NCBI RefSeq assembly: GCF_014518425.1
Contig: NZ_JACVCU010000003.1
Span: 1-64,000, forward strand
Direction: 5' to 3'
Source: Terrabacter sp. MAHUQ-38
GTDB lineage: Bacteria; Actinomycetota; Actinomycetes; Actinomycetales; Dermatophilaceae
Length of the DNA: 64,000 nucleotides
Part shown: piece by piece, positions 1 to 64,000 of the stretch
Position numbering within the stretch: position 1 is the first letter of the stretch
How the letters are laid out: every line of letters starts with the position of its first letter
Program-made: the position numbers and the translations under genes
Notes under the pieces: model-generated
What the model was told of the DNA's origin: nothing
The model's database searches: none
What the model saw: the letters and a program-made list of their open reading frames with translations, nothing else

Positions 1-109
1 GCCAGGCCCCGAGACGAGGTAATTGGCATCGATTTTTGACACGCTGTTGAGTTCTCAAGAATCGGACACACACCATCAACCACCTCACCGAGGAGGCCTC
101 CGGGGCAAC
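1..109 (-). other. 5' leader of an rRNA operon (16S gene lies beyond the left edge)
   Basis: Read on the minus strand, this stretch follows a strong promoter and carries the element CTTGAGAACTCAACAGCGTG, which is the conserved antitermination-type box found a short way upstream of 16S rRNA in actinobacteria. It is followed by TCAAAAATCGATGCCAATTA, also typical of these leaders. No part of 16S itself is inside the window. The short open frames across positions 23-424 have no protein-like sequence and are rejected. The family assignment comes from remembered actinobacterial rrn leaders, not from a search. Confidence 0.75.
41..59 (-). promoter_or_regulatory. rrn antitermination box (boxA-like) with inverted repeat
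   Basis: TTGAG at 47-51 and CTCAA at 54-58 form a short inverted repeat around TT. On the minus strand the core reads TTGAGAACTCAACAG, matching the element known from mycobacterial and other actinobacterial rRNA leaders, where the Nus antitermination complex assembles. It lies about 50 bases downstream of the predicted start of the P1 transcript. Confidence 0.7.
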
Positions 110-115
110 CCTTCA

Positions 116-144
116 AACTTACCCGCCGGCTCCGTGCCAGTCAA
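116..144 (-). promoter_or_regulatory. rRNA operon promoter P1
   Basis: On the minus strand TTGACT (139-144) is followed after 17 bases by TAAGTT (116-121), an almost ideal actinobacterial housekeeping promoter. TAAGTTTGAAGGG is the usual look of actinobacterial rrn promoters around the -10 element. Transcription should start near 109. Confidence 0.75.
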
Positions 145-333
145 ACTCGCTTGCGGCTCCAGAGAACCGCTCCAAGCTGACCCGCGCAGATGGCGGACCC
201 GCAGCCCGGTGGACCGGACCAACCGGCCGACCTTTGTGCTTTGGGTACCAGCCCCGGGACCGGCCAACTTCGCTCGGGTGATCTCTCACCGCCGCGGTGG
301 CGTCCGTTCCTCCCTGTCGGGCTGACAAAGAGA

Positions 334-363
334 ACATTAGCCCGGCCCCGCCGAGAAACACAA
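334..363 (-). promoter_or_regulatory. upstream rRNA operon promoter P2
   Basis: On the minus strand TTGTGT (358-363) is followed after 18 bases by TAATGT (334-339). It lies about 220 bases upstream of P1, in the gene-free stretch between thymidine phosphorylase and the window edge. Tandem promoters are common for rRNA operons. The rest of 1-461 shows nothing else that I recognise. Confidence 0.55.
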
Positions 364-461
364 ATCGGCTCTCCCGTCCCCCGCTGTCCTCGCCCTGCGA
401 GTCGCTGACCTGCGAAAACGCCATGTTCGGAGGCCGTCGGCCGTCGGTATCGCCCGGCCGG

Positions 462-1751
462 TCAGGAGACGCGGTCGATGACGATCGGCGGCAGGTCCGG
501 CCGCGACTCCTCCGGAGCGATCGTGAAGCCGCCCTCGAGCGCCTCGAGAGCCCTCTGGAACCGCTCGGGCTCGTCGGTGTGCAGGGTCATGAGCGGCTCG
601 CCGCCACGCACCGTCGCACCGGGTTTGCGGTGCAGCTCGACGCCGGCGCCGGCCTGCACCGGGTCCTCCTTGCGCGCGCGCCCGGCACCGAGACGCCACG
701 CGGCCACGCCGACCGCCAGCGCGTCGAGCCGTACGAGCACCCCGTCAGCCGGGGCCAGGACCTGGTGCGTCTCCCTCGCCACAGGCAGCTCGGCATCCGG
801 GTCGCCGCCCTGCGCCCGGATCATCCGGCGCCAGACGTCCATGGCGCGGCCGTCGGCGAGGACGTCGGCGGGGTCGACGTCCTCGCGGCCTGCGCCCTCC
901 ACCATCTCCCGTGCCAACGCCAGGGTCAGCTCCACGACGTCGCCGGGGCCCCCACCCGCGAGCACCTCCACGGACTCGCGCACCTCGAGGGCGTTGCCGG
1001 CGGTGAGGCCGAGCGGCGTCTCCATGTTGGTCAGCAGCGCGACGGTGTGCACGCCCGCATCGGCGCCCAGGCGCACCATCGTCTCGGCGAGCTCACGGGC
1101 CTGGTCGAGCTCCTTCATGAAGGCGCCCGAGCCGACCTTGACGTCGAGCACGAGCGAACCGGTGCCCTCGGCGATCTTCTTGCTCATGATCGAGGTCGCG
1201 ATGAGCGGCACGCACGAGACCGTCCCCGTCACGTCACGCAGCGCATACAGCTTCTTGTCCGCAGGGGCCAGGCCCGAGCCGGCTGCGCAGATGACGGCAC
1301 CGACGTCCTCGAGCTGGCGCATCATCTGCTCGTTCGTCAGGTCGGCGCACCACCCCGGGATCGACTCGAGCTTGTCGAGCGTGCCGCCGGTGTGGCCGAG
1401 CCCGCGCCCGGACAGCTGCGGCACGGCAACGCCGCAGGCGGCCACGATCGGCGCCAGCGGGAGCGTGATCTTGTCGCCGACCCCGCCGGTCGAGTGCTTG
1501 TCGCTCGTCGGGCGGGACAGGCCCGAGAAGTCGAGCCGCTCTCCCGAGCGGATCATCGCGTCGGCCCACCGCGCGATCTCACGCGCGTTCATGCCGTTGA
1601 GGTAGATCGCCATCGCGAGCGCCGCCATCTGCTCCTCGGCGACGGTCCCGCGGGTGTACGCGTCGATGACCCAGTCGATCTGGGCGTCCGAAAGCTCGGT
1701 CCGGTCGCGCTTGGCGGAAATGACGTCTACGGCATCGAAGGCTTCGCTCAC
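462..1751 (-). CDS. deoA: thymidine phosphorylase
   Basis: Cleaves thymidine (and deoxyuridine) with phosphate to free base and deoxyribose 1-phosphate in the cytoplasm. The 429-residue protein has the usual family length. SDKHSTGGVGDKIT at residues 83-96 and the family signature SGRGLGHTGGTLDKLE near 115-130 are intact, as are the phosphate-binding glycines. The GTG start (VSEAFDAV) was chosen because the frame upstream runs into the end of cdd and has no family sequence. It is the last gene of a leftward nucleoside-salvage operon, 56 bases after cdd, and its stop lies about 100 bases before the rRNA P2 promoter. The call is certain at family level; pyrimidine-nucleoside phosphorylase is the only close alternative. 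Confidence 0.93.
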   Translation of the reverse strand: MSEAFDAVDVISAKRDRTELSDAQIDWVIDAYTRGTVAEEQMAALAMAIYLNGMNAREIARWADAMIRSGERLDFSGLSRPTSDKHSTGGVGDKITLPLAPIVAACGVAVPQLSGRGLGHTGGTLDKLESIPGWCADLTNEQMMRQLEDVGAVICAAGSGLAPADKKLYALRDVTGTVSCVPLIATSIMSKKIAEGTGSLVLDVKVGSGAFMKELDQARELAETMVRLGADAGVHTVALLTNMETPLGLTAGNALEVRESVEVLAGGGPGDVVELTLALAREMVEGAGREDVDPADVLADGRAMDVWRRMIRAQGGDPDAELPVARETHQVLAPADGVLVRLDALAVGVAAWRLGAGRARKEDPVQAGAGVELHRKPGATVRGGEPLMTLHTDEPERFQRALEALEGGFTIAPEESRPDLPPIVIDRVS

Positions 1752-1807
1752 CGGACCATCATGTCCCAGCCGTGCGCCGCCCCGACCCGGGACCGCGGAC
1801 GTGCCGT

Positions 1808-2296
1808 TCAGCCCCCGGCGTGACGAAGGTTCTCCGGTCCGAACGCCTGTGGCAGGACGGCCGACATCGGCAGCACGCCCTCCGGCGTCATGAGCAGGCA
1901 CTCCGGGCCGCCGTTCTCCCAGAGCAGCTGCCGGCAGCGGCCGCACGGCATCAGGGGCAGCCCGTCGCCACCGACGCAGAACACAGCTGTGAGCCGGCCC
2001 CCGCCGGTCGCATGCAGCTCGGAGACCATCCCGCACTCGGCGCACAGACCGACGCCGTACGCGGCGTTCTCCACGTTGCAGCCCGCGACGACGCGGCCGT
2101 CGTCGACGAGACCGGCCACGCCGACCGGGAAGTGCGAGTAGGGCGCGTACGCCCGCTCCATCACCTCGACCGCGCGGGAGCGCAGCGCCTCCCAGTCGAC
2201 GTCATGCCCCAGCGACCCCGCCGTGTGCCGCGAGGCGGGCTGGGCGGCATACGGCCGCGTTTCGTCGTGACCGACGGTCTCGTCCGCCGGTGCCAC
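1808..2296 (-). CDS. cdd: cytidine deaminase
   Basis: Deaminates cytidine and deoxycytidine to uridine and deoxyuridine. The zinc site of the short tetrameric class is complete: Cys85-Ala-Glu87 (catalytic Glu) and PCGRC with Cys118 and Cys121; CNVENAAYG before it binds the nucleoside. At 162 residues it is about 30 longer than usual, because the only start in frame is a GTG directly after the stop of the ATPase gene, so the first 30 residues may be a natural extension. The zero-base junction to the transporter ATPase implies co-translation. Its uridine product can feed the neighbouring phosphorylase step. Confidence 0.93.
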   Translation of the reverse strand: MAPADETVGHDETRPYAAQPASRHTAGSLGHDVDWEALRSRAVEVMERAYAPYSHFPVGVAGLVDDGRVVAGCNVENAAYGVGLCAECGMVSELHATGGGRLTAVFCVGGDGLPLMPCGRCRQLLWENGGPECLLMTPEGVLPMSAVLPQAFGPENLRHAGG

Positions 2297-3838
2297 CTAC
2301 TGGTCACCCGCCATGAGCCGGCCGATCTCGGTGCGGTCTGCGTCCTTGCCGGGCAGCTCGGCGACGACCTTGCCCCCGTGGATGACGGCGATGCGGTCGG
2401 CGAGGGAGAGCACCTCGTCGAGCTCGGCGGACACGAGCAGGACGGCGGCCCCCTCGTCGCGCGCGGCGACGATGCGGCGGTGGATGAACTCGATGGAGCC
2501 CACGTCGACACCGCGCGTGGGCTGGGCCGCCATGAGCAGCTTGGGCCCGAAGCTCATCTCGCGTGCGACGACGACCTTCTGCTTGTTGCCGCCCGACAGC
2601 GCGCCCGCGGGCGTCTGGACGCCGGGGGCGCGGATGTCGAACTCGGTGAAGAGCGCCTCGGCGTTCTGGCGCACCTCGTCGAAGTCGCGGACGAACCCGT
2701 TGCAGAACGGCTTCTCCGCGAAGCGGTTGAGCACGAGGTTGTCCGCCAACGAGTAGGACGCGACGAGTCCGTGACGCTCGCGGTCCTCGGGGATGTGCCC
2801 GATGCCGGCGACGTGGGTGTCGCGCGGGTTGGCTTTGGTGATGTCCTTGCCGAGCAGGTCGATGCTGCCCGACTGCGGGGGGCGCATCCCCGCGATCGCC
2901 TCGACGAGCTCACGCTGGCCGTTGCCCTCCACGCCGGCGACGCCGACGATCTCACCGGCTCGCACGTCGAGCGAGAACCCGTCCACGGCACGAAGGTGAC
3001 GGTCGTCGAGCACGACGAGGTCCTTGATGGACAGGACCTCGTGAGCGGGCTTGGCCTCGTCCTTGTCGACGCGCAGCACGACGTCGCGACCGACCATCAT
3101 CGTCGCGAGGCCACGAGCGTCCGTGTCGGCCGTGGCGACCTCGCCGACGACCGCGCCCTGCCGCAGGACGTAGACGCGGTCGGAGACGGCGAGGACCTCA
3201 CGGAGCTTGTGCGTGATGAAGACGATCGACGTGCCCGCCGCGGCGAGCTCCTTCATGACGGAGAGCAGCTCGTCGGTCTCCTGCGGCGTGAGCACGGCGG
3301 TCGGCTCGTCGAGGATGAGCAGGTCGACCTTGCGCGAGAGGGCCTTGAGGATCTCGACGCGTTGCTGCGTGCCGACGGGCAGGTCCTCGACCTCGGCGTC
3401 GGGGTCGACGGCCAGGCCGTGCTTCTTCGACAGCTCACGGACCATGGCCCGCGCTCCGTCGATGTCGAGCCGGCCGCCCTTGGTCGTCTCGTGTCCGAGG
3501 ATCATGTTCTCGGCGACCGTCATGACCGGCACGAGCTGGAAGTGCTGGTGCACCATGCCGATGCCGCGACGGATCGCGTCCCTCGGGTCCTTGACCGGGC
3601 TGGCGTCCCCCTTGATCGTGATGGTGCCCTCGTCGGGCTTGGCGAGGCCGAAGATCTGCTTGACGAGCGTCGACTTGCCGGCGCCGTTCTCACCGAGCAG
3701 CGCGACGATCTCACCGCGGCGGACGTGCAGGCTGATGTCTCGGTTGGCGCGCACCGTCCCGTAGGACTTCGACAGCCCGGCGATGTCGAGCAGCCGCTCG
3801 TCCTGCTGCCTGGGCCGCTCCGTCTCCTGCTGGCTCAC
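2297..3838 (-). CDS. nucleoside ABC transporter, double ATP-binding subunit
   Basis: Energises uptake of nucleosides by the BMP-type ABC transporter encoded by the next genes. The 513-residue protein has two ABC domains, as in YufO/NupO and RbsA. The first has Walker A GENGAGKST (residues 49-57) and Walker B LLILDEPTAVL. The second has a degenerate Walker A (GVEGNGQRE), an LSGGNKQK signature and LLMAAQPTRGVD in place of a normal Walker B, the usual asymmetry in this family. The GTG start overlaps the stop of the permease gene by four bases (GTGA), which excludes the longer open frame upstream. Substrate is inferred from the cdd and deoA neighbours. Confidence 0.88.
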   Translation of the reverse strand: MSQQETERPRQQDERLLDIAGLSKSYGTVRANRDISLHVRRGEIVALLGENGAGKSTLVKQIFGLAKPDEGTITIKGDASPVKDPRDAIRRGIGMVHQHFQLVPVMTVAENMILGHETTKGGRLDIDGARAMVRELSKKHGLAVDPDAEVEDLPVGTQQRVEILKALSRKVDLLILDEPTAVLTPQETDELLSVMKELAAAGTSIVFITHKLREVLAVSDRVYVLRQGAVVGEVATADTDARGLATMMVGRDVVLRVDKDEAKPAHEVLSIKDLVVLDDRHLRAVDGFSLDVRAGEIVGVAGVEGNGQRELVEAIAGMRPPQSGSIDLLGKDITKANPRDTHVAGIGHIPEDRERHGLVASYSLADNLVLNRFAEKPFCNGFVRDFDEVRQNAEALFTEFDIRAPGVQTPAGALSGGNKQKVVVAREMSFGPKLLMAAQPTRGVDVGSIEFIHRRIVAARDEGAAVLLVSAELDEVLSLADRIAVIHGGKVVAELPGKDADRTEIGRLMAGDQ

Positions 3839-4824
3839 GAACCCTCTCCCTTCACGAACGGCTGCCCGACCGCGCCAGGTGCCCGGACCCGTCCGGCGGC
3901 GACTGCCAGGACGACGAGGGTCAGGAGGTACGGCAGCAGGGTGATGAACTGCTGCGGGATGTTGATGACACCCTGCAGCTGCGACGCGAGGGCGTTGGTG
4001 AAGCCGAAGAAGAGCGCGGCGGCGAAGACGCGAAGGGGCCGCCACGCACCGAAGATGAGGATCGCGAGCGCGAGGAAGCCTCGACCGGCCGTCATGCCTC
4101 GCTCGAAGCCCGCCGTCGCCTCCATCGAGAGGAAGGCACCGGCCGCGCCGGCGAAGATCCCGCCGATCGTGACGTTGAGCAGACGCATCCGGATGACGTT
4201 GATGCCGGCGGTGTCGGCCGCCGAGGGGTACTCACCGATGGACCGCGTGCGCAGGCCCCACCGCGTGCGGAAGAGCGCGAGATGCACGACCGGCACGGCG
4301 AGCAGGGCGAAGAGCGCGATCGGACCCGTCTGGAAGAAGACGTCGCCGATCAGCGGGATGCTCGAGAGCACCGGGATGTCCCACTGCGGCATGTTCGCCG
4401 ACAGGACCTGGCCGGGACGGTAGAAGAACGAGGTGAGGCCGGTCGCGACGATGTTGATGACGACACCGGCGATGATCTGGTCCATCAGGCCCTTGACCGT
4501 CGTGAACGCCAGGAAGGCGCCCATGACGATGCCGGCGAGCATCCCGACGCCGACTCCGACCACGAGGGACCCGGAGGCCGCCGCGGTGAAGAACGCCGTG
4601 AAGGCGGCCACGAGCATCTGACCCTCGATGCCGATGTTGACGACGCCCGACCGCTCTCCGACGACACCGGTGAGCGCACCGAGGACGAGGGGCACCGCGA
4701 AGAACCACGCCCCCTTGAACATCGAGGTCGCGACGTTGTCGTTCACGACGTAGAAGACGTAGGCCGCCACGAGGATCACGACGGTGGTGCCCACCGAGAT
4801 CCGGTTGCGCTGGAGCCATTCCAT
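3835..4824 (-). CDS. nucleoside ABC transporter permease (YufQ/NupQ-like)
   Basis: Membrane subunit of the nucleoside importer. The 329 residues are mostly hydrophobic helices and include ERSGVVNIGIEGQML near residues 57-71, the hallmark of the BPD_transp_2 permeases that pair with BMP lipoproteins. It starts with ATG one base after the stop of the other permease and overlaps the ATPase start, so the three are translationally coupled. The two permeases probably form a heterodimer. Confidence 0.88.
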   Translation of the reverse strand: MEWLQRNRISVGTTVVILVAAYVFYVVNDNVATSMFKGAWFFAVPLVLGALTGVVGERSGVVNIGIEGQMLVAAFTAFFTAAASGSLVVGVGVGMLAGIVMGAFLAFTTVKGLMDQIIAGVVINIVATGLTSFFYRPGQVLSANMPQWDIPVLSSIPLIGDVFFQTGPIALFALLAVPVVHLALFRTRWGLRTRSIGEYPSAADTAGINVIRMRLLNVTIGGIFAGAAGAFLSMEATAGFERGMTAGRGFLALAILIFGAWRPLRVFAAALFFGFTNALASQLQGVINIPQQFITLLPYLLTLVVLAVAAGRVRAPGAVGQPFVKGEGS

Positions 4825-4825
4825 G

Positions 4826-6004
4826 TCAGGACCCCCAGCTGCTCGCGAGGGCGGAGGACTTGGCCGTGTGCCGCCGGAAGATCAGCTTGGCGATGATGGG
4901 CAGCGACACGAGCAGCAGCGTGATCGCGAGCAGCATGTCGACGATCTCGGGCTGGATGCCGGTGTTGAACATCAACGTCGACGAGCCGGCGCGCAGGGCC
5001 CCGACGAGCATGGCGGCAGGAATCGTGCCCAGAGGGCTCGACCGGGCGAGCAGCGCGATGGTGATGCCGTCGAAGCCGAGGGAGCCGGCGATGCCGTCCT
5101 GGTAGCGGTACGGGTCGATCTCGAGGTACTCGACGGAACCGGCGAGCCCCGCCAGGCCACCGGCGACCGCCATGGCGAGCACGATCATGCCGCCGAGCCG
5201 GATGCCCGCATAGGACGCGGCGTGACGGTTGCGGCCGATCGTCTCGAACTGGAACCCGAGCGTCGTGCGCCGCAGCATCCACGCGACGAGGATCGCGAGA
5301 ACGAGGGCAATCGGCAGACCGATCGGGATGAACCCGAGGGGGGTCAGCTTGGCGGCATCCGGGGCCGGGTAGGACGCGGGGTAGGCCGAGGTCGGGTCCT
5401 TGAGCGGGCCGTTGACGAGGTAGTCGATGAGCCCCGCGGCGATCGAGTTGAGCATGATCGTCGAGATGACCTCGTGCACCCCGCGGCTGGCCTTGAGAGC
5501 ACCGGCGATCGAGGCCCACATGGCGCCGCCGAGGATGCCCGCGACCATGGCGATGACGGCGACGAGGAAGCCGGGCGCCTCCCGGACCGAGTGCGCCGCC
5601 GCGGCCGCGCAGATGGCGCCGGACATGAGCTGGCCCTGCGCACCGATGTTGAAGAGGCCCACGCGCAGCGGGATGACGACCGCGAGACCGCACAGGATGA
5701 GCGGCACCATCTTCTCGAAGGTGGCCTGCAGGCCGTCGGCCGTGCCGAAGGAGTAGGAGAACAGGCTCTGGTAGGCGTACGTGGGGTTGACCCCCTGCGC
5801 CCGGATGAGCGCCGCCCCGATGGCCAGGGCGGCGACGACCGCCACGATCGGGACGACGATGGACTGCTCCCGGACGAGCAGTCCCAGGACCCCCGTCGGT
5901 GGTGGCGGCGCCCCCTGCTCGGGGACCACCGGCGGCGGCGCCTCCGTGGCCACGGCGCCCTGCGAGGGGGCGCCGTCGGACGGCTCATCTCTGGGATCGG
6001 CCAT
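4826..6004 (-). CDS. nucleoside ABC transporter permease (YufP/NupP-like)
   Basis: Second membrane subunit of the importer, 392 residues. A charged and proline-rich N-terminal tail of about 45 residues is followed by roughly ten hydrophobic segments. PLRVGLFNIGAQGQLMSGA is the family motif that matches the NIGIEGQML motif of its partner. The ATG start at 6004 has GAGAGG at a fitting distance; a GTG 30 bases upstream lacks a ribosome site. A stem-loop separates it from the lipoprotein gene, which may lower its expression relative to that gene. Confidence 0.88.
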   Translation of the reverse strand: MADPRDEPSDGAPSQGAVATEAPPPVVPEQGAPPPPTGVLGLLVREQSIVVPIVAVVAALAIGAALIRAQGVNPTYAYQSLFSYSFGTADGLQATFEKMVPLILCGLAVVIPLRVGLFNIGAQGQLMSGAICAAAAAHSVREAPGFLVAVIAMVAGILGGAMWASIAGALKASRGVHEVISTIMLNSIAAGLIDYLVNGPLKDPTSAYPASYPAPDAAKLTPLGFIPIGLPIALVLAILVAWMLRRTTLGFQFETIGRNRHAASYAGIRLGGMIVLAMAVAGGLAGLAGSVEYLEIDPYRYQDGIAGSLGFDGITIALLARSSPLGTIPAAMLVGALRAGSSTLMFNTGIQPEIVDMLLAITLLLVSLPIIAKLIFRRHTAKSSALASSWGS

Positions 6005-6071
6005 CTCGGACCTCTCGACTCCTTGTCTGGACACGACTCATGCGACACGCCGGCGAACCGACGGGGAACGG

Positions 6072-6108
6072 CGTCGAGCGGGCGCCCCGGTGGAGCACCC
6101 GCTCGACG
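6072..6108 (-). terminator. intercistronic stem-loop between bmp lipoprotein and permease genes
   Basis: CGTCGAGCGGG (6072-6082) and CCCGCTCGACG (6098-6108) are perfect complements around a 15-base loop. There is no T-run, so it is better read as an attenuator or mRNA-stabilising hairpin than as a full terminator. Such hairpins are common after the binding-protein gene of ABC operons, which needs more copies than the membrane parts. Confidence 0.5.
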
Positions 6109-6159
6109 TCATCATGACGGGACTCTAGTGCGGATCTGTGTCGCCCCGGACGGAACTGA

Positions 6160-7230
6160 TCAGGGCTTGTAGCCGGTCGCCAGCGAGCCGTCCTCGAGCT
6201 TCTTGACGACATCGCCGACCTTCGTCTTCACGTCGGCCGGGACCTTGCTGTCGAAGTCGTGGAACTGCGAGATGCCGGCGGTGCCGAAGAAGTTGCCGGG
6301 CTTGATCTCGTTGCTCTTGATCTGCTTGAGCAGCGTGCCGATGCCCTCCTTCTCGTGCTTCTCTGCCGAGGTGATGAGGCACGGGTGTGCAGCGGGGAGG
6401 GTGTTCCACTGGTCGAGGTCCACACCGATGCAGAAGATCTTGTCGCCGGCGCCGGCCGTCTTCGCGGCCTCCTGGAGCGCGCCGTTGCCCGTGTTGCCAC
6501 CGGCGCCGAAGATGAAGTCGGCACCTTGCGCCAGCATCTTCTTGGCCTCGCCGGCACCCCACACGGGGTCGTTGAACGCGGTGTTGCCGGCCGGGTGGTA
6601 GACCTTCGACACCTTGATGCCCGGGTTGGCCGCCATGGCGCCGTTCTCGTAGCCGGCGGCATAGGCCTGGGTCGGAGGGATCTCCTGGCCGAGGACGACG
6701 CCGATCTTGTTGGTCTTGGTCATCAGGCCGGCGAGGTAGCCGGCGGCGTAGCCCGCCTGGTCCTCGTGGAAGATCAGGCCGGTCACGTTGGGAACCACCG
6801 GGTCGGCCTGGAACTGGTCGAAGCCGATGAACTTGGTGTTGGGGTACTGCTTGCCCGCGGCGCGCGTCGCGTCGCCCATCAAGAAGCCGACCGTGACGAT
6901 GACGTCGTACTTCGTGTCGGTGAACTGCTTGATGTTCTTCGCGTAGTCCTTGGGGTCGGTCGTCTCGATGTACTTGGTCTGGGCACCGAGCTCGCCCTTG
7001 ACCTCCTCGACGCCCTCCCAGGCGGCCTGGTTGAAGCCCTTGTCGTCGACCTTGCCGACGTCGGTCACGAGACCGACGCAGAACACCTCGGCGCTCGAGC
7101 AGTCGCCCGACGCGGCCGTGTTCGTGCCCCCGCCCGAGCCGGTGGAGGGGCCCGTGGTCCCACCGCAGCCCGCGAGTGCGGCGACCAGTCCGCCCGCGAC
7201 GACCGCACTCAACTTCACATGTGAACGCAA
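6160..7230 (-). CDS. BMP-family nucleoside-binding lipoprotein
   Basis: Extracellular substrate-binding lipoprotein of the nucleoside importer (Bmp/PnrA/YufN family), 356 residues. A short basic stretch and hydrophobic helix end in the lipobox LAGC with Cys22 as lipidation site, followed by a Gly/Ser/Thr-rich linker. DKGFNQAAWEGVEE and the repeated GGNTGNGA region are typical of the family. The TTG start at 7230 was chosen because AAGGAG sits six bases upstream; a GTG at 7218 is the alternative. It is separated from the amidohydrolase by 111 bases and is the likely start of its own strong transcript. Confidence 0.88.
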   Translation of the reverse strand: MRSHVKLSAVVAGGLVAALAGCGGTTGPSTGSGGGTNTAASGDCSSAEVFCVGLVTDVGKVDDKGFNQAAWEGVEEVKGELGAQTKYIETTDPKDYAKNIKQFTDTKYDVIVTVGFLMGDATRAAGKQYPNTKFIGFDQFQADPVVPNVTGLIFHEDQAGYAAGYLAGLMTKTNKIGVVLGQEIPPTQAYAAGYENGAMAANPGIKVSKVYHPAGNTAFNDPVWGAGEAKKMLAQGADFIFGAGGNTGNGALQEAAKTAGAGDKIFCIGVDLDQWNTLPAAHPCLITSAEKHEKEGIGTLLKQIKSNEIKPGNFFGTAGISQFHDFDSKVPADVKTKVGDVVKKLEDGSLATGYKP

Positions 7231-7341
7231 GGCGCTCTCCTTCAGTCCGACGGGCCGACGACGACATCGGCCCAGATAGCACGGAACTGTAGACCCCGAC
7301 GCCACAAGATCTGAGCGCGTCAGGGCATGTCGCAGGAAGTG

Positions 7342-8595
7342 TTACCGATCCGCGACCGCGCTCAGAGGAGGGACCCCGCCGAGCGTCTGGGTGCCCGCGA
7401 GGTGGGCCGCAGCGGAGAACACGACCCCGGCCAGGGTGCGGGCCCCGACCCCGATCGCGGCCTCGTCGATGACGAGGTCTCCGCGGTGCAGGTCGTACGT
7501 CGGTCCGCCGGGAGCCCGGGTGCCGAGGCGGGCCATCGCGCCCGGCACGTGCGTCAGGTACCACGCGAAGTCCTCGCCGCCGAGTGACTGCGGCGTCGAC
7601 GTGACGAACGCGCCGGCACCTGTCACGGCCGCCGTGAAGGCGTCGATGCAGCCGGCGTCGTTGACGACCGGGGGCACGCCCTTCGTGATCGTGACGTCGG
7701 CGTGGACCGCGTACGGCTTGACGACCTCGTGGACGACCGCTTCGAGGAGGCGCTCGACGCCTTCCCAGATGCCGGCATCGAGCATGCGCAGCGTGCCGCC
7801 CACCTTGCCCGACGACGGGATGACGTTGGCGGCGCCGCCCGAGTGGACGGACCCCCACACGAGCGCGGCGCTGGCACGCGGGTCGAGGCGACGGGAGAGC
7901 ACCGCGGGCACGTCCGTGACGACCTTGGCGAGCGCGTACGTCAGGTCCTGCGTCAGGTGCGGGCGCGACGTGTGGCCGCCCCGACCCGACAACGTCACCT
8001 CGACCTGGTCGGCGGCCGCCGTGATGGCACCGACACGCAGACCCACCTGGCCCGCATCGAGGCTCGGGTCGCAGTGGAGGGCGAAGATGCGGTCGACGCC
8101 GACGAGTCCCTCCTGCGCGACGACGTCCTCGGCGCCGCCGGGCATGAGCTCCTCGGCGGGCTGGAAGACGAGGCGCGCGGCGACGCCGGCGGCAGCGAGC
8201 CGGGCCTCGGCCTGCTTGAGCGCGAGGGCGGCGCCGAGGAGCGCGGTCGTGTGGACGTCATGGCCGCAGGAGTGGCTCACACCATCGGTCTGCGACGCGA
8301 ACTCGAGGCCGGTCTGCTCGCGGATCGGCAGCGCGTCGAGGTCGGCCCGCAGGGCGATGCGCTGGGTCGGGCTGCTCGGCCCGATGTCGGCGACGAGGCC
8401 GGTGCCGCGCAGCCGGCGCACGCTGATCCCGGCCCGTTCCAGACGCTCGGCGACGACAGCCGTCGTGCGGACCTCGCCGCGTCCGAGCTCGGGGTGCAGG
8501 TGCAGGTCGCGCCGGATGGTGACCAGCTCCGAGGCGTGCTGCTCGACGGTTCGGGCGATGGCCTCGAAGGGCAGCGAGAGCGAGCGGTCGGTCAC
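7342..8595 (-). CDS. M20-family amidohydrolase
   Basis: Metal-dependent hydrolase of N-acyl amino acids or related amides (AbgB/HipO/IAA-amino-acid hydrolase group), 417 residues. Metal ligands of the family are seen: Cys110 and His112 in SCGHDVHT, His115, Glu149 in QPAEE, and a His in FALHCDP. The lid domain region (about 185-300) is present. It leads the leftward nucleoside operon; an M20 gene at this place is common in actinobacteria but its substrate is not known to me. A TAGACT -10 element lies nine bases before the GTG start, so the mRNA has almost no leader. Confidence 0.82.
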   Translation of the reverse strand: MTDRSLSLPFEAIARTVEQHASELVTIRRDLHLHPELGRGEVRTTAVVAERLERAGISVRRLRGTGLVADIGPSSPTQRIALRADLDALPIREQTGLEFASQTDGVSHSCGHDVHTTALLGAALALKQAEARLAAAGVAARLVFQPAEELMPGGAEDVVAQEGLVGVDRIFALHCDPSLDAGQVGLRVGAITAAADQVEVTLSGRGGHTSRPHLTQDLTYALAKVVTDVPAVLSRRLDPRASAALVWGSVHSGGAANVIPSSGKVGGTLRMLDAGIWEGVERLLEAVVHEVVKPYAVHADVTITKGVPPVVNDAGCIDAFTAAVTGAGAFVTSTPQSLGGEDFAWYLTHVPGAMARLGTRAPGGPTYDLHRGDLVIDEAAIGVGARTLAGVVFSAAAHLAGTQTLGGVPPLSAVADR

Positions 8596-8682
8596 GAGTA
8601 GGGGAGTCTAGCGAGAGGATGTCCGAGGTCCGCGCCGGACGGGCCGGGTGCGGCCCTCGGGACGAAGGGACGGAAGGGACCT

Positions 8683-9381
8683 GTGGACCACGTGGAGACC
8701 GGCACACGCCTCGGCGAGGACGAGGTGCGTCGCGTCGTGGACATCGTCGACCGCGCGCTGCCCTTCACGACCCTGACGTGCGAGCCCTCCCCCGCAACCG
8801 TCTGGTGCGCAGACGTCGTGGCCCACGTCCGCGCCGGCTCCGACCCGCTCGCACCCTGGCGTAGCGCCCTGCACGCGCAGCTCGAGCAACGGCACGGCGT
8901 GCGGGTCAGGGAGCACGTGCCTGCTGCCTTCGTGCTGCAGTGGTGGTGCGAGGTCGTCGCCACCCCGATCGCGTATGCCGCCGCGCTCGGCCCGTGGGTG
9001 CTCTTCCCCTCCGGCTCCGGGCTGGGTTTCGAGCTGGCCGCGGGCCTCAACCCGCATCGGGTGGTCGTCGACCCGGCGGGGGTCGAGCTCACGGTCGAGG
9101 CCGAGCCGGGGCGGCGTCTGGAACGCGGCCACACGGCATACCTCGGGCTGGTCTCCGAGCTGGTGACGGCGTACGCGCCCACGGTCCGGATCGGCTCGCG
9201 GCAACGCTGGGGTGTGGTCACGGACATGTGGGACACCGCCGTGCGGCTCGCGCAGGGGGCAGCCGGCGAGAGCGTCGGTCCCGAGCCGACCCGCGTGTCG
9301 TGCTGCTTCATCTACGCGCTGCCCGGGATGCGCGAGTGCGCCTCCTGCCCCCGGAGCGGTCGGGGCCGACGGCGCAACTAA
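8683..9381 (+). CDS. FhuF-like [2Fe-2S] protein (putative ferric siderophore reductase)
   Basis: Likely cytoplasmic iron-sulfur protein that helps release iron from siderophores, by analogy with E. coli FhuF. The evidence is its C-terminal motif: Cys207-Cys208 in SCCFIYALPG, then Cys219 and Cys222 in CASCP, which is the unusual CC-x10-C-x2-C cluster motif of the FhuF family. The length (232) also fits. The GTG start has GGAAGG upstream. No siderophore transporter or synthetase is nearby, so the iron role is from the family only. Confidence 0.72.
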   Translation: MDHVETGTRLGEDEVRRVVDIVDRALPFTTLTCEPSPATVWCADVVAHVRAGSDPLAPWRSALHAQLEQRHGVRVREHVPAAFVLQWWCEVVATPIAYAAALGPWVLFPSGSGLGFELAAGLNPHRVVVDPAGVELTVEAEPGRRLERGHTAYLGLVSELVTAYAPTVRIGSRQRWGVVTDMWDTAVRLAQGAAGESVGPEPTRVSCCFIYALPGMRECASCPRSGRGRRRN

Positions 9382-9384
9382 GGT
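9379..9384 (+). promoter_or_regulatory. -10 element of psuG (predicted leaderless)
   Basis: TAAGGT lies seven bases before the ATG of psuG. Its first three bases are also the TAA stop of the preceding gene. Transcription would start at or next to the start codon. The -35 region is not well conserved. Confidence 0.45.
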
Positions 9385-9391
9385 GACGGCC

Positions 9392-10354
9392 ATGTCGCAG
9401 CGCCTCCCCTCCTCCGACCTGCTCGTCGTCCACGAGGAGGTGCGCGAGGCCCTCGACGCGGGAGTGGGCGTCGTCGCCCTCGAGAGCACGATCCTCGCCC
9501 ACGGTCTCCCCCACCCCGACAACATCGAGATCGCCGCTCAGATCGAGGGCGCGGTGCGGGCCGGGGGCTCGGTGCCGGCGACGATCGCGCTGTTCGACGG
9601 CGTCGTGCACGTGGGCCTGGGGGCCGCGGAGGTCGAGCGCGTGTGCACCGACCCCGACATCGCCAAGCTGTCCATGCGCGACGTCGGCGTGGCCGCGGCG
9701 CTGGGGCGCTCGGGCGCGACTACGGTCGCCTCGACCTCGGCGCTGGCCCACCTCGCGGGCATCCGCGTCTTCGCGACCGGCGGCCTCGGGGGCGTGCACC
9801 GGGGCGCGTCCGAGACGTTCGACGTGTCGGCCGACCTCGGCGTCATCGCCTCGACACCGGTCCTCATCGTGTGCGCGGGCGTGAAGTCGATCCTCGACGT
9901 GCCGGGGACGCTGGAGTACCTCGAGACGCTGTCGGTGCCGGTGCTCGGGTACCGGACGGACGCGTTCCCGGGGTTCTACCTGTCGGACTCGGGGCACGCC
10001 GTGCCGTGGCGGGTCGAGTCGGCCGAGGAGGCGGCCCGCGTGGCCGTGACGCGCGACCGGCTCGGGACCGATGCGGCGGGAGTCGTGCTCGCGAACCCGC
10101 TGCCGGCCGACCGGCAGGTCGACCGCGAGCTGCACGACCGGCTCGTGACCGAGGGGCTCGCCGTGCTCGAGCGCGAGGGCGTGCACGGCAAGGACGTCAC
10201 GCCACGACTGCTCGAGTACTTCCACGACAGCTCGAGCGGTGAGTCGCTGCGTGCCAACGTCGAGCTCGTCCTGTCGAACGCGCGGCTCGCGGGTGAGGTG
10301 GCGGCGCAGATCGCACGGCTGTCGCCGGCGCCGGCTCCCTCGGCGGCGCCGTGA
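9392..10354 (+). CDS. psuG: pseudouridine-5'-phosphate glycosidase
   Basis: Splits pseudouridine 5'-phosphate into uracil and ribose 5-phosphate, breaking the C-C glycosidic bond. The 320-residue protein has the family N-terminus ALESTILAHGLPHPDN (residues 29-44) with the catalytic Glu31, the DIAKLSMRD segment with the active-site lysine, and TVASTSALAHLAGIRVFATGG with the Gly-rich phosphate loop. No ribosome site is obvious, in line with a leaderless mRNA. The stop overlaps the start of the kinase gene (GTGA). It lies 0.8 kb from the nucleoside-uptake operon. Confidence 0.92.
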   Translation: MSQRLPSSDLLVVHEEVREALDAGVGVVALESTILAHGLPHPDNIEIAAQIEGAVRAGGSVPATIALFDGVVHVGLGAAEVERVCTDPDIAKLSMRDVGVAAALGRSGATTVASTSALAHLAGIRVFATGGLGGVHRGASETFDVSADLGVIASTPVLIVCAGVKSILDVPGTLEYLETLSVPVLGYRTDAFPGFYLSDSGHAVPWRVESAEEAARVAVTRDRLGTDAAGVVLANPLPADRQVDRELHDRLVTEGLAVLEREGVHGKDVTPRLLEYFHDSSSGESLRANVELVLSNARLAGEVAAQIARLSPAPAPSAAP

Positions 10355-11229
10355 TCTCCCGGCCGGTCGTCGTCGTCGGGGACGTCGGGCTCGACGTCAT
10401 CACCCGACCCTCGGGCGACATCCGGTGGCACTCCGACACTCCGTCGGCGGTCGCTCTCGTGCCCGGCGGCGCGGGCGGCAACTCGGCCTCGTGGCTGGCA
10501 GGGCTCGGGGCCGAGGTGACGCTCGTCGCGCGGGTCGGCGACGACGCCGCGGGCACGACGTGCCGCCGCGAGCTCGAGGCCCAGGGCGTCGAGTGTGCGT
10601 TCGCGGTCGACCCGGCCCTGCCGACGTGCATCGTCGTCATCCTGCTCGACGCCCACGGCGACCGGACGATGTTTCCGGACCGCGGTGCCAACAAGGCCTT
10701 CTCGGTCGCGGACGTCGACCTCGCCTCCCTCGGCCTCCCGACCGAGCCGCGGCCACACCTGCACCTCAGCGGCTACGTGCTGTTCGACGCGGGGTCACGC
10801 GAGGCGGGGCTCGAGTCGCTGCGCCAGGCGCGGGCGCTCGGCTGGACGACGTCGGTCGACCCGCAGTCGCCCGCCCTCATCGAGCGGGAGGGCGTCGCGA
10901 CCTTCCTGGGATGGGTCGACGGCGTGGACCTGCTGCTCCCGAACGAGAACGAGGTCGCCACGCTCGGCGGCCTGCCCTCGATCCTCCGGCACACGAGCGA
11001 GGTCGTGGCGACCTACGGCGCCGCGGGCGCGCGCTGGGTCGGCGACGGTGTCGACGAGACGGCAGAGGCACCCGCTGTCGAGAACGTCGACGCGACCGGG
11101 TGCGGCGACGCCTTCAACGCCGGGCTCCTGTCGGCCTGGCTGCGAGGCCAGGACCGTGCCGCGGCCCTGCGTGCCGGGGTGGCGGCCGGAAGCGCGGCGG
11201 CGGCACGCGTCGGCGCCCGCCCCAGCTAG
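10351..11229 (+). CDS. psuK: PfkB-family kinase, probable pseudouridine kinase
   Basis: Predicted to phosphorylate pseudouridine to the substrate of PsuG. The 292 residues show the PfkB pattern: GGAGGN near residue 40, which binds the sugar, and the C-terminal DATGCGDAFNAG with the catalytic Asp in the GxGD-type anion hole. It is coupled to psuG by a four-base overlap, the usual arrangement for pseudouridine breakdown. Without psuG beside it, a generic sugar kinase would be the alternative. Confidence 0.85.
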   Translation: MISRPVVVVGDVGLDVITRPSGDIRWHSDTPSAVALVPGGAGGNSASWLAGLGAEVTLVARVGDDAAGTTCRRELEAQGVECAFAVDPALPTCIVVILLDAHGDRTMFPDRGANKAFSVADVDLASLGLPTEPRPHLHLSGYVLFDAGSREAGLESLRQARALGWTTSVDPQSPALIEREGVATFLGWVDGVDLLLPNENEVATLGGLPSILRHTSEVVATYGAAGARWVGDGVDETAEAPAVENVDATGCGDAFNAGLLSAWLRGQDRAAALRAGVAAGSAAAARVGARPS

Positions 11230-11375
11230 ACGGCATTCCCCCGCGCCGACGGGTCAGGCAACAGGATGTACGCGGTCCCGTGGCCCATGAATGCGGGGCT
11301 CGGGCTGGGTGTCCTGTTCCTTGACCCCTGTGGACGAGCGGCACGCGCCCGAGCCGTGGCCGACGAACCTGAGGT

Positions 11376-12292
11376 ATGCCCAACCATCTGCTCCCCGAGG
11401 CTGCGCTGGTCCGGCTCGGTGGCGTCGGGCGTCGGGACCGGCTGCGCTCCCTGAGCCACTGGAGACACATCGATGCGGCGCTCGCCGAGGGCCGGATCCT
11501 GCGGGTCGCCCGCGGCTGGTACAGCCTGCCGCTCGGCGAGGCGGGCCGCCGCGAGGCGCTCAGTCTCACCGGCACGGCCTCGCACACGACGGCCGCCAAC
11601 CATTGGGGCTGGCCGGTGAAGTCGCCACCCGAGCGGCCACACGTCACGGTGCGAGGCAAACGCCACCTCGCGCCCGGCGCCGGCGACGGGGCGATCGTGC
11701 ACTGGCGTGACCTGGACTGCGATGACGTCGTGGACGGCTGGGTGACATCGAAGGCGCGGACGATCATCGACTGCTGCCTCGACCTGCCCTACGACGAGGC
11801 ACTCGCCGTGGCCGACTCTGCGCGACGCTCGGGTCTGCGCATGCAGGAGGTGAGCGCACGAGCGGCGTGGCTGGGACCCGTCAGCGCGCCAAGGTCGAAC
11901 GCGTCGCGGCAGCCGCGGACCCGCGAGCGGCGAACCCGTTCGAGTCGGTGCTGCGCGCCATCGCCAGTGAGGTCGCGGGACTCGAGGTGCAGCCGCAGAC
12001 AAGGATCCGCTACGACGACTTCTACGCGCGGGTCGACCTGGCCGACGAGGACCTGCGCATCGTGCTCGAGGCGGAGAGCCACGAGTTCCATGCACGGCGA
12101 CAGGACTTCGACCGGGACTGCCGGCGCTACGACGAGCTCATGGCGCGCGACTGGCTCGTGTTGCGGTTCAGCTGGGAGCAGGTGATGTTCGACCCGGAAT
12201 GGGTTGCCTCGGTGCTGCGTCGCGTCGTGGCCGTCCGACGCGCCCTGCGGGGTCAACCAACAGGTCGCAGACGGCATACGGGGGCGGCGTGA
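11376..12292 (+). pseudogene. AbiEi/DUF559-like protein gene, split by a frameshift
   Basis: Two adjacent frames encode consecutive parts of one actinobacterial protein of about 300 residues. The first (from ATG 11376) has an AbiEi-antitoxin-like N-terminus with a VARGWYSLP wing and ARTIIDCCLDLPYDEALAVADSA. The second, one base out of frame (from about 11867 to 12292), continues with ANPFESVLRAIA, LRIVLEAESHEFH and WLVLRFSWEQVMFDP, the DUF559/VSR-like nuclease-fold part. The switch must occur near 11850-11870 and needs a single-base deletion or a -1 shift. No slippery heptamer is visible. Either a real broken gene or an assembly error; function of the intact family is unclear to me. Confidence 0.7.
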
Positions 12293-12328
12293 GGGGACTG
12301 TCTCGCCGGGGACCTGTCGGTTGACCCG

Positions 12329-13921
12329 TCAGAAGGTCTCGCGGGGTTGGTAGGTGCCCCAGACCTCGCGCAGGGCGTGGGCGACCTCGCCGCCGGTGGC
12401 GCGCGCGGCGAGGGCGTCCTTCATCGGGTAGAGGACGTTGTCGGTGCCGCGGGCGGCGTCCTGCAGCCGGGCCAGCGCGGCGTCGACGGCGGCCTGGTCG
12501 CGGTCGGCGCGCAGGGCGGCGAGACGTTCGCGCTGGTCCTGCTCGATGGTCGGGTCGACGCGCAGCGGCTCGTAGCGCTCTTCCTGCTCGAGGGTGAACC
12601 GGTTGACGCCGACGACGGTGCGTTCGCCGTGGTCGATCTCGAGCTGGACCCGGTAGGCGGAGCGTTCGATCTCGGCCTTCTGGAAGCCCTGCTCGATCGC
12701 GGCGACGGCGCCGCCCTTGTCCTCGACGGCCTGGATCAGGTCGAGGGCGGCGGCCTCGATCTGGTCGGTCATGGCCTCGATGACGTAGCTGCCGGCGAAC
12801 GGGTCGACGGTCTTGGTCACGTCGGTCTCGTAGGCGATGACCTGCTGGGTGCGCAGCGCGAGCCGGGCGGCCTTCTCGGTCGGCAGGGCGATGGCTTCGT
12901 CGAAGCTGTTGGTGTGCAGCGACTGGGTGCCGCCCAGGACCGCGCCCAGGCCTTGGAGGGCGACCCGGACGAGGTTTACCTCGGGCTGCTGCGCGGTCAG
13001 CTGCACGCCGGCGGTCTGGGTGTGGAAGCGCAGCATCATCGACTTCGGGTTGGTCGCGCCGAAGTCCTCCTTCATGATCCGCGCCCAGATGCGGCGGGCG
13101 GCGCGGAACTTCGCGACCTCCTCGAGCAGGGTCGTGCGCGCGACGAAGAAGAACGACAGGCGCGGCGCGAAGTCGTCGACCTCGAGCCCGGCGGCCTGCG
13201 CGGCCCGGACGTACTCGATCGCGTTGGCGAGGGTGAACGCGATCTCCTGCACGGGCGTGGCGCCGGCCTCGGCCATGTGGTAGCCGCTGATGGAGATGGT
13301 GTTCCAGCGCGGCAGCTCCTGGTGGCAGTAGGCGAAGACGTCGGCGATGAGGCGCAGCGACGCGCGTGGCGGGTAGATGTAGGTGCCGCGGGCGATGTAC
13401 TCCTTGAGCACGTCGTTCTGGATCGTGCCGGTCAGCTTCTCGCCCGCCACGCCCTGCTCCTCGGCAACGAGCTGGTAGAGCAGCAGCAGCGTCGAGCCGG
13501 GCGCGTTGATGGTCATCGACGTCGAGATCTTGTCCAGCGGCAGCCCGTCGAACAGGGTGCGCATGTCGTCGAGGCTGTCGATCGCGACCCCGACCTTGCC
13601 GACCTCGCCGTGCGCGATCGGCTCGTCGGAGTCATAGCCCATCTGGGTCGGCAGGTCGAACGCGACCGACAGGCCGCCGGTGCCGGCCTTGACGAGCTGG
13701 TGGTACCGCTCGTTGCTCTCCTTCGCGGTGCCGAACCCGGCGTACTGGCGCATCGTCCACGGCTTGCCCGTGTACATCGACGGGTACACCCCCCGCGTGA
13801 ACGGGTAGCCGCCCGGCGCCCCGAGCTTGGCCGCCGGGTCCCACCCGGCCAGCGCCGACGCGTCGTACACCGGCTCGATCGGCAGGTCGGACTCGGAGCG
13901 CGCGCCAGTGCTGTCAGCCAT
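12329..13921 (-). CDS. methylmalonyl-CoA mutase, large (catalytic) subunit without B12 domain
   Basis: Substrate-binding TIM-barrel subunit of an adenosylcobalamin mutase, 530 residues. It has [36 protein letters not shown] and [13 protein letters not shown], as in the separate large subunits of archaeal-type mutases. Tyr60 (RQYAGF) and Arg178 (IARGTYI) are the residues that favour methylmalonyl-CoA; isobutyryl-CoA mutases have Phe and Gln there. The C-terminal B12-binding domain is absent, so a small subunit must be encoded elsewhere; none, and no MeaB-type chaperone, is in the window. The ATG start ([10 protein letters not shown]) is chosen over longer non-conserved frames. Confidence 0.88.
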
Positions 13922-14038
13922 GGCGCCGAGCGTATCCGCGTGGGGCCGCGGCGCTGCCGCCGAAGGCCCGAACGTTGCCCATCTCACGTGACCGAGGCCG
14001 TATGCCGCCGTGCCGGGTCCCGAACGGAAGTGACCACT

Positions 14039-14139
14039 CGACGGGGTTGGGGGCGCGTGTGCGGGCCCCTCGGGGGTTGGGGGCGCGAGTGCTGGCCCCT
14101 CGACGGGGGTTGGGGGGCGCGAGTGCTGGCCTCGACGGG
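14039..14139. repeat. three tandem G-rich 30-32 bp units
   Basis: Units at 14039-14070, 14071-14100 and 14101-14130 share the pattern CGACGGGGTTGGGGGCGCG followed by (T/A)GTGC-GG, and a partial CTCGACGGG follows up to 14139. The array lies between the mutase gene and the regulator gene and abuts the stop codon of the latter. Several G-runs per unit on the plus strand could form a G-quadruplex. The rest of 13922-14139 has no gene. Confidence 0.75.
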
Positions 14140-14655
14140 TCAGGGGTCGGCGGGCCAGTCGCGGGTGATCTCGGCCTTGCGCTGGTCCCACTCGTCCTCG
14201 AGCGCGCCGAGCCGCTCGGCCAGGAACTCGAGGAACTCGACGGACAGCTGCAGACGCCGCCCGGCCGGAGTCGTGAGGCCGCCGACGGCCGGCACCCCGG
14301 CCCGCAGGCTCGTCTCGATCTGGGCGAGGATCCGGTCACGCGAGAGCATCGCTCCGTGCCAGGCGTCGGCCTGCACCACGTAGACGTCCCGACGCGACCC
14401 GCGCTCGCGCTCCTTGCCGATCATGTACGTCTGCGTCAGGTAGCGCACGGCGCCGGAGACTGCGGCCGGGCTCACGTCCAAGGCCTCGGTCAGCTCGGCC
14501 GCCGTCATGCGGCCGTCGTCGTCGGCGAGCAGCTGGGCGAAGACGCGGGAGGCGAGGCGCGGCATACCGGCATCGGTGAGGGTGTCGCCGAAGCGCTCGA
14601 CGTACGCGGAGACCGCCCGCTCGTCGCGGGCTGCCCGCCGTCGCGCTGTCGTCAC
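14140..14655 (-). CDS. MarR/GbsR-like winged-helix regulator of the divergent ABC exporter
   Basis: DNA-binding repressor candidate, 171 residues. The N-terminal half contains a winged helix: [37 protein letters not shown], then a wing with [14 protein letters not shown]. The C-terminal half ([22 protein letters not shown] onward) is a helical domain typical of actinobacterial MarR proteins beside ABC exporters. Of two consecutive GTG codons the second has AAGGAG at the better distance. It is divergent from the exporter genes across an 83-base gap that holds an inverted repeat, so it probably controls them and itself. The effector is unknown. Confidence 0.75.
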
Positions 14656-14702
14656 CACTGCTCCTTCGTCACGAGGCCCGACCCTAGCCGGACCCTCATA
14701 GC

Positions 14703-14732
14703 ATTCAGTAAATCGTGAATCTTGTGTATTGT
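14703..14732 (+). promoter_or_regulatory. promoter and candidate operator of the ABC exporter
   Basis: ATTCA (14703-14707) and TGAAT (14716-14720) form an inverted repeat with an 8-base spacer. A possible promoter overlaps it: TTCAGT (14704-14709), 17 bases, TATTGT (14727-14732), only six bases before the ATG at 14739. Binding of the MarR-like protein here would block the promoter. The region is strikingly AT-rich against its surroundings. Confidence 0.5.
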
Positions 14733-14738
14733 CGATCC

Positions 14739-15640
<902 letters not shown>

Positions 15641-15644
<4 letters not shown>

Positions 15645-17269
15645 CCGCCGTGGCAGAGCTGGCGCGTCCCACCGTCACCGGTCTGACCGGGACGACGTCC
15701 CTGCTGCGCCTCGCCGCGCGACGCGACCGTGTGCTCGTCCCGGTCAGCGCGCTCGGCCTCGCCGGCTTCGTCGCGATGTCGGCCCAGGCGACCTTCGCGC
15801 TCTTCCCCGACCTCCGGTCCGCGCAGGCGTCGATGGCGCCGACCCTGGCCAACCCCGCGCTCGTCGCCATGTACGGCCCGATCTCCAGCCTCGGCATCGA
15901 CTCGATCGCGACGTTCAAGTCGGTGCTGCTCGGCGGCGTGTTCCTCGCCCTGCTCGCGTACGTCGTCGTCCGGCGCCACACGCGTACCGAGGAGGAGTCC
16001 GGACGCTTCGAGCTGCTCGGCGCCGGTGTCGTCGGCCGCCGGGCGGCGCTGACGGCAGCGGTACTGCTCGGCACGCTGGCGGTGCTGCTCACCGTCGTCC
16101 TCACGGTCGCGCTCTCCATCGCCGTCGGCCTCGACGCCGCCGGCTCGATCGCTCTCGGCGTCTCGTGGCTCGTCATTGGCCTGTCGTGGGTCGGCGTCAC
16201 GGCGGTCGCCGCGCAGCTGACCTCGAGCACGCGCGGCACGGCGGCGTGGTCGCTCGGTGCGCTCGCCATCGCGTTCCTCCTGCGCGCCGTCGGCGACACC
16301 GCGGCCGGCGACAGCCCTGGCCGGTTCCTCTCGTGGCTCTCGCCGCTCGGCTGGGGCGTCAAGGTGTCGCCCTTCGGCGACAACCGCTACTGGCTGGTCG
16401 TGCTGGGCCTGGCCCTCTACTCCGTCCTCGTCGCCCTCGCGTTCTCCCTCCTCGAGCGTCGCGACCTCGGGTCAGGGGTGCTGCCCAGCCGAGCCGGGCG
16501 CGACCGCGGCACGATGGGCACCGCCGGCGCCCTGACCCGGCGCCTCGCCCGGGGCACGCTCGTCGGCTGGGGCGTCGCGTACGTCGTGCTCGGCCTCGCC
16601 CTCGGCTCCATCGCCGGCAGCGTCGAGACGTTCGTCGGCTCCCCCGAGGTCGCGGACATGCTGAGGGCCATGGGTGGTGACGCCGGCTCGATCACCGACA
16701 TCTACTTCGCCACCGAGCTGCACTTCGCTGCCGTCGGCGCCTCGGCCCTGGCGATCGCCCTCGTCACGCGCATGCACACGGAGGAGACCACGACCCGCGC
16801 CGAGGCCGTCCTCGCGACCCCCGTGCGACGGGCCCGTTGGGCGCTCGGGCACGTCGGGCTCGCGGTCCTCGCCTCGGCCGGTGTCGTGCTGGTCGGCGCG
16901 GTCGTGGCCGGCCTCGTCCACGGCGCCGACGCCGGCGACGTCGGCGGGGCCGTCGGGCGGCTCGTGGGCGCCGCGCTGTCGACGCTGCCGGCCGTATGGG
17001 TGGCCCTGGCCGCCGCCATGCTGCTCTACGGCGCGCTCCCCCGCCTCACGGGGCTCGCATGGGCCGCGCTCATCGTCTTCCTCCTGCTCGGCGAGTTCGG
17101 TGACCTGCTCGACCTTCCCGAGTGGCTCGTCGACCTGTCGCCGTTCGCGCACCTGCCGGCTCTGCCGGGCGGCGCGTTCGAGTGGACGCCCCTCGTCGCG
17201 CTCACAGTCGTGGCCGCCGTCGTGGGCGGCGCCGGCATCGCGGCCCTGCGGCGCCGCGACATCGGCTGA
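15641..17269 (+). CDS. ABC exporter permease (polyketide/antibiotic exporter type)
   Basis: Membrane partner of the preceding ATPase, 542 residues with about twelve hydrophobic segments in two similar halves. [18 protein letters not shown] in the first half and [23 protein letters not shown] in the second are the duplicated motif of the TipN/NatB-like antibiotic-exporter permeases of actinobacteria. Because both halves are fused, one polypeptide may serve as the whole membrane part. Substrate unknown. Confidence 0.78.
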
Positions 17270-17305
17270 CCCGCCGACGAGTTCGAGCGCCGCCGGGCAG
17301 GTCGG

Positions 17306-17311
17306 TACGGT
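17306..17311 (+). promoter_or_regulatory. -10 element of manC (predicted leaderless)
   Basis: TACGGT lies seven bases before the ATG of the gene for mannose-1-phosphate guanylyltransferase. No Shine-Dalgarno sequence is present. Confidence 0.45.
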
Positions 17312-17318
17312 GTGGCGC

Positions 17319-18407
17319 ATGACAGGCATCCCCGGCTTCTGGGCCGTGATCCCCGCCGGTGGTTCCGGCACGCGGTTGTGGCCCATCTCCCGTCGCCACT
17401 CCCCGAAGTTCCTCCACGACCTGACGGGTTCGGGGCAGTCGCTGCTGCGCGCCACGTGGGACCGACTCGAGCCGCTCGTCGGCGAACGCATCCTCGTCGT
17501 CACCGGGGTCGCCCACGAGGATGCCGTACGCCGTCAGCTCCCGATGCTCGGCTACGACGCCGTCGTCGGGGAGCCGTCGCCGCGCGACTCGATGCCCGCC
17601 ATCGGCCTGGCCGCCGCCATCCTCGAGCGACGCGACCCCGAGGCCGTCCTCGGCTCCTTCGCCGCCGACCACGTCATCACCCAGCCCGACAACTTCCACC
17701 GCGCCGTGGAGGAGGCCGTCGTGCTCGCGCGCCGCGGCGAGCTCGTGACCATCGGCATCGAGCCGACCGGCCCCTCGACCGCGTTCGGCTACATCCGCCT
17801 CGGCGAGGCGCTGGGAGTCGACGGCGCGCCCAGCGCCCACCGGGTCGACGAGTTCGTCGAGAAGCCCGATGCCGAGACGGCCACGCGCTACCTCGAGAGC
17901 GGCGGTTACCGCTGGAACGCCGGGATGTTCGTCGTGGGCGCCACGACGCTGCTCGAGCTGCTCGCCGAGAACCACGCCGAGATGGTCGACCACCTGCGCA
18001 CGATCGCTGCCGACCCGCGCCGCATGCGCGACCTGTGGCCGGCGCTGCACAAGATCGCCATCGACCACGCCGTCGCGGAGCCGGCCGCCGCGGCGGGTCG
18101 CGTCGCGGTCGTGCCGGCCGCGCTGGGCTGGGACGACGTCGGCGACTTCGCGGCCCTGACCAAGCTCGTCGCCGAGTCGGAGGAGCTGCCCGGGATTACC
18201 GCCATCGGCCCGGTCGACGACATCATCAGCATCGAGTCGACCGCGACCGTCGCGTCCGGCGGTCGGCTCGTCGCACTCGTCGGCGTCGACGACCTCGTCG
18301 TCATCGACACCCAGGACGCCCTGCTCATCACCCGTCCCGGCCGCGCCCAGGATGTCAAGAAGGTCGTCGAGGCGCTCACGGCGCAGGGCCGCACCGAGCT
18401 CATCTGA
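17319..18407 (+). CDS. manC: mannose-1-phosphate guanylyltransferase
   Basis: Makes GDP-mannose from mannose 1-phosphate and GTP, the mannosyl donor precursor for lipoglycans and polysaccharides. The 362-residue protein starts with AVIPAGGSGTRLWPISRRHSPKF (residues 9-31), the pyrophosphorylase signature, and has FVEKPD and GYRWNAGMFV, the conserved sugar-binding segments. The length matches actinobacterial single-domain enzymes rather than the bifunctional type. The next gene, a membrane glycosyltransferase, starts three bases after its stop. GDP-mannose could serve the MgtA-like transferase 4 kb away and the polysaccharide locus. Confidence 0.88.
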   Translation: MTGIPGFWAVIPAGGSGTRLWPISRRHSPKFLHDLTGSGQSLLRATWDRLEPLVGERILVVTGVAHEDAVRRQLPMLGYDAVVGEPSPRDSMPAIGLAAAILERRDPEAVLGSFAADHVITQPDNFHRAVEEAVVLARRGELVTIGIEPTGPSTAFGYIRLGEALGVDGAPSAHRVDEFVEKPDAETATRYLESGGYRWNAGMFVVGATTLLELLAENHAEMVDHLRTIAADPRRMRDLWPALHKIAIDHAVAEPAAAAGRVAVVPAALGWDDVGDFAALTKLVAESEELPGITAIGPVDDIISIESTATVASGGRLVALVGVDDLVVIDTQDALLITRPGRAQDVKKVVEALTAQGRTELI

Positions 18408-18409
18408 CC

Positions 18410-20017
18410 ATGGCGTCCGAGACCCGCGCACGACCGCCCGACGAGGTCGACGCGTCCGGCGCGTCGGGTACGGCTGAACGGCCGACTCCTTGGGCGGCGC
18501 GGCGGTCGCTGCGTGGTCTCCCGGTGGTCGTCACGGTCCTCGCGGCGTGGGTCGTGACGCTGCCCCGGCTGGTGCCGAGCACCTTCGGGGACCACGGCAC
18601 CTACATCTCGGTGGCCGAGCGCCTCCTCGCGGGCGACCGGCTGTACGTCGACGTCTGGGACAACAAGGACCCACTTTTCTACTACGTGCTCGCGGCCGGC
18701 CGGCTCGTGTCGCCGCTGTCCGACATCGTCGTCGAGGTCCTGTGGGTGCTCGTGGCGGGCGCGTCGGTCGTCGTCCTGGGTCGCACCGCCGGGGCGGCAC
18801 GGGGGCTGGCGCTCGTTGCGGGTCTCGGCGCGACGCCGCTCCTGCTCACCGGGCCCGCCTACGAGACCGGGATGACGCACCTGCCCGGCATCGCCTTCGT
18901 GCTTGCCGCGCTGGCCTGCGCCGTCCGCTCACGCTGGATCCTTGCCGGGGCGCTCGTCGGGCTGCTGCTGTTCACCAAGCTCATCATCGCCCCGGTCGCC
19001 GCCGGCGCCCTGCTCGTCGTCGCCCTGCACCGCCGCTCGGTCGGTGGCATCCCCGGCATCCTTCGCGCCACCATCGCCGGAGTCATGGCGCTCGGCGCGG
19101 GCGTGACCGCCCTGTGGCTGCGTGGTGAGCTGCCCGGGTGGCTCGGGAACTTCAAGCTCAACGCCGACTACGCGGACGGCGAGCTCGCCCAGTCGCAGTA
19201 CGGCTCGACCGTCGGCCACCTGCTGCGCGCCTTCCCCGAGGACGGGCGTGGGGCCGGCACGATCACCATCGCGACCATCGTCGCCGTGCTCCTCGTCGTC
19301 CGTCGGTCGCGGACCGAGGCGCCGACGTCGACCGACCCCGCCCTGCGCGACGACGGTCGCACTCGGGGCGACGACGGTCGGACGCCCGCCCGGACGATCT
19401 CCCCGGCAGTGCTCTGGGACCTCACCCTCGTCTCACTCGGGCTCGCGGTGGTCGTGATCGCCGTGACAGCCACGTGGCCGCACCACGCCCAGTCGCTGTC
19501 CGTGCCCGGTGCGTGCGCGCTCGCGCTCGTCGCGACACGGCTCTCCCGGCCGGCCGCCGGATGGCAACCGGCCGCCGTCCTGCTCGTCGCCGGCTACGTC
19601 GTGGCCGGCGCCCTGCATCCGTACTTCTACCTGACCGCAGCGCGAAGCGTGTCGTCGAGCGTCCAGCAGCTGCAACGCGACTCGCCTGCGAGCGAGATCA
19701 TCGACCAGCACCCACAGGTCCGGACGTATGCCCGCGCGGGATCCAACGACGTGGACGCCCACGCCGTGGGCCTCCGCGATGTCGAGCTCGTCTGCCCGCG
19801 CTTCCACCAGTACTCGCTGGAGTCGGCCGCCATCCTCGAGCTGACGGCCGCATGCCTGCCCCGGGCCGACGCGATCATCGTCGACGACACCGTGCGTCCT
19901 GAGGCGGACGAGCCGGAGTGGAACGCCTACGTCGCACGGGTGCGGGCCCTCGTGTCGACGGGCTACGACTGTGTCCGGGCGACCGGCACGGAGGTCTGCT
20001 TCCGGCGCACGGCCTGA
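18410..20017 (+). CDS. polytopic membrane glycosyltransferase (GT39/GT-C type)
   Basis: Probable lipid-linked-sugar-dependent glycosyltransferase of the GT-C fold, 535 residues with about ten transmembrane segments. The first extracellular loop contains DHGTYISVAERLLAGDRLY and VWDNKDPLFYY; the acidic residues and the D-N-K-x-P pattern match the PMT_2/ArnT-like family. A soluble C-terminal part (about 430-535) with five scattered Cys follows the last helix. It is transcribed with manC, which suggests mannosyl transfer, but the acceptor is unknown. Confidence 0.68.
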   Translation: MASETRARPPDEVDASGASGTAERPTPWAARRSLRGLPVVVTVLAAWVVTLPRLVPSTFGDHGTYISVAERLLAGDRLYVDVWDNKDPLFYYVLAAGRLVSPLSDIVVEVLWVLVAGASVVVLGRTAGAARGLALVAGLGATPLLLTGPAYETGMTHLPGIAFVLAALACAVRSRWILAGALVGLLLFTKLIIAPVAAGALLVVALHRRSVGGIPGILRATIAGVMALGAGVTALWLRGELPGWLGNFKLNADYADGELAQSQYGSTVGHLLRAFPEDGRGAGTITIATIVAVLLVVRRSRTEAPTSTDPALRDDGRTRGDDGRTPARTISPAVLWDLTLVSLGLAVVVIAVTATWPHHAQSLSVPGACALALVATRLSRPAAGWQPAAVLLVAGYVVAGALHPYFYLTAARSVSSSVQQLQRDSPASEIIDQHPQVRTYARAGSNDVDAHAVGLRDVELVCPRFHQYSLESAAILELTAACLPRADAIIVDDTVRPEADEPEWNAYVARVRALVSTGYDCVRATGTEVCFRRTA

Positions 20018-20049
20018 CCCACCGACGGCAATCCCGGCGATTCCCTGCG

Positions 20050-20061
20050 CCCCGCGCGGGG
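20050..20061. terminator. short palindrome after the membrane glycosyltransferase gene
   Basis: CCCCGCGCGGGG is a perfect 12-base palindrome in the 62-base gap between two rightward genes. It could act as a weak terminator hairpin; there is no T-run. Confidence 0.25.
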
Positions 20062-20079
20062 ACCGTCGACAGTGGAGGC

Positions 20080-20883
20080 ATGACCTCCCTGCTGCCCGAG
20101 AAGGGCGAGTACCTGACGACCGGCTGGGAGCCCGACGTCGCCCCCGCCGACTCCCTCGTGCGCCAGGCCGTCGACGCGCACGCCTCGTGGACTCGGGCCC
20201 TCACCGCTGCGGCCCGTGGGACCTTCGCCGAGGGCGCGGGCTGGCGCGGCGGCAGCGGCGGCGGCGCCTCGGCGCTCCTGAACGTCGCAGTCGTCACGAG
20301 CCCCCCACACGACTGGGCGGACACCGTGAGCTCCATCTCGGCGGCATACCCCGAGGGCGTGACGGCCATCCTGATCAGCCCGTTCCCCACCCCCGACCTC
20401 TCACCGCACGGCTTCGCGCTCGTCGGTCACCCGCCGCTCATGTTCCGCCCCACGACCACGTCGACGCCGACTCCGGCGACCGCGCTCGAGGTTCGTGAGG
20501 CGAGGAGCCCGCAGGAGCTCCAGGATGCCGAACGCGTTCTCGTGGAGGGCTACCCGATGCCGGACCTGGCCGTGCTCCCGCCCGGTGACTTCTACCGCGC
20601 CGACGTGGTCGAGGGACCGACGCGCGTCTTCGTCGGCTACGACGACGGGGAGCCCGTGGCCTCCTCGGCCGCGCACTCCGCAGCCGGTGTCACCGTCGTC
20701 GAGAACGTCGCCGTCCTCGCGGCCGCCCGCGGCAAGGGGGCTGGGGCAGCCCTGACGTGGGCAGCGACCATGGCCTGGCCTGACCAGGGCGCGGTGCTGC
20801 TCGCGAGTGACGACGGCCAACCCGTCTACGAGCGACTCGGATACCTCCGCATCGTGCGCTGGACGCTCTGGCTGCGTCCCTGA
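20080..20883 (+). CDS. GNAT-family N-acetyltransferase
   Basis: Cytoplasmic acetyltransferase of unknown substrate, 267 residues. The C-terminal half is a GNAT domain: VENVAVLAAARGKGAGAALTWAA carries the acetyl-CoA-binding R-G-K-G-x-G-A loop, followed by LLASDDGQPVYERLGYLRI, the usual end of the fold. The N-terminal 135 residues resemble a degenerate second GNAT copy. The ATG start has GGAGG only two bases upstream; GACAGT six bases before the ATG is a possible leaderless -10. Confidence 0.75.
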   Translation: MTSLLPEKGEYLTTGWEPDVAPADSLVRQAVDAHASWTRALTAAARGTFAEGAGWRGGSGGGASALLNVAVVTSPPHDWADTVSSISAAYPEGVTAILISPFPTPDLSPHGFALVGHPPLMFRPTTTSTPTPATALEVREARSPQELQDAERVLVEGYPMPDLAVLPPGDFYRADVVEGPTRVFVGYDDGEPVASSAAHSAAGVTVVENVAVLAAARGKGAGAALTWAATMAWPDQGAVLLASDDGQPVYERLGYLRIVRWTLWLRP

Positions 20884-20914
20884 CCGTCCGTGCCCTCGTA
20901 TGCCGCCGACGCGC

Positions 20915-21916
20915 TCAGGCGCCCGGCCCGTCGTCACGACCGGCGCCGCTCGCAGGCACCCCGGTCTCGTCGCGCACGAAGCGCCAGAAGGCCTCGACGT
21001 CCTCGGCCGTCCCGACACCGACAGGCAGGTAGTGCCTCGAGCGGCGCCGCCGGTCGTGCCACAGGCCGCCGGTCCCGATCGCGTCGGACGTCGCGGCGAG
21101 CCAGACCGCGGTGTCGGCGCCCGAGTCGGCGTCGCGCAGCAACGGTCCCGCGAGCGCGGCGAAGCGTGGGAGCGAGTCGGTGACCCCCGGGGTGTCGGCC
21201 CAGCCGGGATGCATCGAGTGGACGCGGATCCCGTCGGCGTCGAGGTCTCGCGCCCACAGCTCCGCGAGGACGAGCTGCATCCGCTTCGTGCGCGCGTAGG
21301 CGGTGACGGCGGAGTAGGCACCGCGTCCGGCCTCGGTGTACTCGGGGTCGTCCGCGTCGAGCCGCTGGCCGTAGGCGCCGCCCGAGGTCACGAGGACGAC
21401 TCGGCCGCCCGCGAGCGGGCCGCGCAACCCGTAGGTCAGCACGTGCGGCCCGAGGACGTGGGTCGCGAGCGCGAGCTCGTGCCCCTCCGGCGTCGTCGTG
21501 CGCTGCGGCGGCATGACGCCGGCGTTGTGCACGACGGCATGCAGGCGCGGCACCTCGACGGCGAAGGCACGGGCGAACTCGGCCGTGCCGGCGAGGTCGC
21601 TGACGTCGGCCGCGTGCGTCACGACCTCCGCGAGCGGCTGCTCCTCGAGCAGCGCCGACCGTGCGGTGTCGAGCCGTGAGGCGTCGCGACCTGTCAGGTG
21701 GACCGTGGCGCCGAGCCGCGCGAGACCGCGAGCGGTCGCCAACCCCAGGCCCCCACTGGCCCCGGTGACGAGGACGTGACGGCCGACGAGGGCCCCGGGC
21801 GCCGGGTCGTGCGGCCACCAGGCGCGACGCAGCGCCGGCCCGACGCGCGTGTAGCCGAGCACGAGGGACTTGTCCATGACCCAGTCCAGTGCCGCGGCCG
21901 CCCGGTTGAGGACCAT
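20915..21916 (-). CDS. short-chain dehydrogenase/reductase (DHRS12-like)
   Basis: NAD(P)-dependent oxidoreductase, 333 residues. The cofactor loop TGASGGLG is at residues 51-58, NAG (in HNAGVMPP) follows, the catalytic Ser lies in LVTSGGAY and the Y-x-x-x-K motif is YARTK. About 45 N-terminal residues precede the Rossmann core, as in the DHRS12 group. It stands alone, tail to tail with the acetyltransferase. Substrate unknown. Confidence 0.82.
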   Translation of the reverse strand: MVLNRAAAALDWVMDKSLVLGYTRVGPALRRAWWPHDPAPGALVGRHVLVTGASGGLGLATARGLARLGATVHLTGRDASRLDTARSALLEEQPLAEVVTHAADVSDLAGTAEFARAFAVEVPRLHAVVHNAGVMPPQRTTTPEGHELALATHVLGPHVLTYGLRGPLAGGRVVLVTSGGAYGQRLDADDPEYTEAGRGAYSAVTAYARTKRMQLVLAELWARDLDADGIRVHSMHPGWADTPGVTDSLPRFAALAGPLLRDADSGADTAVWLAATSDAIGTGGLWHDRRRRSRHYLPVGVGTAEDVEAFWRFVRDETGVPASGAGRDDGPGA

Positions 21917-21922
21917 GCGCCC

Positions 21923-21928
21923 ACCCTA
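21923..21928 (-). promoter_or_regulatory. -10 element of the short-chain dehydrogenase (predicted leaderless)
   Basis: TAGGGT on the minus strand ends six bases before the ATG. Confidence 0.45.
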
Positions 21929-22024
21929 GGTGGCCACGACCGGTGAAGGCACGAGCCCGTCACCGCCTTGTCATCGGACACACCCCGGCACGTCGCCCGC
22001 CGAGCGCGTCCGCTCGGCACCGTG

Positions 22025-23227
22025 GTGAAGGTGCGCATCGCCATCGTCACCGAGTCGTTCCTGCCGAGCGTCAACGGCGTCACGACGAGCGTCTGCCGTG
22101 TCGTCGAGCAGCTGCGCCACCGGGGCGACGACGTCGTCGTCATCGCGCCCCGCTCCCGCGAGGAGGGCGCTGCGACGTTCCACGGCGCGGCCGTCCACCG
22201 AGTCGCGTCGCTGCCCGTGCGGCAGTTCGACGTCGGCCTGCCGGTGCCGGAGATCCAGCGGCTCCTCGAGACGGTCGCGCCCGACCTGGTCCATGTCGCG
22301 AGCCCGTTCGTGCTCGGCGCGCGTGGCCTCGCCGCCGCCCGCGCCCTGGACCTGCCGACCGTCGCGGTCTTCCAGACCGACATGGCGGCCTACGTGCGTC
22401 AGCACACCCCGGGAGCGGCCGGCGCCGCCGCGGCCGCGACGGCCTGGCGCTGGATCCGGCGGATCCACGGCTGGGCGGACCTGACCCTCGCCCCGTCGAC
22501 GGCGGCGCTCGCCGACCTGCGCGACCAGGACGTACCGCGGACCGCACTCTGGGGCCGCGGCGTCGACGCGTCCCTCTTCAACCCGGAGTGGCGCCGCGAC
22601 GCCCTGACCCGGGCGCTGCGCCGGGAGCTCGCACCGAGCGGCGAACGGCTCGTCGGCTACGTCGGCCGCCTCGCGCCCGAGAAGGAGGTGGAGCGCCTCG
22701 CCGAGGTCGCCGACCTCCCGGGTACGCGCCTCGTCGTCGTCGGCGACGGGCCGTCGCGCGGCGCCGTGGGCGCGGTTCTCACCGAGGCCGTCGCCGCCTC
22801 GACCGGCCGGCCCAACCGGCCGCCGGTGTTCCTCGGCCCGCGCCACGGCGACGACCTCGCCCGGGCGTACGCCTGCCTCGACCTGTTCGTGCACACCGGC
22901 ACCTCCGAGACGTTCGGCCAGACGATCCAGGAGGCCGGGGCGAGCGGCCTGCCCGTCGTCGCGCCACGGGCGGGCGGGCCGCTCGACCTCGTCGTCGACG
23001 GCGTCAACGGCTACCTCTTCGACCCGTCCCGCCCGGGCGACCTGCGCGAGCAGGTGCTCCGGGTCCTGGGCCACCCGGGGCACGCCGAGGCGCTCGGCCG
23101 GCGGGGCCACGACCTCGTGCGCGACCGGTCGTGGGCCGCCGTCGTCGACCGGCTCGTCACGCACTACGAGTCGGTCCTGCGACCGCGGGCGAATGTCACT
23201 GCCGGCGTTCGCACCTCGGCAGCCTGA
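22025..23227 (+). CDS. GT4 glycosyltransferase, GDP-mannose-dependent alpha-mannosyltransferase (MgtA-like)
   Basis: Predicted to transfer mannose from GDP-mannose to a glycolipid at the inner face of the membrane. IAIVTESFLPSVNGVTTSV at the N-terminus, PTVAVFQTDMAAY, LWGRGVDASLFNP, VGRLAPEKEVERL and ETFGQTIQEAGASGLPVVAP closely follow the mycobacterial/corynebacterial MgtA (PimB') pattern, including the E-x7-E motif of GT4 enzymes. Start is uncertain: GTG at 22022, 22025 or 22031 are all possible, and no ribosome site is clear. ManC, 4 kb upstream, would supply the donor. Confidence 0.8.
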   Translation: MKVRIAIVTESFLPSVNGVTTSVCRVVEQLRHRGDDVVVIAPRSREEGAATFHGAAVHRVASLPVRQFDVGLPVPEIQRLLETVAPDLVHVASPFVLGARGLAAARALDLPTVAVFQTDMAAYVRQHTPGAAGAAAAATAWRWIRRIHGWADLTLAPSTAALADLRDQDVPRTALWGRGVDASLFNPEWRRDALTRALRRELAPSGERLVGYVGRLAPEKEVERLAEVADLPGTRLVVVGDGPSRGAVGAVLTEAVAASTGRPNRPPVFLGPRHGDDLARAYACLDLFVHTGTSETFGQTIQEAGASGLPVVAPRAGGPLDLVVDGVNGYLFDPSRPGDLREQVLRVLGHPGHAEALGRRGHDLVRDRSWAAVVDRLVTHYESVLRPRANVTAGVRTSAA

Positions 23228-23287
23228 CGTGGCAGGCGATCCCGCGGCGCGTGGGGCTTCATCACCCTTCTGTGACGCACGTGACAC

Positions 23288-23293
23288 TAGAGT
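23288..23293 (+). promoter_or_regulatory. -10 element upstream of the SDH1 operon
   Basis: TAGAGT lies 40 bases before the ATG at 23334. GTGAC occurs twice just upstream (a direct repeat around GCAC). GGTGGAGG supplies a ribosome site before the ATG, so this transcript has a normal leader. The -35 element is unclear. Confidence 0.35.
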
Positions 23294-23333
23294 GTGCGAC
23301 GGCGCCCAACCAACGACGGTGGAGGTTCGCACG

Positions 23334-24179
23334 ATGAGTGGTACGAGGCTCGACCCGACTTCTGGCGGAGGAGGGTCGGTCGCCGGCGGCGTCGGCTCGC
23401 CCGGGCGGGCACAGATCGCCGAGCGGACCCTCCGGGTCGACCGCTGGTGGGTCCAGCCCCTCGTGACCTTCACGTTGCTGGTCATCTGGCTGCTGTACGC
23501 GCTGGTCCGCACGGCCTCGCAGCGCGCCTACTTCGTCGAGGAGTACCACTACCTCTCGCCGTTCTCGTCGCCGTGCGTGTCGGCGTCGTGCATCCCGGCG
23601 GCCCGCGACTTCGGCACGTGGTTCGGGGAGTTCCCGCCGTTCGTGCCGTTCGCACTGCTCGTCCTGCCGTTCCTGCTCGGCTTCCGCCTCACCTGCTACT
23701 ACTACCGCAAGGCGTACTACCGGGCGTTCTGGCTCTCGCCGCCCGCCTGCGCCGTCGCGGAGCCGCACACGACGTACACCGGAGAGACGCGCTTCCCGCT
23801 CATCCTGCAGAACGTCCACCGCTACTTCTTCTACGCGGCCGTCGTGGTGTCGGCCATCAACACGTACGACGCGATCAAGGCCTTCCACGGCAAGGACGGC
23901 GGGTTCGGCATCGGGCTCGGCACGGTGATCATGGTCGTCAACGTCGTGCTGCTCTGGCTCTACACCGCGTCGTGCCACTCGTGCCGCCATCTCATCGGCG
24001 GGCGCCTCAAGCACTTCTCGAAGCACCCGCTGCGCTACCGAGCCTGGACCGTCGTCTCGCGGCTCAACACCCGGCACATGGAGCTGGCCTGGACCACGCT
24101 CGGCACGCTCATGCTGACCGACGCCTACATCGCCCTGGTCGCGTCCGGGGCCCTCACCGATCCGAGGCTGATCAACTGA
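23334..24179 (+). CDS. succinate dehydrogenase SDH1, membrane anchor subunit
   Basis: Membrane anchor of the first succinate dehydrogenase, 281 residues with about five to six hydrophobic segments. It does not look like ordinary SdhC or SdhD but fits the single large anchor of the mycobacterial Sdh1 complex (Rv0249c type), by size and by gene order anchor-A-B. Features include ILQNVHRYFFYAAVVV, with a possible heme or quinone-site His, and a cytoplasmic SCHSCRH pair. The SdhA start overlaps its stop by one base. Confidence 0.8.
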   Translation: MSGTRLDPTSGGGGSVAGGVGSPGRAQIAERTLRVDRWWVQPLVTFTLLVIWLLYALVRTASQRAYFVEEYHYLSPFSSPCVSASCIPAARDFGTWFGEFPPFVPFALLVLPFLLGFRLTCYYYRKAYYRAFWLSPPACAVAEPHTTYTGETRFPLILQNVHRYFFYAAVVVSAINTYDAIKAFHGKDGGFGIGLGTVIMVVNVVLLWLYTASCHSCRHLIGGRLKHFSKHPLRYRAWTVVSRLNTRHMELAWTTLGTLMLTDAYIALVASGALTDPRLIN

Positions 24180-26137
24180 TGACCGCCGAGCTGGAGCACT
24201 ACGACTACGACGTCCTCATCGTCGGGGCCGGCGGCGCGGGTCTGCGCGCCGCCATCGCCGCCCGCGAGGCGGGGCTGCGCACGGCGATCATCTGCAAGTC
24301 CCTCTTCGGCAAGGCGCACACCGTCATGGCCGAGGGCGGCATCGCCGCGAGCATGGGCAACGTCAACAGCAACGACAGCTGGCAGGTCCACTTCCGCGAC
24401 ACGATGCGAGGCGGAAAGTTCCTCAACTCCTGGCGGATGGCGGAGCTGCACGCGAAGGAGGCGCCCGAACGCGTCTGGGAGCTCGAGACGTACGGCGCCC
24501 TCTTCGACCGCACCCCCGACGGACGGATCAGCCAGCGCAACTTCGGAGGTCACGAGTACCCCCGCCTCGCTCACGTCGGCGACCGCACCGGCCTCGAGCT
24601 CATCCGCACGATGCAGCAGAAGATCGTCTCGCTCCAGCAGGACGACGAGCGCGAGTCGGGAGACCCCGAGAGCCGGCTCAAGGTCTTCGCGGAGGTGACG
24701 ATCACCGACCTGCTGCAGGACGCGGGCGGCGCCATCGCGGGCGCCTTCGGCTACTGGCGCGAGTCGGGCCGCTTCGTGCGCTTCAACGCGCCGGCCGTCG
24801 TGCTCGCCACCGGCGGCATCGGCAAGTCGTTCAAGGTGACCTCCAACTCCTGGGAGTACACCGGCGACGGCCACGCCCTCGCCCTGCGCGCCGGGTCGAC
24901 GCTCGTCAACATGGAGTTCATCCAGTTCCACCCGACCGGGATGGTGTGGCCGCCCTCGGTCAAGGGCATCCTCGTCACGGAGTCGGTGCGGGGCGATGGC
25001 GGCGTGCTCAAGAACTCCGAGGGCAGACGTTTCATGTTCGACTACGTGCCCGACGTCTTCCGGGGGCAGTACGCCCAGACCGAGGAGGAGGGCGACCGCT
25101 GGTACACCGACCCGGACAACAACAAGCGCCCACCCGAGCTGCTCCCGCGGGACGAGGTGGCCCGCGCCATCAACTCCGAGGTCAAGGCCGGTCGAGGGTC
25201 CCCCCACGGCGGGGTCTTCCTCGACATCGCCTCTCGGCGCACGCCCGAGGAGATCCTCAAGAAGCTCCCCTCGATGCACCACCAGTTCAAGGAGCTCGCT
25301 GACGTCGACATCACGAAGGAGCCGATGGAGGTCGGCCCGACGTGCCACTACGTCATGGGCGGTGTCGAGGTCGACCCCGACACGGCTGCGGCAGCCCGGG
25401 TGCCGGGGCTCTTCGCCGCCGGGGAGGTGTCGGGCGGCATGCACGGCTCGAACCGTCTCGGCGGCAACTCCCTGTCGGACCTGCTCGTCTTCGGCGCACG
25501 CGCCGGGAGGGGCGCCGCGGCATACGTCCAGAGTCTCGGTGGCGAGCGGCCGAGCGTCGACCAGGCGGTCATCGACGCCGCGGCGGCCACGGCCCTCGCA
25601 CCGTTCGAGGAGGACGGCGGCGAGAACCCCTACACCCTGCACCAGGAGATGCAGCAGGCGATGAACGACCTCGTCGGCATCATCCGTACGGCGGAGGAGA
25701 TCGAGCGCGCGCTGGCCAAGCTGGAGGAGCTCAAGGCCCGCGCCCACCACCTGACGGTCGAGGGCCACCGGCAGTTCAACCCCGGATGGCACCTGGCCCT
25801 CGACCTGCGCAACATGCTCGCCGTCAGCGAGTGCGTCGCCCGGGCCGCGCTGCTGCGGCAGGAGAGCCGCGGGGGTCACACCCGCGACGACTACCCGACC
25901 ATGGATCCCCACTGGCGGGGCCGCAACCTCATCTGCTCGCTCGACGGCGACGCGGTCTCCGTCGTTGAGCAGCCGATGCCGGCGATGCGCGAGGACCTGC
26001 TGGCCCTCTTCGACGGCGCCGAGCTGGCCAAGTACCTCACGCCGGCCGAGCTGGCCGCGATGCCGGGCCCGGCCGCACCCGCGACGGCACCCACGGCGAC
26101 ATCCACGGCGGCACCCACGGACGGGAGCGGAGCATGA
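24179..26137 (+). CDS. sdhA: succinate dehydrogenase SDH1, flavoprotein subunit
   Basis: FAD-containing catalytic subunit that oxidises succinate, 652 residues. The dinucleotide-binding GAGGAGLRA is near residue 17, covalent FAD attachment is expected at His47 in KAHTVMAEGGIAA, and GANRLGG-type MHGSNRLGGNSLSDLLVFG is near residue 420. Active-site residues HPTGM and RxxxSV (TESVRGDGG) are present. A C-terminal Ala/Thr/Pro tail with ATPT repeats is poorly conserved. It is coupled to SdhB by a four-base ATGA overlap. Confidence 0.93.
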   Translation: MTAELEHYDYDVLIVGAGGAGLRAAIAAREAGLRTAIICKSLFGKAHTVMAEGGIAASMGNVNSNDSWQVHFRDTMRGGKFLNSWRMAELHAKEAPERVWELETYGALFDRTPDGRISQRNFGGHEYPRLAHVGDRTGLELIRTMQQKIVSLQQDDERESGDPESRLKVFAEVTITDLLQDAGGAIAGAFGYWRESGRFVRFNAPAVVLATGGIGKSFKVTSNSWEYTGDGHALALRAGSTLVNMEFIQFHPTGMVWPPSVKGILVTESVRGDGGVLKNSEGRRFMFDYVPDVFRGQYAQTEEEGDRWYTDPDNNKRPPELLPRDEVARAINSEVKAGRGSPHGGVFLDIASRRTPEEILKKLPSMHHQFKELADVDITKEPMEVGPTCHYVMGGVEVDPDTAAAARVPGLFAAGEVSGGMHGSNRLGGNSLSDLLVFGARAGRGAAAYVQSLGGERPSVDQAVIDAAAATALAPFEEDGGENPYTLHQEMQQAMNDLVGIIRTAEEIERALAKLEELKARAHHLTVEGHRQFNPGWHLALDLRNMLAVSECVARAALLRQESRGGHTRDDYPTMDPHWRGRNLICSLDGDAVSVVEQPMPAMREDLLALFDGAELAKYLTPAELAAMPGPAAPATAPTATSTAAPTDGSGA

Positions 26138-26886
26138 GCTACGACGCGAGGTTCCGGGTCTGGCGCGGCGACGCCGACGGCGGCGAGCTCGTCGAATACA
26201 CCGTCGAGGTCAACGAGGGCGAGGTCGTCCTCGACATCATCCACCGGCTGCAGGCCACCCGGTCGGGCGACCTCGCCGTGCGCTGGAACTGCAAGGCCGG
26301 CAAGTGCGGGTCGTGCAGCGCCGAGATCAACGGCCGCCCGAGCCTGCTCTGCATGACCCGGATGTCGACCTTCAGCGAGACCGAGACGATCACGGTCACC
26401 CCGCTGCGCGCCTTCCCCGTCATCCGCGACCTCGTGACCGACGTGTCGTTCAACTACGCGAAGGCACGCCAGATCCCCGCCTTCGCTCCCCCGGACCTCG
26501 CGCCGGGCGAGTACCGGATGCAGCAGGTCGACGTCGAGCGCTCGCAGGAGTTCCGCAAGTGCATCGAGTGCTTCCTCTGCCAGGACACGTGCCACGTCGT
26601 GCGTGACCACGAGGACAACAAGGAGGCGTTCGCCGGCCCGCGGTTCCTCATCCGCGCGGCCGAGCTCGACATGCACCCGCTCGACGCCCGCGACGACCGC
26701 GCCGACTTCGCGCGCGAGGAGCAGGGCATCGGGATGTGCAACATCACGAAGTGCTGCACCGAGGTCTGCCCGGAGCACATCAAGATCACCGACAACGCGA
26801 TCATCCCGATGAAGGAGCGCGTCGCGGGCCGCCGTTATGACCCCCTCGTGTGGCTCGGCACGAAGATCGGCCTGCGCAAGGACTGA
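26134..26886 (+). CDS. sdhB: succinate dehydrogenase SDH1, iron-sulfur subunit
   Basis: Electron-transfer subunit, 250 residues. The [2Fe-2S] ligands are Cys53, Cys58, Cys61 and Cys73 (CKAGKCGSC...C). The [4Fe-4S] and [3Fe-4S] ligands lie in CIECFLCQDTCHV and CNITKCCTEVCPE. The length and the unusual CHV in place of CP fit the mycobacterial Sdh1-type subunit. It is the last gene of the SDH1 operon, 102 bases before the second complex. Confidence 0.92.
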   Translation: MSYDARFRVWRGDADGGELVEYTVEVNEGEVVLDIIHRLQATRSGDLAVRWNCKAGKCGSCSAEINGRPSLLCMTRMSTFSETETITVTPLRAFPVIRDLVTDVSFNYAKARQIPAFAPPDLAPGEYRMQQVDVERSQEFRKCIECFLCQDTCHVVRDHEDNKEAFAGPRFLIRAAELDMHPLDARDDRADFAREEQGIGMCNITKCCTEVCPEHIKITDNAIIPMKERVAGRRYDPLVWLGTKIGLRKD

Positions 26887-26976
26887 CGAGCCGGCGAGAT
26901 CCAGCCACGGCAGTGGAAATAGTCACACTCACCGTGTACCGGACGGTAGCCGTCGGAACGCGTCCGGCCACGGGGA

Positions 26977-26982
26977 TAGGGT
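26977..26982 (+). promoter_or_regulatory. -10 element of the SDH2 operon (predicted leaderless)
   Basis: TAGGGT lies six bases before the GTG start of the cytochrome subunit. Upstream, ACAC at 26923-26936 and GTGT flank TCACC, a small inverted repeat that could bind a regulator. No ribosome site is seen. Confidence 0.45.
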
Positions 26983-26988
26983 GCCACC

Positions 26989-27711
26989 GTGGCCACCAAC
27001 ACTCTCCCGGAAACGGGATCGACCAGACCTGCATCGGCCCGCCGAAGCACCGTGTTCATGAAGATGCTCATGGCCGTCTCGGGTGCGTTGTTCGTGTTCT
27101 ACGTCCTCGCGCACATGTACGGCAACCTCAAGATCTTCTCCGGTGTCGAGGCCTTCGACGAGTACGCCGAGCACCTACGGACGATGTTCACACCGTTCCT
27201 GCCCTTCGGCGGGTTCCTGTGGCTGTTCCGCCTCCTGCTCGTCGCCGCGCTCGTGGCCCACGCGTGGTCGGCGTTCTACCTGTGGAGCCGAGCCCGAGGC
27301 GCCCGCACGACGCGCTACGTCGCCAAGGAGGCCGCGAAGGCGACGGTCAAGAGCCGGATGATGCGCTGGGGCGGCGTCGCCCTGCTGCTGTTCCTCGTGT
27401 GGCACCTGCTGCAGTTCACGATCGTGAAGTTCAACGTCGGCTCGATGGCGGCCGAGAACAGCCCCGGCCTGCTCGTCATCAGCAGCTTCCAGGTGTGGTG
27501 GGTCGTCCTGATCTACGTGCTGGCCCTCGTGGCCCTCGGGCTGCACCTCTACCACGGCGTCTGGAGCGCCACCCAGACGCTCGGCTGGGCCGGTAACGCC
27601 GCGGCCCGGGCCCGCGCCAAGACGCTCGCGACGGTCATCGCAATCGTCACGAGCGTCGGCTTCGCGCTCCCGCCGCTCGCCATCCTCTTCGGAATCGTCA
27701 AGGGAAGCTGA
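26989..27711 (+). CDS. sdhC: succinate dehydrogenase SDH2, cytochrome b subunit (SdhC, B. subtilis type)
   Basis: Di-heme membrane anchor of the second complex, 240 residues and five transmembrane helices. Histidines in or near helices, His42 (VLAHMYG), VAHAWSAF, VWHLLQF and LHLYHGVW, correspond to the heme ligands of the Bacillus-type single-chain anchor. This differs from the anchor of the neighbouring SDH1. It starts the operon C-A-B; the stop is three bases before the SdhA start codon. Confidence 0.9.
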   Translation: MATNTLPETGSTRPASARRSTVFMKMLMAVSGALFVFYVLAHMYGNLKIFSGVEAFDEYAEHLRTMFTPFLPFGGFLWLFRLLLVAALVAHAWSAFYLWSRARGARTTRYVAKEAAKATVKSRMMRWGGVALLLFLVWHLLQFTIVKFNVGSMAAENSPGLLVISSFQVWWVVLIYVLALVALGLHLYHGVWSATQTLGWAGNAAARARAKTLATVIAIVTSVGFALPPLAILFGIVKGS

Positions 27712-27714
27712 CCT

Positions 27715-29715
<2,001 letters not shown>

Positions 29716-29770
29716 TCACCCCACAGAGACCTACGTCCGTTCCTCACTGCGACACCGTGCGGGGGCCCCG

Positions 29771-30523
29771 ATGAACCTCACCCTCAAGATCTGGCGCCAG
29801 GCCGGCCCCAAGACCAAGGGTGAGATGGTCACCTACCCGGTCACGGACATCTCCGCCGACATGTCGTTCCTCGAGATGCTCGACGTGCTCAACGAGCAGC
29901 TCAACGCGCGCGGCGAGGAGCCGATCGCGTTCGACTCCGACTGCCGCGAGGGCATCTGCGGCATGTGCGGTCTGATGATCTCCGGCAAGGCCCACGGCCC
30001 CGAGGTCACGACGACGTGCCAGCTGCACATGCGCAGCTTCTCCGACGGCGACGAGATCACCATCGAGCCGTGGCGCGCTGACGCCTTCCCGGTCATCAAG
30101 GACCTCGTCGTCGACCGCTCCTCGTTCGACCGGATCATCCAGGCCGGGGGCTTCATCAGCGCGAACACCGGGTCGGCCCCCGAGGCCCACTCGGTTCCGG
30201 TTCCCAAGCACCATGCCGACCGGTCGTTCATGGCGGCCGCCTGCATCGGCTGTGGAGCCTGTGTCGCGGCCTGCCCCAACGCATCGGGGATGCTCTTCAC
30301 GGCTGCGAAGATCACCCACCTCGGGGAACTGCCGCAGGGCCAGCCGGAGCGCAGCGCCCGTGTTGTCAACATGCTGGACCAGCACGACCGCGAGGGTTTC
30401 GGTGGGTGCACCAACATCGGCGAGTGCTCGCTGGCGTGCCCGAAGGAGATCCCGCTCGACGTCATCAACCAGCTCAACAAGGACCTGCGATACGCCCTGA
30501 TCCACCACGGCACCCCCGAGTGA
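29771..30523 (+). CDS. sdhB: succinate dehydrogenase/fumarate reductase SDH2, iron-sulfur subunit
   Basis: Electron-transfer subunit of the second complex, 250 residues. The [2Fe-2S] ligands are Cys58, Cys63, Cys66 and Cys83 (CREGICGMC...C). [13 protein letters not shown] and [14 protein letters not shown] hold the other two clusters. The last gene of the operon; a strong palindrome follows 37 bases after its stop. Confidence 0.92.
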
Positions 30524-30560
30524 CCCAGCCCGTCCGGGCTCCGTGACACTTCGTTCGACG

Positions 30561-30586
30561 ACCCGCCCCGGAGCTCCGGGGCGGGT
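30561..30586 (+). terminator. 26-bp perfect palindrome ending the SDH2 operon
   Basis: ACCCGCCCCGGAG (30561-30573) is followed directly by its reverse complement CTCCGGGGCGGGT (30574-30586). The RNA would form a very GC-rich hairpin with a minimal loop. Only a weak T-rich tail (TTAGTCT) follows, and that tail is also the -10 element of the next gene. Confidence 0.7.
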
Positions 30587-30592
30587 TAGTCT
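30587..30592 (+). promoter_or_regulatory. -10 element of the D,D-carboxypeptidase gene
   Basis: TAGTCT starts at the base next to the terminator palindrome and ends nine bases before the ATG. The -35 region would fall inside the palindrome, where no good hexamer is seen. Confidence 0.35.
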
Positions 30593-30601
30593 GTCCCGGC
30601 G

Positions 30602-32122
30602 ATGACGCCCTCCGACCGGCCCCGACGTCGCCCGTGGACGCTCCCCGTCGCGGGCGCGTCGCTCAGTGCCGTCGCGCTCGGGCTCGTGATGACGACGGCG
30701 TATGCCGTCCCGCCCGGTGGGAGCGCCGTCTCGCCGCGCGTCGTGGCCGCAGCGCAGCCGGTCGCCGCTCCCACCTGCCGTCCGTGGCAGACCCGCCAGG
30801 TCGTGCCGCCGGGCGTGACCCTGACGCCGCGCGTCTTCCCGACGGACGAGGCCCCCACGTGGACGGCGCCCCCGGCCACGAGCCCCGTCACCAGGGCGGG
30901 CACACCCACGACGTCGGCGTCGAGGCCCGCCAGACCACGCGCCGTGTGCCGCAACACGCCCCCGGCGCCGTACGCCCACCCCGCGTGGGCGCCGGAGAGC
31001 GTCGTCGGCGGCTCACGCCTCGCCGAGACCGGCGTCGTCGTCGACCGGCCGGCCACCGTCGCGGCCCCGCCGGACGTGTACGACGTGTCCTACGTCATCG
31101 CCGACCTCCACACGGGCGAGGTCCTCGCCGCGAAGTCGCCGCACGCGTGGCTGCGTCCGGCGAGCACCCTCAAGGCGCTGACCGCAATGACGCTCATGCC
31201 GCGGCTCGACCCGCGGCGGGTGGTCGTCGCGAGCAAGGACGCCCAGGAGGCCTCGGGCACGCGGGTCGGCGTCCTCGCGGGCAACCGCTACCCCGTCTCG
31301 AGCCTCTTCGACGCGATGCTGATGTTCTCGGCCAACGACGCCGTCTACGCCCTTGCCGACGCTGCCGGCGGCTACGACCGCACGGTCGCGCTCATGAACG
31401 AGAAGGCCGCCGAGATCGGGGCGCACGACACCCTGACGGTCGATCCGAGCGGGCTCGACGACGGCAGGCAGCGCTCGAGCGCCTACGACCTGGCGCTCAT
31501 CGGTCGTGACGCGATGCGGCTGCCGGCCTTCCGGGTCGCGGTCACGAAGCGCGACCTCGTGTTCCCCGGTGGCAGGGACCGCAACGGCAAGGTGTGGAAG
31601 CCGTTCCACGTCTACAACATCAACGACCTGCTCGCCCACTACCCCGGCGCCATCGGCATCAAGCCCGGACGCACCGACCGAGCCCAGCACACCTTCATCG
31701 GCGCTGCCACGCGCGGTGGTCGCACCCTCGTCGTCTCGCAGATGGGGAGCATCACCGGCTCGTGGAAGCCGACCGCGGCACTGCTCGACTGGGGCTTCGC
31801 GAACGCCGACCGCGTGACGCCTGTCGGACGTCTCGTCGAGCCGGGCGAAGCGTCCGCGCCCTCGCCGGCACCGAGCCTGCCGCAGCTGCCGCCGGCCGGG
31901 GCGGCGCCCAGCGGCGGCACGACGGACGACAGCGCATCCACAACCCCCTCGGGGTCCACCGCCGCATCTGCAGGCACCGGCACGCCCGAGCCGGTCGGGG
32001 CTCCCCCGTCGGAGGCCACCTCATCCGGCCGCACGGGGTCGCTCGCCGCGCTCACGGGCGTCGGTGTCATCGTCCTGGGCGGCGTCGCGTTGGTCGCCGT
32101 CGCGCGCCGCCGCCGCGCCTGA
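30602..32122 (+). CDS. exported D-alanyl-D-alanine carboxypeptidase (S11 family)
   Basis: Penicillin-binding enzyme that trims peptidoglycan stem peptides outside the cell, 506 residues. A signal sequence ends near TTAYA (about residue 35). A variable Pro/Thr-rich stretch runs to about 150. The catalytic domain has S188-T-L-K191 (ASTLK), SAN at 243-245, and the third motif as K354-P-G rather than the usual K-T-G. A Pro/Ser/Thr-rich linker and a C-terminal helix followed by RRRRA anchor it in the membrane. No ribosome site; the -10 element is nine bases upstream. Confidence 0.85.
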   Translation: MTPSDRPRRRPWTLPVAGASLSAVALGLVMTTAYAVPPGGSAVSPRVVAAAQPVAAPTCRPWQTRQVVPPGVTLTPRVFPTDEAPTWTAPPATSPVTRAGTPTTSASRPARPRAVCRNTPPAPYAHPAWAPESVVGGSRLAETGVVVDRPATVAAPPDVYDVSYVIADLHTGEVLAAKSPHAWLRPASTLKALTAMTLMPRLDPRRVVVASKDAQEASGTRVGVLAGNRYPVSSLFDAMLMFSANDAVYALADAAGGYDRTVALMNEKAAEIGAHDTLTVDPSGLDDGRQRSSAYDLALIGRDAMRLPAFRVAVTKRDLVFPGGRDRNGKVWKPFHVYNINDLLAHYPGAIGIKPGRTDRAQHTFIGAATRGGRTLVVSQMGSITGSWKPTAALLDWGFANADRVTPVGRLVEPGEASAPSPAPSLPQLPPAGAAPSGGTTDDSASTTPSGSTAASAGTGTPEPVGAPPSEATSSGRTGSLAALTGVGVIVLGGVALVAVARRRRA

Positions 32123-32178
32123 CCCCAGCTCAGGGTGAGGCAGGCCGCGCGCGAGGTCCGCACCGCCCTGGCCGACTG

Positions 32179-32193
32179 GTGAGCCGCACTCAC
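32179..32193. terminator. small hairpin between convergent genes
   Basis: GTGAG and CTCAC flank CCGCA in the 111-base gap between the carboxypeptidase and yihY-like genes, which converge here. It is a weak candidate terminator with no T-run. Confidence 0.25.
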
Positions 32194-32233
32194 AGCGGAC
32201 GTGCCGACCCGCGGACCCTCCCGCAACCGCTCG

Positions 32234-33352
32234 TCAGCGCCTTCTCAGCCGGCGGGCGCCCGCCAGCACGGCCGCGCCGGCGGCCCCGAGGACCGCTCCT
32301 GCCGCCAGGCTCGCGCGGTCGGTGGCCCGTGACGCCGGCTTCGGGTCAGCCGACGCACGCGCGTCGGGACCGGGGGCGGCGAGGGACGTGCCGGCATACG
32401 GGACGAGGCTCGCGTCGGCTCGTGGCCCGGGGGCTGTGGCGAACGCGGGACGCCGCGCCCGGGCCGTGGCCGACCGTGCGCTGTCGTCGCCGAGCGGGTG
32501 GAGGTCGACCTCGTTGGCCGCCCACGAGGCCGAGAGGAGCACCACCTTGGACATGAGGTTGAGCCAGAAGAGCAGGCCCACCGAGACTGCGACCGCGCCG
32601 AGGACGGGGTTGGCACTGGCCCGGCTCACGAGGAACCCGCCGAACAGCTTGAGCAGCGTCAGCACGACCGCGCCCAGCAGCGCAGCGTGACGGACGTTGC
32701 GCCACGGGAGGGGCACGCCGGAGAGCATCCTCAGCAGCACGATGAGGATGAGGGTGTCGAAGACGACGCCCACGACGAGCCCCAGCACGCCGACGAGCGC
32801 GCCGTTGCCCTCGAGGCCCACCCAGCCGGCCACCCGCTCGGCGAGGCCGCCGACGACGCCCGTGACGACCGCCGAGAGCGCGACGGCCAGGCCGAGCGTG
32901 ACGAGGACGAAGAGGTCGCGGGCCTTCGTGCGGACCAGGTCGTCCTTGGACGCCTCGAGCCCGAAGATCCCGCGGATCCCGGTGCGCAGCGCGCCCACCC
33001 ATCCCAGACCGGCGAGCAGCAGGGTGACGAACGAGATGATGCCGGTGAGCGTCAGGGTGAGGCTCGCGGGGGCCTCGACGCTGATCAGCCCTTGCGGATG
33101 GTCGGGCGTGCGCACCACACCCGGCAGCGTGCTGTTCAGCGACTCGGCGATGGTCTCGATGAGGTCCGGACGGCCCTGCAGCACGAACCCGAAGATCGCG
33201 AACGCGAGCGCGAGCGCCGGGAAGACGGAGAAGAAGGCGAAGTAGCCGACGCCGGCGGCGAGAAGGTCGCCGTTGGCGTGGCCGTAGCGGGTCCAGGCCT
33301 CCCAGGCGCGGGTGGCCTTGAGCCGGGCGAGCAGCGCCTGCACGGCGGCCAC
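32234..33352 (-). CDS. YihY/UPF0761-family membrane protein
   Basis: Integral membrane protein of unknown function, formerly misnamed ribonuclease BN, 372 residues. GDLLAAGVGYFAFFSVFPALALAFAIFGF at the N-terminus and GWVGALRTGIRGIFG are family marks; about six transmembrane helices end near residue 285. The remaining 85 residues are an Ala/Pro/Arg-rich cytoplasmic tail with a last hydrophobic stretch. The GTG start lies three bases after the stop of the 2H phosphoesterase gene, so the two are cotranscribed. Confidence 0.82.
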   Translation of the reverse strand: MAAVQALLARLKATRAWEAWTRYGHANGDLLAAGVGYFAFFSVFPALALAFAIFGFVLQGRPDLIETIAESLNSTLPGVVRTPDHPQGLISVEAPASLTLTLTGIISFVTLLLAGLGWVGALRTGIRGIFGLEASKDDLVRTKARDLFVLVTLGLAVALSAVVTGVVGGLAERVAGWVGLEGNGALVGVLGLVVGVVFDTLILIVLLRMLSGVPLPWRNVRHAALLGAVVLTLLKLFGGFLVSRASANPVLGAVAVSVGLLFWLNLMSKVVLLSASWAANEVDLHPLGDDSARSATARARRPAFATAPGPRADASLVPYAGTSLAAPGPDARASADPKPASRATDRASLAAGAVLGAAGAAVLAGARRLRRR

Positions 33353-33355
33353 CGG

Positions 33356-33886
33356 TCAGCCCCCGGTGAGCGCGAACTCGTGGACCGGGCGCCACACCGC
33401 GTCGTCCCCGAGCTCGTAGAGGTGGTACGCGCCGACCTCGAAGTCGACGGCGTAGTCGGCCAGCTCCGCGAAGGCACGGTCGAGGTCGCCCGCCTGCACG
33501 TTGTGCGCCACGGTGACGTGCGGGTGGTAGTAGAACTCGAGGGCCCGCTCCACCGGTCCGGAGCGCAGCGCCATCTCGAGCGCCTCGCAGTTGGAGACGC
33601 CCTGGGCGACCTGGATGAACACGACGTCCGAGAGCGGGCGGAAGGTGCCGGTACCGCGCAGCACGACGTCGAACGGCGCGTGGCGCGTGGCGACACCCGA
33701 GCAGTGCTCGCGGAAGGCGTCATACACCTCCGCGTCGACCTCGGTCGGCGGGAGCAGGGTGATGTGCGCGGGGATCTGCCAGGCCTGGGGGTCGCCGAAG
33801 TCGGCCCGGCGTCGCTGAAGGTAGTCGCCGTGTGGGGCCGGGATGGGGATCGAGACGCCGATCGTCGTGGGACGCGCAACACTCAC
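33356..33886 (-). CDS. 2H phosphoesterase (2'-5' RNA ligase family)
   Basis: Small cytoplasmic enzyme of 176 residues with two H-x-T/S-x motifs: HITL at 41-44 and HVTV at 123-126, which pair in the active site of 2'-5' RNA ligase and cyclic phosphodiesterase families. The natural substrate is unknown. A TACGGT -10 element lies seven bases before the GTG, so the mRNA is probably leaderless. Confidence 0.8.
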   Translation of the reverse strand: MSVARPTTIGVSIPIPAPHGDYLQRRRADFGDPQAWQIPAHITLLPPTEVDAEVYDAFREHCSGVATRHAPFDVVLRGTGTFRPLSDVVFIQVAQGVSNCEALEMALRSGPVERALEFYYHPHVTVAHNVQAGDLDRAFAELADYAVDFEVGAYHLYELGDDAVWRPVHEFALTGG

Positions 33887-33893
33887 GACCCAG

Positions 33894-33899
33894 ACCGTA
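33894..33899 (-). promoter_or_regulatory. -10 element of the 2H phosphoesterase gene (predicted leaderless)
   Basis: TACGGT on the minus strand, seven bases before the GTG start. Confidence 0.45.
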
Positions 33900-33932
33900 T
33901 CGAACTGGTCCGGCGTGCGAGAGGCGAGGCCC

Positions 33933-35024
<1,092 letters not shown>

Positions 35025-35843
35025 TCAGCCCGGCAGCGCGACGCCGCCGAGGTCGTAGTCGACGACGACGGGGGCGTGGTCGCTCCACCGCTCGGCATAG
35101 GTCGGCGCGCGGCCGACGGACGCGTCGGCGACGACGGCCGCGAGGCGCCGGGTCGCGAGCTGGTAGTCGATGCGCCACCCGGCGTCGTTGTCGAAGGCCT
35201 TGCCGCGCCACGACCACCACGTGTACGGGCCCGCGACGTCGCCCGCGTGCGCGCGCTGCACGTCGACCCAGGTGCCGTCGGCGAGCCAGCCGTCGATGAC
35301 CGCTCGCTCCTCGGGCAGGAAGCCGGCCTTCGTGAGGTTGCCCTTCCAGTTCTTGAGGTCGGCCTCGCGGTGCGCGACGTTGAGGTCACCCGTGACGACC
35401 ATGAGGGCATCGGCCCCGGCGGCGCGGCGCATCCGCCGCGTCATCGCGTCGAGGAAGGCCATCTTGACGTCCTGGCGATCGGTGCCCGCTTGGCCGGTGT
35501 GGACGTACGCGGACGCGACGGTCAGGCAGCCGGCGTCGGTGTCCACGTCGACCTCGACCCAGCGGCCCTCGTCGGCGAAGTCGCCGTCGACTCCGACACG
35601 GACGTCGACCTGCGGGTCGCGCGTCACGATCGCGACGCCGGCACGGCCCTTGGCGCTGCCCTCGGTGTGGGCGAGCGACCAGTGCGCGAGGCCCGCCTCA
35701 GCGAGAACCTTGGCGAGATCGACGTCGCTCGCGCGGACCTCCTGGAGGCAGAGCACATCCGGCTGCGCCTGCTGCAGCCACGGGATCATCCCGCGCCTGG
35801 CCGCGGCCCGGACCCCGTTGACGTTGGCGGTGACGACGCGCAT
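35025..35843 (-). CDS. xth: exodeoxyribonuclease III (AP endonuclease family)
   Basis: DNA repair nuclease of the exonuclease III/EEP fold, 272 residues. MRVVTANVNGVRAA opens the fold; LQEVR carries the metal-binding Glu35, TGDLNVAH the catalytic Asp-Asn pair, and SDHAPVVVDY the general-base His. The ATG start is set by the family N-terminus. CACAAT six bases upstream is a possible leaderless -10. Transcribed leftwards, upstream of trpS. Confidence 0.9.
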   Translation of the reverse strand: MRVVTANVNGVRAAARRGMIPWLQQAQPDVLCLQEVRASDVDLAKVLAEAGLAHWSLAHTEGSAKGRAGVAIVTRDPQVDVRVGVDGDFADEGRWVEVDVDTDAGCLTVASAYVHTGQAGTDRQDVKMAFLDAMTRRMRRAAGADALMVVTGDLNVAHREADLKNWKGNLTKAGFLPEERAVIDGWLADGTWVDVQRAHAGDVAGPYTWWSWRGKAFDNDAGWRIDYQLATRRLAAVVADASVGRAPTYAERWSDHAPVVVDYDLGGVALPG

Positions 35844-35930
35844 GCGCCGATTGTGCAGGACACCGCCCACGCCTTTCCCCGCGGCCCTACGGTTGGCACG
35901 AACCACCGCGGTGGTATGCCGTCGCCTGCC

Positions 35931-35936
35931 TAGAAT
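35931..35936 (+). promoter_or_regulatory. -10 element of the MauE-thioredoxin gene (predicted leaderless)
   Basis: TAGAAT ends five bases before the GTG at 35942. No ribosome site is present. Confidence 0.45.
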
Positions 35937-35941
35937 GCGCT

Positions 35942-36925
35942 GTGCCCACAGACGCCCTCGTCCTCGCGCCCGCGATCCTCGCCGTCGTCCTCTTCGTCAG
36001 CGCGGTGGGCAAGCTGCGCTCGCCCCGGGCATCGGCCGAGGCCTTCCGCGACCTCAGGGTGCCGGCGCTTCTGTCGGGTCACGGGGCCGTGCGGGGGCTG
36101 CCCTGGGCCGAGATCGCCCTCGCCGTCGCGCTCGTCCTGCTCGGTGGTCGGCCCGGCGTGCTCGCCTCGGTCGCCACGCTCGTGCTGTTCACGGCATACC
36201 TCTGGCTGGTCGTGCGCGGCCTCGGCTTCGACGTCCCGGTCGACTGCGCCTGCTTCGGCGAGTTCGCGCCCGGCCGGATCACCCGCGGCACCGTCGTGCG
36301 CAACGCCTGGCTCGTCGCGCTCGCCGTCCTGGCCGTCGTCGCCTCGACGCAGGGGTCCTCGGTCGCGACACGCCTGGCCGACGGCGGGGCACCGTGGTGG
36401 TGGGTCGCCGGCGCGGTCGCGGCTGCCGTCACGGTCCGCCTCGTCGTGGGCGGCTCGGGGCCGGCCGCGGAGCTCGACGAGCAGGCCGCGCTCGTCGAGG
36501 AGGAAGGCGAGTACCTGCGGGTGCGCACACCGGCGCTGCCCGTGACCCTCGGCGACGGCAGCACCACCACGCTGCGTCGCCTCAGCGAGACGCGTCCGCA
36601 GCTGCTCGTGTACGTCTCGGAGACGTGCGGAAGCTGCCGCGAGGTCATCGACGCGGTCCCGGGGTGGCGCGAGCAGCTGCCCCAGCTCGACGTGAGGATC
36701 CTCGTGCGTGCCGACCCGGAGTCCTCCGGCCTCGCGTCGACGCAGGAGCCGCTCTCCGTCCATGACGCCGAGGGCCTCGTCTACGAGACGTTCGACCTGC
36801 GCACCCCCGGGGCGGTGCTGCTCGGCGCCGACGGGCTGCTCGCCGGCGGGCCCGTCATCGGCAGCCTCGCGGTTCCGGAGTTCGTCGACGACGTCCGCGC
36901 CGAGCTCGTCGAGGCGGTGGGCTGA
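35942..36925 (+). CDS. MauE/DoxX-like membrane protein fused to a thioredoxin-like domain
   Basis: Probable membrane redox protein for disulfide handling outside the cell, 327 residues. Residues 1-165 form about four helices of the MauE type, including the paired cysteines in PVDCACFGEF (Cys102, Cys104). Residues 190-325 are a thioredoxin-like domain with Cys229-Gly-Ser-Cys232 in VYVSETCGSC and GAVLLGADGLLAGGPVIGS as the cis-Pro end. MauE and MauD act as separate proteins in methylamine dehydrogenase maturation; here both functions are in one chain. It converges with a gene for a ten-cysteine Tat-exported protein, a plausible client. Confidence 0.72.
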   Translation: MPTDALVLAPAILAVVLFVSAVGKLRSPRASAEAFRDLRVPALLSGHGAVRGLPWAEIALAVALVLLGGRPGVLASVATLVLFTAYLWLVVRGLGFDVPVDCACFGEFAPGRITRGTVVRNAWLVALAVLAVVASTQGSSVATRLADGGAPWWWVAGAVAAAVTVRLVVGGSGPAAELDEQAALVEEEGEYLRVRTPALPVTLGDGSTTTLRRLSETRPQLLVYVSETCGSCREVIDAVPGWREQLPQLDVRILVRADPESSGLASTQEPLSVHDAEGLVYETFDLRTPGAVLLGADGLLAGGPVIGSLAVPEFVDDVRAELVEAVG

Positions 36926-36960
36926 CCGCGCGGGCCCCGCATCCCACGACGCGCGACGTG

Positions 36961-36994
36961 CTGAGGGCCTCGATCCGTGGATCGAGGCCCTCAG
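36961..36994. terminator. bidirectional terminator, 16-bp perfect stem
   Basis: CTGAGGGCCTCGATCC (36961-36976), a GT loop, then GGATCGAGGCCCTCAG (36979-36994). It lies midway between the MauE-thioredoxin gene and the cysteine-rich protein gene, which converge, so it can end both transcripts. Confidence 0.8.
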
Positions 36995-37031
36995 CGCCGT
37001 ACCTCTGCGTTGCGTCGGCGGCGACCCGCTG

Positions 37032-37649
37032 TCAGCCGCAGTTCGGGTTGAGCCCCGCGGGCACCGGAACCGCGCCCTGGATGTCGCACGACCCGCCACC
37101 GCTGGTGGCAGGCGGGGTCGAGAGCATCGGCGTCGCGATGTTGACGGGCGAGGTGTCGATCGCCGTACAGGTGCTGCACTCATACCGCTGGTAGTCCAGG
37201 CTGAACGAGGTGTTCTTGCTGTTCTGCTGCGTGTTCGTGTAGACGAAGATCCGCTGCGACGTGGCGTCGGGCGTGCAGAACGTGTTGCACGAGGTCGAAC
37301 CGGCAGGCGTGCACGTGGCGCAGGTGCAGGTGCTGCCGTTCGCGACGTAGACCTGGAAGCCGGTGACGAGCTGGCCGTTGACACGGACGTTGCTGATCAC
37401 CGTGACGCCGGTTGCCGGGTTGGGGCCCGGCGAGTTCGTCGCGATGAGCTCGAACACGTATCCCTTGAAGATGTCGTTCGCGTTGCCGGGGAGCTTGCAC
37501 GCAGCCCCGGTGAACCGCAGAGGGCCCTCGGACGCCGCCACCGTGGGCGCGGCCCCCGCGACCACGACTGCCGGCACCGCCCAGGCGGCCCCCTTGACGA
37601 CCGAACGACGACTCGGAGGCGCCGACTCGGCGCCGTGATTGTGTGACAT
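37032..37649 (-). CDS. Tat-exported protein with ten cysteines, unknown function
   Basis: I do not know the function. The 205-residue protein begins with a twin-arginine signal: SRRSVVKG (residues 13-20), a hydrophobic stretch and a cleavage site near VAAS (about 40). The mature part has ten cysteines (51, 108, 110, 113, 121, 125, 158, 161, 188, 204), including a C-T-C-x2-C cluster and a C-x2-C pair, and no other cofactor motif. A beta-sandwich-like region (FKGYVFELIATNSPG ... FQVYV) resembles short Tat-exported actinobacterial proteins of unknown role. It lies 96 bases after the PqqD-like gene in the same direction. Even cysteine number suggests disulfides, possibly made with the facing MauE-thioredoxin protein. 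Confidence 0.7.
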   Translation of the reverse strand: MSHNHGAESAPPSRRSVVKGAAWAVPAVVVAGAAPTVAASEGPLRFTGAACKLPGNANDIFKGYVFELIATNSPGPNPATGVTVISNVRVNGQLVTGFQVYVANGSTCTCATCTPAGSTSCNTFCTPDATSQRIFVYTNTQQNSKNTSFSLDYQRYECSTCTAIDTSPVNIATPMLSTPPATSGGGSCDIQGAVPVPAGLNPNCG

Positions 37650-37745
37650 GGATGAATCCCCCACTCGCTGACTGAAACCCCGAAGTGACTCGTCAATGTA
37701 TCGGAGCCCGCGGCCTCGGATGCCGGAAATCGCACACCTTGGGGG

Positions 37746-38099
37746 CTATCTCGACGCTCCCGGGCGAATGTCGTCCCCATTGTCCGTTTTGTGGCCCTGA
37801 CCTGCACTGATGACCTCGGCCGACAAGAGTGCGACGACGACCTCGAGCACCCTCTCGGCCAGGCCTCCGCCGGGTGGCGCCCCCAGTCGTGAACGCAGCT
37901 CGTCCTCGAGCTCGGCCAGGGTCGTCCCGCCGCCGATGGCGTCGAGGGCCTCGAGCCCGAGGGGTGAGAGCCGCACGACGCGGTGCAGCGGCTCGACCCC
38001 GACCATGACCACCGTGCCCTCGTCGGTCGTGAACTCGTCGACCAGGGGGATGCGCGCCAGGACCGTGTCCGGGTCGAGGGGTACGTCCACGCGGTTCAC
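37746..38099 (-). CDS. PqqD-like protein (RRE fold), copy 1
   Basis: Small winged-helix-like protein of the PqqD family, 117 residues. PLHRVVRLSPLGLEALDAIGG followed by TLAELEDELRSRLG is the typical PqqD pattern. PqqD domains act as recognition elements that hold leader peptides for RiPP modifying enzymes. Here there is no PQQ cluster. The GTG start overlaps the stop of the HPr-kinase-like gene (GTGA). The C-terminal 20 residues are an unrelated tail. Its job in a polysaccharide locus is unknown; binding a peptide or protein partner is inferred from the fold. Confidence 0.72.
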   Translation of the reverse strand: MNRVDVPLDPDTVLARIPLVDEFTTDEGTVVMVGVEPLHRVVRLSPLGLEALDAIGGGTTLAELEDELRSRLGAPPGGGLAERVLEVVVALLSAEVISAGQGHKTDNGDDIRPGASR

Positions 38100-38860
38100 C
38101 GGGACCTCCCCAGGATGTCCCGCACGACCGGCTCGACCTCGACGGCGTCGTGGTAGCGCACGCGCAGCAGGCCGCCGACCGCCTGGACGAGACCGGCCAG
38201 GCGGTGCAGCGGTCGCGCGACACGGGCCAGCGACGACGTCTCGGGCGCCAGCAGCACGAGGGCGTCGAGCACCTCGACCGGTTCGACGACGGGGGCCTCC
38301 CCGGCTCCGCGGTCGCGCCGGAGCAGGACGATCCCGGCCAGCCAGGGCTGCACCCGCGGGACGGTGAGGCCGAGGTCGACCGGGTTGACCTCGTCCTTCG
38401 GCAGCCCGGTGTCGGGGCGGCGGATCGACAGGGGCTTGCAGTAGGGCTCGATGCTGAGGTCGTCGGCGACGGCGACCGTCTCGTCGGAGATGTAGCCCCG
38501 TCCCGGTCCCAGGGTTCGGACCACCGTCGTCTTGCCCGTGCCACCGGGAGCCACCATGGCGATCGTGGCGCCCGACGTCTGGTCGCAGAGCGCCCCGGCG
38601 TGGAACATCATCACCTGTCCGGCCCTGGCGCTGATCGCCTCGCGGGTCACGAGCTGGGTCAGGCTCTGCAGCGCCACCGCGATGTCGTCCGGAGTGGCGC
38701 CCGGCAACACGGTGGGGGCCTGCACGACGGGGCAGCCGTCGACGGGGGACGTCGCGCAGGCGGACCAGGCCTGGAGGGCGAGCGGGCGCAGGCGCGGGTC
38801 GGTGACCTCGATGGCCACCGTCGCGCCGAGTGCCCGGACGTGCAGGAGAGAGTCGGTCAT
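38096..38860 (-). CDS. HPr-kinase-like ATPase associated with PqqD
   Basis: P-loop protein of 254 residues. Walker A is APGGTGKTT (104-112), preceded by FHAGAL and followed by YISDETVAV and CKPLSIRRP, the order seen in HprK-like kinases of lasso-peptide and related clusters, where such enzymes phosphorylate a peptide serine. It is far shorter than true HPr kinase and lacks its N-terminal domain. It is coupled by four-base overlaps to a glycosyltransferase gene upstream and a PqqD-like gene downstream. Substrate unknown; a peptide or a sugar-linked carrier are both possible. Confidence 0.68.
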   Translation of the reverse strand: MTDSLLHVRALGATVAIEVTDPRLRPLALQAWSACATSPVDGCPVVQAPTVLPGATPDDIAVALQSLTQLVTREAISARAGQVMMFHAGALCDQTSGATIAMVAPGGTGKTTVVRTLGPGRGYISDETVAVADDLSIEPYCKPLSIRRPDTGLPKDEVNPVDLGLTVPRVQPWLAGIVLLRRDRGAGEAPVVEPVEVLDALVLLAPETSSLARVARPLHRLAGLVQAVGGLLRVRYHDAVEVEPVVRDILGRSR

Positions 38861-40005
38861 GCGCGCCGGTCCCGGTCTCGGAGCCTGCCGATGACGTCGG
38901 AGAGCTGGTCCACGCGCCGTGACCAGTCGGCACCAGCCGCCCGCCCGGGATGGACTGCAGCAGTAGGGGCCTCGCCCCTCGAGAGGAGCCCGACGACGGC
39001 AGCCGTGAACGTCTCGTGGCCCGCGACCGTGACGAGCGGGTCCTCCACGTCGCGGAAGCCGGCCACGGGCGTCGACACGACGGGTCGCCCCGACGCCTGG
39101 TACTCGTAGAGCTTGATCGGGTCGAGGCTGTCGGTGAAGGGCGTGACGACGTGCGGCACGACCAGCACGTCGGCGTGCAGCACGTAGGCGGGCACCTCGG
39201 TGCTCGGCCGCGGGCCGAGGAGCACCACTCCGGCCGCCTCCAGGCGGCCACGCTGCTCGGGGACGAGCGCGTCCGGACCGACGAGCACGAGGTGCCCCGA
39301 GCCGGCGAGCGCGCGCGCGGTGCCGGCGCAGAGGTCGAGGTCGAGCCGATCTGCGTGGAGGGTGCCGACGTAGACGGCGCAGCGCCCCGCCGGCAGGTCG
39401 GCCGGCCGGTCGTGGACGACGGCGTATGCCGCCGTGTCGACACCGTTGGGCACGAGCGTCACCTCGCGGTCGGCGCCCTTGCTCGCGGCGAGAGCCGGGG
39501 AGCAGACGACGACCTCGTCGCAGCGCGCCAGCAGGACGTGCTCCTGTGCCACGATGCGGTCCGTCTCGGCGGCAGTGCGCTCGGCGAGCGTCCAGTCGTC
39601 GGTGACGTCGTAGAGCGAGGCCCAGGGCGTCGCCTCGACGAGCAACGACCCGGTCGGGTCGTTGACCCAGAGCAGCGGCTCGGTCATCCCCATCGAGCGC
39701 GTCGCCCGCAGCACCTGCCGTGCCCAGCGCTCGTCGACGCGACGGTCGACGCGACGCGGCAGCCACTTGGTCGGCTCGAGCAGCCACAGGGCCTCCGGAC
39801 GGACGCCGTCGACGGCGGGTGCCCGGCGCAGGCCACGGCCCAGACGTGGCTGGCCGGCGCCGAGCGCGGAATGGAGCGGGTCGGCGGCCGGCTCGACGAA
39901 CAGGACACGGAGGTCGGGGTCGCGCCGCAGCAGGCCTGCGACGAGGTGCTGGTTGCGGCGCCACACGCCGTCCCAGGCCTCCAGTGAGGTGATGACGAGG
40001 TCCAC
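38857..40005 (-). CDS. glycosyltransferase (GT4-like)
   Basis: Cytoplasmic glycosyltransferase of the polysaccharide locus, 382 residues, GT-B fold. The N-terminal half has SLEAWDGVWRRNQHLVAGLL and LLWVNDPTGSLL; the C-terminal half has LVPNGVDTAAY, YVGTLHADRLDLDL and PIKLYEYQASGRPVVST, the donor-binding region. The pattern resembles teichuronic-acid/TuaH-like transferases. GTG start one base after the preceding stop. Donor and acceptor unknown. Confidence 0.75.
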   Translation of the reverse strand: MDLVITSLEAWDGVWRRNQHLVAGLLRRDPDLRVLFVEPAADPLHSALGAGQPRLGRGLRRAPAVDGVRPEALWLLEPTKWLPRRVDRRVDERWARQVLRATRSMGMTEPLLWVNDPTGSLLVEATPWASLYDVTDDWTLAERTAAETDRIVAQEHVLLARCDEVVVCSPALAASKGADREVTLVPNGVDTAAYAVVHDRPADLPAGRCAVYVGTLHADRLDLDLCAGTARALAGSGHLVLVGPDALVPEQRGRLEAAGVVLLGPRPSTEVPAYVLHADVLVVPHVVTPFTDSLDPIKLYEYQASGRPVVSTPVAGFRDVEDPLVTVAGHETFTAAVVGLLSRGEAPTAAVHPGRAAGADWSRRVDQLSDVIGRLRDRDRRA

Positions 40006-40006
40006 G

Positions 40007-41038
40007 TCAGGCGACCGCCCCGCGGACGGCCGCGTAGACATCGGCCGTCTCGCGCGCCTGGTGCTCGGGCGTGAAGCGCTCGCGTTGGACGCGCTGCAGC
40101 TCGACGGCATACGCGTCACGGCGGGCGGTGTCGGCGGCGAGGCCGGCGAGCAGCTCGGCGGCGCGGCTCGCGTCGCCCGCAGGGTGCATGGCGGGTCTCG
40201 AGACGCTGCCGACGGTCTCGATGTGCCCACCTGCACCCACCGCGACGACGGGTAGGGCAGCGGCCATGGCCTCGAGCACGGTGAGGCCCAGGCCCTCGAT
40301 GCGGCACGGGGCGAGCAGGAGCCCGGCGCGCTCCATGAGCTGGGGCACGTCGCTGCGATGGCCGAGGAACTCCGTCGCTGCGGCGATGCCGAGCTCTCCC
40401 GCCAGCGCGACGAGACGTGCCCGCTCTGCGCCGTCACCCGCGAGCTCGAGGCGCCAGCCCCGGTGGGCGAGACCGGACAGCGCGAAGGCGCGCAGGGCCA
40501 CGTCGGTGTCCTTCTCCGGCTCCAGACGCTGTGCGACGAGAACGACCGGCTCACGGTCCGCCGCCGGAAGGGTCGTCGTCGTGGAGTCGACGCCGGGATG
40601 GATCACGATGCTCGGTGCGTCGATGCTCTCTGCGACGTAGTGGCTGATGGCGATCTGGGCGTCGACGCGTCGGGCGGCACCGGCTCCAGCCAGGGCCGAG
40701 ACGGGGTTGCTGCCGCGGTCTCGGGCGAAGTGCCGCGTGACGACGAGCGGCGTTCGCACGCCGACCAGCGCCGTGGCAGAGGCGATCTCGGCCGCGGTCA
40801 TGTGGGCATGGACCACGTCGGCGCTGCGCGCCAGGCGTCGGACGGTGGTGAGCACGTCGGTGACCGTCGTCGCGGGCAGGGTCCGTACGCCTTCGCCTGC
40901 GGCCTGCGCCATGCGCGCCGGATCGCCGCCGACCACGAGCACGTCGTCGCCGGCTGCCAGCTGCGCACGGGACAAACGTGCGACGTGGCTCTCGACACCC
41001 GCGAACGCGTCCGAGCGCACCGCGTGGAGGATCCTCAC
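40007..41038 (-). CDS. glycosyltransferase family 4
   Basis: GT-B glycosyltransferase, 343 residues. RILHAVRSDAFAGVESHVARLSRAQ at the N-terminus is the acceptor-domain start; VLVAQRLEPEKDTDVALRAFALS and APCRIEGLGLTVLEAMAAALPVVAV (E-x7-E) are donor-site motifs. It overlaps the next glycosyltransferase gene by GTGA. Specificity unknown. Confidence 0.82.
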   Translation of the reverse strand: MRILHAVRSDAFAGVESHVARLSRAQLAAGDDVLVVGGDPARMAQAAGEGVRTLPATTVTDVLTTVRRLARSADVVHAHMTAAEIASATALVGVRTPLVVTRHFARDRGSNPVSALAGAGAARRVDAQIAISHYVAESIDAPSIVIHPGVDSTTTTLPAADREPVVLVAQRLEPEKDTDVALRAFALSGLAHRGWRLELAGDGAERARLVALAGELGIAAATEFLGHRSDVPQLMERAGLLLAPCRIEGLGLTVLEAMAAALPVVAVGAGGHIETVGSVSRPAMHPAGDASRAAELLAGLAADTARRDAYAVELQRVQRERFTPEHQARETADVYAAVRGAVA

Positions 41039-42192
41039 CTGGCTCCCCCGTCTGCAGCGCGGAACGGTACCCCGCTGTCGCGCAGGCCGGTGAGGACCTC
41101 GAGGTAGCGGCGGGCCACGACCGCCCACGCGTGCTGCTCGGCGCTTGCCCGCGCAGCCTGCCGGAGCGGAGCGGGTTCTGCGGCCAGAACTCGCCTGAGA
41201 CCCTGCGCGAGCGCCTCGACGGTCGCGTCCACGACGGCCCCGTTGACGCCGTCGGTCACGACGTCGGGCACGCAGCCGGTGGGCGTCGCGACCACGGGCA
41301 CCCCGCACGCGAGGGCCTCGAGGACGACGAGGCCGTACGACTCGTACGCGCTCGGCGTCGCGAGGACGTCGGCCGCATGCAGCCACGGCCGAGGGTCGGT
41401 TTGGGCTCCGGCGAAGCGCAGGCGGGTGCCGAGCCGCACCGCGGGTTCGCGCCCGGCCTCGGCCGCGACGAGGTCGGGGGTGCCACCGACGACGAGGAGG
41501 ACCACGTCAGGCTGGAGGCGCGTCACGGCGTCGACGAGTAGGGGCAGGCCCTTGCGCCCGAACTCGTTGCCGATGAAGAGCACGACACGCTCGTCGGGGC
41601 CGAGACCGACGGCGGCCCGGGCCGCGTCTCGCTCGGCGGGCGTCGGGGGCCGGAACCGCTCGGTGTCGACGCCGTTGCCGATGACCACGGTCGGGATCGC
41701 GAGCCGTGGGTAGGCCTCGCGAAGGAGGCGGTCCTCGTCGGTGACGAGGTTGACGACGAGCTGGTGCGTGCCGGGGCGGGAGTAGCGCAGCCGGTCCCGC
41801 GTGGTCGTGAAGAGGTGGAGCGGGTTGCGGACCATCCGCAGCGCGTAGTGGCCCCGGGCTCGCATCGCCGCCTGGACGATGCCGTGGTTGACGTAGACGT
41901 CGCCGGCCAGGGCGTCGTTGTGGCAGATCGACAGCTGCTCGGGGTGGGCCTGCAGGTGGCGCCGGGCACGCCGGGTGCCGACCGTCGAGAACCACACGAC
42001 CCGGCCGATGAGGGCGAGCCGCCCGCCGACGCCGCCCGAGGGCGCGGGGAGCCAGCCGCCGCCGGCCTCCCTGAGTGTGAACCGGTGCACGTCGACACCG
42101 AGCGCGCGCCACTCCTGCTCGAGGTGGTGCGCCACGGCGCCGACTCCCGTGCCCGGCCCGATCTCTGGAGTGATCTGGACGATGGTCGTCAT
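41035..42192 (-). CDS. glycosyltransferase family 4
   Basis: GT-B glycosyltransferase, 385 residues. ITPEIGPGTGVGAVAHHLEQEW at the N-terminus, VVIGNGVDTERFRPP, VLFIGNEFGRKGLPLLVDAV and TPSAYESYGLVVLEALACGVPVVATP (E-x7-E) are present. ATGA overlap with the polymerase gene upstream. Specificity unknown. Confidence 0.83.
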   Translation of the reverse strand: MTTIVQITPEIGPGTGVGAVAHHLEQEWRALGVDVHRFTLREAGGGWLPAPSGGVGGRLALIGRVVWFSTVGTRRARRHLQAHPEQLSICHNDALAGDVYVNHGIVQAAMRARGHYALRMVRNPLHLFTTTRDRLRYSRPGTHQLVVNLVTDEDRLLREAYPRLAIPTVVIGNGVDTERFRPPTPAERDAARAAVGLGPDERVVLFIGNEFGRKGLPLLVDAVTRLQPDVVLLVVGGTPDLVAAEAGREPAVRLGTRLRFAGAQTDPRPWLHAADVLATPSAYESYGLVVLEALACGVPVVATPTGCVPDVVTDGVNGAVVDATVEALAQGLRRVLAAEPAPLRQAARASAEQHAWAVVARRYLEVLTGLRDSGVPFRAADGGAR

Positions 42193-43544
42193 GCGGCCGC
42201 CGCCGGCGCAGGCGTCCCCAGGGGGTCGGACCCGGTCGCGGCGACACGTTCGTCGCGACGGTCGGCATGCCATTTCGCCCCGAGACAGATCCCGAGCACG
42301 ACGAACGGGAGCGAACCCTGGACGGCCGCCCAGAAGAGGTCGAACTGCCCCTGCACGAGGCGGGCCACGAGGACCGCGACGGCGAGCGTGCCATAGGTCG
42401 GGTCGAGCCGCCACGCGACACGGAGGGCCACGTACATCAGGGCGAGGAAGGCGACGAGACCGACGACGCCGGCCGACGTCAGCACCTCGATCTCGGCGTT
42501 CGGCGGCTGGAACTGGAACGGGAAACGGTCGGTGTACCACCAGCGCAGGCCGACACCGAACCACGGGTCGGTGATCCAGACGGTGACGGAGTCCTGGAAC
42601 CACGTGAGCCGCTGGAAGACGGAGTTGAACTGGTTGTCGGACTGCACCTGGTCCTGGACGAGGTTCGTGACGAACACGATGAGGGGCGCGAGGACGAGGA
42701 GGGTCAGCTTGGACCGCTTGCGGTCGGTGTTCGAGCGCAGCACGAGGACGAAGATCGCGGCCACGACACCGATGATGGCCTGTCTCGACTGGGTCGCGAG
42801 CACGGCGAGCAGCATGAGCAGGACCAGCGCACGGCTCACGCGTCGCGACAGGCCGGCCCAGTCCGGACGGGCGTAGACCATGACGACTCCGATGCCGCAC
42901 AGCGTGCCGGCGAAGTTCTTGTGCATGTTGTACGGGAAGGTCGGGTAGACCGGTGAGAGGTCGCCCTGCGAGATGTGGACCGCGCCCTCCACGACGGTGA
43001 TCACCGCGACGATCGCGGTGGTCCAGACGAGCAGGCGCACGCCGATGCGCCCGTGGCCGTTGGCCCCGACCGCCCACCCGACGAGCAGTGAGCCGGACAC
43101 CATCATCCAGGCGTGCACCCACTCCACGGCGTTGGCGGAGTACGGGTTGTTGACGACGGTGACGAGGGTCGCGAACTGGTAGACGGCCGAGGCCCACAGC
43201 ACTGCCCGGATGCCGGGCGCGAACGGCCGCTTCGCGAGGAAGATCGCAGGCAGGCTGGCAGCTGCGAGCGCGAAGTCCGAGAGCGAGAGGTCGACGCCCC
43301 CGCTGCCGACGCGCATGACGACGAGCAGGAGCGGCAGCACTGCGACCGGGATGAGGCCCGGCTGCACGGCAGTGAGGCCCGCGGCGAGGACGGCGACGGA
43401 GATCACGATGGCGGCCTCCGGCACGGTCACGGCAAGCCGTCCGACGACCGCGACGAGGGCGACGGCGGCGAGGGCGAGACCGACCTGCACCGCTCGGTCC
43501 GTGCCGCCCCGCCCGCGAAGGCCCTGCGGGATCACGCCGGCCAT
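42189..43544 (-). CDS. wzy: O-antigen/exopolysaccharide polymerase (Wzy/WaaL-like)
   Basis: Polytopic membrane protein of 451 residues with about twelve hydrophobic segments. A large external loop contains MHKNFAGTLCGIGVV and later FQRLTWFQDSVTVWITDPWFGVGLRWWY followed by QPPNAEIEVLTSAGVVGLVAF; the H/N-rich loop and the G-x-G...PNE-like region are marks of the Wzy_C/O-antigen ligase family. With Wzx in the same locus it would join repeat units outside the membrane. The start (MAGVIPQG) overlaps the end of the upstream gene by 13 bases. Confidence 0.72.
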   Translation of the reverse strand: MAGVIPQGLRGRGGTDRAVQVGLALAAVALVAVVGRLAVTVPEAAIVISVAVLAAGLTAVQPGLIPVAVLPLLLVVMRVGSGGVDLSLSDFALAAASLPAIFLAKRPFAPGIRAVLWASAVYQFATLVTVVNNPYSANAVEWVHAWMMVSGSLLVGWAVGANGHGRIGVRLLVWTTAIVAVITVVEGAVHISQGDLSPVYPTFPYNMHKNFAGTLCGIGVVMVYARPDWAGLSRRVSRALVLLMLLAVLATQSRQAIIGVVAAIFVLVLRSNTDRKRSKLTLLVLAPLIVFVTNLVQDQVQSDNQFNSVFQRLTWFQDSVTVWITDPWFGVGLRWWYTDRFPFQFQPPNAEIEVLTSAGVVGLVAFLALMYVALRVAWRLDPTYGTLAVAVLVARLVQGQFDLFWAAVQGSLPFVVLGICLGAKWHADRRDERVAATGSDPLGTPAPAAAA

Positions 43545-45580
43545 GATGCCTCCGACGACCGCACCGACGACCGCACCGACGACCGACCCGTCGGCGCCGA
43601 CGGGTCGGCCACCGGCCGGGAGTCCTCGGGGCGCACCTCGGAGCGCAGCGGACCGCGCAGGTAGAGCCGGACCCGAGCGCGGGCGTCGCGGCCCCGCTCT
43701 CCGGGCAGGACCAGACTGCGGACCGCGGAGCCGACCACCTGCCCGGCACGGCTCACCTGCCAGCCGAGTGCCCCGAAGTGCTTGCGGAGGTAGACCTCCT
43801 GCGCCGCATGGAAGTGACCCTCGCGGCGCGTGGGGTCGGTGCTCGTGGCCGCACCCACGTGCTCGGCCCGGGCCTGGGGCACGACGGCATGACGCCAGCC
43901 CAGCCGGCTCGCCCGGTAGGCCCAGTCGGTCTCCTCGGCGTAGAGGAAGAAGCGCTCGTCGTCGAAGGGCCCGACGTGCTCGATCGCCTCGCGCCGCAGG
44001 AGCAGCACGGACCCGATGACGTAGCGGTCGCGACGCAGACGGCCCAGGCCCACGGCATCGACCCACGTCGCGAGCGGGGACGGGAAGGGCCACTCGACGC
44101 GTGACGGGGAGCCCGTCGCGTCCACCTGGACGGGTCCGACGCTCGCGAGGTCGGGGTCGGCCCGCAGGGCGGAGTGGAGAAGGGCCACGTCTGCAGGCTC
44201 GACCACGGCGTCGGGGTTGACGAGGAGCACGTCGGCGCCCGGGTCGACTACGCGCAGCGCCGCATTGACGCCAGCGGCGAAGCCGCCGTTGCGGCCCGGG
44301 TCGACGTAGCGGACTCCACCCGCCCTGGCCGTGGCGCGTACGGCGGGCGATGACGAGTTGTCGATGACCGTCACCGACAGGTCGCGCAGCGGGGTGAGCG
44401 CCTTGGCGAGGAGCTCGGGCTGGCCGTACGCCACGACGACGACCTCGAGAGGCCGGTCGCGGGCAGCTCCGGCCGTCTGGCTCCGGTGGGTGGCCGCGGC
44501 GTACATGGCCTCGTGCTCCACGGCGATCCGCTCCCACGAGGTCGCGGCCGACCGTTCCAGGCCTGCAGAGCGGAGCCGCGCCGCCACGTCCGGGTCGGAC
44601 ACGACCTCGGCGAGCGCATGGGCGAGCTCGACCTCGTCCCCCTCGCGGACGACGAGCGCCGCGTCCCCGACGACGAGCGGCAGGGCGCCGCTGTCGCTGA
44701 CGACGACCGGGGTGCCGCAGGCCATGGCCTCGACGGCGACGCGGCCGAACTGCTCGACCCACGAGGGGGTCGTCAGGGAGGGCACGGCGATCACGTCGAC
44801 AGAGCGGTAGAAGGCGGGCAGCGACTCGGGCGGCAGGGCGCCGAGGAACTCGACCCGGTCGGCGATGCCCAGCGATGCCGCGAGCGCCTCGAGCTCGCGC
44901 CTCCGGGGACCGTCGCCGGCCACGCGCAGGCCCAGGTCGGGCTGGAGGGCGACGGCGCGCAGGAGCACGTCGACGCCCTTGGCGGCGTCGAGGCGACCGG
45001 CGAACCCGGCGACGGGCAGGTCGCGCGGCGTGCCGTCGTGCGCAGCCGGCGTGAAGACGGTGAGGTCCGTGCCGAGGTCGATCGTGCGGGCGCGCCCCGG
45101 GAACCCCTTGCGCTCGGCGATGCGGCCGGCGGCGGCGTTGCAGACGTGGACGCCTCGCGCGTGACGCAGCACCGCTCGCTCGAGCCAGCGGAACGGAACG
45201 GGGTGGCGCTTGTCGATGTTCTGCGCCGAGTAGAGCAGGTAGGGAGCGCGCTGCCGGCGAAGCCAGCGCAGCAGGAGCACCTCGGCCGTGGCCAGGGCGT
45301 ACGGCTCCTCGTGGATGTCGATGACGTCGACCGGCCGGCCGAGGGCACGCCAGAGGGGTCGGGGGTCGTAGAGGAACAGTGCGGGGTGCGAGCCGATCGT
45401 GCGTGCCGCGACGACGTCCTCGCCCGGGCGGGCGGCGAGCGCGACGACGCGACCGCCCTCGGACCACGACGCGGCCGACACGACGTCGACCCGGTGGCCC
45501 CGGCGGCGCAGCGCCCGCTCCCTCTCGCGCCAGGCGTCGACCACGGCGCTGTGGGACACGCGCAGTGCCCACACGACCAT
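43532..45580 (-). CDS. GT4-GT2 fusion glycosyltransferase
   Basis: Single chain of 682 residues with two glycosyltransferase domains. Residues about 1-365 are GT4: YSAQNIDKRHP, VAGFAGRLDAAKGVDVLLRA and PSWVEQFGRVAVEAMACGTPVVVS. Residues about 375-640 are GT2, rhamnosyltransferase-like: LEVVVVAYGQPELL, VTVIDNSSS, RYVDPGRNGGFAAGVNAAL, LLVNPDAVV (D-x-D equivalent) and FFLYAEETDWAYRASRLGW. The C-terminus carries RSSVRSSVRSS from a 12-base repeat. It may add two successive sugars. ATG start with GGGGAT upstream; first gene of the leftward chain of overlapping genes. Confidence 0.82.
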   Translation of the reverse strand: MVVWALRVSHSAVVDAWRERERALRRRGHRVDVVSAASWSEGGRVVALAARPGEDVVAARTIGSHPALFLYDPRPLWRALGRPVDVIDIHEEPYALATAEVLLLRWLRRQRAPYLLYSAQNIDKRHPVPFRWLERAVLRHARGVHVCNAAAGRIAERKGFPGRARTIDLGTDLTVFTPAAHDGTPRDLPVAGFAGRLDAAKGVDVLLRAVALQPDLGLRVAGDGPRRRELEALAASLGIADRVEFLGALPPESLPAFYRSVDVIAVPSLTTPSWVEQFGRVAVEAMACGTPVVVSDSGALPLVVGDAALVVREGDEVELAHALAEVVSDPDVAARLRSAGLERSAATSWERIAVEHEAMYAAATHRSQTAGAARDRPLEVVVVAYGQPELLAKALTPLRDLSVTVIDNSSSPAVRATARAGGVRYVDPGRNGGFAAGVNAALRVVDPGADVLLVNPDAVVEPADVALLHSALRADPDLASVGPVQVDATGSPSRVEWPFPSPLATWVDAVGLGRLRRDRYVIGSVLLLRREAIEHVGPFDDERFFLYAEETDWAYRASRLGWRHAVVPQARAEHVGAATSTDPTRREGHFHAAQEVYLRKHFGALGWQVSRAGQVVGSAVRSLVLPGERGRDARARVRLYLRGPLRSEVRPEDSRPVADPSAPTGRSSVRSSVRSSEASWPA

Positions 45581-45689
45581 TCCATCCCCCAGTCTCCCGT
45601 GCCCTCCGCGGATGTCTCGGACTCGGCACAACCTCTTGGATGATATGGGAGGATGCTCCCACGTACCGACGAGTTGGCCGGGGGGCTAG

Positions 45690-47099
45690 GTGACGTTTCG
45701 GGAGTTCCTCAACGTGCTGGCAGCGCGTTGGCGGATCATTGCACTGAGCCTTCTTGCGGTGATCGCGGCCACGTCTGTCCAGACGATCATGACGCCTGCC
45801 GTCTACACGTCCACGGCCAAGATCTTCCTGTCCGCCACGCAGCCGCCCGATCCGGGCACCGGCGAGCAGGTCGCGACGTATGCCGTGAACTCCGACGACC
45901 TCGCGAGATACCTCGACGTCCTCAACGCCCCATCGGTCATCGAGCCCCTGCGTGCGCGACTGGGGCTCGCACCGGGCACGCCCATCTCGGTGGCCGGAGA
46001 GGTCTCACAGACCTCCAACATCATGACCATCACCGCCACCGGCGGTGACCCGGTGCTGCTGGCCCGCATCGCCAACGAGGCCGGGCCGGTGCTCGCGGAC
46101 GTCGCGACGAAGAAGTTCTCGCCCCTGCTCGCCGCCAACGGCCAGTCCGTCGAGGCGACCACGATCCAGCCCGCGACCGTGCCCGGCGAGCCGGTGTCAC
46201 CCAACGCCAAGCGCAACCTCATGCTCGGTGGCCTGCTGGGCCTGGCCCTCGGCACCGGGCTCGCACTGTTGCGCCACACGCTCGACACGAAGGTGCGCAC
46301 CGAGGACGACATCAAGGCCCTGTCCAAGCGGCCGATCCTCGGCGACATCCCGATGGTGAAGTCGGTCAAGGACGGTCTGCTGTCCCTCGAGAGCGACCCC
46401 CACGGCCGCCACGCCGAGTCGATCCGGCGCCTGCGCACCAACATCCTCTTCGTCGATGTCACGACCGCCGGCCACTCCTTCGTCGTCACGTCGTCCGTGC
46501 CCGGCGAGGGCAAGACGACGACGACGATCAACCTCGCGCTCGCGATGGCCGACGCCGGCTCGAAGGTGCTGCTCATCGACGGCGACCTGCGCAACCCGTC
46601 GGTCGCCCGCACGATGGGGCTCGACGGCTCGTTCGGTCTGACGACCCTGTTGCTCGGCCTGGCCGACCCCGAGGACGTCATCCAGCGCTGGCGGCAGTCC
46701 ACCCTCCACGTGCTGCCGGCCGGGCCGGTGCCGCCCAACCCGAGCGAGCTGCTCGGGTCGGAGCCCATGGAGATCCTCTTCGGCAAGCTCGCCCACGACT
46801 ACGACTTCATCCTCGTGGACAGCCCACCGGTCGTGCCCGTCATCGACGCGGTGCTCATCAACAAGCTGACGCACGGGCTCATCATGGTCGTCGGCGCCGA
46901 CCGCACGAGGAAGCGCGACCTCGCGAGTGCCGTGCAGTCGCTCGAGACCGTGGACGTCCCCGTCGCCGGGTTCGCGCTCAACATGGCGCCGGTCAGCTCG
47001 TCGACGGCGCACCGGTACGGCTACTACGGCTACAACCGCGACGCCGACGTCAAGCTGAGCCGACGGCAGAAGCGCGCGCGGGCCAGGCACCAGGCCTGA
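45690..47099 (+). CDS. Wzz/BY-kinase (Wzc-type chain-length regulator and tyrosine autokinase)
   Basis: Controls polysaccharide chain length and export, 469 residues. A Wzz domain spans two membrane helices (about 16-36 and 176-195), then a cytoplasmic BY-kinase domain: Walker A SVPGEGKTTT (269-278), Walker A' LLIDGDLR (295-301) and Walker B FILVDSPPV. The C-terminal YGYYGYNRD is the tyrosine cluster that is autophosphorylated. Both parts are in one chain, as is usual in actinobacteria. The GTG start has a G-run upstream; GGGAG/CTCCC forms a small hairpin at 45647-45660. Its phosphatase partner is probably the LMW-PTP at 61.6 kb. Confidence 0.88.
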   Translation: MTFREFLNVLAARWRIIALSLLAVIAATSVQTIMTPAVYTSTAKIFLSATQPPDPGTGEQVATYAVNSDDLARYLDVLNAPSVIEPLRARLGLAPGTPISVAGEVSQTSNIMTITATGGDPVLLARIANEAGPVLADVATKKFSPLLAANGQSVEATTIQPATVPGEPVSPNAKRNLMLGGLLGLALGTGLALLRHTLDTKVRTEDDIKALSKRPILGDIPMVKSVKDGLLSLESDPHGRHAESIRRLRTNILFVDVTTAGHSFVVTSSVPGEGKTTTTINLALAMADAGSKVLLIDGDLRNPSVARTMGLDGSFGLTTLLLGLADPEDVIQRWRQSTLHVLPAGPVPPNPSELLGSEPMEILFGKLAHDYDFILVDSPPVVPVIDAVLINKLTHGLIMVVGADRTRKRDLASAVQSLETVDVPVAGFALNMAPVSSSTAHRYGYYGYNRDADVKLSRRQKRARARHQA

Positions 47100-47114
47100 G
47101 TCGCGTCCGCTGCG

Positions 47115-47396
47115 TCAGGCGTCGGGCGGACCGTCCTCGATGAGGCGGCGCTCGCGCAGGTCCGAGACGAAGGCCTCGACGTCGGCCCAGATGGCTGCCG
47201 ACGGCTCGCCGACCGACGCGGCCACTCGCTCGACCCAGCCCTCGGCGGGCGCCGTCGTGCCCTCGTCCCAGATGACCGCGGCCGCGCCCTCGAGCACGAG
47301 GATGGGGCCCGCGGGCAGGTGGGCGAGGTAGACCGTCTGCCCGTCGTCGCTCACCGTGACGCCGGTGTGGGAGCCCGGGCGGAAGGCGGACGTCAC
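47115..47396 (-). CDS. PqqD-like protein (RRE fold), copy 2
   Basis: Small protein of 93 residues, the usual PqqD length. TVYLAHLPAGPILVLEGAAAVIWDEGTTAPAEG followed by VERVAASVG and a helix ending FVSDLRERRLIED matches the PqqD pattern, though more divergent than copy 1. The GTG start overlaps the stop of the nucleotidyltransferase-like gene (GTGA). It converges with wzc across 15 bases. Confidence 0.6.
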   Translation of the reverse strand: MTSAFRPGSHTGVTVSDDGQTVYLAHLPAGPILVLEGAAAVIWDEGTTAPAEGWVERVAASVGEPSAAIWADVEAFVSDLRERRLIEDGPPDA

Positions 47397-48295
47397 GCGC
47401 CGTCCCCCTCTCGCTTCCGACCGCGGCGCCTGAGCTGCTCGCGCAGTCCCCGGGCCGGCCGACCGAAGAACTCCGCCAGGACCTCGCCCCGGCTCACGGG
47501 CCGGCCCCGGACGATGGTCAGGTGCTCGACGTTGACGAGCACCGACCGCGCTGCGACGCCGACCTTGCCGCGCAGACCGTGGGCGGCCCGCACCCGGGCG
47601 CGCCACTCCTCGACCCGAGTGCCGCCGAGTGCTGCGACGCGCCACAGGTCGTAGGCCGGGTCGTCGCGGTGGTCCTCGAGGGTGCCGGTGATGACCGAGA
47701 AGCCGAGGCCGGCGTCGAGCCGGTCCACCCAGGCGCGGATGCGGTCGCGCTGGGCCTCGTCGACGGACGTCCAGACGGCCTCGACGTCGAGCGCTGCCTT
47801 GGGGTCCTTCCCACCGCGTGCGGCGTGGAGGAGCAGGAGGGCCGCCTGCGCGTCCCGGGACGGCACCGCGCACTCGACGCCACCGAGCGTCACGGTCGTG
47901 TGGTCGCGCCAGAGCTCGTCGAATGCGGCCTCGGGGTCGGGCCCCGTGCCGGGGAAGATCCGGTGCAGGTCGAGCAGACCGAAGTCCTTGTGCCGCAAGG
48001 TCGCCGAGTGCTCGAAGGAGGAACCGTAGGCGAAGGAGTTGATGAGCTCCCAGCCGTGCCCGCGCAGCTCGTCGAGGAGCAGCCGCACCTGCCCCGGGCG
48101 GGCGAGGACGTCGGCGTCGGAGTAGCCGCGAACCGGCACGAGGGTCGGGTCGAGCGCCGCGCCCTTGACGTGCAGCAGGTCGGCTCCGCAGCGGTCCGCG
48201 ATCCACTGGAGGGAGGCGTGCGCGAAGCCGATCCGAACCTCGAGAGGAACCGACGCCCCCGCTGTCGGGACCTCCGTCGCCTCGTGGGTTGCCAT
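47393..48295 (-). CDS. nucleotidyltransferase-fold protein (PF14907-like)
   Basis: Putative nucleotidyltransferase of about 300 residues. DLLHVKGAALDPTLVPVRGYSDADVLARPGQVRLLLDEL contains the conserved K-G and the D-x-D that stand for the metal site of this uncharacterised family; LRHKDFGLLDLHR follows with further acidic residues. Proteins of this type occur with PqqD and HprK-like genes in lasso-peptide and polysaccharide clusters. An ATG 15 bases upstream is an alternative start. Coupled to PqqD copy 2. Substrate unknown. Confidence 0.65.
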   Translation of the reverse strand: MATHEATEVPTAGASVPLEVRIGFAHASLQWIADRCGADLLHVKGAALDPTLVPVRGYSDADVLARPGQVRLLLDELRGHGWELINSFAYGSSFEHSATLRHKDFGLLDLHRIFPGTGPDPEAAFDELWRDHTTVTLGGVECAVPSRDAQAALLLLHAARGGKDPKAALDVEAVWTSVDEAQRDRIRAWVDRLDAGLGFSVITGTLEDHRDDPAYDLWRVAALGGTRVEEWRARVRAAHGLRGKVGVAARSVLVNVEHLTIVRGRPVSRGEVLAEFFGRPARGLREQLRRRGRKREGDGA

Positions 48296-48362
48296 CGCGC
48301 GAACCCCCATAGACTGCAAGCGGACTGGTCGCTCGCACCTTAACAGCCAGCAGGAGGCGCAC

Positions 48363-49088
48363 GTGCCGCATCGCGATCGTCTCGGGTGGGCCGGTCTGGG
48401 AGTCGTCGCCGGATTCGGTCTCGTCGCGGTCGCGCTGTTCTCGACGCGCACCGACCTCGGCCGCTCGCTCGACGACGCGGTGCGCAGCTGGGTGCTCAAC
48501 ACGCTGCCCGGCTCCTTCCGCCGGGCGCTCAGCGACCTGGTCCGCCCCCTCGTCGTCGTCGCCCTCGCACCCGTCGTCGTCGTGCTCGCCCTGCTCGCCC
48601 TCGTGCGCCGGTCCTGGCGGCGCGCGCTCGCCGGCGTGGTGGTGCCGGTGGCGTCGACCCTGCTGGCACTCGAGGTGCGCGTCCGAGACCTCTTCGGGAT
48701 CGGCGACGACGCCTTCCCGTCCAACCATGCGGCTGCGGGCCTCGGCCTGCTCGTCGGCGTGGCGCTCGCGTGGCCGAGGCCGGTCACCAGGCGCGGCCTC
48801 GTCGCCCTCGCCGCCGCCGGGTTCTGCATCGGGCTCGGCAACGTGTCGTGGTACGCCCACCTCCCCCGCGACGTCGTCGGCAGCTTCCTGCTCGTCGTGT
48901 GCGTCGCCGGGCTCGTGCTCGCCGCGCTCGGTGGCGACTCGCCGAACCTTGCCGACGACGTCATCCCCGTCCGCCCGTCGGTGAAGGCACCCGACGACAC
49001 GGGAGCGACCGGCCCACGATCGGACGCGACGGGGCGGGCGGCCCCGCCCGGGCTTCAGGAGCCGACGGACCGCCAGACCCGCGCGTGA
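48363..49088 (+). CDS. PAP2-superfamily membrane phosphatase
   Basis: Membrane protein of 241 residues, probably a lipid phosphatase such as undecaprenyl-diphosphate phosphatase that recycles the carrier lipid. Motif 2 is PSNH (119-122) rather than PSGH, and motif 3 is WYAHLPRD with His166 and Asp170; motif 1 is weak. About five to six helices are followed by a hydrophilic tail of 50 residues. The GTG start is 67 bases from the divergent nucleotidyltransferase start; the last 34 bases overlap the end of the next, opposed gene. Confidence 0.72.
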   Translation: MPHRDRLGWAGLGVVAGFGLVAVALFSTRTDLGRSLDDAVRSWVLNTLPGSFRRALSDLVRPLVVVALAPVVVVLALLALVRRSWRRALAGVVVPVASTLLALEVRVRDLFGIGDDAFPSNHAAAGLGLLVGVALAWPRPVTRRGLVALAAAGFCIGLGNVSWYAHLPRDVVGSFLLVVCVAGLVLAALGGDSPNLADDVIPVRPSVKAPDDTGATGPRSDATGRAAPPGLQEPTDRQTRA

Positions 49089-50116
49089 CCCTCGGCGCTC
49101 GCCTCCCACGTGAAGCGCCGCGCACGCTCGAGGCCCCTCCGCGCCATGGCCTCGACGTCCGGCCCGCCCGTGAGGACGTCGAGGACTCCCTGCGCCAGCG
49201 CGGCCCCGGTCGGCTCCACGAGCAGGCCTCCGTCACCGACGACCTCCGGCAGCGACGAGCGGTCGGAGGCCACGACGGGGACGCCGGTCGCCATGCCCTC
49301 GAGGGCGGGCAGACCGAACCCCTCGACGAGTGAGGGCACGACGACGACCGACGCGGCGGCATACAGCCCCGGGAGCACGTCGTCGGCGACGCGGCCGACG
49401 AGGCGCACACCCGGCAGCGACCCGAAGAGCTCGGTGCGGCGGGAGTGGGGCGGTCCGGCGAGCACCAGGGTCATGTCGGGACGCGCGGCCTTCACGCGCG
49501 GCCACGCATCGGCGAGTGCAGCGAGGTTCTTCCGCTCGGACGCGCCGCCGGCGGTCAGGACGTACGGCCCGGTGACCCCGAGCCCGGCCAGGACGTCCGG
49601 CGCGAGTGGCCGCGCACCGAAGTAGCGTGCCTCGACCCCGTTCGGCACGACGACCGGGTCGGTGAGGCCGAGCAGCTCGACCGCCTCGGCTGCCGTGAAC
49701 GCCGAAACGCACACGACGGCGGACGCCCGGCGCAGCTCCTCCGCGGCCGCGCGGACCGGCGCCGACTCGTCGGCGTAGCGCCACGCGACGACGTCGTGGA
49801 GCGTGACGACCTCGCGTGGGGCGGGCGGCAGCTCGAGGGCCATCCGGTGCACGAGCCCGGCGCCGGCGTACGCGAGCCGGCCGGCCGCCCCCCGGGCGCG
49901 CGGTGACGCTCCGGTGAGCCAGCCCATGGGCAGGCGTCGGGTGCCCGGCAGCGGCGAGCGCATCGACCGCGCGACGAGCCGTCGCACCTCCCACTGCTCC
50001 CCCGGCGCCGCCAGCGTGTCGAGGGCCGCGTCCGCGCGCGACGTGACATGGCGCTCGTATGCCTGTGCCCCCATGGGTACCGCCGTCGCGGTGGTGACGA
50101 TGGTGAGACGGGGCAC
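49055..50116 (-). CDS. glycosyltransferase family 4
   Basis: GT-B glycosyltransferase, 353 residues. VTLHDVVAWRYADES, VVPNGVEARYF, VLTAGGASERKNLAALADAWPRVK and VPSLVEGFGLPALEGMATGVPVVASD (E-x7-E) are typical. The GTG start (VPRLTIVTTA) is weakly supported. Its end overlaps the PAP2 gene by 34 bases on the other strand. Confidence 0.82.
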   Translation of the reverse strand: MPRLTIVTTATAVPMGAQAYERHVTSRADAALDTLAAPGEQWEVRRLVARSMRSPLPGTRRLPMGWLTGASPRARGAAGRLAYAGAGLVHRMALELPPAPREVVTLHDVVAWRYADESAPVRAAAEELRRASAVVCVSAFTAAEAVELLGLTDPVVVPNGVEARYFGARPLAPDVLAGLGVTGPYVLTAGGASERKNLAALADAWPRVKAARPDMTLVLAGPPHSRRTELFGSLPGVRLVGRVADDVLPGLYAAASVVVVPSLVEGFGLPALEGMATGVPVVASDRSSLPEVVGDGGLLVEPTGAALAQGVLDVLTGGPDVEAMARRGLERARRFTWEASAEGHARVWRSVGS

Positions 50117-50254
50117 GCGTGGGTTCCTGCCTCTCGGGTGCGCTGGGGGTGCTCGGGCGTGCGGTCGGAGTCCGGGACGGAGCCGCCCTCGCATCGTAGG
50201 GTGAGACGGCACGCCGGCCTGTCGACCACGCGTGTCCGATCGAAAGGAGCCGCG

Positions 50255-51523
50255 GTGGGTCGTCGCGTCGCCCTCGTCACCTCGTCCTACCATCCGTACC
50301 TCGGCGGGGTGGAGTCGCACGTGCGTCACCTCGCGCGTGAGCTGCGCAGGACGGGGACCGAGGTCGAGGTGTGGACCGTCGACCGCGGTGAGCACCTCGG
50401 TGTCACGGAGCTCGACGGCACGGTCGTGCGCCACCTCCCCACCCCCATGCCGGCCCGTTCGGCCCGGGCCGTCGCCGGCTTCGCGATTGCCGCGCCGCGC
50501 GCCTGGCACGCCTGGCGGGCGGCCGTGCGCGCCTTCCGGCCCGGGCTGCTGCACGTCCAGTGCTTCGGACCCAACGGGGTGTATGCCGCCGCGCTGGCTC
50601 GCCGGACGGGCATCCCGCTCGTCCTGTCGAGCCACGGCGAGACGTTCACGGACGACCACGACGCATTCGGCACGTCGGCCCTGCTCCGGGAGGGCCTCCG
50701 GCACGCCATCGCGCACGCCGTGGCGACGACGGGCTGCTCCGAGCAGGTCCTCGAGGACCTGCGCCAGCGGTTCGGACTCGTCGGCGGCTCCGTGGTGCCG
50801 AACGGTGTCGGGCCCGTGCCGACGGCCGCGCCCTCCGGCGCGATGCCCGACACCCTCGGCCTGGCTGACGGACCGGTCGTGCTCGGCGTGGGCCGGCTCG
50901 AGGTCATGAAGGGGTTCGACCTGCTCGTCGAGGCGTTCGCCGGGGTCGACGCCGACCTGGGCGCCACGCTCGTGCTCGGTGGCGCCGGCTCGCAGCACGA
51001 GGCGCTGCGGGCTCTCGGCGAGCGGCTCGACCTCGGAAAGCGCCTCCGACTCGTCGGGCCGCTCGACGAGGCCGGGGTCGACGCGTGGATGCGCCGGGCC
51101 GACGTCGTCGTCATGCCGAGCCGCCGCGAGGCCTTCGGGATCGTGGCGCTCGAGGCCTGGCGGGCCGGGGCACCGCTGGTGGCCACGAGCCTGGGTGGGC
51201 CGGCGTCGTTCGTCACCGACGGCGTCGACGGCCTGCTCGTCGACCCGGTCAACACGGGCGCCTTGGCCGACGCCGTCGAGTCGCTGCTCCGCGACCCGCA
51301 GCGACGCGCCGCCCTCGGGGCGGCCGGGCGGACGTCGGCGCGCCGCTACACGTGGTCGGTTGTCGCGGAGGCGTACGAGGCGGTCTACGACGACGTGGAC
51401 TCGCACGTCCGGGCCGCCGACGCGAGCGGGCCGCTCCGCGGCGGGCTGCGTCGGCGCGGGCTGCTGCGGGTCGCGTCGCGGACCCTCAGGCTGGGTGCGG
51501 CTCGTCGGCGGCGCGGGCGGTGA
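50255..51523 (+). CDS. glycosyltransferase family 4
   Basis: GT-B glycosyltransferase, 422 residues. RVALVTSSYHPYLGGVESHVRHLAREL, SSHGETFTDDHDAFG, VVPNGVGPV, VGRLEVMKGFDLLVEAFA and MPSRREAFGIVALEAWRAGAPLVATS are present. AAAGGAG lies at a proper distance before the GTG, so unlike many neighbours it has a normal leader; TAGGGT near 50197 may be its -10. Its 3' end overlaps the flippase gene by 38 bases on the opposite strand. Confidence 0.83.
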   Translation: MGRRVALVTSSYHPYLGGVESHVRHLARELRRTGTEVEVWTVDRGEHLGVTELDGTVVRHLPTPMPARSARAVAGFAIAAPRAWHAWRAAVRAFRPGLLHVQCFGPNGVYAAALARRTGIPLVLSSHGETFTDDHDAFGTSALLREGLRHAIAHAVATTGCSEQVLEDLRQRFGLVGGSVVPNGVGPVPTAAPSGAMPDTLGLADGPVVLGVGRLEVMKGFDLLVEAFAGVDADLGATLVLGGAGSQHEALRALGERLDLGKRLRLVGPLDEAGVDAWMRRADVVVMPSRREAFGIVALEAWRAGAPLVATSLGGPASFVTDGVDGLLVDPVNTGALADAVESLLRDPQRRAALGAAGRTSARRYTWSVVAEAYEAVYDDVDSHVRAADASGPLRGGLRRRGLLRVASRTLRLGAARRRRGR

Positions 51524-53195
51524 GCAGGCCCAGCACGAAGGGACCGAGCCGCCGAGCCGGCCGAGGCAGCGCGCGGATGATCGCGTCGGCATCAGGGACG
51601 GTCAGCCCGGACCTGCTCACGCGCAGCGCCGCGCCGTAGAGCAGGCCACCCACGGCTGCGACACCCACGGCGCGGAGCCACTCGTTGCCCGGGACCGCGT
51701 CGGCGGCGACCATCAGCCCGCCCGCGAGCCCCGCCCCGACGAAGCACGGGATGGCGTCGCGCAGCGCGAGCGAGACCGTGATGCCGAGGCCGCGCAGCTC
51801 CGACCGCGTCATGAGCAGCAGGCTCGTCATGGAGCCTGCGACGTTGGCGATGACGGCGCCCCACACCCCGAGGGTCGGGATGAGCGCGAGGGCGAGCGCG
51901 ACGTCGACGACGAGGGCCACCGACGTGGCCCTGAGCAGGTCTCCCGCCGACAGGCGGGCCGACACGAACGCGGCTACCGGGCTGGCCACCGTGACGAAAC
52001 CGGCTGACACGCCGAGCGCGACCACGACCGGGCCCGCCTCGGCGAACTCCGGGCCGTAGAGGACGGGGACCAGCACCGCGAGGGGCACGACGGCGACGGC
52101 CTCGACGAGCCCGACCACCGTCGCCCCGGCCCGCAGGACGCGTCGGAAGGCGGGGCGTACGGCCTGCGCGTCGACCTCGAGCAGGCCCGAGATGGCCGGC
52201 ACGAGCGGACCGACGAAGGCCTGCGCCGGGGCGAAGACGTGGCCCGCGAGTCCGAAGGCCAGGGCGAACACGCCGACCGCGGCCGGGGCCGCGAGCCAGT
52301 TCATGAAGAAGATCTCGCTGCGCGACATCACGAGGCCGCCGATGACGCTCGCCAGGCCGACGGGCAGGGCGTAGCGCCAGAAACCGATCGGCATGCCCCT
52401 GGGGAGCGCGGGACGCAGCACCGCCGCGCGGTAGGCAGCCGAGATGGGGACGAGGCAGAGCGCGACCGCGACTCCGGTGACGATGAGGCGGATGGTCCAG
52501 ACGGCGTCCGGCGTGCCGACGACGAGCACGACGGCGACGACCGCGACCTGGGTGGCGAGGGAGGTGACGAGGGCGATCTTGGCGCCGTCGGCCGTCTTGT
52601 TCTCGATGGTCAGGCAGGCGACCGCACCGTCGAACGCGGCGGGCACGACGAGGCCGAAGACGATCGCGATGACCATCGCGGTCGGCGGTACGTCAGCGAA
52701 GAGCAGGACGACGAGCGAGAGCACCGGCATGACCACGAGCAGGCGGAACCCCTGTGACTGCGAGAGCAGCCGGGACACGGCGGCCGTGCGCCCAGCTGCG
52801 TGCGCCTTGGCGCCGAACTGGATGACGGCAGAACCGAACCCGGCCGTCAGCATCCGGGAGACGACCTCCATGAGGGCGGTGAGGAAGGCCAGGCGTCCGT
52901 AGTCGGCGGCGCCGAGGACGCGAGCCATGAGGAGGTTGACGAGGAACGCGACGGGGATCGCGATGAAGGTGTGGATCACCGTCCAGACGGCGCCGCGCAC
53001 GGCCCTCTCCTGCAACCCCTCACGGCTCATCGCCCCGGCCGGCTGCGCCTCCAGGTCGTCGACCTGCCGGTTGGGCAGCAGCAGGTCCGCCTCCACCTCC
53101 GCCGCCGCCGTCTCGGGCCCCCCGTCCGGTCGGGCGTCCGGTCGAGCATCGGGGTACGCGTCCGCGCCGCCCTCGTCGGGTCGGTCACTCGCCAC
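51486..53195 (-). CDS. wzx: polysaccharide flippase (Wzx-like, MOP superfamily)
   Basis: Moves lipid-linked repeat units across the membrane. The 569-residue protein has about 55 hydrophilic N-terminal residues with a PDARPDARPDGGP repeat, then about fourteen helices. RVLGAADYGRLAFLTALMEVVSRMLTAGFGSAVIQFGAK and NPVLG-like repeats are typical of the Polysacc_synt family. An internal ATG (MSREGLQERAVRG) could start a shorter form. It overlaps the gene upstream by 11 bases. Confidence 0.82.
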   Translation of the reverse strand: MASDRPDEGGADAYPDARPDARPDGGPETAAAEVEADLLLPNRQVDDLEAQPAGAMSREGLQERAVRGAVWTVIHTFIAIPVAFLVNLLMARVLGAADYGRLAFLTALMEVVSRMLTAGFGSAVIQFGAKAHAAGRTAAVSRLLSQSQGFRLLVVMPVLSLVVLLFADVPPTAMVIAIVFGLVVPAAFDGAVACLTIENKTADGAKIALVTSLATQVAVVAVVLVVGTPDAVWTIRLIVTGVAVALCLVPISAAYRAAVLRPALPRGMPIGFWRYALPVGLASVIGGLVMSRSEIFFMNWLAAPAAVGVFALAFGLAGHVFAPAQAFVGPLVPAISGLLEVDAQAVRPAFRRVLRAGATVVGLVEAVAVVPLAVLVPVLYGPEFAEAGPVVVALGVSAGFVTVASPVAAFVSARLSAGDLLRATSVALVVDVALALALIPTLGVWGAVIANVAGSMTSLLLMTRSELRGLGITVSLALRDAIPCFVGAGLAGGLMVAADAVPGNEWLRAVGVAAVGGLLYGAALRVSRSGLTVPDADAIIRALPRPARRLGPFVLGLLTARAADEPHPA

Positions 53196-54135
53196 GGTCG
53201 ACCCCGTTGACGCGGTCGAGGGCGTCCATCAGCTCTGCGCTGCGCACCGTGTGGACCTTACGGCAGAAGGGCGAGCCGGAGGCCCGGACCTCGGCCAGGT
53301 CCTCGAGTCCGAAGGTGCGGGTCGTGTCGTCCTCGGGCACCCACACGGAGTAGGACACGGGCAGGGGTACGGCCGGTGCGCCGGTGCTCGCCAGGACCGT
53401 CTGGAGAGCGGCCTCGTCGGCGATGACCGAGCGCTCGAAGAGCCGGCGCAGCGGCTTCCCCTCCGCGAGCTCGGCCAGCACCACCCCGAGCCGGACGCGG
53501 TCGACGGCCAGCCACTGCGAGCCCATCCGGACGGGCGGCGTGCCCGGCAGCACGCGGCGCCGGAGCCCGACGTGCGCGCCCCGGCCGCGCTCGACGACCC
53601 GGAGCGAGACGAGTGGCTCCGTCCGGTGCGCGAGAGCCCACAGGGCGCGGCCCGGGAGGCGGCCGGCGCGCAGCAGCGCGTCGAGGTGACGACCGACCGG
53701 TGCCCAGCGGTAGGTGTAGCGCGTCAGCTCGTCGTCGCCGGCGCCGTGGCGCCTCCCCCACGCCGGGGTGTAGTCCAGCGCCCGCGCGGTGCCCTGCCAG
53801 CCCCCGGCTGCGCGGAGCTCGTCCTCCCACGCATCGAGCGGTCTGACGGGGTAGCACTGGCCGGACACGAGGACGAGCAGATCCGGGTCGACGGCCTCGC
53901 GCGCGGCCCGCATCGCCTCGAGGGTCACCTCGACGAGCTCCCACGAGCCCCAGTCCGTCGGGCGGCCGTGGGTGGTCACCCGGACCCGGTCGTCGTCGCT
54001 GACAGGCGCCGGGAAGCGTCGTGCGTCGTGCGTGACGAAGACGGTGGCCCCGGGGCTCGAGCTGAGGATGGCGTGCACGAGCCGGGTGACCTGGTCGGCC
54101 TCGGTGTGGCTGAGGACGACGTATGCCGCGGGCAC
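53185..54135 (-). CDS. GT14-like glycosyltransferase (core-2 branching-enzyme family)
   Basis: Predicted N-acetylglucosaminyl- or xylosyl-type transferase, 316 residues. AYVVLSHTEADQVTRLVHAI, VFVTHDARR, DLLVLVSGQCYPVRPLDAWEDEL and GSQWLAVDR follow the Branch-family pattern (S-G-x-x-Y-P and the W after G-S). The GTG start lies three bases after the stop of the preceding GT2 gene. Such enzymes are less common in bacterial polysaccharide loci than GT4 and GT2. Confidence 0.65.
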   Translation of the reverse strand: MPAAYVVLSHTEADQVTRLVHAILSSSPGATVFVTHDARRFPAPVSDDDRVRVTTHGRPTDWGSWELVEVTLEAMRAAREAVDPDLLVLVSGQCYPVRPLDAWEDELRAAGGWQGTARALDYTPAWGRRHGAGDDELTRYTYRWAPVGRHLDALLRAGRLPGRALWALAHRTEPLVSLRVVERGRGAHVGLRRRVLPGTPPVRMGSQWLAVDRVRLGVVLAELAEGKPLRRLFERSVIADEAALQTVLASTGAPAVPLPVSYSVWVPEDDTTRTFGLEDLAEVRASGSPFCRKVHTVRSAELMDALDRVNGVDRGE

Positions 54136-54138
54136 CGG

Positions 54139-55113
54139 TCAGGCCCGGGCCGTGCGCCGGTCGCCGAGGCGGGTGCGGACTGCCGCGGTGGTGCCGGCGG
54201 CGAGGCCACCGATGGCCGCGGAGGCGTGCAGGGCCCGGCCGCCCACGGCGCGGACCCGCTGGCGCGGGGTGCGGTCGGCGTCGACGACGGCCTTCGCGCC
54301 GTCGACGACGTTGCCGCCCACCTCGCGCAGCGCCACGCCGTAGAAGCGCCGCAGGATCGGCGCCCCCATGCCGAAGGTGTGCGAGAGGAGCACGACGTGG
54401 TTGCGGTGGCCGTAGTAGGTGTAGCGCACGTCGAAGCGGCGCCCCCGGGTGTACGGCGCGGCGACGTGCTCGACGAGGGCCGTCGGCGTGTAGACGATGC
54501 GGTGGCCGGCGCGGCCGAGCCGGAGCATGATGTCGCTCTCCTCGCGCAGGCACGTGCCGGGGAACAGGTCGACGATGCCGCCGATCTGCGCGAGTGCGGA
54601 GCGCCGCACCGACATGTTCGCCCCGAGCACGTGGTCGACGTCGAGGTCGCGGCCGGTGTCTGCGGCGAAGTTGCCGGTGAGAGTGCCGTCGGGCAGGAGC
54701 CGCCCGACGGCATCCAGGCCCTCGTGCTCCTCGCCGGGCCGTCCGTTGCTCGCGCGGCCGCCGACGGCGCCGACGGCCGGGTCTGCGTAGCGGGCGACGA
54801 TGTTCTCGAGCCAGTCCGGCTCGGCGTACGCGTCGTCGTCGATGAAGGCGATGATCTCGGAGCGGGTCTCGGCGACCCCGATGGCGCGCGAGGTCGCGAG
54901 CGTGCCGGGCCCGGCGTCGTTGCGGATGTAGCGCACGCCCGGGAAGTCGGCGACGACGTCGGCCGTGAGGCGGTGCGGCGACGAGTCGACGACGACGACC
55001 TCGTCGGGCGTGAGCGTCTGGCGACCGAGGTGCTCGAGGCAGGTCCGCACGTTGTCCGGGCGGTTGAAGGTCGCGACGACGACGTCGACCGACGGGGACG
55101 GGGCGTCTGGCAT
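54139..55113 (-). CDS. glycosyltransferase family 2
   Basis: GT-A inverting glycosyltransferase, 324 residues. VDVVVATFNRPDNVRTCLEHLGRQTL is the nucleotide-binding start, EIIAFIDDDAYAEPDW carries D-D-D, and GANMSVRRSAL plus FPGTCLREESDIMLRLGRAGHRIVY are the acceptor-side motif (E-E-S-D in place of ED). Specificity unknown. A GATACT -10 lies six bases before the ATG. Confidence 0.83.
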   Translation of the reverse strand: MPDAPSPSVDVVVATFNRPDNVRTCLEHLGRQTLTPDEVVVVDSSPHRLTADVVADFPGVRYIRNDAGPGTLATSRAIGVAETRSEIIAFIDDDAYAEPDWLENIVARYADPAVGAVGGRASNGRPGEEHEGLDAVGRLLPDGTLTGNFAADTGRDLDVDHVLGANMSVRRSALAQIGGIVDLFPGTCLREESDIMLRLGRAGHRIVYTPTALVEHVAAPYTRGRRFDVRYTYYGHRNHVVLLSHTFGMGAPILRRFYGVALREVGGNVVDGAKAVVDADRTPRQRVRAVGGRALHASAAIGGLAAGTTAAVRTRLGDRRTARA

Positions 55114-55119
55114 GGCAGG

Positions 55120-55125
55120 AGTATC
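55120..55125 (-). promoter_or_regulatory. -10 element of the GT2 gene (predicted leaderless)
   Basis: GATACT on the minus strand, six bases before the ATG. Confidence 0.35.
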
Positions 55126-55189
55126 GCATCGGATCTGCGCGTGCGTGGCTGACCGGGAGATCCCGTTTGCCCCGGTGGGCGGCCTGCGG

Positions 55190-56293
55190 TCAGCCGTCCC
55201 AACCCGCGTGCGCGAGCGCCGCCTCGAGGAGGTCTGCGGACGCGTCCCAGGTGTAGCGCTCGGCGTTGCGACGGCCCGCGGCCACGAGCTGTGATCGACG
55301 ACCGGGCCCCTCGAGGACCTCGCGGACCGCCTCGACGATCGCCTCGGGGCGGTCCGGGTCGCACAGCACGGCACCGTCGCCCGCGACCTCGGGCACGGGC
55401 CCGGTGCGCAGCGCGACGACGGGACAGCCGCGGCGCTGGGCCTCGACGACGGGGATGCCGAACCCCTCGTAGACGGAGGGGAAGACGAGCACCGACGCGG
55501 CGTCGTACAGCCACGTGAGCTCGTCGTCGGTGAGCCTCCCGACGAAGGTCGCGTGCGCCCAGCGGGTGCCCCCGGCGTCGGCGAAGACCCGGCCGTCGCC
55601 GCGGGCACCGACGACGATCGAACGCAGGCCCGCCGACTCGAACGCGTCGAGGGCCGGGACGAGGTTCTTGTGCCGGGCGAAGGTCCCGACGCACAGCACC
55701 CACGGCTCGTCGGCGCCGAACAGCGCGTCGGCGTCGGCGCCCAGCGCCGGTCGGACCGGCGTGAACCGGTCGACGTGGTCGCTGCCGTTCGGGACGACGT
55801 CGAGCCGCCCGGCGTCGACGCCCAGCACCGCCACCAGCTCCGCGGCGCTGAAGCGCGACACCGTGAGCACCCGTACCGCGCGTCGTCCCAGCACCCGGTA
55901 CATGGCGCGGTACCACGAGCGGAAGGCTCTGCTGTAGGTCTCGGGATGGCGGAAGACCGAGACGTCGTGGAGGGTGGCCACCTGGCGACGGGCCGCCACC
56001 GGGGCAGGGCCGCCGAGGCTGAGGAGGAGCTCACCGCGGGCCAGCCACGGGAGCACGACCTGCTCGAAGAGCTGCCCGCCGGCCCGCGACTCGCGCACCC
56101 GCGCGGACCCGGCCACCTCGGCCGGCACGGCCGTTCCGCGGGGCACGTGGATCACGATGCGCCCCGGGTGCCGGGCGACGAGTCGCGTCGCCAGCTCGAG
56201 CGCGTAACGCTGCGTGCCCGTGGTGGCCTGCGACAGGAAGCGCCCGTTGAGCGCGAGCTCGCGGCGGCGATGGCCCACACTGACTCTCGGCAC
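55190..56293 (-). CDS. glycosyltransferase family 4
   Basis: GT-B glycosyltransferase, 367 residues. NGRFLSQATTGTQRYALELATRL is the acceptor-domain start of WbdA/mannosyl- or rhamnosyl-type transferases; VATLHDVSVFRHPETYS, VPNGSDHV, VGTFARHKNLVPALDAFE and FPSVYEGFGIPVVEAQRRGCPVVALR follow. GTG start six bases after a TAGATT -10. Specificity unknown. Confidence 0.83.
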   Translation of the reverse strand: MPRVSVGHRRRELALNGRFLSQATTGTQRYALELATRLVARHPGRIVIHVPRGTAVPAEVAGSARVRESRAGGQLFEQVVLPWLARGELLLSLGGPAPVAARRQVATLHDVSVFRHPETYSRAFRSWYRAMYRVLGRRAVRVLTVSRFSAAELVAVLGVDAGRLDVVPNGSDHVDRFTPVRPALGADADALFGADEPWVLCVGTFARHKNLVPALDAFESAGLRSIVVGARGDGRVFADAGGTRWAHATFVGRLTDDELTWLYDAASVLVFPSVYEGFGIPVVEAQRRGCPVVALRTGPVPEVAGDGAVLCDPDRPEAIVEAVREVLEGPGRRSQLVAAGRRNAERYTWDASADLLEAALAHAGWDG

Positions 56294-56299
56294 CTGCCG

Positions 56300-56305
56300 A
56301 ATCTA
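56300..56305 (-). promoter_or_regulatory. -10 element of the GT4 gene at 55.2-56.3 kb (predicted leaderless)
   Basis: TAGATT on the minus strand, six bases before the GTG; divergent from the next glycosyltransferase gene. Confidence 0.45.
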
Positions 56306-56335
56306 GCGTCCAACCCGCCCCGAGGATCGGACACC

Positions 56336-57454
56336 ATGACGGATCGACCGCGCGTCGCGATCGCGCACGACTACCTGACCCAGCGTGGTGGCGCCGAGCG
56401 GGTCGTCCTCGCGCTGCACCGCGCCTTCCCCGACGCGACGATCCACACGACGCTCTACGACCCCGACGGCACGTACCCGGAGTTCCGCGACGCACGCGTC
56501 GTCGTCTCCCCCATCAACCGGATCGCCCCGTTGCGCCGCGAGCACCGGGCCGCACTGCCCTTGCTGCCGTATGCCGTGTCGCGCCTTCGCGTCGACGCCG
56601 ACGTCGTCGTCGCCTCGAGCTCGGGCTGGGCGCACGGCGTGCCGACGACGGGTCGCAAGCTGGTCTACTGCCACGCCCCCGCCCGCTGGCTCTACCAGGC
56701 AGACGCCTACCTCGGCTTTTCGGCGCGACGCTCGCCACGCGCCCGCGCCCTGTCGGTCCTCAGCGGCTGGCTGCGCCGCTGGGACGCGGGCGCCGCCGCG
56801 TCCGCAGACCGCTACCTGGCCAACTCCACGGTGGTCCGCGAACGCATCGCGGCGGCATACGGCATCGAGGCGGACGTGCTGCCCCCGCCCTACGGCATAG
56901 ACCCGGCGGACCCGCAGACGCCGGTCGCGGGACTCGCAGACTGGGCCGCGCCCCACGGCGACGGCTACCTGCTCCTCGTGTCACGGCTCCTGCCGTACAA
57001 GAACGTCGACGTCGCCATAGAGGCGGTGCGCGGGCTTCCGGAGCGCCTCGTCGTCGTCGGCGCGGGGCCGCTGGAGACACGGCTGCGGGCCTCAGCGCCC
57101 GACAACGTCCGCATCGTCACCGGACTCAGCGACGCCGAGCTGCGCTGGACGTATGCGCACGCCCGGACCCTCGTCGCACCGAGCCTCGAGGACTTCGGCC
57201 TGACCCCGCTCGAGGCGGCGGCGTTCGGGGTGCCGACGCTCGCCCTGCGCGCCGGCGGCTACCTCGACACGATCGACGAGCTGGCCAACGGGACGTTCTT
57301 CGAGGAGGCGACCGTCGAGGCGGTGCGAGCAGCAGTCGTCGCGAACCGCGCCCGCACGTGGCAGGCCGACGCGGTGCGCGCACACGCCGAGCAGTTCTCC
57401 GAGACGCATTTCCGCGAACGCATCCGCGCGGAGGTCGACCGCTTCCTAGAATGA
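56336..57454 (+). CDS. glycosyltransferase family 4
   Basis: GT-B glycosyltransferase, 372 residues. VAIAHDYLTQRGGAERVVLALHRAFP, KLVYCHAPARWLYQADAYLG, ANSTVVRERI and VSRLLPYKNVDVAIEAVR with SLEDFGLTPLEAAAFGVPTLALR (E-x7-E) are close to WbaZ/AceC-like mannosyltransferases. Mannosyl specificity is only suggested. A 42-base gap separates it from the divergent neighbour. Confidence 0.83.
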   Translation: MTDRPRVAIAHDYLTQRGGAERVVLALHRAFPDATIHTTLYDPDGTYPEFRDARVVVSPINRIAPLRREHRAALPLLPYAVSRLRVDADVVVASSSGWAHGVPTTGRKLVYCHAPARWLYQADAYLGFSARRSPRARALSVLSGWLRRWDAGAAASADRYLANSTVVRERIAAAYGIEADVLPPPYGIDPADPQTPVAGLADWAAPHGDGYLLLVSRLLPYKNVDVAIEAVRGLPERLVVVGAGPLETRLRASAPDNVRIVTGLSDAELRWTYAHARTLVAPSLEDFGLTPLEAAAFGVPTLALRAGGYLDTIDELANGTFFEEATVEAVRAAVVANRARTWQADAVRAHAEQFSETHFRERIRAEVDRFLE

Positions 57455-57509
57455 CGCCAGGCGCGGCGACGGGGGTCGGCCGTCCTGGGGCAGGCACTCG
57501 AGGGGGACC

Positions 57510-58745
57510 ATGGACGGCACGAGCGCGCCGACGAACGCACCGACGAACGCGACAGCGGCCTCACGTCCGGTCGCACGTCCGGTCGCGACCCGGCGGCTCG
57601 CCTACGTCGACACCCTCCGCGGCTTCGCCGCGCTGTGGGTCTTCCTGCTCCACATCCACGGCTACTGGCTCGACAACGTCCGCCCGCCGAAGCTGTCCGG
57701 GGACGGCCTGCTCGTGCGGATCATGGGCTTCGGAGGCGCGGGCGTCGACATCTTCATCGTCCTGTCCGGCTTCTGCCTCACCCTCCCGCTCCTGCGTGAC
57801 GGACGCGTGCGGGACCTCGAGCCGCGCCGCTTCTTCCGTCGCCGTGCCTACCGGCTGCTGCCGGCGTACTACGCCGCCGTCGTCCTCGTCATGGCTCTCG
57901 AGCTCGTGCCGCCACTGCGTGAGCGGCTGGTCAGCCGCGACCTCACGCCCGTCGACGCCGTCACCCACCTGACCCTGATCTTCCCGCTCTTCGGGGACAC
58001 GCTGTCGGCGGTCAACGGCTCGCTGTGGTCGATCTCCCTCGAGGCGACCCTCTATCTCGGCTTCCCCCTCCTGCTCCTCGTGCACCGCCGGCTCGGCATG
58101 CGCGGCGCGCTGCTCGTGACCCTCGGCGTCGCGCTCGTGTGGGGCGTGTCGGGCGAGTGGTGGGCGGGGCAGGCACACCCGGCCGGCTTCCTGCCGTCGA
58201 CCGACAAGCTCTTCCCGGCCCGCTGGTTCCAGTTCGCGCTCGGGATGTGGGCCGCGACGCTGGTCAGCTCGCCGAGGGCCGGTCACACCTCCCGCGCCGG
58301 CATCGCCCTCCCGGTGGCGCTCGCGGTCGGCCTGGCCGGGTATGCCGCCGGGTGGGGTCCCGTGAGCGCGCTCGGTTTCGGCGTCGTCGCCGTGTGCCTG
58401 CTCGTGCTGCTCGCACGCGTGCCCGGGCGGGTCTTCCAGGCGGGCCCGCTGCGCTGGCTCACCGCCCTGGGCGTCATCTCGTACAGCTTCTACCTGCTGC
58501 ACCAGCCGGTCCTCCTGCTCTGCTCCGGCCTTGCCCGGCCCGAGGAGTGGGGCATCGCCCCGACGAGCCTCGTGGCACTGACCGTCGCGGGCACGGCGAC
58601 CGTCCTGGTGGCCGCAGCGTTCTACCACGCGATCGAGAAGCCGTTCCTCGTGCGCGGCAGCATGCGAAGCGTCGTGCGGGATGACCCGGGCGACACGCCC
58701 GGACCTCAGGACGCGGGCGAGCCGAGCCGCGCGGCGGCTACGTGA
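57510..58745 (+). CDS. acyltransferase 3 family membrane protein (OafA/YrhL-like)
   Basis: O-acylates sugars of surface polysaccharides. The 411-residue protein has about ten helices. DTLRGFAALWVFLLHIHGYW carries the R-G-x-A and the conserved catalytic-loop His, and GVDIFIVLSGFCLTLPLL, RRFFRRRAYRLLPAYY and LWSISLEATLYLGFPLLL are family motifs. The N-terminal APTNAPTNAT comes from a 12-base repeat. GAGGGGGA gives a ribosome site; TAGAAT near 57447 may be the promoter. Ends with an 8-base overlap with the opposed next gene. Confidence 0.87.
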   Translation: MDGTSAPTNAPTNATAASRPVARPVATRRLAYVDTLRGFAALWVFLLHIHGYWLDNVRPPKLSGDGLLVRIMGFGGAGVDIFIVLSGFCLTLPLLRDGRVRDLEPRRFFRRRAYRLLPAYYAAVVLVMALELVPPLRERLVSRDLTPVDAVTHLTLIFPLFGDTLSAVNGSLWSISLEATLYLGFPLLLLVHRRLGMRGALLVTLGVALVWGVSGEWWAGQAHPAGFLPSTDKLFPARWFQFALGMWAATLVSSPRAGHTSRAGIALPVALAVGLAGYAAGWGPVSALGFGVVAVCLLVLLARVPGRVFQAGPLRWLTALGVISYSFYLLHQPVLLLCSGLARPEEWGIAPTSLVALTVAGTATVLVAAAFYHAIEKPFLVRGSMRSVVRDDPGDTPGPQDAGEPSRAAAT

Positions 58746-59325
58746 CGGCGCGCACGACGAGGAACCACGCGACGACGGGCGCGCCCGCGACGAGGATGAT
58801 CGCGAGGACGCGCAGCGCTGCCGCGTGACCGTAGACCTTGGCGACGACGGCCGCGACGACGCCGACCGCGAAGACGCCGAGTGAATAGTTCGCGAACATC
58901 GCGCTCAGCTCGACGAGCTCGGGCGACTTCGTGATGTTCGCGATCGTCGCCGCCTTGCCGGCCGGCCCCCACGGCGCCGGAAGCGGCACCTGCGCGAGCA
59001 GGAACGCGGCGACGCCGAGGACGTCGGTGCGCACGAACGTGCGCCGCCGGGCGGAGGCATGGCTGCGGCTGCGCACCGACGGCTGCACCGGGGGTGGGGG
59101 CGAGGTGAGCGCGCGCGGCAGGGTCAGGAGCAGACCGGGCAGTCCGGCGAGGCCCGCGAGCAGGGCGCCGTAGAGCTTGGGCCGGTCGTCCGACGCGAAG
59201 GAGAACGCGGTCACGACAGGCACGGTCGCGCGCGTCAGGACCCACACATAGACGGCGAAGACCACGACGGCGCCGACGGCCAGGGGGACGTCCGCGTTGA
59301 CACGCCGGCCGGCTCCTCGGGACAT
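58738..59325 (-). CDS. small membrane protein of unknown function
   Basis: I do not recognise the family. The 195-residue protein has two N-terminal helices (about 12-30 and 50-70), a basic cytoplasmic stretch (SVRSRSHASARRRTF) and two C-terminal helices (about 140-165 and 172-192). It has no cofactor motif. It is divergent from the LCP gene across 54 bases with two facing -10 elements, which suggests a link to cell-surface assembly, but no more can be said. Confidence 0.6.
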   Translation of the reverse strand: MSRGAGRRVNADVPLAVGAVVVFAVYVWVLTRATVPVVTAFSFASDDRPKLYGALLAGLAGLPGLLLTLPRALTSPPPPVQPSVRSRSHASARRRTFVRTDVLGVAAFLLAQVPLPAPWGPAGKAATIANITKSPELVELSAMFANYSLGVFAVGVVAAVVAKVYGHAAALRVLAIILVAGAPVVAWFLVVRAVT

Positions 59326-59332
59326 GGCGGAC

Positions 59333-59338
59333 AGTGTA
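59333..59338 (-). promoter_or_regulatory. -10 element of the 195-residue membrane protein gene (predicted leaderless)
   Basis: TACACT on the minus strand, seven bases before the ATG. Confidence 0.45.
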
Positions 59339-59367
59339 AGCAGCACACGCGCCTCGCCCGTCACACC

Positions 59368-59373
59368 TACACT
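59368..59373 (+). promoter_or_regulatory. -10 element of the LCP gene (predicted leaderless)
   Basis: TACACT on the plus strand, six bases before the GTG. The same hexamer is used by the divergent gene 30 bases away. Confidence 0.45.
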
Positions 59374-59379
59374 GGCGCC

Positions 59380-60474
59380 GTGGACAGCACCAGAGAACGC
59401 GGAGCCGACCTGTTCGAACGTGACCAGGCGGGTGCCTCGGACGGCGCCTCCGGTGGGTCCGGCGGCGACCGGTGGGACGACGGCTCGCCGTCCGACGACC
59501 CGTCGCGCCGCCGCGAGAAGAAGCGCAACCGCAAGGTGCTCGTCGCGGCGCTGGTCCTGCTGCTCGTCCCCGTTCTCGCCGTCGGTGGCTACCTCGCGTG
59601 GCTCAACCAGATCGTCGCGAACAACGTGAAGACCCAGCTGCTGCTGCCCGACGGCGCCGACGGCGCGAAGCCGACCAACGACGCCGGCCAGGTCATCGAC
59701 GTGCCGACCGGCACCGGCACCAACTACCTCATCATCGGCAACGACGCCGGTCCCGGACGCTCCGGCGCCCGCTCCGACGTCATGGTCCTCGTGCACGTGC
59801 CGGCCGACCACTCCAACGTCAGCCTCATCCACTTCCCGCGTGACCTGTACGTCTCCATTCCCGGCAAGGGCAAGAACAAGCTCAACGCGGCGTACGCGTT
59901 CGGCGGGGCGCCCCTGCTCGTCAGAACGATGCAGAACATGCTGGGCGTCCGCATCGACCACGTCGCGATGCTCGGCTTCGAGGGCTTCAAGTCGATGACC
60001 GATGCCGTCGGAGGCGTCGACGTCAACGTCGAGGAGGCGTCCGAGGGCGACGGCAAGGTCTTCCGTGAGGGCATGATGCACATGGACGGCGAGACGGCCC
60101 TCGTCTTCGTCCGCCAGCGCAAGCAGCTGAGCGAGGGCGACATCTCGCGCGGCCAGCGCCAGCTCGCGTTCATCAAGGCGCTGATGCTCAAGACCCTGAG
60201 CCGGGACGTCCTCACCAACCCCATCAAGCTCAAGGACTTCATCCAGGCGGCGACGAGCAACCTCACGGTCGACCAGAAGCTCGACGTCGGCACCATGCGC
60301 TCCGAGGCGTTCGCCATGAAGGGTCTGCGGGGCAGCGACATCCGCTTCATCACGGCGCCGTTCACCGGCTTCGGCACGAGCCCCGAGGGGGCGTCGATCG
60401 ACATCGTCGACAAGGTGAAGATGGACGAGCTCGGCGAGGCCATCCGCACCGATGCGCTGAACTCCTACAAGTAG
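59380..60474 (+). CDS. LytR-CpsA-Psr (LCP) family protein
   Basis: Attaches polysaccharides from their lipid carrier to peptidoglycan at the outer face of the membrane. The 364 residues have a hydrophilic Gly/Ser/Asp-rich N-terminus, one helix (about 53-75) and the LCP domain: NYLIIGNDAG, ARSDVMVLVHV, VSLIHFPRDLYV, KLNAAYAFGG and the end motif ALVFVRQRK with the R-x-R. Conserved Asp and Arg residues for pyrophosphate binding are kept. It fits the last step for the polysaccharide made by this locus. Confidence 0.9.
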   Translation: MDSTRERGADLFERDQAGASDGASGGSGGDRWDDGSPSDDPSRRREKKRNRKVLVAALVLLLVPVLAVGGYLAWLNQIVANNVKTQLLLPDGADGAKPTNDAGQVIDVPTGTGTNYLIIGNDAGPGRSGARSDVMVLVHVPADHSNVSLIHFPRDLYVSIPGKGKNKLNAAYAFGGAPLLVRTMQNMLGVRIDHVAMLGFEGFKSMTDAVGGVDVNVEEASEGDGKVFREGMMHMDGETALVFVRQRKQLSEGDISRGQRQLAFIKALMLKTLSRDVLTNPIKLKDFIQAATSNLTVDQKLDVGTMRSEAFAMKGLRGSDIRFITAPFTGFGTSPEGASIDIVDKVKMDELGEAIRTDALNSYK

Positions 60475-60527
60475 GAGGCGGCCCGGTAGAAGGCTGCCCT
60501 CCCCGGTGGCCCCGGCGGAACGCGAGG

Positions 60528-61505
60528 TCAGACCCGCTTCCACGAGGTCAGGTCACCGACCGACACCCACGTCTGGTCTCCCGACACGATCCACCCGCCC
60601 CGGTCGGTGACGGAGAGACCGACCTGGCCGCGGACCGGCGACCTGACCGGCACGCACGCGACGATCGTGGCGTTGCGGCCCTCCACGACGCGGACGACCT
60701 GGACGCCCTCGCACGCGCCCACGATGCGGGCGGCATACGTCGTCAGGGTCGTGTCGACGAGGAGGTTGCTGAGGGCCACGCCGCCCGGGGCGTCACCGGA
60801 GTCCGACCACGTGACCCCTCCGTCGTTCGTGACGACGACGGAGCCGTCGGCGCACAGCGCCTCCGCCTGCGACGCCGACGTGCGCGCGAGGTCGATGACG
60901 ACGGCCCCACCGCACGGGGCCGCCGCGTCCTGCTGGGGCGCCAGCACCGAGCTCGGCTCGTCGAGCCGGCGGGCCCAGCCACCGCTGACCGTCGTGGGAG
61001 CCTGCCACGTGCGGCCCACGTCGTTGGTGGCGTACTGCTCGAGCGTGCAGTCGGCCCCCGCCCCGATGACGAACGCGCGGGCCTCGTCGAGCGGTTGGAC
61101 GCGCACCACCGCCCGGGACGGCGTCCGCAGCCTCGTCCACGTCTCGCCACCGTCGTTCGTCACCTCGACGACGGCCCCTCCGGCGTCACAGCTGCCCGTC
61201 CTCGCCCGCCAGGCGGTCGCGGCGTCCAGGGCGGTGACGAGCCGCGTCGCCGGGACCGCCTTCGCTGCCGGGGAGGAGGTGCTGCGCGGCGGCGAGGTCA
61301 CCGGGTCGGCCGGCGCGGTGGTCCTGGGGGTGGTCTGCGGAGTGGTCTGCGGGTCCGTCGCCGGGTCCGTCGTGAGGCCCGCCGTGCGGGTCACGGTCGG
61401 CAGCGCGGGCGCCACGTCGCGACCCGCGCCGAGCGCCGCCGCGACCAGCGCGACGTCGGCGGCCAGGAAGGCCAACAGGCCGGCTGTCGCCAGTCGGTTC
61501 TTCAT
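60528..61505 (-). CDS. exported BNR/Ycf48-like beta-propeller protein
   Basis: Exported or membrane-anchored protein of 325 residues. An N-terminal helix is followed by a Thr/Pro linker with TTP and DP repeats and then by a propeller-like domain with Asp-box repeats: VEVTNDGGETWTRL, ATNDVGRTWQAP and VVTNDGGVTWSDSG. Four to six cysteines are spread over the blades. Function unknown; similar modules bind or sense sugars. GGGGAGT gives a ribosome site. It stands between the LCP gene and the phosphatase gene. Confidence 0.68.
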   Translation of the reverse strand: MKNRLATAGLLAFLAADVALVAAALGAGRDVAPALPTVTRTAGLTTDPATDPQTTPQTTPRTTAPADPVTSPPRSTSSPAAKAVPATRLVTALDAATAWRARTGSCDAGGAVVEVTNDGGETWTRLRTPSRAVVRVQPLDEARAFVIGAGADCTLEQYATNDVGRTWQAPTTVSGGWARRLDEPSSVLAPQQDAAAPCGGAVVIDLARTSASQAEALCADGSVVVTNDGGVTWSDSGDAPGGVALSNLLVDTTLTTYAARIVGACEGVQVVRVVEGRNATIVACVPVRSPVRGQVGLSVTDRGGWIVSGDQTWVSVGDLTSWKRV

Positions 61506-61611
61506 GTCGGTACTCCCCCTCGACGCATACTTCCTCCCCTCCCCCGGGGGACATGCTAGAGGCGAATCGCCTTGAACGAGGCGGCAGCCCGAGCTCGCAG
61601 CCGCGGCGGTG

Positions 61612-62223
61612 TCAGGGGGTGCGCGGTCGCAGCGCCTCGGCCACGACACCGATCTGCGCCTCGATCTCGTGCGACATCAGGGCATATGCCGCAGATCCAC
61701 GCCCGTATGGGTCCGGTATGTCCGACTCCTCCGGCTGGCGGATCGTGGAGCGGCCCCGTCGGCTCCACGCCAGCGCGGCGAGGCGAGCGGCCCATGACGC
61801 GTCCGACGCGGCCGGCCCGGTCGGGTCGTGCGCCTCGAGGGCGGCCATCTCGACACCGAGGTCGGCGTCGCGGAGCAGGTCGGCGAGCTCGCCGAGGCTG
61901 AACGTCCGTCGCAGCGCACGAGGCAGCAGCGCGACGACCTCGTGGCGGTGCCGTTGCGTCGCGGTGACGACGAGATCGGCGTCGCGGATCAGGGCCGGCG
62001 TGATCTGGCGCGCCGCGAAGCCGGCCGCGTCGGCGTGGACCTCACCGAGCGCGTCGACCGACCCCGGTTCGATCGGAGCACCGACGAGTGCACGGGTGCC
62101 GGCGCTCGCGACCTCCACACCCGTGCCGGCGAGCAGCTGGACGAGGCGCCGCTCGATGTAGGGCGAGCGACAGACGTTGCCGGTGCACACGACGAGGACC
62201 CGGCCGGCGAGGGCGGTCGTCAC
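61612..62223 (-). CDS. low-molecular-weight protein-tyrosine phosphatase
   Basis: Dephosphorylates the BY-kinase of the polysaccharide machinery. The P-loop CTGNVCRS (13-20) has the nucleophile Cys13 and Arg19, and DIPDPYGRG holds the general-acid Asp171. The length of 203 is above the usual 150-160, with an insert between about 125 and 160. The GTG start overlaps the stop of rfbC by four bases. The kinase gene (45.7 kb) is 15 kb away on the other strand. Confidence 0.88.
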   Translation of the reverse strand: MTTALAGRVLVVCTGNVCRSPYIERRLVQLLAGTGVEVASAGTRALVGAPIEPGSVDALGEVHADAAGFAARQITPALIRDADLVVTATQRHRHEVVALLPRALRRTFSLGELADLLRDADLGVEMAALEAHDPTGPAASDASWAARLAALAWSRRGRSTIRQPEESDIPDPYGRGSAAYALMSHEIEAQIGVVAEALRPRTP

Positions 62224-62828
62224 GTGCGGCTCCCTGCGGCCAGCGAGGACGAGTACGCGAGGCACGCCTCGAGGGTGGGCAGCAGCCCGGCGTCGGCGGC
62301 CTCGTCGAGGGTGGGCGCGGCGGCGTCCTTGGGTGACAGGAGCGGCACGAAGCCCTGGGGAAGGGCCAGGGCGATGCGTGGGTCGAGCGGGTTGACGCCG
62401 CGCTCGATCGCCGGGGTGAACACCTCGGAGCACAGGTAGACGGCGGTCCCGCCCTCGATGCAGGCGAGGGCGTGCCCCAGCCCCTCGGCGACGTAGACGG
62501 CCCGCCGGTCGACCGTGTCGAGCACGACCGAGTCCCAATCGCCGAACGTCGGCGAGCCGACCCGGACGTCGACGACGAAGTCGATGAAGACGCCGCCGGT
62601 CGCCGTGACGTACTTGGCCTGCGAGGGCGGCACGTCGGCGAAGTGGATGCCACGCACGACGCCCGGCCCCGACACCGAGACGTTCGTCTGCCGCACCTGC
62701 ATCTCGTGGCCGATGGCCTCGGCGAGGTGGTCGACGCGGAAGCCCTCGGCGAAGACCCCACGCTCGTCGTGCATCTGCCGCGGCGTGACCTCGAAGGCGC
62801 CGGCGACCTTCAGCGGGCGGATGTCCAT
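62220..62828 (-). CDS. rfbC: dTDP-4-dehydrorhamnose 3,5-epimerase family protein
   Basis: Cupin-fold epimerase of dTDP-sugar synthesis, 202 residues. VRGIHFADVP holds the catalytic His62, QAKYV the Lys72, and LDPRIALALP the partner Asp. YLCSEVFTPAIERGVN is the region of the second catalytic residue; where RmlC enzymes usually have Tyr before T/S-P or A-P, this protein has Phe137. So it may make only one epimerisation or act less efficiently. It is 13 bases after rfbA in the same direction, which supports a rhamnose-type pathway. Confidence 0.85.
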   Translation of the reverse strand: MDIRPLKVAGAFEVTPRQMHDERGVFAEGFRVDHLAEAIGHEMQVRQTNVSVSGPGVVRGIHFADVPPSQAKYVTATGGVFIDFVVDVRVGSPTFGDWDSVVLDTVDRRAVYVAEGLGHALACIEGGTAVYLCSEVFTPAIERGVNPLDPRIALALPQGFVPLLSPKDAAAPTLDEAADAGLLPTLEACLAYSSSLAAGSRT

Positions 62829-62841
62829 GACGTCCTCGCCT

Positions 62842-63720
62842 TCACGGGGTGTCCCTGCCCTCGGCGAGCAGGGCGTGCAGGTAGAGACCGTAGCCACTCC
62901 GGGCCTGGTCGTCGGCGTGCCCGCGCATGGCGTCGTCGTCGAGCCAGCCGTTGCGCCACGCGACCTCCTCGACGCAGCCGATCTTCTGGCCCTGCCGGGC
63001 CTCGACGACGTGGACGTACTGGCTCGCCTCGATGAGCCCCTCGAAGGTCCCCGTGTCGAACCAGGCGGTGCCGCGCGGGAGCACGCTGACCGACAAGGTG
63101 CCACGGCGGAGGTACTCGTCGTTGACCGCCGTGATCTCGAGCTCGCCGCGCGAGCTCGGGCGCAGCCCCCCGGCGATGGCCACGACGTCGTTGTCGTAGA
63201 AGTAGAGGCCGGGCACGGCGTAGCTCGACTTCGGCTCCGCCGGCTTCTCCTCGATGGAGATGACGCGTCCGTCGGGGCCGAACTCGACGACGCCGTATGC
63301 CGTGGGGTCGGCGACGCGGTACGCGAACACGTGCCCGCCCTCGACGTCGGTGTGGTCGGCGAGGCGGGTGCCGAGGCCGGGCCCGAAGAAGATGTTGTCG
63401 CCGAGGACGAGGCCGACGCGGTCCTCCCCGATGAAGTCGGCGCCGAGCACGAACGCCTGGGCGATCCCCTCGGGACGCGGCTGGACGGCATACGTGATCG
63501 TCATGCCCCACTGCGAGCCGTCGCCGAGAAGGCGTCGGAACTGCTCGACGTCCACGGGGGTGGTGATGACGAGGACCTCGCGGATGCCCGCCATCATCAG
63601 GGTCGAGAGCGGGTAGTAGACCATCGGCTTGTCGTAGACGGGCATCAGCTGCTTGCTGATGCCCCGTGTGATCGGGTGCAGCCGGCTGCCCGTCCCCCCG
63701 GCGAGGATGATCCCCTTCAT
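62842..63720 (-). CDS. rfbA: glucose-1-phosphate thymidylyltransferase
   Basis: Makes dTDP-glucose from glucose 1-phosphate and dTTP, 292 residues. [39 protein letters not shown] is the family N-terminus with the G-G-x-G-x-R-L loop and catalytic Lys; [18 protein letters not shown] and AWFDTGT follow. The ATG is seven bases after TAGGCT. rfbB and rfbD are not in the window; they may lie to the right. Confidence 0.95.
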
Positions 63721-63727
63721 GGCAGGG

Positions 63728-63733
63728 AGCCTA
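63728..63733 (-). promoter_or_regulatory. -10 element of rfbA (predicted leaderless)
   Basis: TAGGCT on the minus strand, seven bases before the ATG of rfbA. Probably drives rfbA-rfbC-phosphatase. Confidence 0.45.
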
Positions 63734-63795
63734 GGTGCTGCGTCGACGCGCCGCCCGGGAGACGGCAGAAGGCGCAAACCGGACGCCTCGCCGCC

Positions 63796-64000
63796 TCACC
63801 AGGTCGACGCGGTGCGCCCCATCCCGCGGTAGTCCCAGCCGGCGTCGGCCCAGGCGTGCGCGTCGAGGACGTTGCGCCCGTCGATGATCCGCGGCGTGGC
63901 GACGAGCGACTTGGCGTGGGCGGGGTCGATGGCGAGGTAGTCGTTCCACGCCGTGAGGAGCATGACGAGGTCGGCACCCTCGAGGGCCTCGTCGGCCGTG
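63796..64000 (-). CDS. UDP-glucose/GDP-mannose dehydrogenase family, C-terminal part (cut by window edge)
   Basis: Only the last 68 residues are inside the window. They read ...ADLVMLLTAWNDYLAIDP, then TPRIIDGRNVLDAHAWADAG and WDYRGMGR, ending in STW and TGA. This is the UDPGDH C-terminal domain, where T-E/A-W and the D-G-R-N segment bind UDP. The full enzyme would oxidise UDP-glucose to UDP-glucuronate (or another NDP-sugar) for the polysaccharide. The gene starts beyond 64000. Confidence 0.8.
   Translation of the reverse strand, partial: TADEALEGADLVMLLTAWNDYLAIDPAHAKSLVATPRIIDGRNVLDAHAWADAGWDYRGMGRTASTW

Follow-up and report, generated by a model that had tools for sequence, protein, structure and literature searches.

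The described pathways nearest to the locus studied here act on peptides. Linear polyphosphorylated peptides (LPP), reported in 2026 with the genes LppA/K/B/S/D/N, are described in PMC13381572 as restricted to Bacillota. Lasso peptides of the paeninodin/pseudomycoidin type (PadeK, PsmK, PsmN) likewise involve an HprK-like kinase, and the annotated nucleotidyltransferase PsmN is also found there (PMC9266682). According to PMC13381572, the RREs of lasso and LPP pathways bind the leader motif [Y/W]xxPx[LVIFA], which is spaced as Y1, P4, V6 and S19 in the LPP leader, and the paeninodin type resembles our locus in having an RRE with a WxxP leader. In the window, a stretch of 64,000 nucleotides from Terrabacter sp. 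MAHUQ-38, an HprK-like kinase, two PqqD proteins (PqqD1 and PqqD2) and a PF14907 nucleotidyltransferase (NT) are encoded next to a putative client protein with a Tat-type signal (Table 1).

Layout and protein families of the locus

The gene calls confirm the arrangement given by the first-pass annotation. PqqD1 and the kinase gene, the kinase and a glycosyltransferase gene, and PqqD2 and NT each overlap by exactly four bases; the kinase pair ends a GT/GT/GT/Wzy/GT chain (38857-45580), and the PqqD2-NT pair lies beside wzc, with Wzc (+) and PqqD2 (-) tail to tail. The client probably starts with the ATG at 37649, giving a protein of ~205 aa, and Wzc, called from 45759, probably starts at 45690 as judged from homologues. 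Five proteins of the locus had no PHROGs match at E<=0.1.

Table 1. Features of the locus, in window coordinates
Feature	Position	Strand	Basis
Putative client, Tat-type, ten Cys, predicted beta-sandwich mature part	37032..37649	-	homologues beside module in relatives
W-A-V-P-A-V codons inside client Tat signal, RRE-type leader motif [Y/W]xxPx[LVIFA]	37566..37583	-	sequence reading
Ser codon at Trp+17, candidate phospho-acceptor, predicted signal-peptidase site	37530..37532	-	acceptor role inferred
PqqD1, PqqD-like kinase partner	37746..38099	-	Pfam, profile, fusions in relatives
HprK-like kinase, PEPCK/HPr-kinase fold; His87, Lys110, Asp126, Glu127	38096..38860	-	fold, motifs
Glycosyltransferase (GT4)	38857..40005	-	Pfam
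Glycosyltransferase (GT4)	40007..41038	-	Pfam
Glycosyltransferase (GT4)	41035..42192	-	Pfam
Wzy/O-antigen ligase-like polymerase (PF04932)	42189..43544	-	Wzy_C 51.4 bits, cut-off 31.7
GT4-GT2 fused glycosyltransferase	43532..45580	-	Pfam
Wzc-type chain-length protein/tyrosine autokinase	45690..47099	+	TIGR01007 170.8 bits, cut-off 108
PqqD2, lasso-RRE-like putative leader reader, pocket residues kept (F; D at F-4)	47115..47396	-	profile, Pfam
PF14907 nucleotidyltransferase (NT)	47393..48295	-	Pfam 38.9 bits, cut-off 31.2

The kinase scored above the cut-off of no Pfam family, and its best NCBIfam match, HprK_rel_A (TIGR04352), reached 20.9 bits against a cut-off of 200, outside that family. 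HprK_rel_A proteins are associated with a PqqD protein and a nucleotidyltransferase. Since a PDB search with the kinase profile gave P-loop proteins alone among the matches listed, we turned to the predicted fold. The model (pLDDT 97) matched PEPCK (E 5.5e-5) and the HPr kinase 3tqf (E 7e-4) in Foldseek, both with probability 1.00, and H87, K110, D126 and E127 are invariant in 57/57 kinase sequences, a set close to the His-Lys-Asp-Asp motif of lasso kinases (PMC9266682). The assignment as HprK-like, already made from the sequence in the first-pass annotation, is upheld by this confidently predicted fold and the conserved motif residues, on which it leans because the sequence-family scores fall below cut-off.

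Both PqqD proteins miss the PF05402 cut-off of 23.4 bits (PqqD1 18.5, PqqD2 22.3). Despite this score, the PqqD1 profile matches the PqqD structure 3g2b (0.0012). In 25/26 sequences PqqD1 has no aromatic residue at the pocket position where leader-binding RREs carry one, and with an aromatic residue aligned to the cleft Phe in 1/26 and Asp at F-4 in 1/26, PqqD1 was rejected as the leader reader. PqqD2 is, by its profile, lasso-RRE-like: its best PDB match is TbiB1 (E 6e-11), followed by 9x90 (8e-6) and 9x8z (9e-6). The cleft residue is F/Y in 20/21 PqqD2 sequences and D/E occupies F-4 in 19/21, and the matching positions contact the leader in LppB (PMC13381572). One detail argues against the leader match, as Asp at F-4 is the Tyr-reading choice in LppB, yet Trp is what the clients carry; in PbaB1, which reads W, this position is Gln (PMC13381572). 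NT belongs to NTP_transf_5 by its Pfam score, and its Asp60, Asp62 and Asp109 are invariant in 19/19 sequences.

A lasso cluster was set aside as an explanation. Consistent with the earlier description of a lasso-tailoring-like set without lasso genes, the lasso B2 peptidase PF13471 had no match in the Terrabacter genome at E<=0.001, and a Pfam scan of the 20 genes at 37032-58745 found no Asn-synthetase-like cyclase. Across 149 genomes of the family PF13471 matched in 30 (E<=0.001), five of them above cut-off. Strong matches (E<1e-10) were confined to two genomes (G090 and G142), neither with the kinase, while the kinase-bearing G028 and G039 were barely above cut-off, their matches lying in frames of 1077 and 871 aa.

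The kinase, both PqqD proteins and NT form a single module

The entire arrangement recurs in close relatives (loci L034-L041), one of which (L039) has no called Wzc gene, and the part from client to Wzy recurs in Terrabacter, Terracoccus, Humibacillus and Intrasporangium loci; given this recurrence, the arrangement exceeds chance. The four module genes also stay adjacent in several rearrangements (L043, L050, L059 and L080). Among 80 named loci selected by the kinase alone, in seven of which the tblastn-found kinase is missing from gene calls or best labels, PqqD1 was the best label in 72 and PqqD2 in 34, and all four genes were present in 21. Counts of any profile match are higher (PqqD1 75, PqqD2 46, NT 28) and inflated by cross-matches between PqqD1 and PqqD2, and best-label counts were used. 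These genomes are related to each other, and named and other loci come partly from the same source. In 18/80 loci the kinase and PqqD1 form one fused protein, with PqqD1 at the C-terminal end. NT is limited to 26/80, which counts against the reading proposed below.

Co-occurrence was likewise observed on the genome level. At E<=0.001, the 149 family genomes contained the kinase in 91, NT in 84 and a match to the client profile in 81; kinase and client occurred together in 79, as did kinase and NT. Within 393 genomes of the class, a strong NT (E<1e-30) was present in 19 of the 22 that bear the kinase and in one other genome. Many actinobacteria carry the kinase, two PqqD proteins and a nucleotidyltransferase, which appear to read a tag within the export signal of certain secreted proteins and to phosphorylate these proteins ahead of export.

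Export signals near the kinase and their proposed role

The signal of the neighbouring protein has the twin-arginine motif, hydrophobic core and A-x-A-type site expected of a Tat signal. It also holds W-x-x-P-x-V, and the predicted cleavage site has a Ser, 17 residues past the Trp. Fold matches of the mature part are weak (target-normalised TM <=0.49 among the matches listed); the model hints at an Ig-like or fimbrial type of sandwich, from which we draw no function.

Twin-arginine signals with WxxPx[VILMFAT] are enriched around the kinase: 44 lie within 3 kb, where 24 were expected by permutation (0/10,000 permutations reached 44). They occur in 41/80 named loci and 19/33 genus labels, and 39/80 loci have none within this distance. 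The near/far rate ratio was 6.6, whereas nine swapped motifs gave 0 to 1.5. A WxxG control gave 6.0 from five matches only, leaning the same way. In the class genomes, the signal was found in 20/22 with the kinase (E<1e-50) versus 10/371 without it, and four of these ten, all of group f25, have a distant kinase beside the signal. Whole-genome scans placed the signal within 3.2 kb of the kinase in 11/22 kinase-bearing class genomes, the other half having it elsewhere or not at all. Including the four f25 genomes, which were chosen because kinase and signal both matched, 15/26 genomes showed this proximity versus 0.16 expected.

Conservation was read from a table of positions counted from the Trp; the signal model A6 came from a pattern that demanded W and P. 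With Trp as position 1, 38 deduplicated signals have [VIL]6 in 38, P13 in 34 and S18 in 32, and past position 18 no residue is counted more than 12 times; conservation stops at the cleavage site. L125 instead has Val at position 18, and L126 and L127 have Lys there, preceded by Thr at 16 and 17; the LPP kinase does not accept S3T (PMC13381572). Ser at +1 was seen in 10/32 WxxP signals versus 7/201 others, a noisy comparison whose controls include many non-signals.

The adjacent ten-cysteine Tat protein is therefore, judged by its sequence, the likely client. The first-pass annotation had named it as one possibility, and this role is now better supported than could be seen then because the export signal itself carries the RRE-binding motif, in signals concentrated near the kinase; binding and phosphorylation are what we infer from this. 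In the course of events that we consider fairly probable, the module marks a Tat-exported client. PqqD2 would bind the WxxPx[VIL] motif within the twin-arginine signal in the cytoplasm and deliver the client to the kinase, which would work with PqqD1, its fused partner in some relatives, and would phosphorylate the near-invariant Ser. NT would then extend the mark on the phosphate by a nucleotide or sugar. After export of the folded client via Tat, cleavage would leave the modified residue at the N-terminus or close to it. The Tat signal would thus have a second function as a RiPP-like leader, and several secreted proteins of a genome may share one module.

Alternatively, PqqD2 might act as a chaperone of the Tat signal and the kinase as a regulator, with WxxP binding and phosphorylation gating export or cleavage and leaving no lasting mark. 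The end of signal conservation at the cleavage site would suit such a gate, as would the poor cleavage of unphosphorylated LPP precursor (PMC13381572). We regard it as unlikely, since NT accompanies the kinase in 79/149 family and 19/22 class genomes and this co-occurrence suggests further chemistry on the phosphate, not a reversible switch.

Even less probable is an action on the polysaccharide pathway itself, with Wzc, a lipid-linked sugar or a different carrier as target and the Tat protein as a mere neighbour. The linkage to polysaccharide genes proposed in the first-pass annotation held in part: Wzc lies within ~8 kb of the kinase in 49/80 named loci, and the kinase gene of the window follows and overlaps a glycosyltransferase gene, but Wzy is seldom near (11/80). 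A glycosyltransferase or Wzy lies within this distance in only 25/80 of these kinase-chosen loci. The tie seen is one of neighbourhood, and from genome to genome the WxxP signal goes with the kinase, also in loci without a labelled glycosyltransferase or Wzy.

A small unannotated RiPP precursor of LPP or lasso style as the real substrate, with the Tat protein unrelated, was set aside as very improbable: the closest enzymes do use peptide substrates (PMC13381572, PMC9266682) and the surroundings of the kinase are richer in small ORFs with [YW]xxPx[LVI] (0.77 near versus 0.47 far per 10 kb; 0.29 versus 0.14, from 15 near and 10 far, once gene-overlapping ORFs are removed), but the 15 near ORFs share no family by eye and the genome has no PF13471 peptidase.

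The marking of exported clients may extend further. It is conceivable, at somewhat less than even chances, that Tat signals serve as RiPP-type leaders for a set of folded secreted proteins. An RRE would read WxxP in these signals, and the Ser at the future N-terminus would be phosphorylated and then glycosylated or nucleotidylated, perhaps anchoring the Wzy/Wzc polysaccharide.

Comparison with known systems

We found no published account of such a system in the open-licence literature searched. PEP-CTERM/exosortase systems also have a signal that many unrelated secreted proteins share and whose presence follows that of a dedicated enzyme from genome to genome. That signal is a C-terminal sorting tail, whereas here the leader is an N-terminal Tat signal and the proposed modification cytoplasmic; leader-directed marking of proteins across actinobacterial families would follow a logic analogous to PEP-CTERM or LPXTG sorting. 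The DUF2063 RREs also have precursors with an export signal peptide (DUF2282), but as described in PMC12710340 these carry a Sec signal followed by variable leaders with no specific RRE motif, whereas here WxxP lies within the Tat signal. Unlike paeninodin and pseudomycoidin producers, our genome has no PF13471, the examined genes include no cyclase, and the putative client is a secreted protein.

If our reading is true, RRE-guided chemistry extends beyond small peptides, and a bacterium can hide an RRE tag in an ordinary export signal, marking many surface proteins and directing phosphate or sugar to chosen ones. It would give a function to the PqqD, HprK-like and PF14907 genes common in some actinobacterial families and account for their occurrence without lasso genes.

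The likeness to LPP is the closest. Both share a discrete RRE, an HprK-like kinase and an NTP transferase (PMC13381572): PqqD2 resembles an LPP-type RRE with a leader-binding cleft by its TbiB1, 9x90 and 9x8z matches and pocket residues, the kinase its LPP counterpart by fold and motifs, not sequence score, and NT matches PF14907 with 38.9 bits. Both have a [Y/W]xxPx[V/L] leader and an acceptor Ser, a candidate here, shortly past a signal-peptidase-type site, and both lie in polysaccharide loci (PMC13381572). If true, our reading bears on the question, left by the LPP authors, of why such sets occupy these loci. A SipW-like peptidase, an MsbA-like exporter and precursors of 35-200 aa are LPP features (PMC13381572); the first two were not found among the 20 genes scanned. 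Motif and Ser are present here, but within the Tat signal of a ~205 aa protein, not a short precursor; the leader is the Tat signal of whole proteins, and there are two PqqD proteins. The set is hence best read, by analogy, as a protein-scale relative of the LPP pathway that would act on whole Tat-exported proteins.

Gene content of the module and fold of its kinase

Gene calls based on codon statistics reproduced the gene positions and every four-base overlap reported in the first-pass annotation, and the glycosyltransferases, Wzy, Wzc and the PF14907 nucleotidyltransferase (NT) were all verified among the window genes using Pfam and NCBIfam. Both PqqD-like proteins fall slightly below the PF05402 cut-off of Pfam, and by sequence the ATPase shows a weak HprK_rel_A match and otherwise no family in Pfam or NCBIfam. 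We modeled the ATPase from a 57-sequence alignment (mean pLDDT 97). In a Foldseek search the model matched PEP carboxykinases (best E 5.5e-5) as well as the HPr kinase 3tqf (E 7e-4), each at probability 1.00, which bears out the annotation as HprK-like at the fold level. His87, Lys110, Asp126 and Glu127 are invariant (57/57 aligned sequences).

Features of the module, its locus and related loci
Location	Strand	Feature	Remarks
Window 37032-37649	-	Candidate client	Tat-type protein with ten cysteines; W-x-x-P-x-V (WxxP) in export signal
Window 37746-38860 and 47115-48295	-	Module	HprK-like kinase, PqqD1, PqqD2, NT
Window 43532-45580		Glycosyltransferase	GT4 and GT2 joined in a single protein
Window 48363-58745		Continuation of polysaccharide locus	PAP2, Wzx-like flippase, Branch-family (PF02485) enzyme, further glycosyltransferases, acyltransferase
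G000:C1:1481872-1482366 (locus L033)		Second PF14907 protein	No match to the NT profile of the module
G000:C12:730201-730797 (locus L094)		Second client homolog	Same signal type; off the module, outside the window
L175:10206-11075; L193:10168-10662		Like-looking signals	AAWSAS replaces WxxP; one gene from WxxP clients

Unity of the module across kinase loci

The genes of 60 kinase loci from the family of the window were labeled using profiles that had been built up from the proteins of the window itself. The gene layout of the window is also present in close relatives (L034-L041), and in other loci the module parts travel together: consecutively as PqqD2-HprK-PqqD1-NT (L043), as client-[HprK-PqqD1 fusion]-NT-PqqD2 (L080) or as Wzc-HprK-PqqD1-NT-PqqD-client (L052), where no gene is labeled Wzy or glycosyltransferase. 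We further analyzed 80 named loci picked by the kinase alone from Terrabacter, Humibacillus, Nocardioides, Propioniciclava, Arthrobacter and others, with two loci each from a few genomes. By best label, PqqD1 is present in 72/80 (18 of them fusions, with the kinase first in every one), PqqD2 in 34/80, NT in 26/80 and all four module parts in 21/80, while Wzc is found in 49/80, a glycosyltransferase or Wzy in 25/80 and Wzy in 11/80; because these loci reach at most 8 kb to each side of the kinase and the profiles derive from the window's family, a gene missing from a locus need not be missing from the genome. The single kinase-PqqD1 proteins lie in L176, L180, L185, L188, L194, L196, L198, L201-L204, L206 and L208-L213, and such fusions are common in Arthrobacter and Pseudarthrobacter. 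In many genomes a gene of ~850 aa adjoins the kinase (L065, L067, L072, L074, L075, L082, L083, L090, L093).

The Tat signal and its linkage to the kinase

The analysis agrees with the first-pass annotation on two points: the locus has a lasso-tailoring-like set that operates in the absence of lasso genes, and the Tat protein may be a client of the module. The new point is that the proposed recognition tag sits inside the export signal of this protein. Its homologs adjoin the kinase in many loci. Their mature parts differ (10, 8, 4 or zero cysteines), and the constant part is the signal peptide, with the approximate consensus S-R-R-[TS]-[VIL]-x-K-G-A-A-W-x-V-P-[AV]-[VI]-x6-P-A-x-A-[AG]-S. Deduplication left 38 WxxP signals. 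When Trp is numbered 1, and with W and P4 fixed by construction, [VIL]6 occurs in 38/38, P13 in 34/38 and S18 in 32/38 (Ser or Thr in 35/38), and no position beyond 18 exceeds 12/38. Position 18 is Val in the L125 client and Lys in L126 and L127, which carry Thr at 16 and 17; the serine control for the signal position was noisy.

Across the 80 named loci, 44 motif-bearing twin-arginine signals lie at most 3 kb from the kinase and 10 farther away (rate ratio 6.6), and circular shifts within loci gave a mean of 24 near signals and never reached 44 in 10,000 tries. At least one near signal is found in 41/80 loci and 19/33 genus labels; 39/80 loci have no motif-bearing signal within 3 kb of the kinase. 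Ten swapped motifs yielded 0-7 near and 1-11 far hits, nine of them with rate ratios of 0 to 1.5 and WxxG with 6.0, on five hits. By gene calls, 20 WxxP signals are near and 4 far, with 13 and 14 for other twin-arginine signals. Small motif-bearing ORFs without a twin-arginine signal, dissimilar among themselves, also show roughly double the density close to the kinase (15 near, 10 far).

In a class-level scan of 393 whole genomes, for which the kinase profile and a 36-residue signal profile were run separately, the kinase (E<1e-50) was found in 22 genomes, the signal (E<=0.001) in 30 and both in 20. A signal lies within 3.2 kb of the kinase in 11 of the 22; in the other half signals are far from it or absent, and ten genomes have the signal without a strong kinase. 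One family of this set, f25, has a distant kinase homolog (E 1e-9 to 1e-11), with the signal at most 0.7 kb away in 4/4 signal-hit genomes, which were selected because kinase and signal both matched, and pooling class and f25 places the signal near the kinase in 15/26 vs 0.16 expected. Among 149 family genomes (E<=0.001), the kinase is present in 91, NT in 84 and the client profile in 81 (36, 36 and 34 of 53 at genus level); kinase and client occur together in 79, the kinase only in 12, the client only in 2 and neither in 56, with co-occurrence p-values of 1e-22 to 1e-28 that cannot be read literally because the genomes are related. As several of these genomes also supply named loci, the family-genome test and the named-locus test are not independent.

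The f25 clients, found via the kinase (L114, L115, L117, L119, L120, L124, L125), have signals that read AAWTVPTVTAITLTPANAAS; those of L119, L120 and L124 show AVWTVPT, and L125 has VVWAVPT...NAAV, a looser form. The motif is followed by a proline-rich stretch and, where read far enough, an LPNTG- or LPDTG-like end, so that the same signal type is placed on what look like wall-anchored proteins. Proline-rich clients with LPxTG-like tails were seen in L117, L119, L120, L124 and L125. Like G000 (locus L094), genomes of its genus have a second client match. With 14 signals of this type per genome in G213 and G225 of the class-level scan, a single module may serve many clients.

Proposed mechanism and related systems

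Motif, structure-based analogy and linkage suggest that, in the cytoplasm, PqqD2 would hold the WxxP signal of the client, the kinase and PqqD1 would phosphorylate the serine 17 residues downstream and NT would extend the phosphate. Tat would export the folded, marked protein across the membrane and signal peptidase would free it; at the surface, the mark may be a polysaccharide attachment point or an end in itself. This logic resembles that of PEP-CTERM systems.

According to PMC13381572, discrete lasso RREs bind [Y/W]-x-x-P-x-[LVIFA]. The same text describes (May 2026) the pathway of linear polyphosphorylated peptides (LPP), which are accompanied by an RRE, an HprK-like kinase and an NTP transferase, carry a Y-x-x-P-x-V leader and are polyphosphorylated at Ser3, shortly after a signal-peptidase-type cleavage. 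With the aromatic residue as position 1, the LPP consensus has its acceptor at 19 (PMC13381572), and the candidate in the client signals is at 18. The PqqD2 profile matches TbiB1 (6e-11), PbaB1 (9x90), LppB (9x8z) and TfuB1. At the cleft-splitting Phe position PqqD2 has F in 18/21 and Y in 2/21, and four residues before it (F-4) D in 17/21 and E in 2/21, whereas the corresponding positions of PqqD1 are aromatic in 1/26 and Asp in 1/26. One point against the proposed reading is that LppB, which reads Tyr, also has Asp at F-4, although actinobacterial FusB1 is described as relaxed (PMC13381572). The named loci and class genomes with no signal near the kinase, the ten class genomes with a signal but no strong kinase, the residues other than Ser at position 18, the noisy serine control and the small motif-bearing ORFs count against it as well. 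Since the LPP-defining peptidase and exporter were not found among the genes examined, we do not place the module in LPP and regard it as of the RRE-kinase-NT kind.

Our literature search did not find a WxxP motif inside a Tat signal in print. RRE-associated DUF2282 precursors carry Sec signals followed by variable leaders, and precursors with export signals are thus already known (PMC12710340). LppN was without activity in the host tried (PMC13381572). Among lasso-cluster enzymes, PadeK and PsmK place phosphate on a serine, and PsmN, an annotated nucleotidyltransferase, is required for hexoses on the phosphoserine (PMC9266682).
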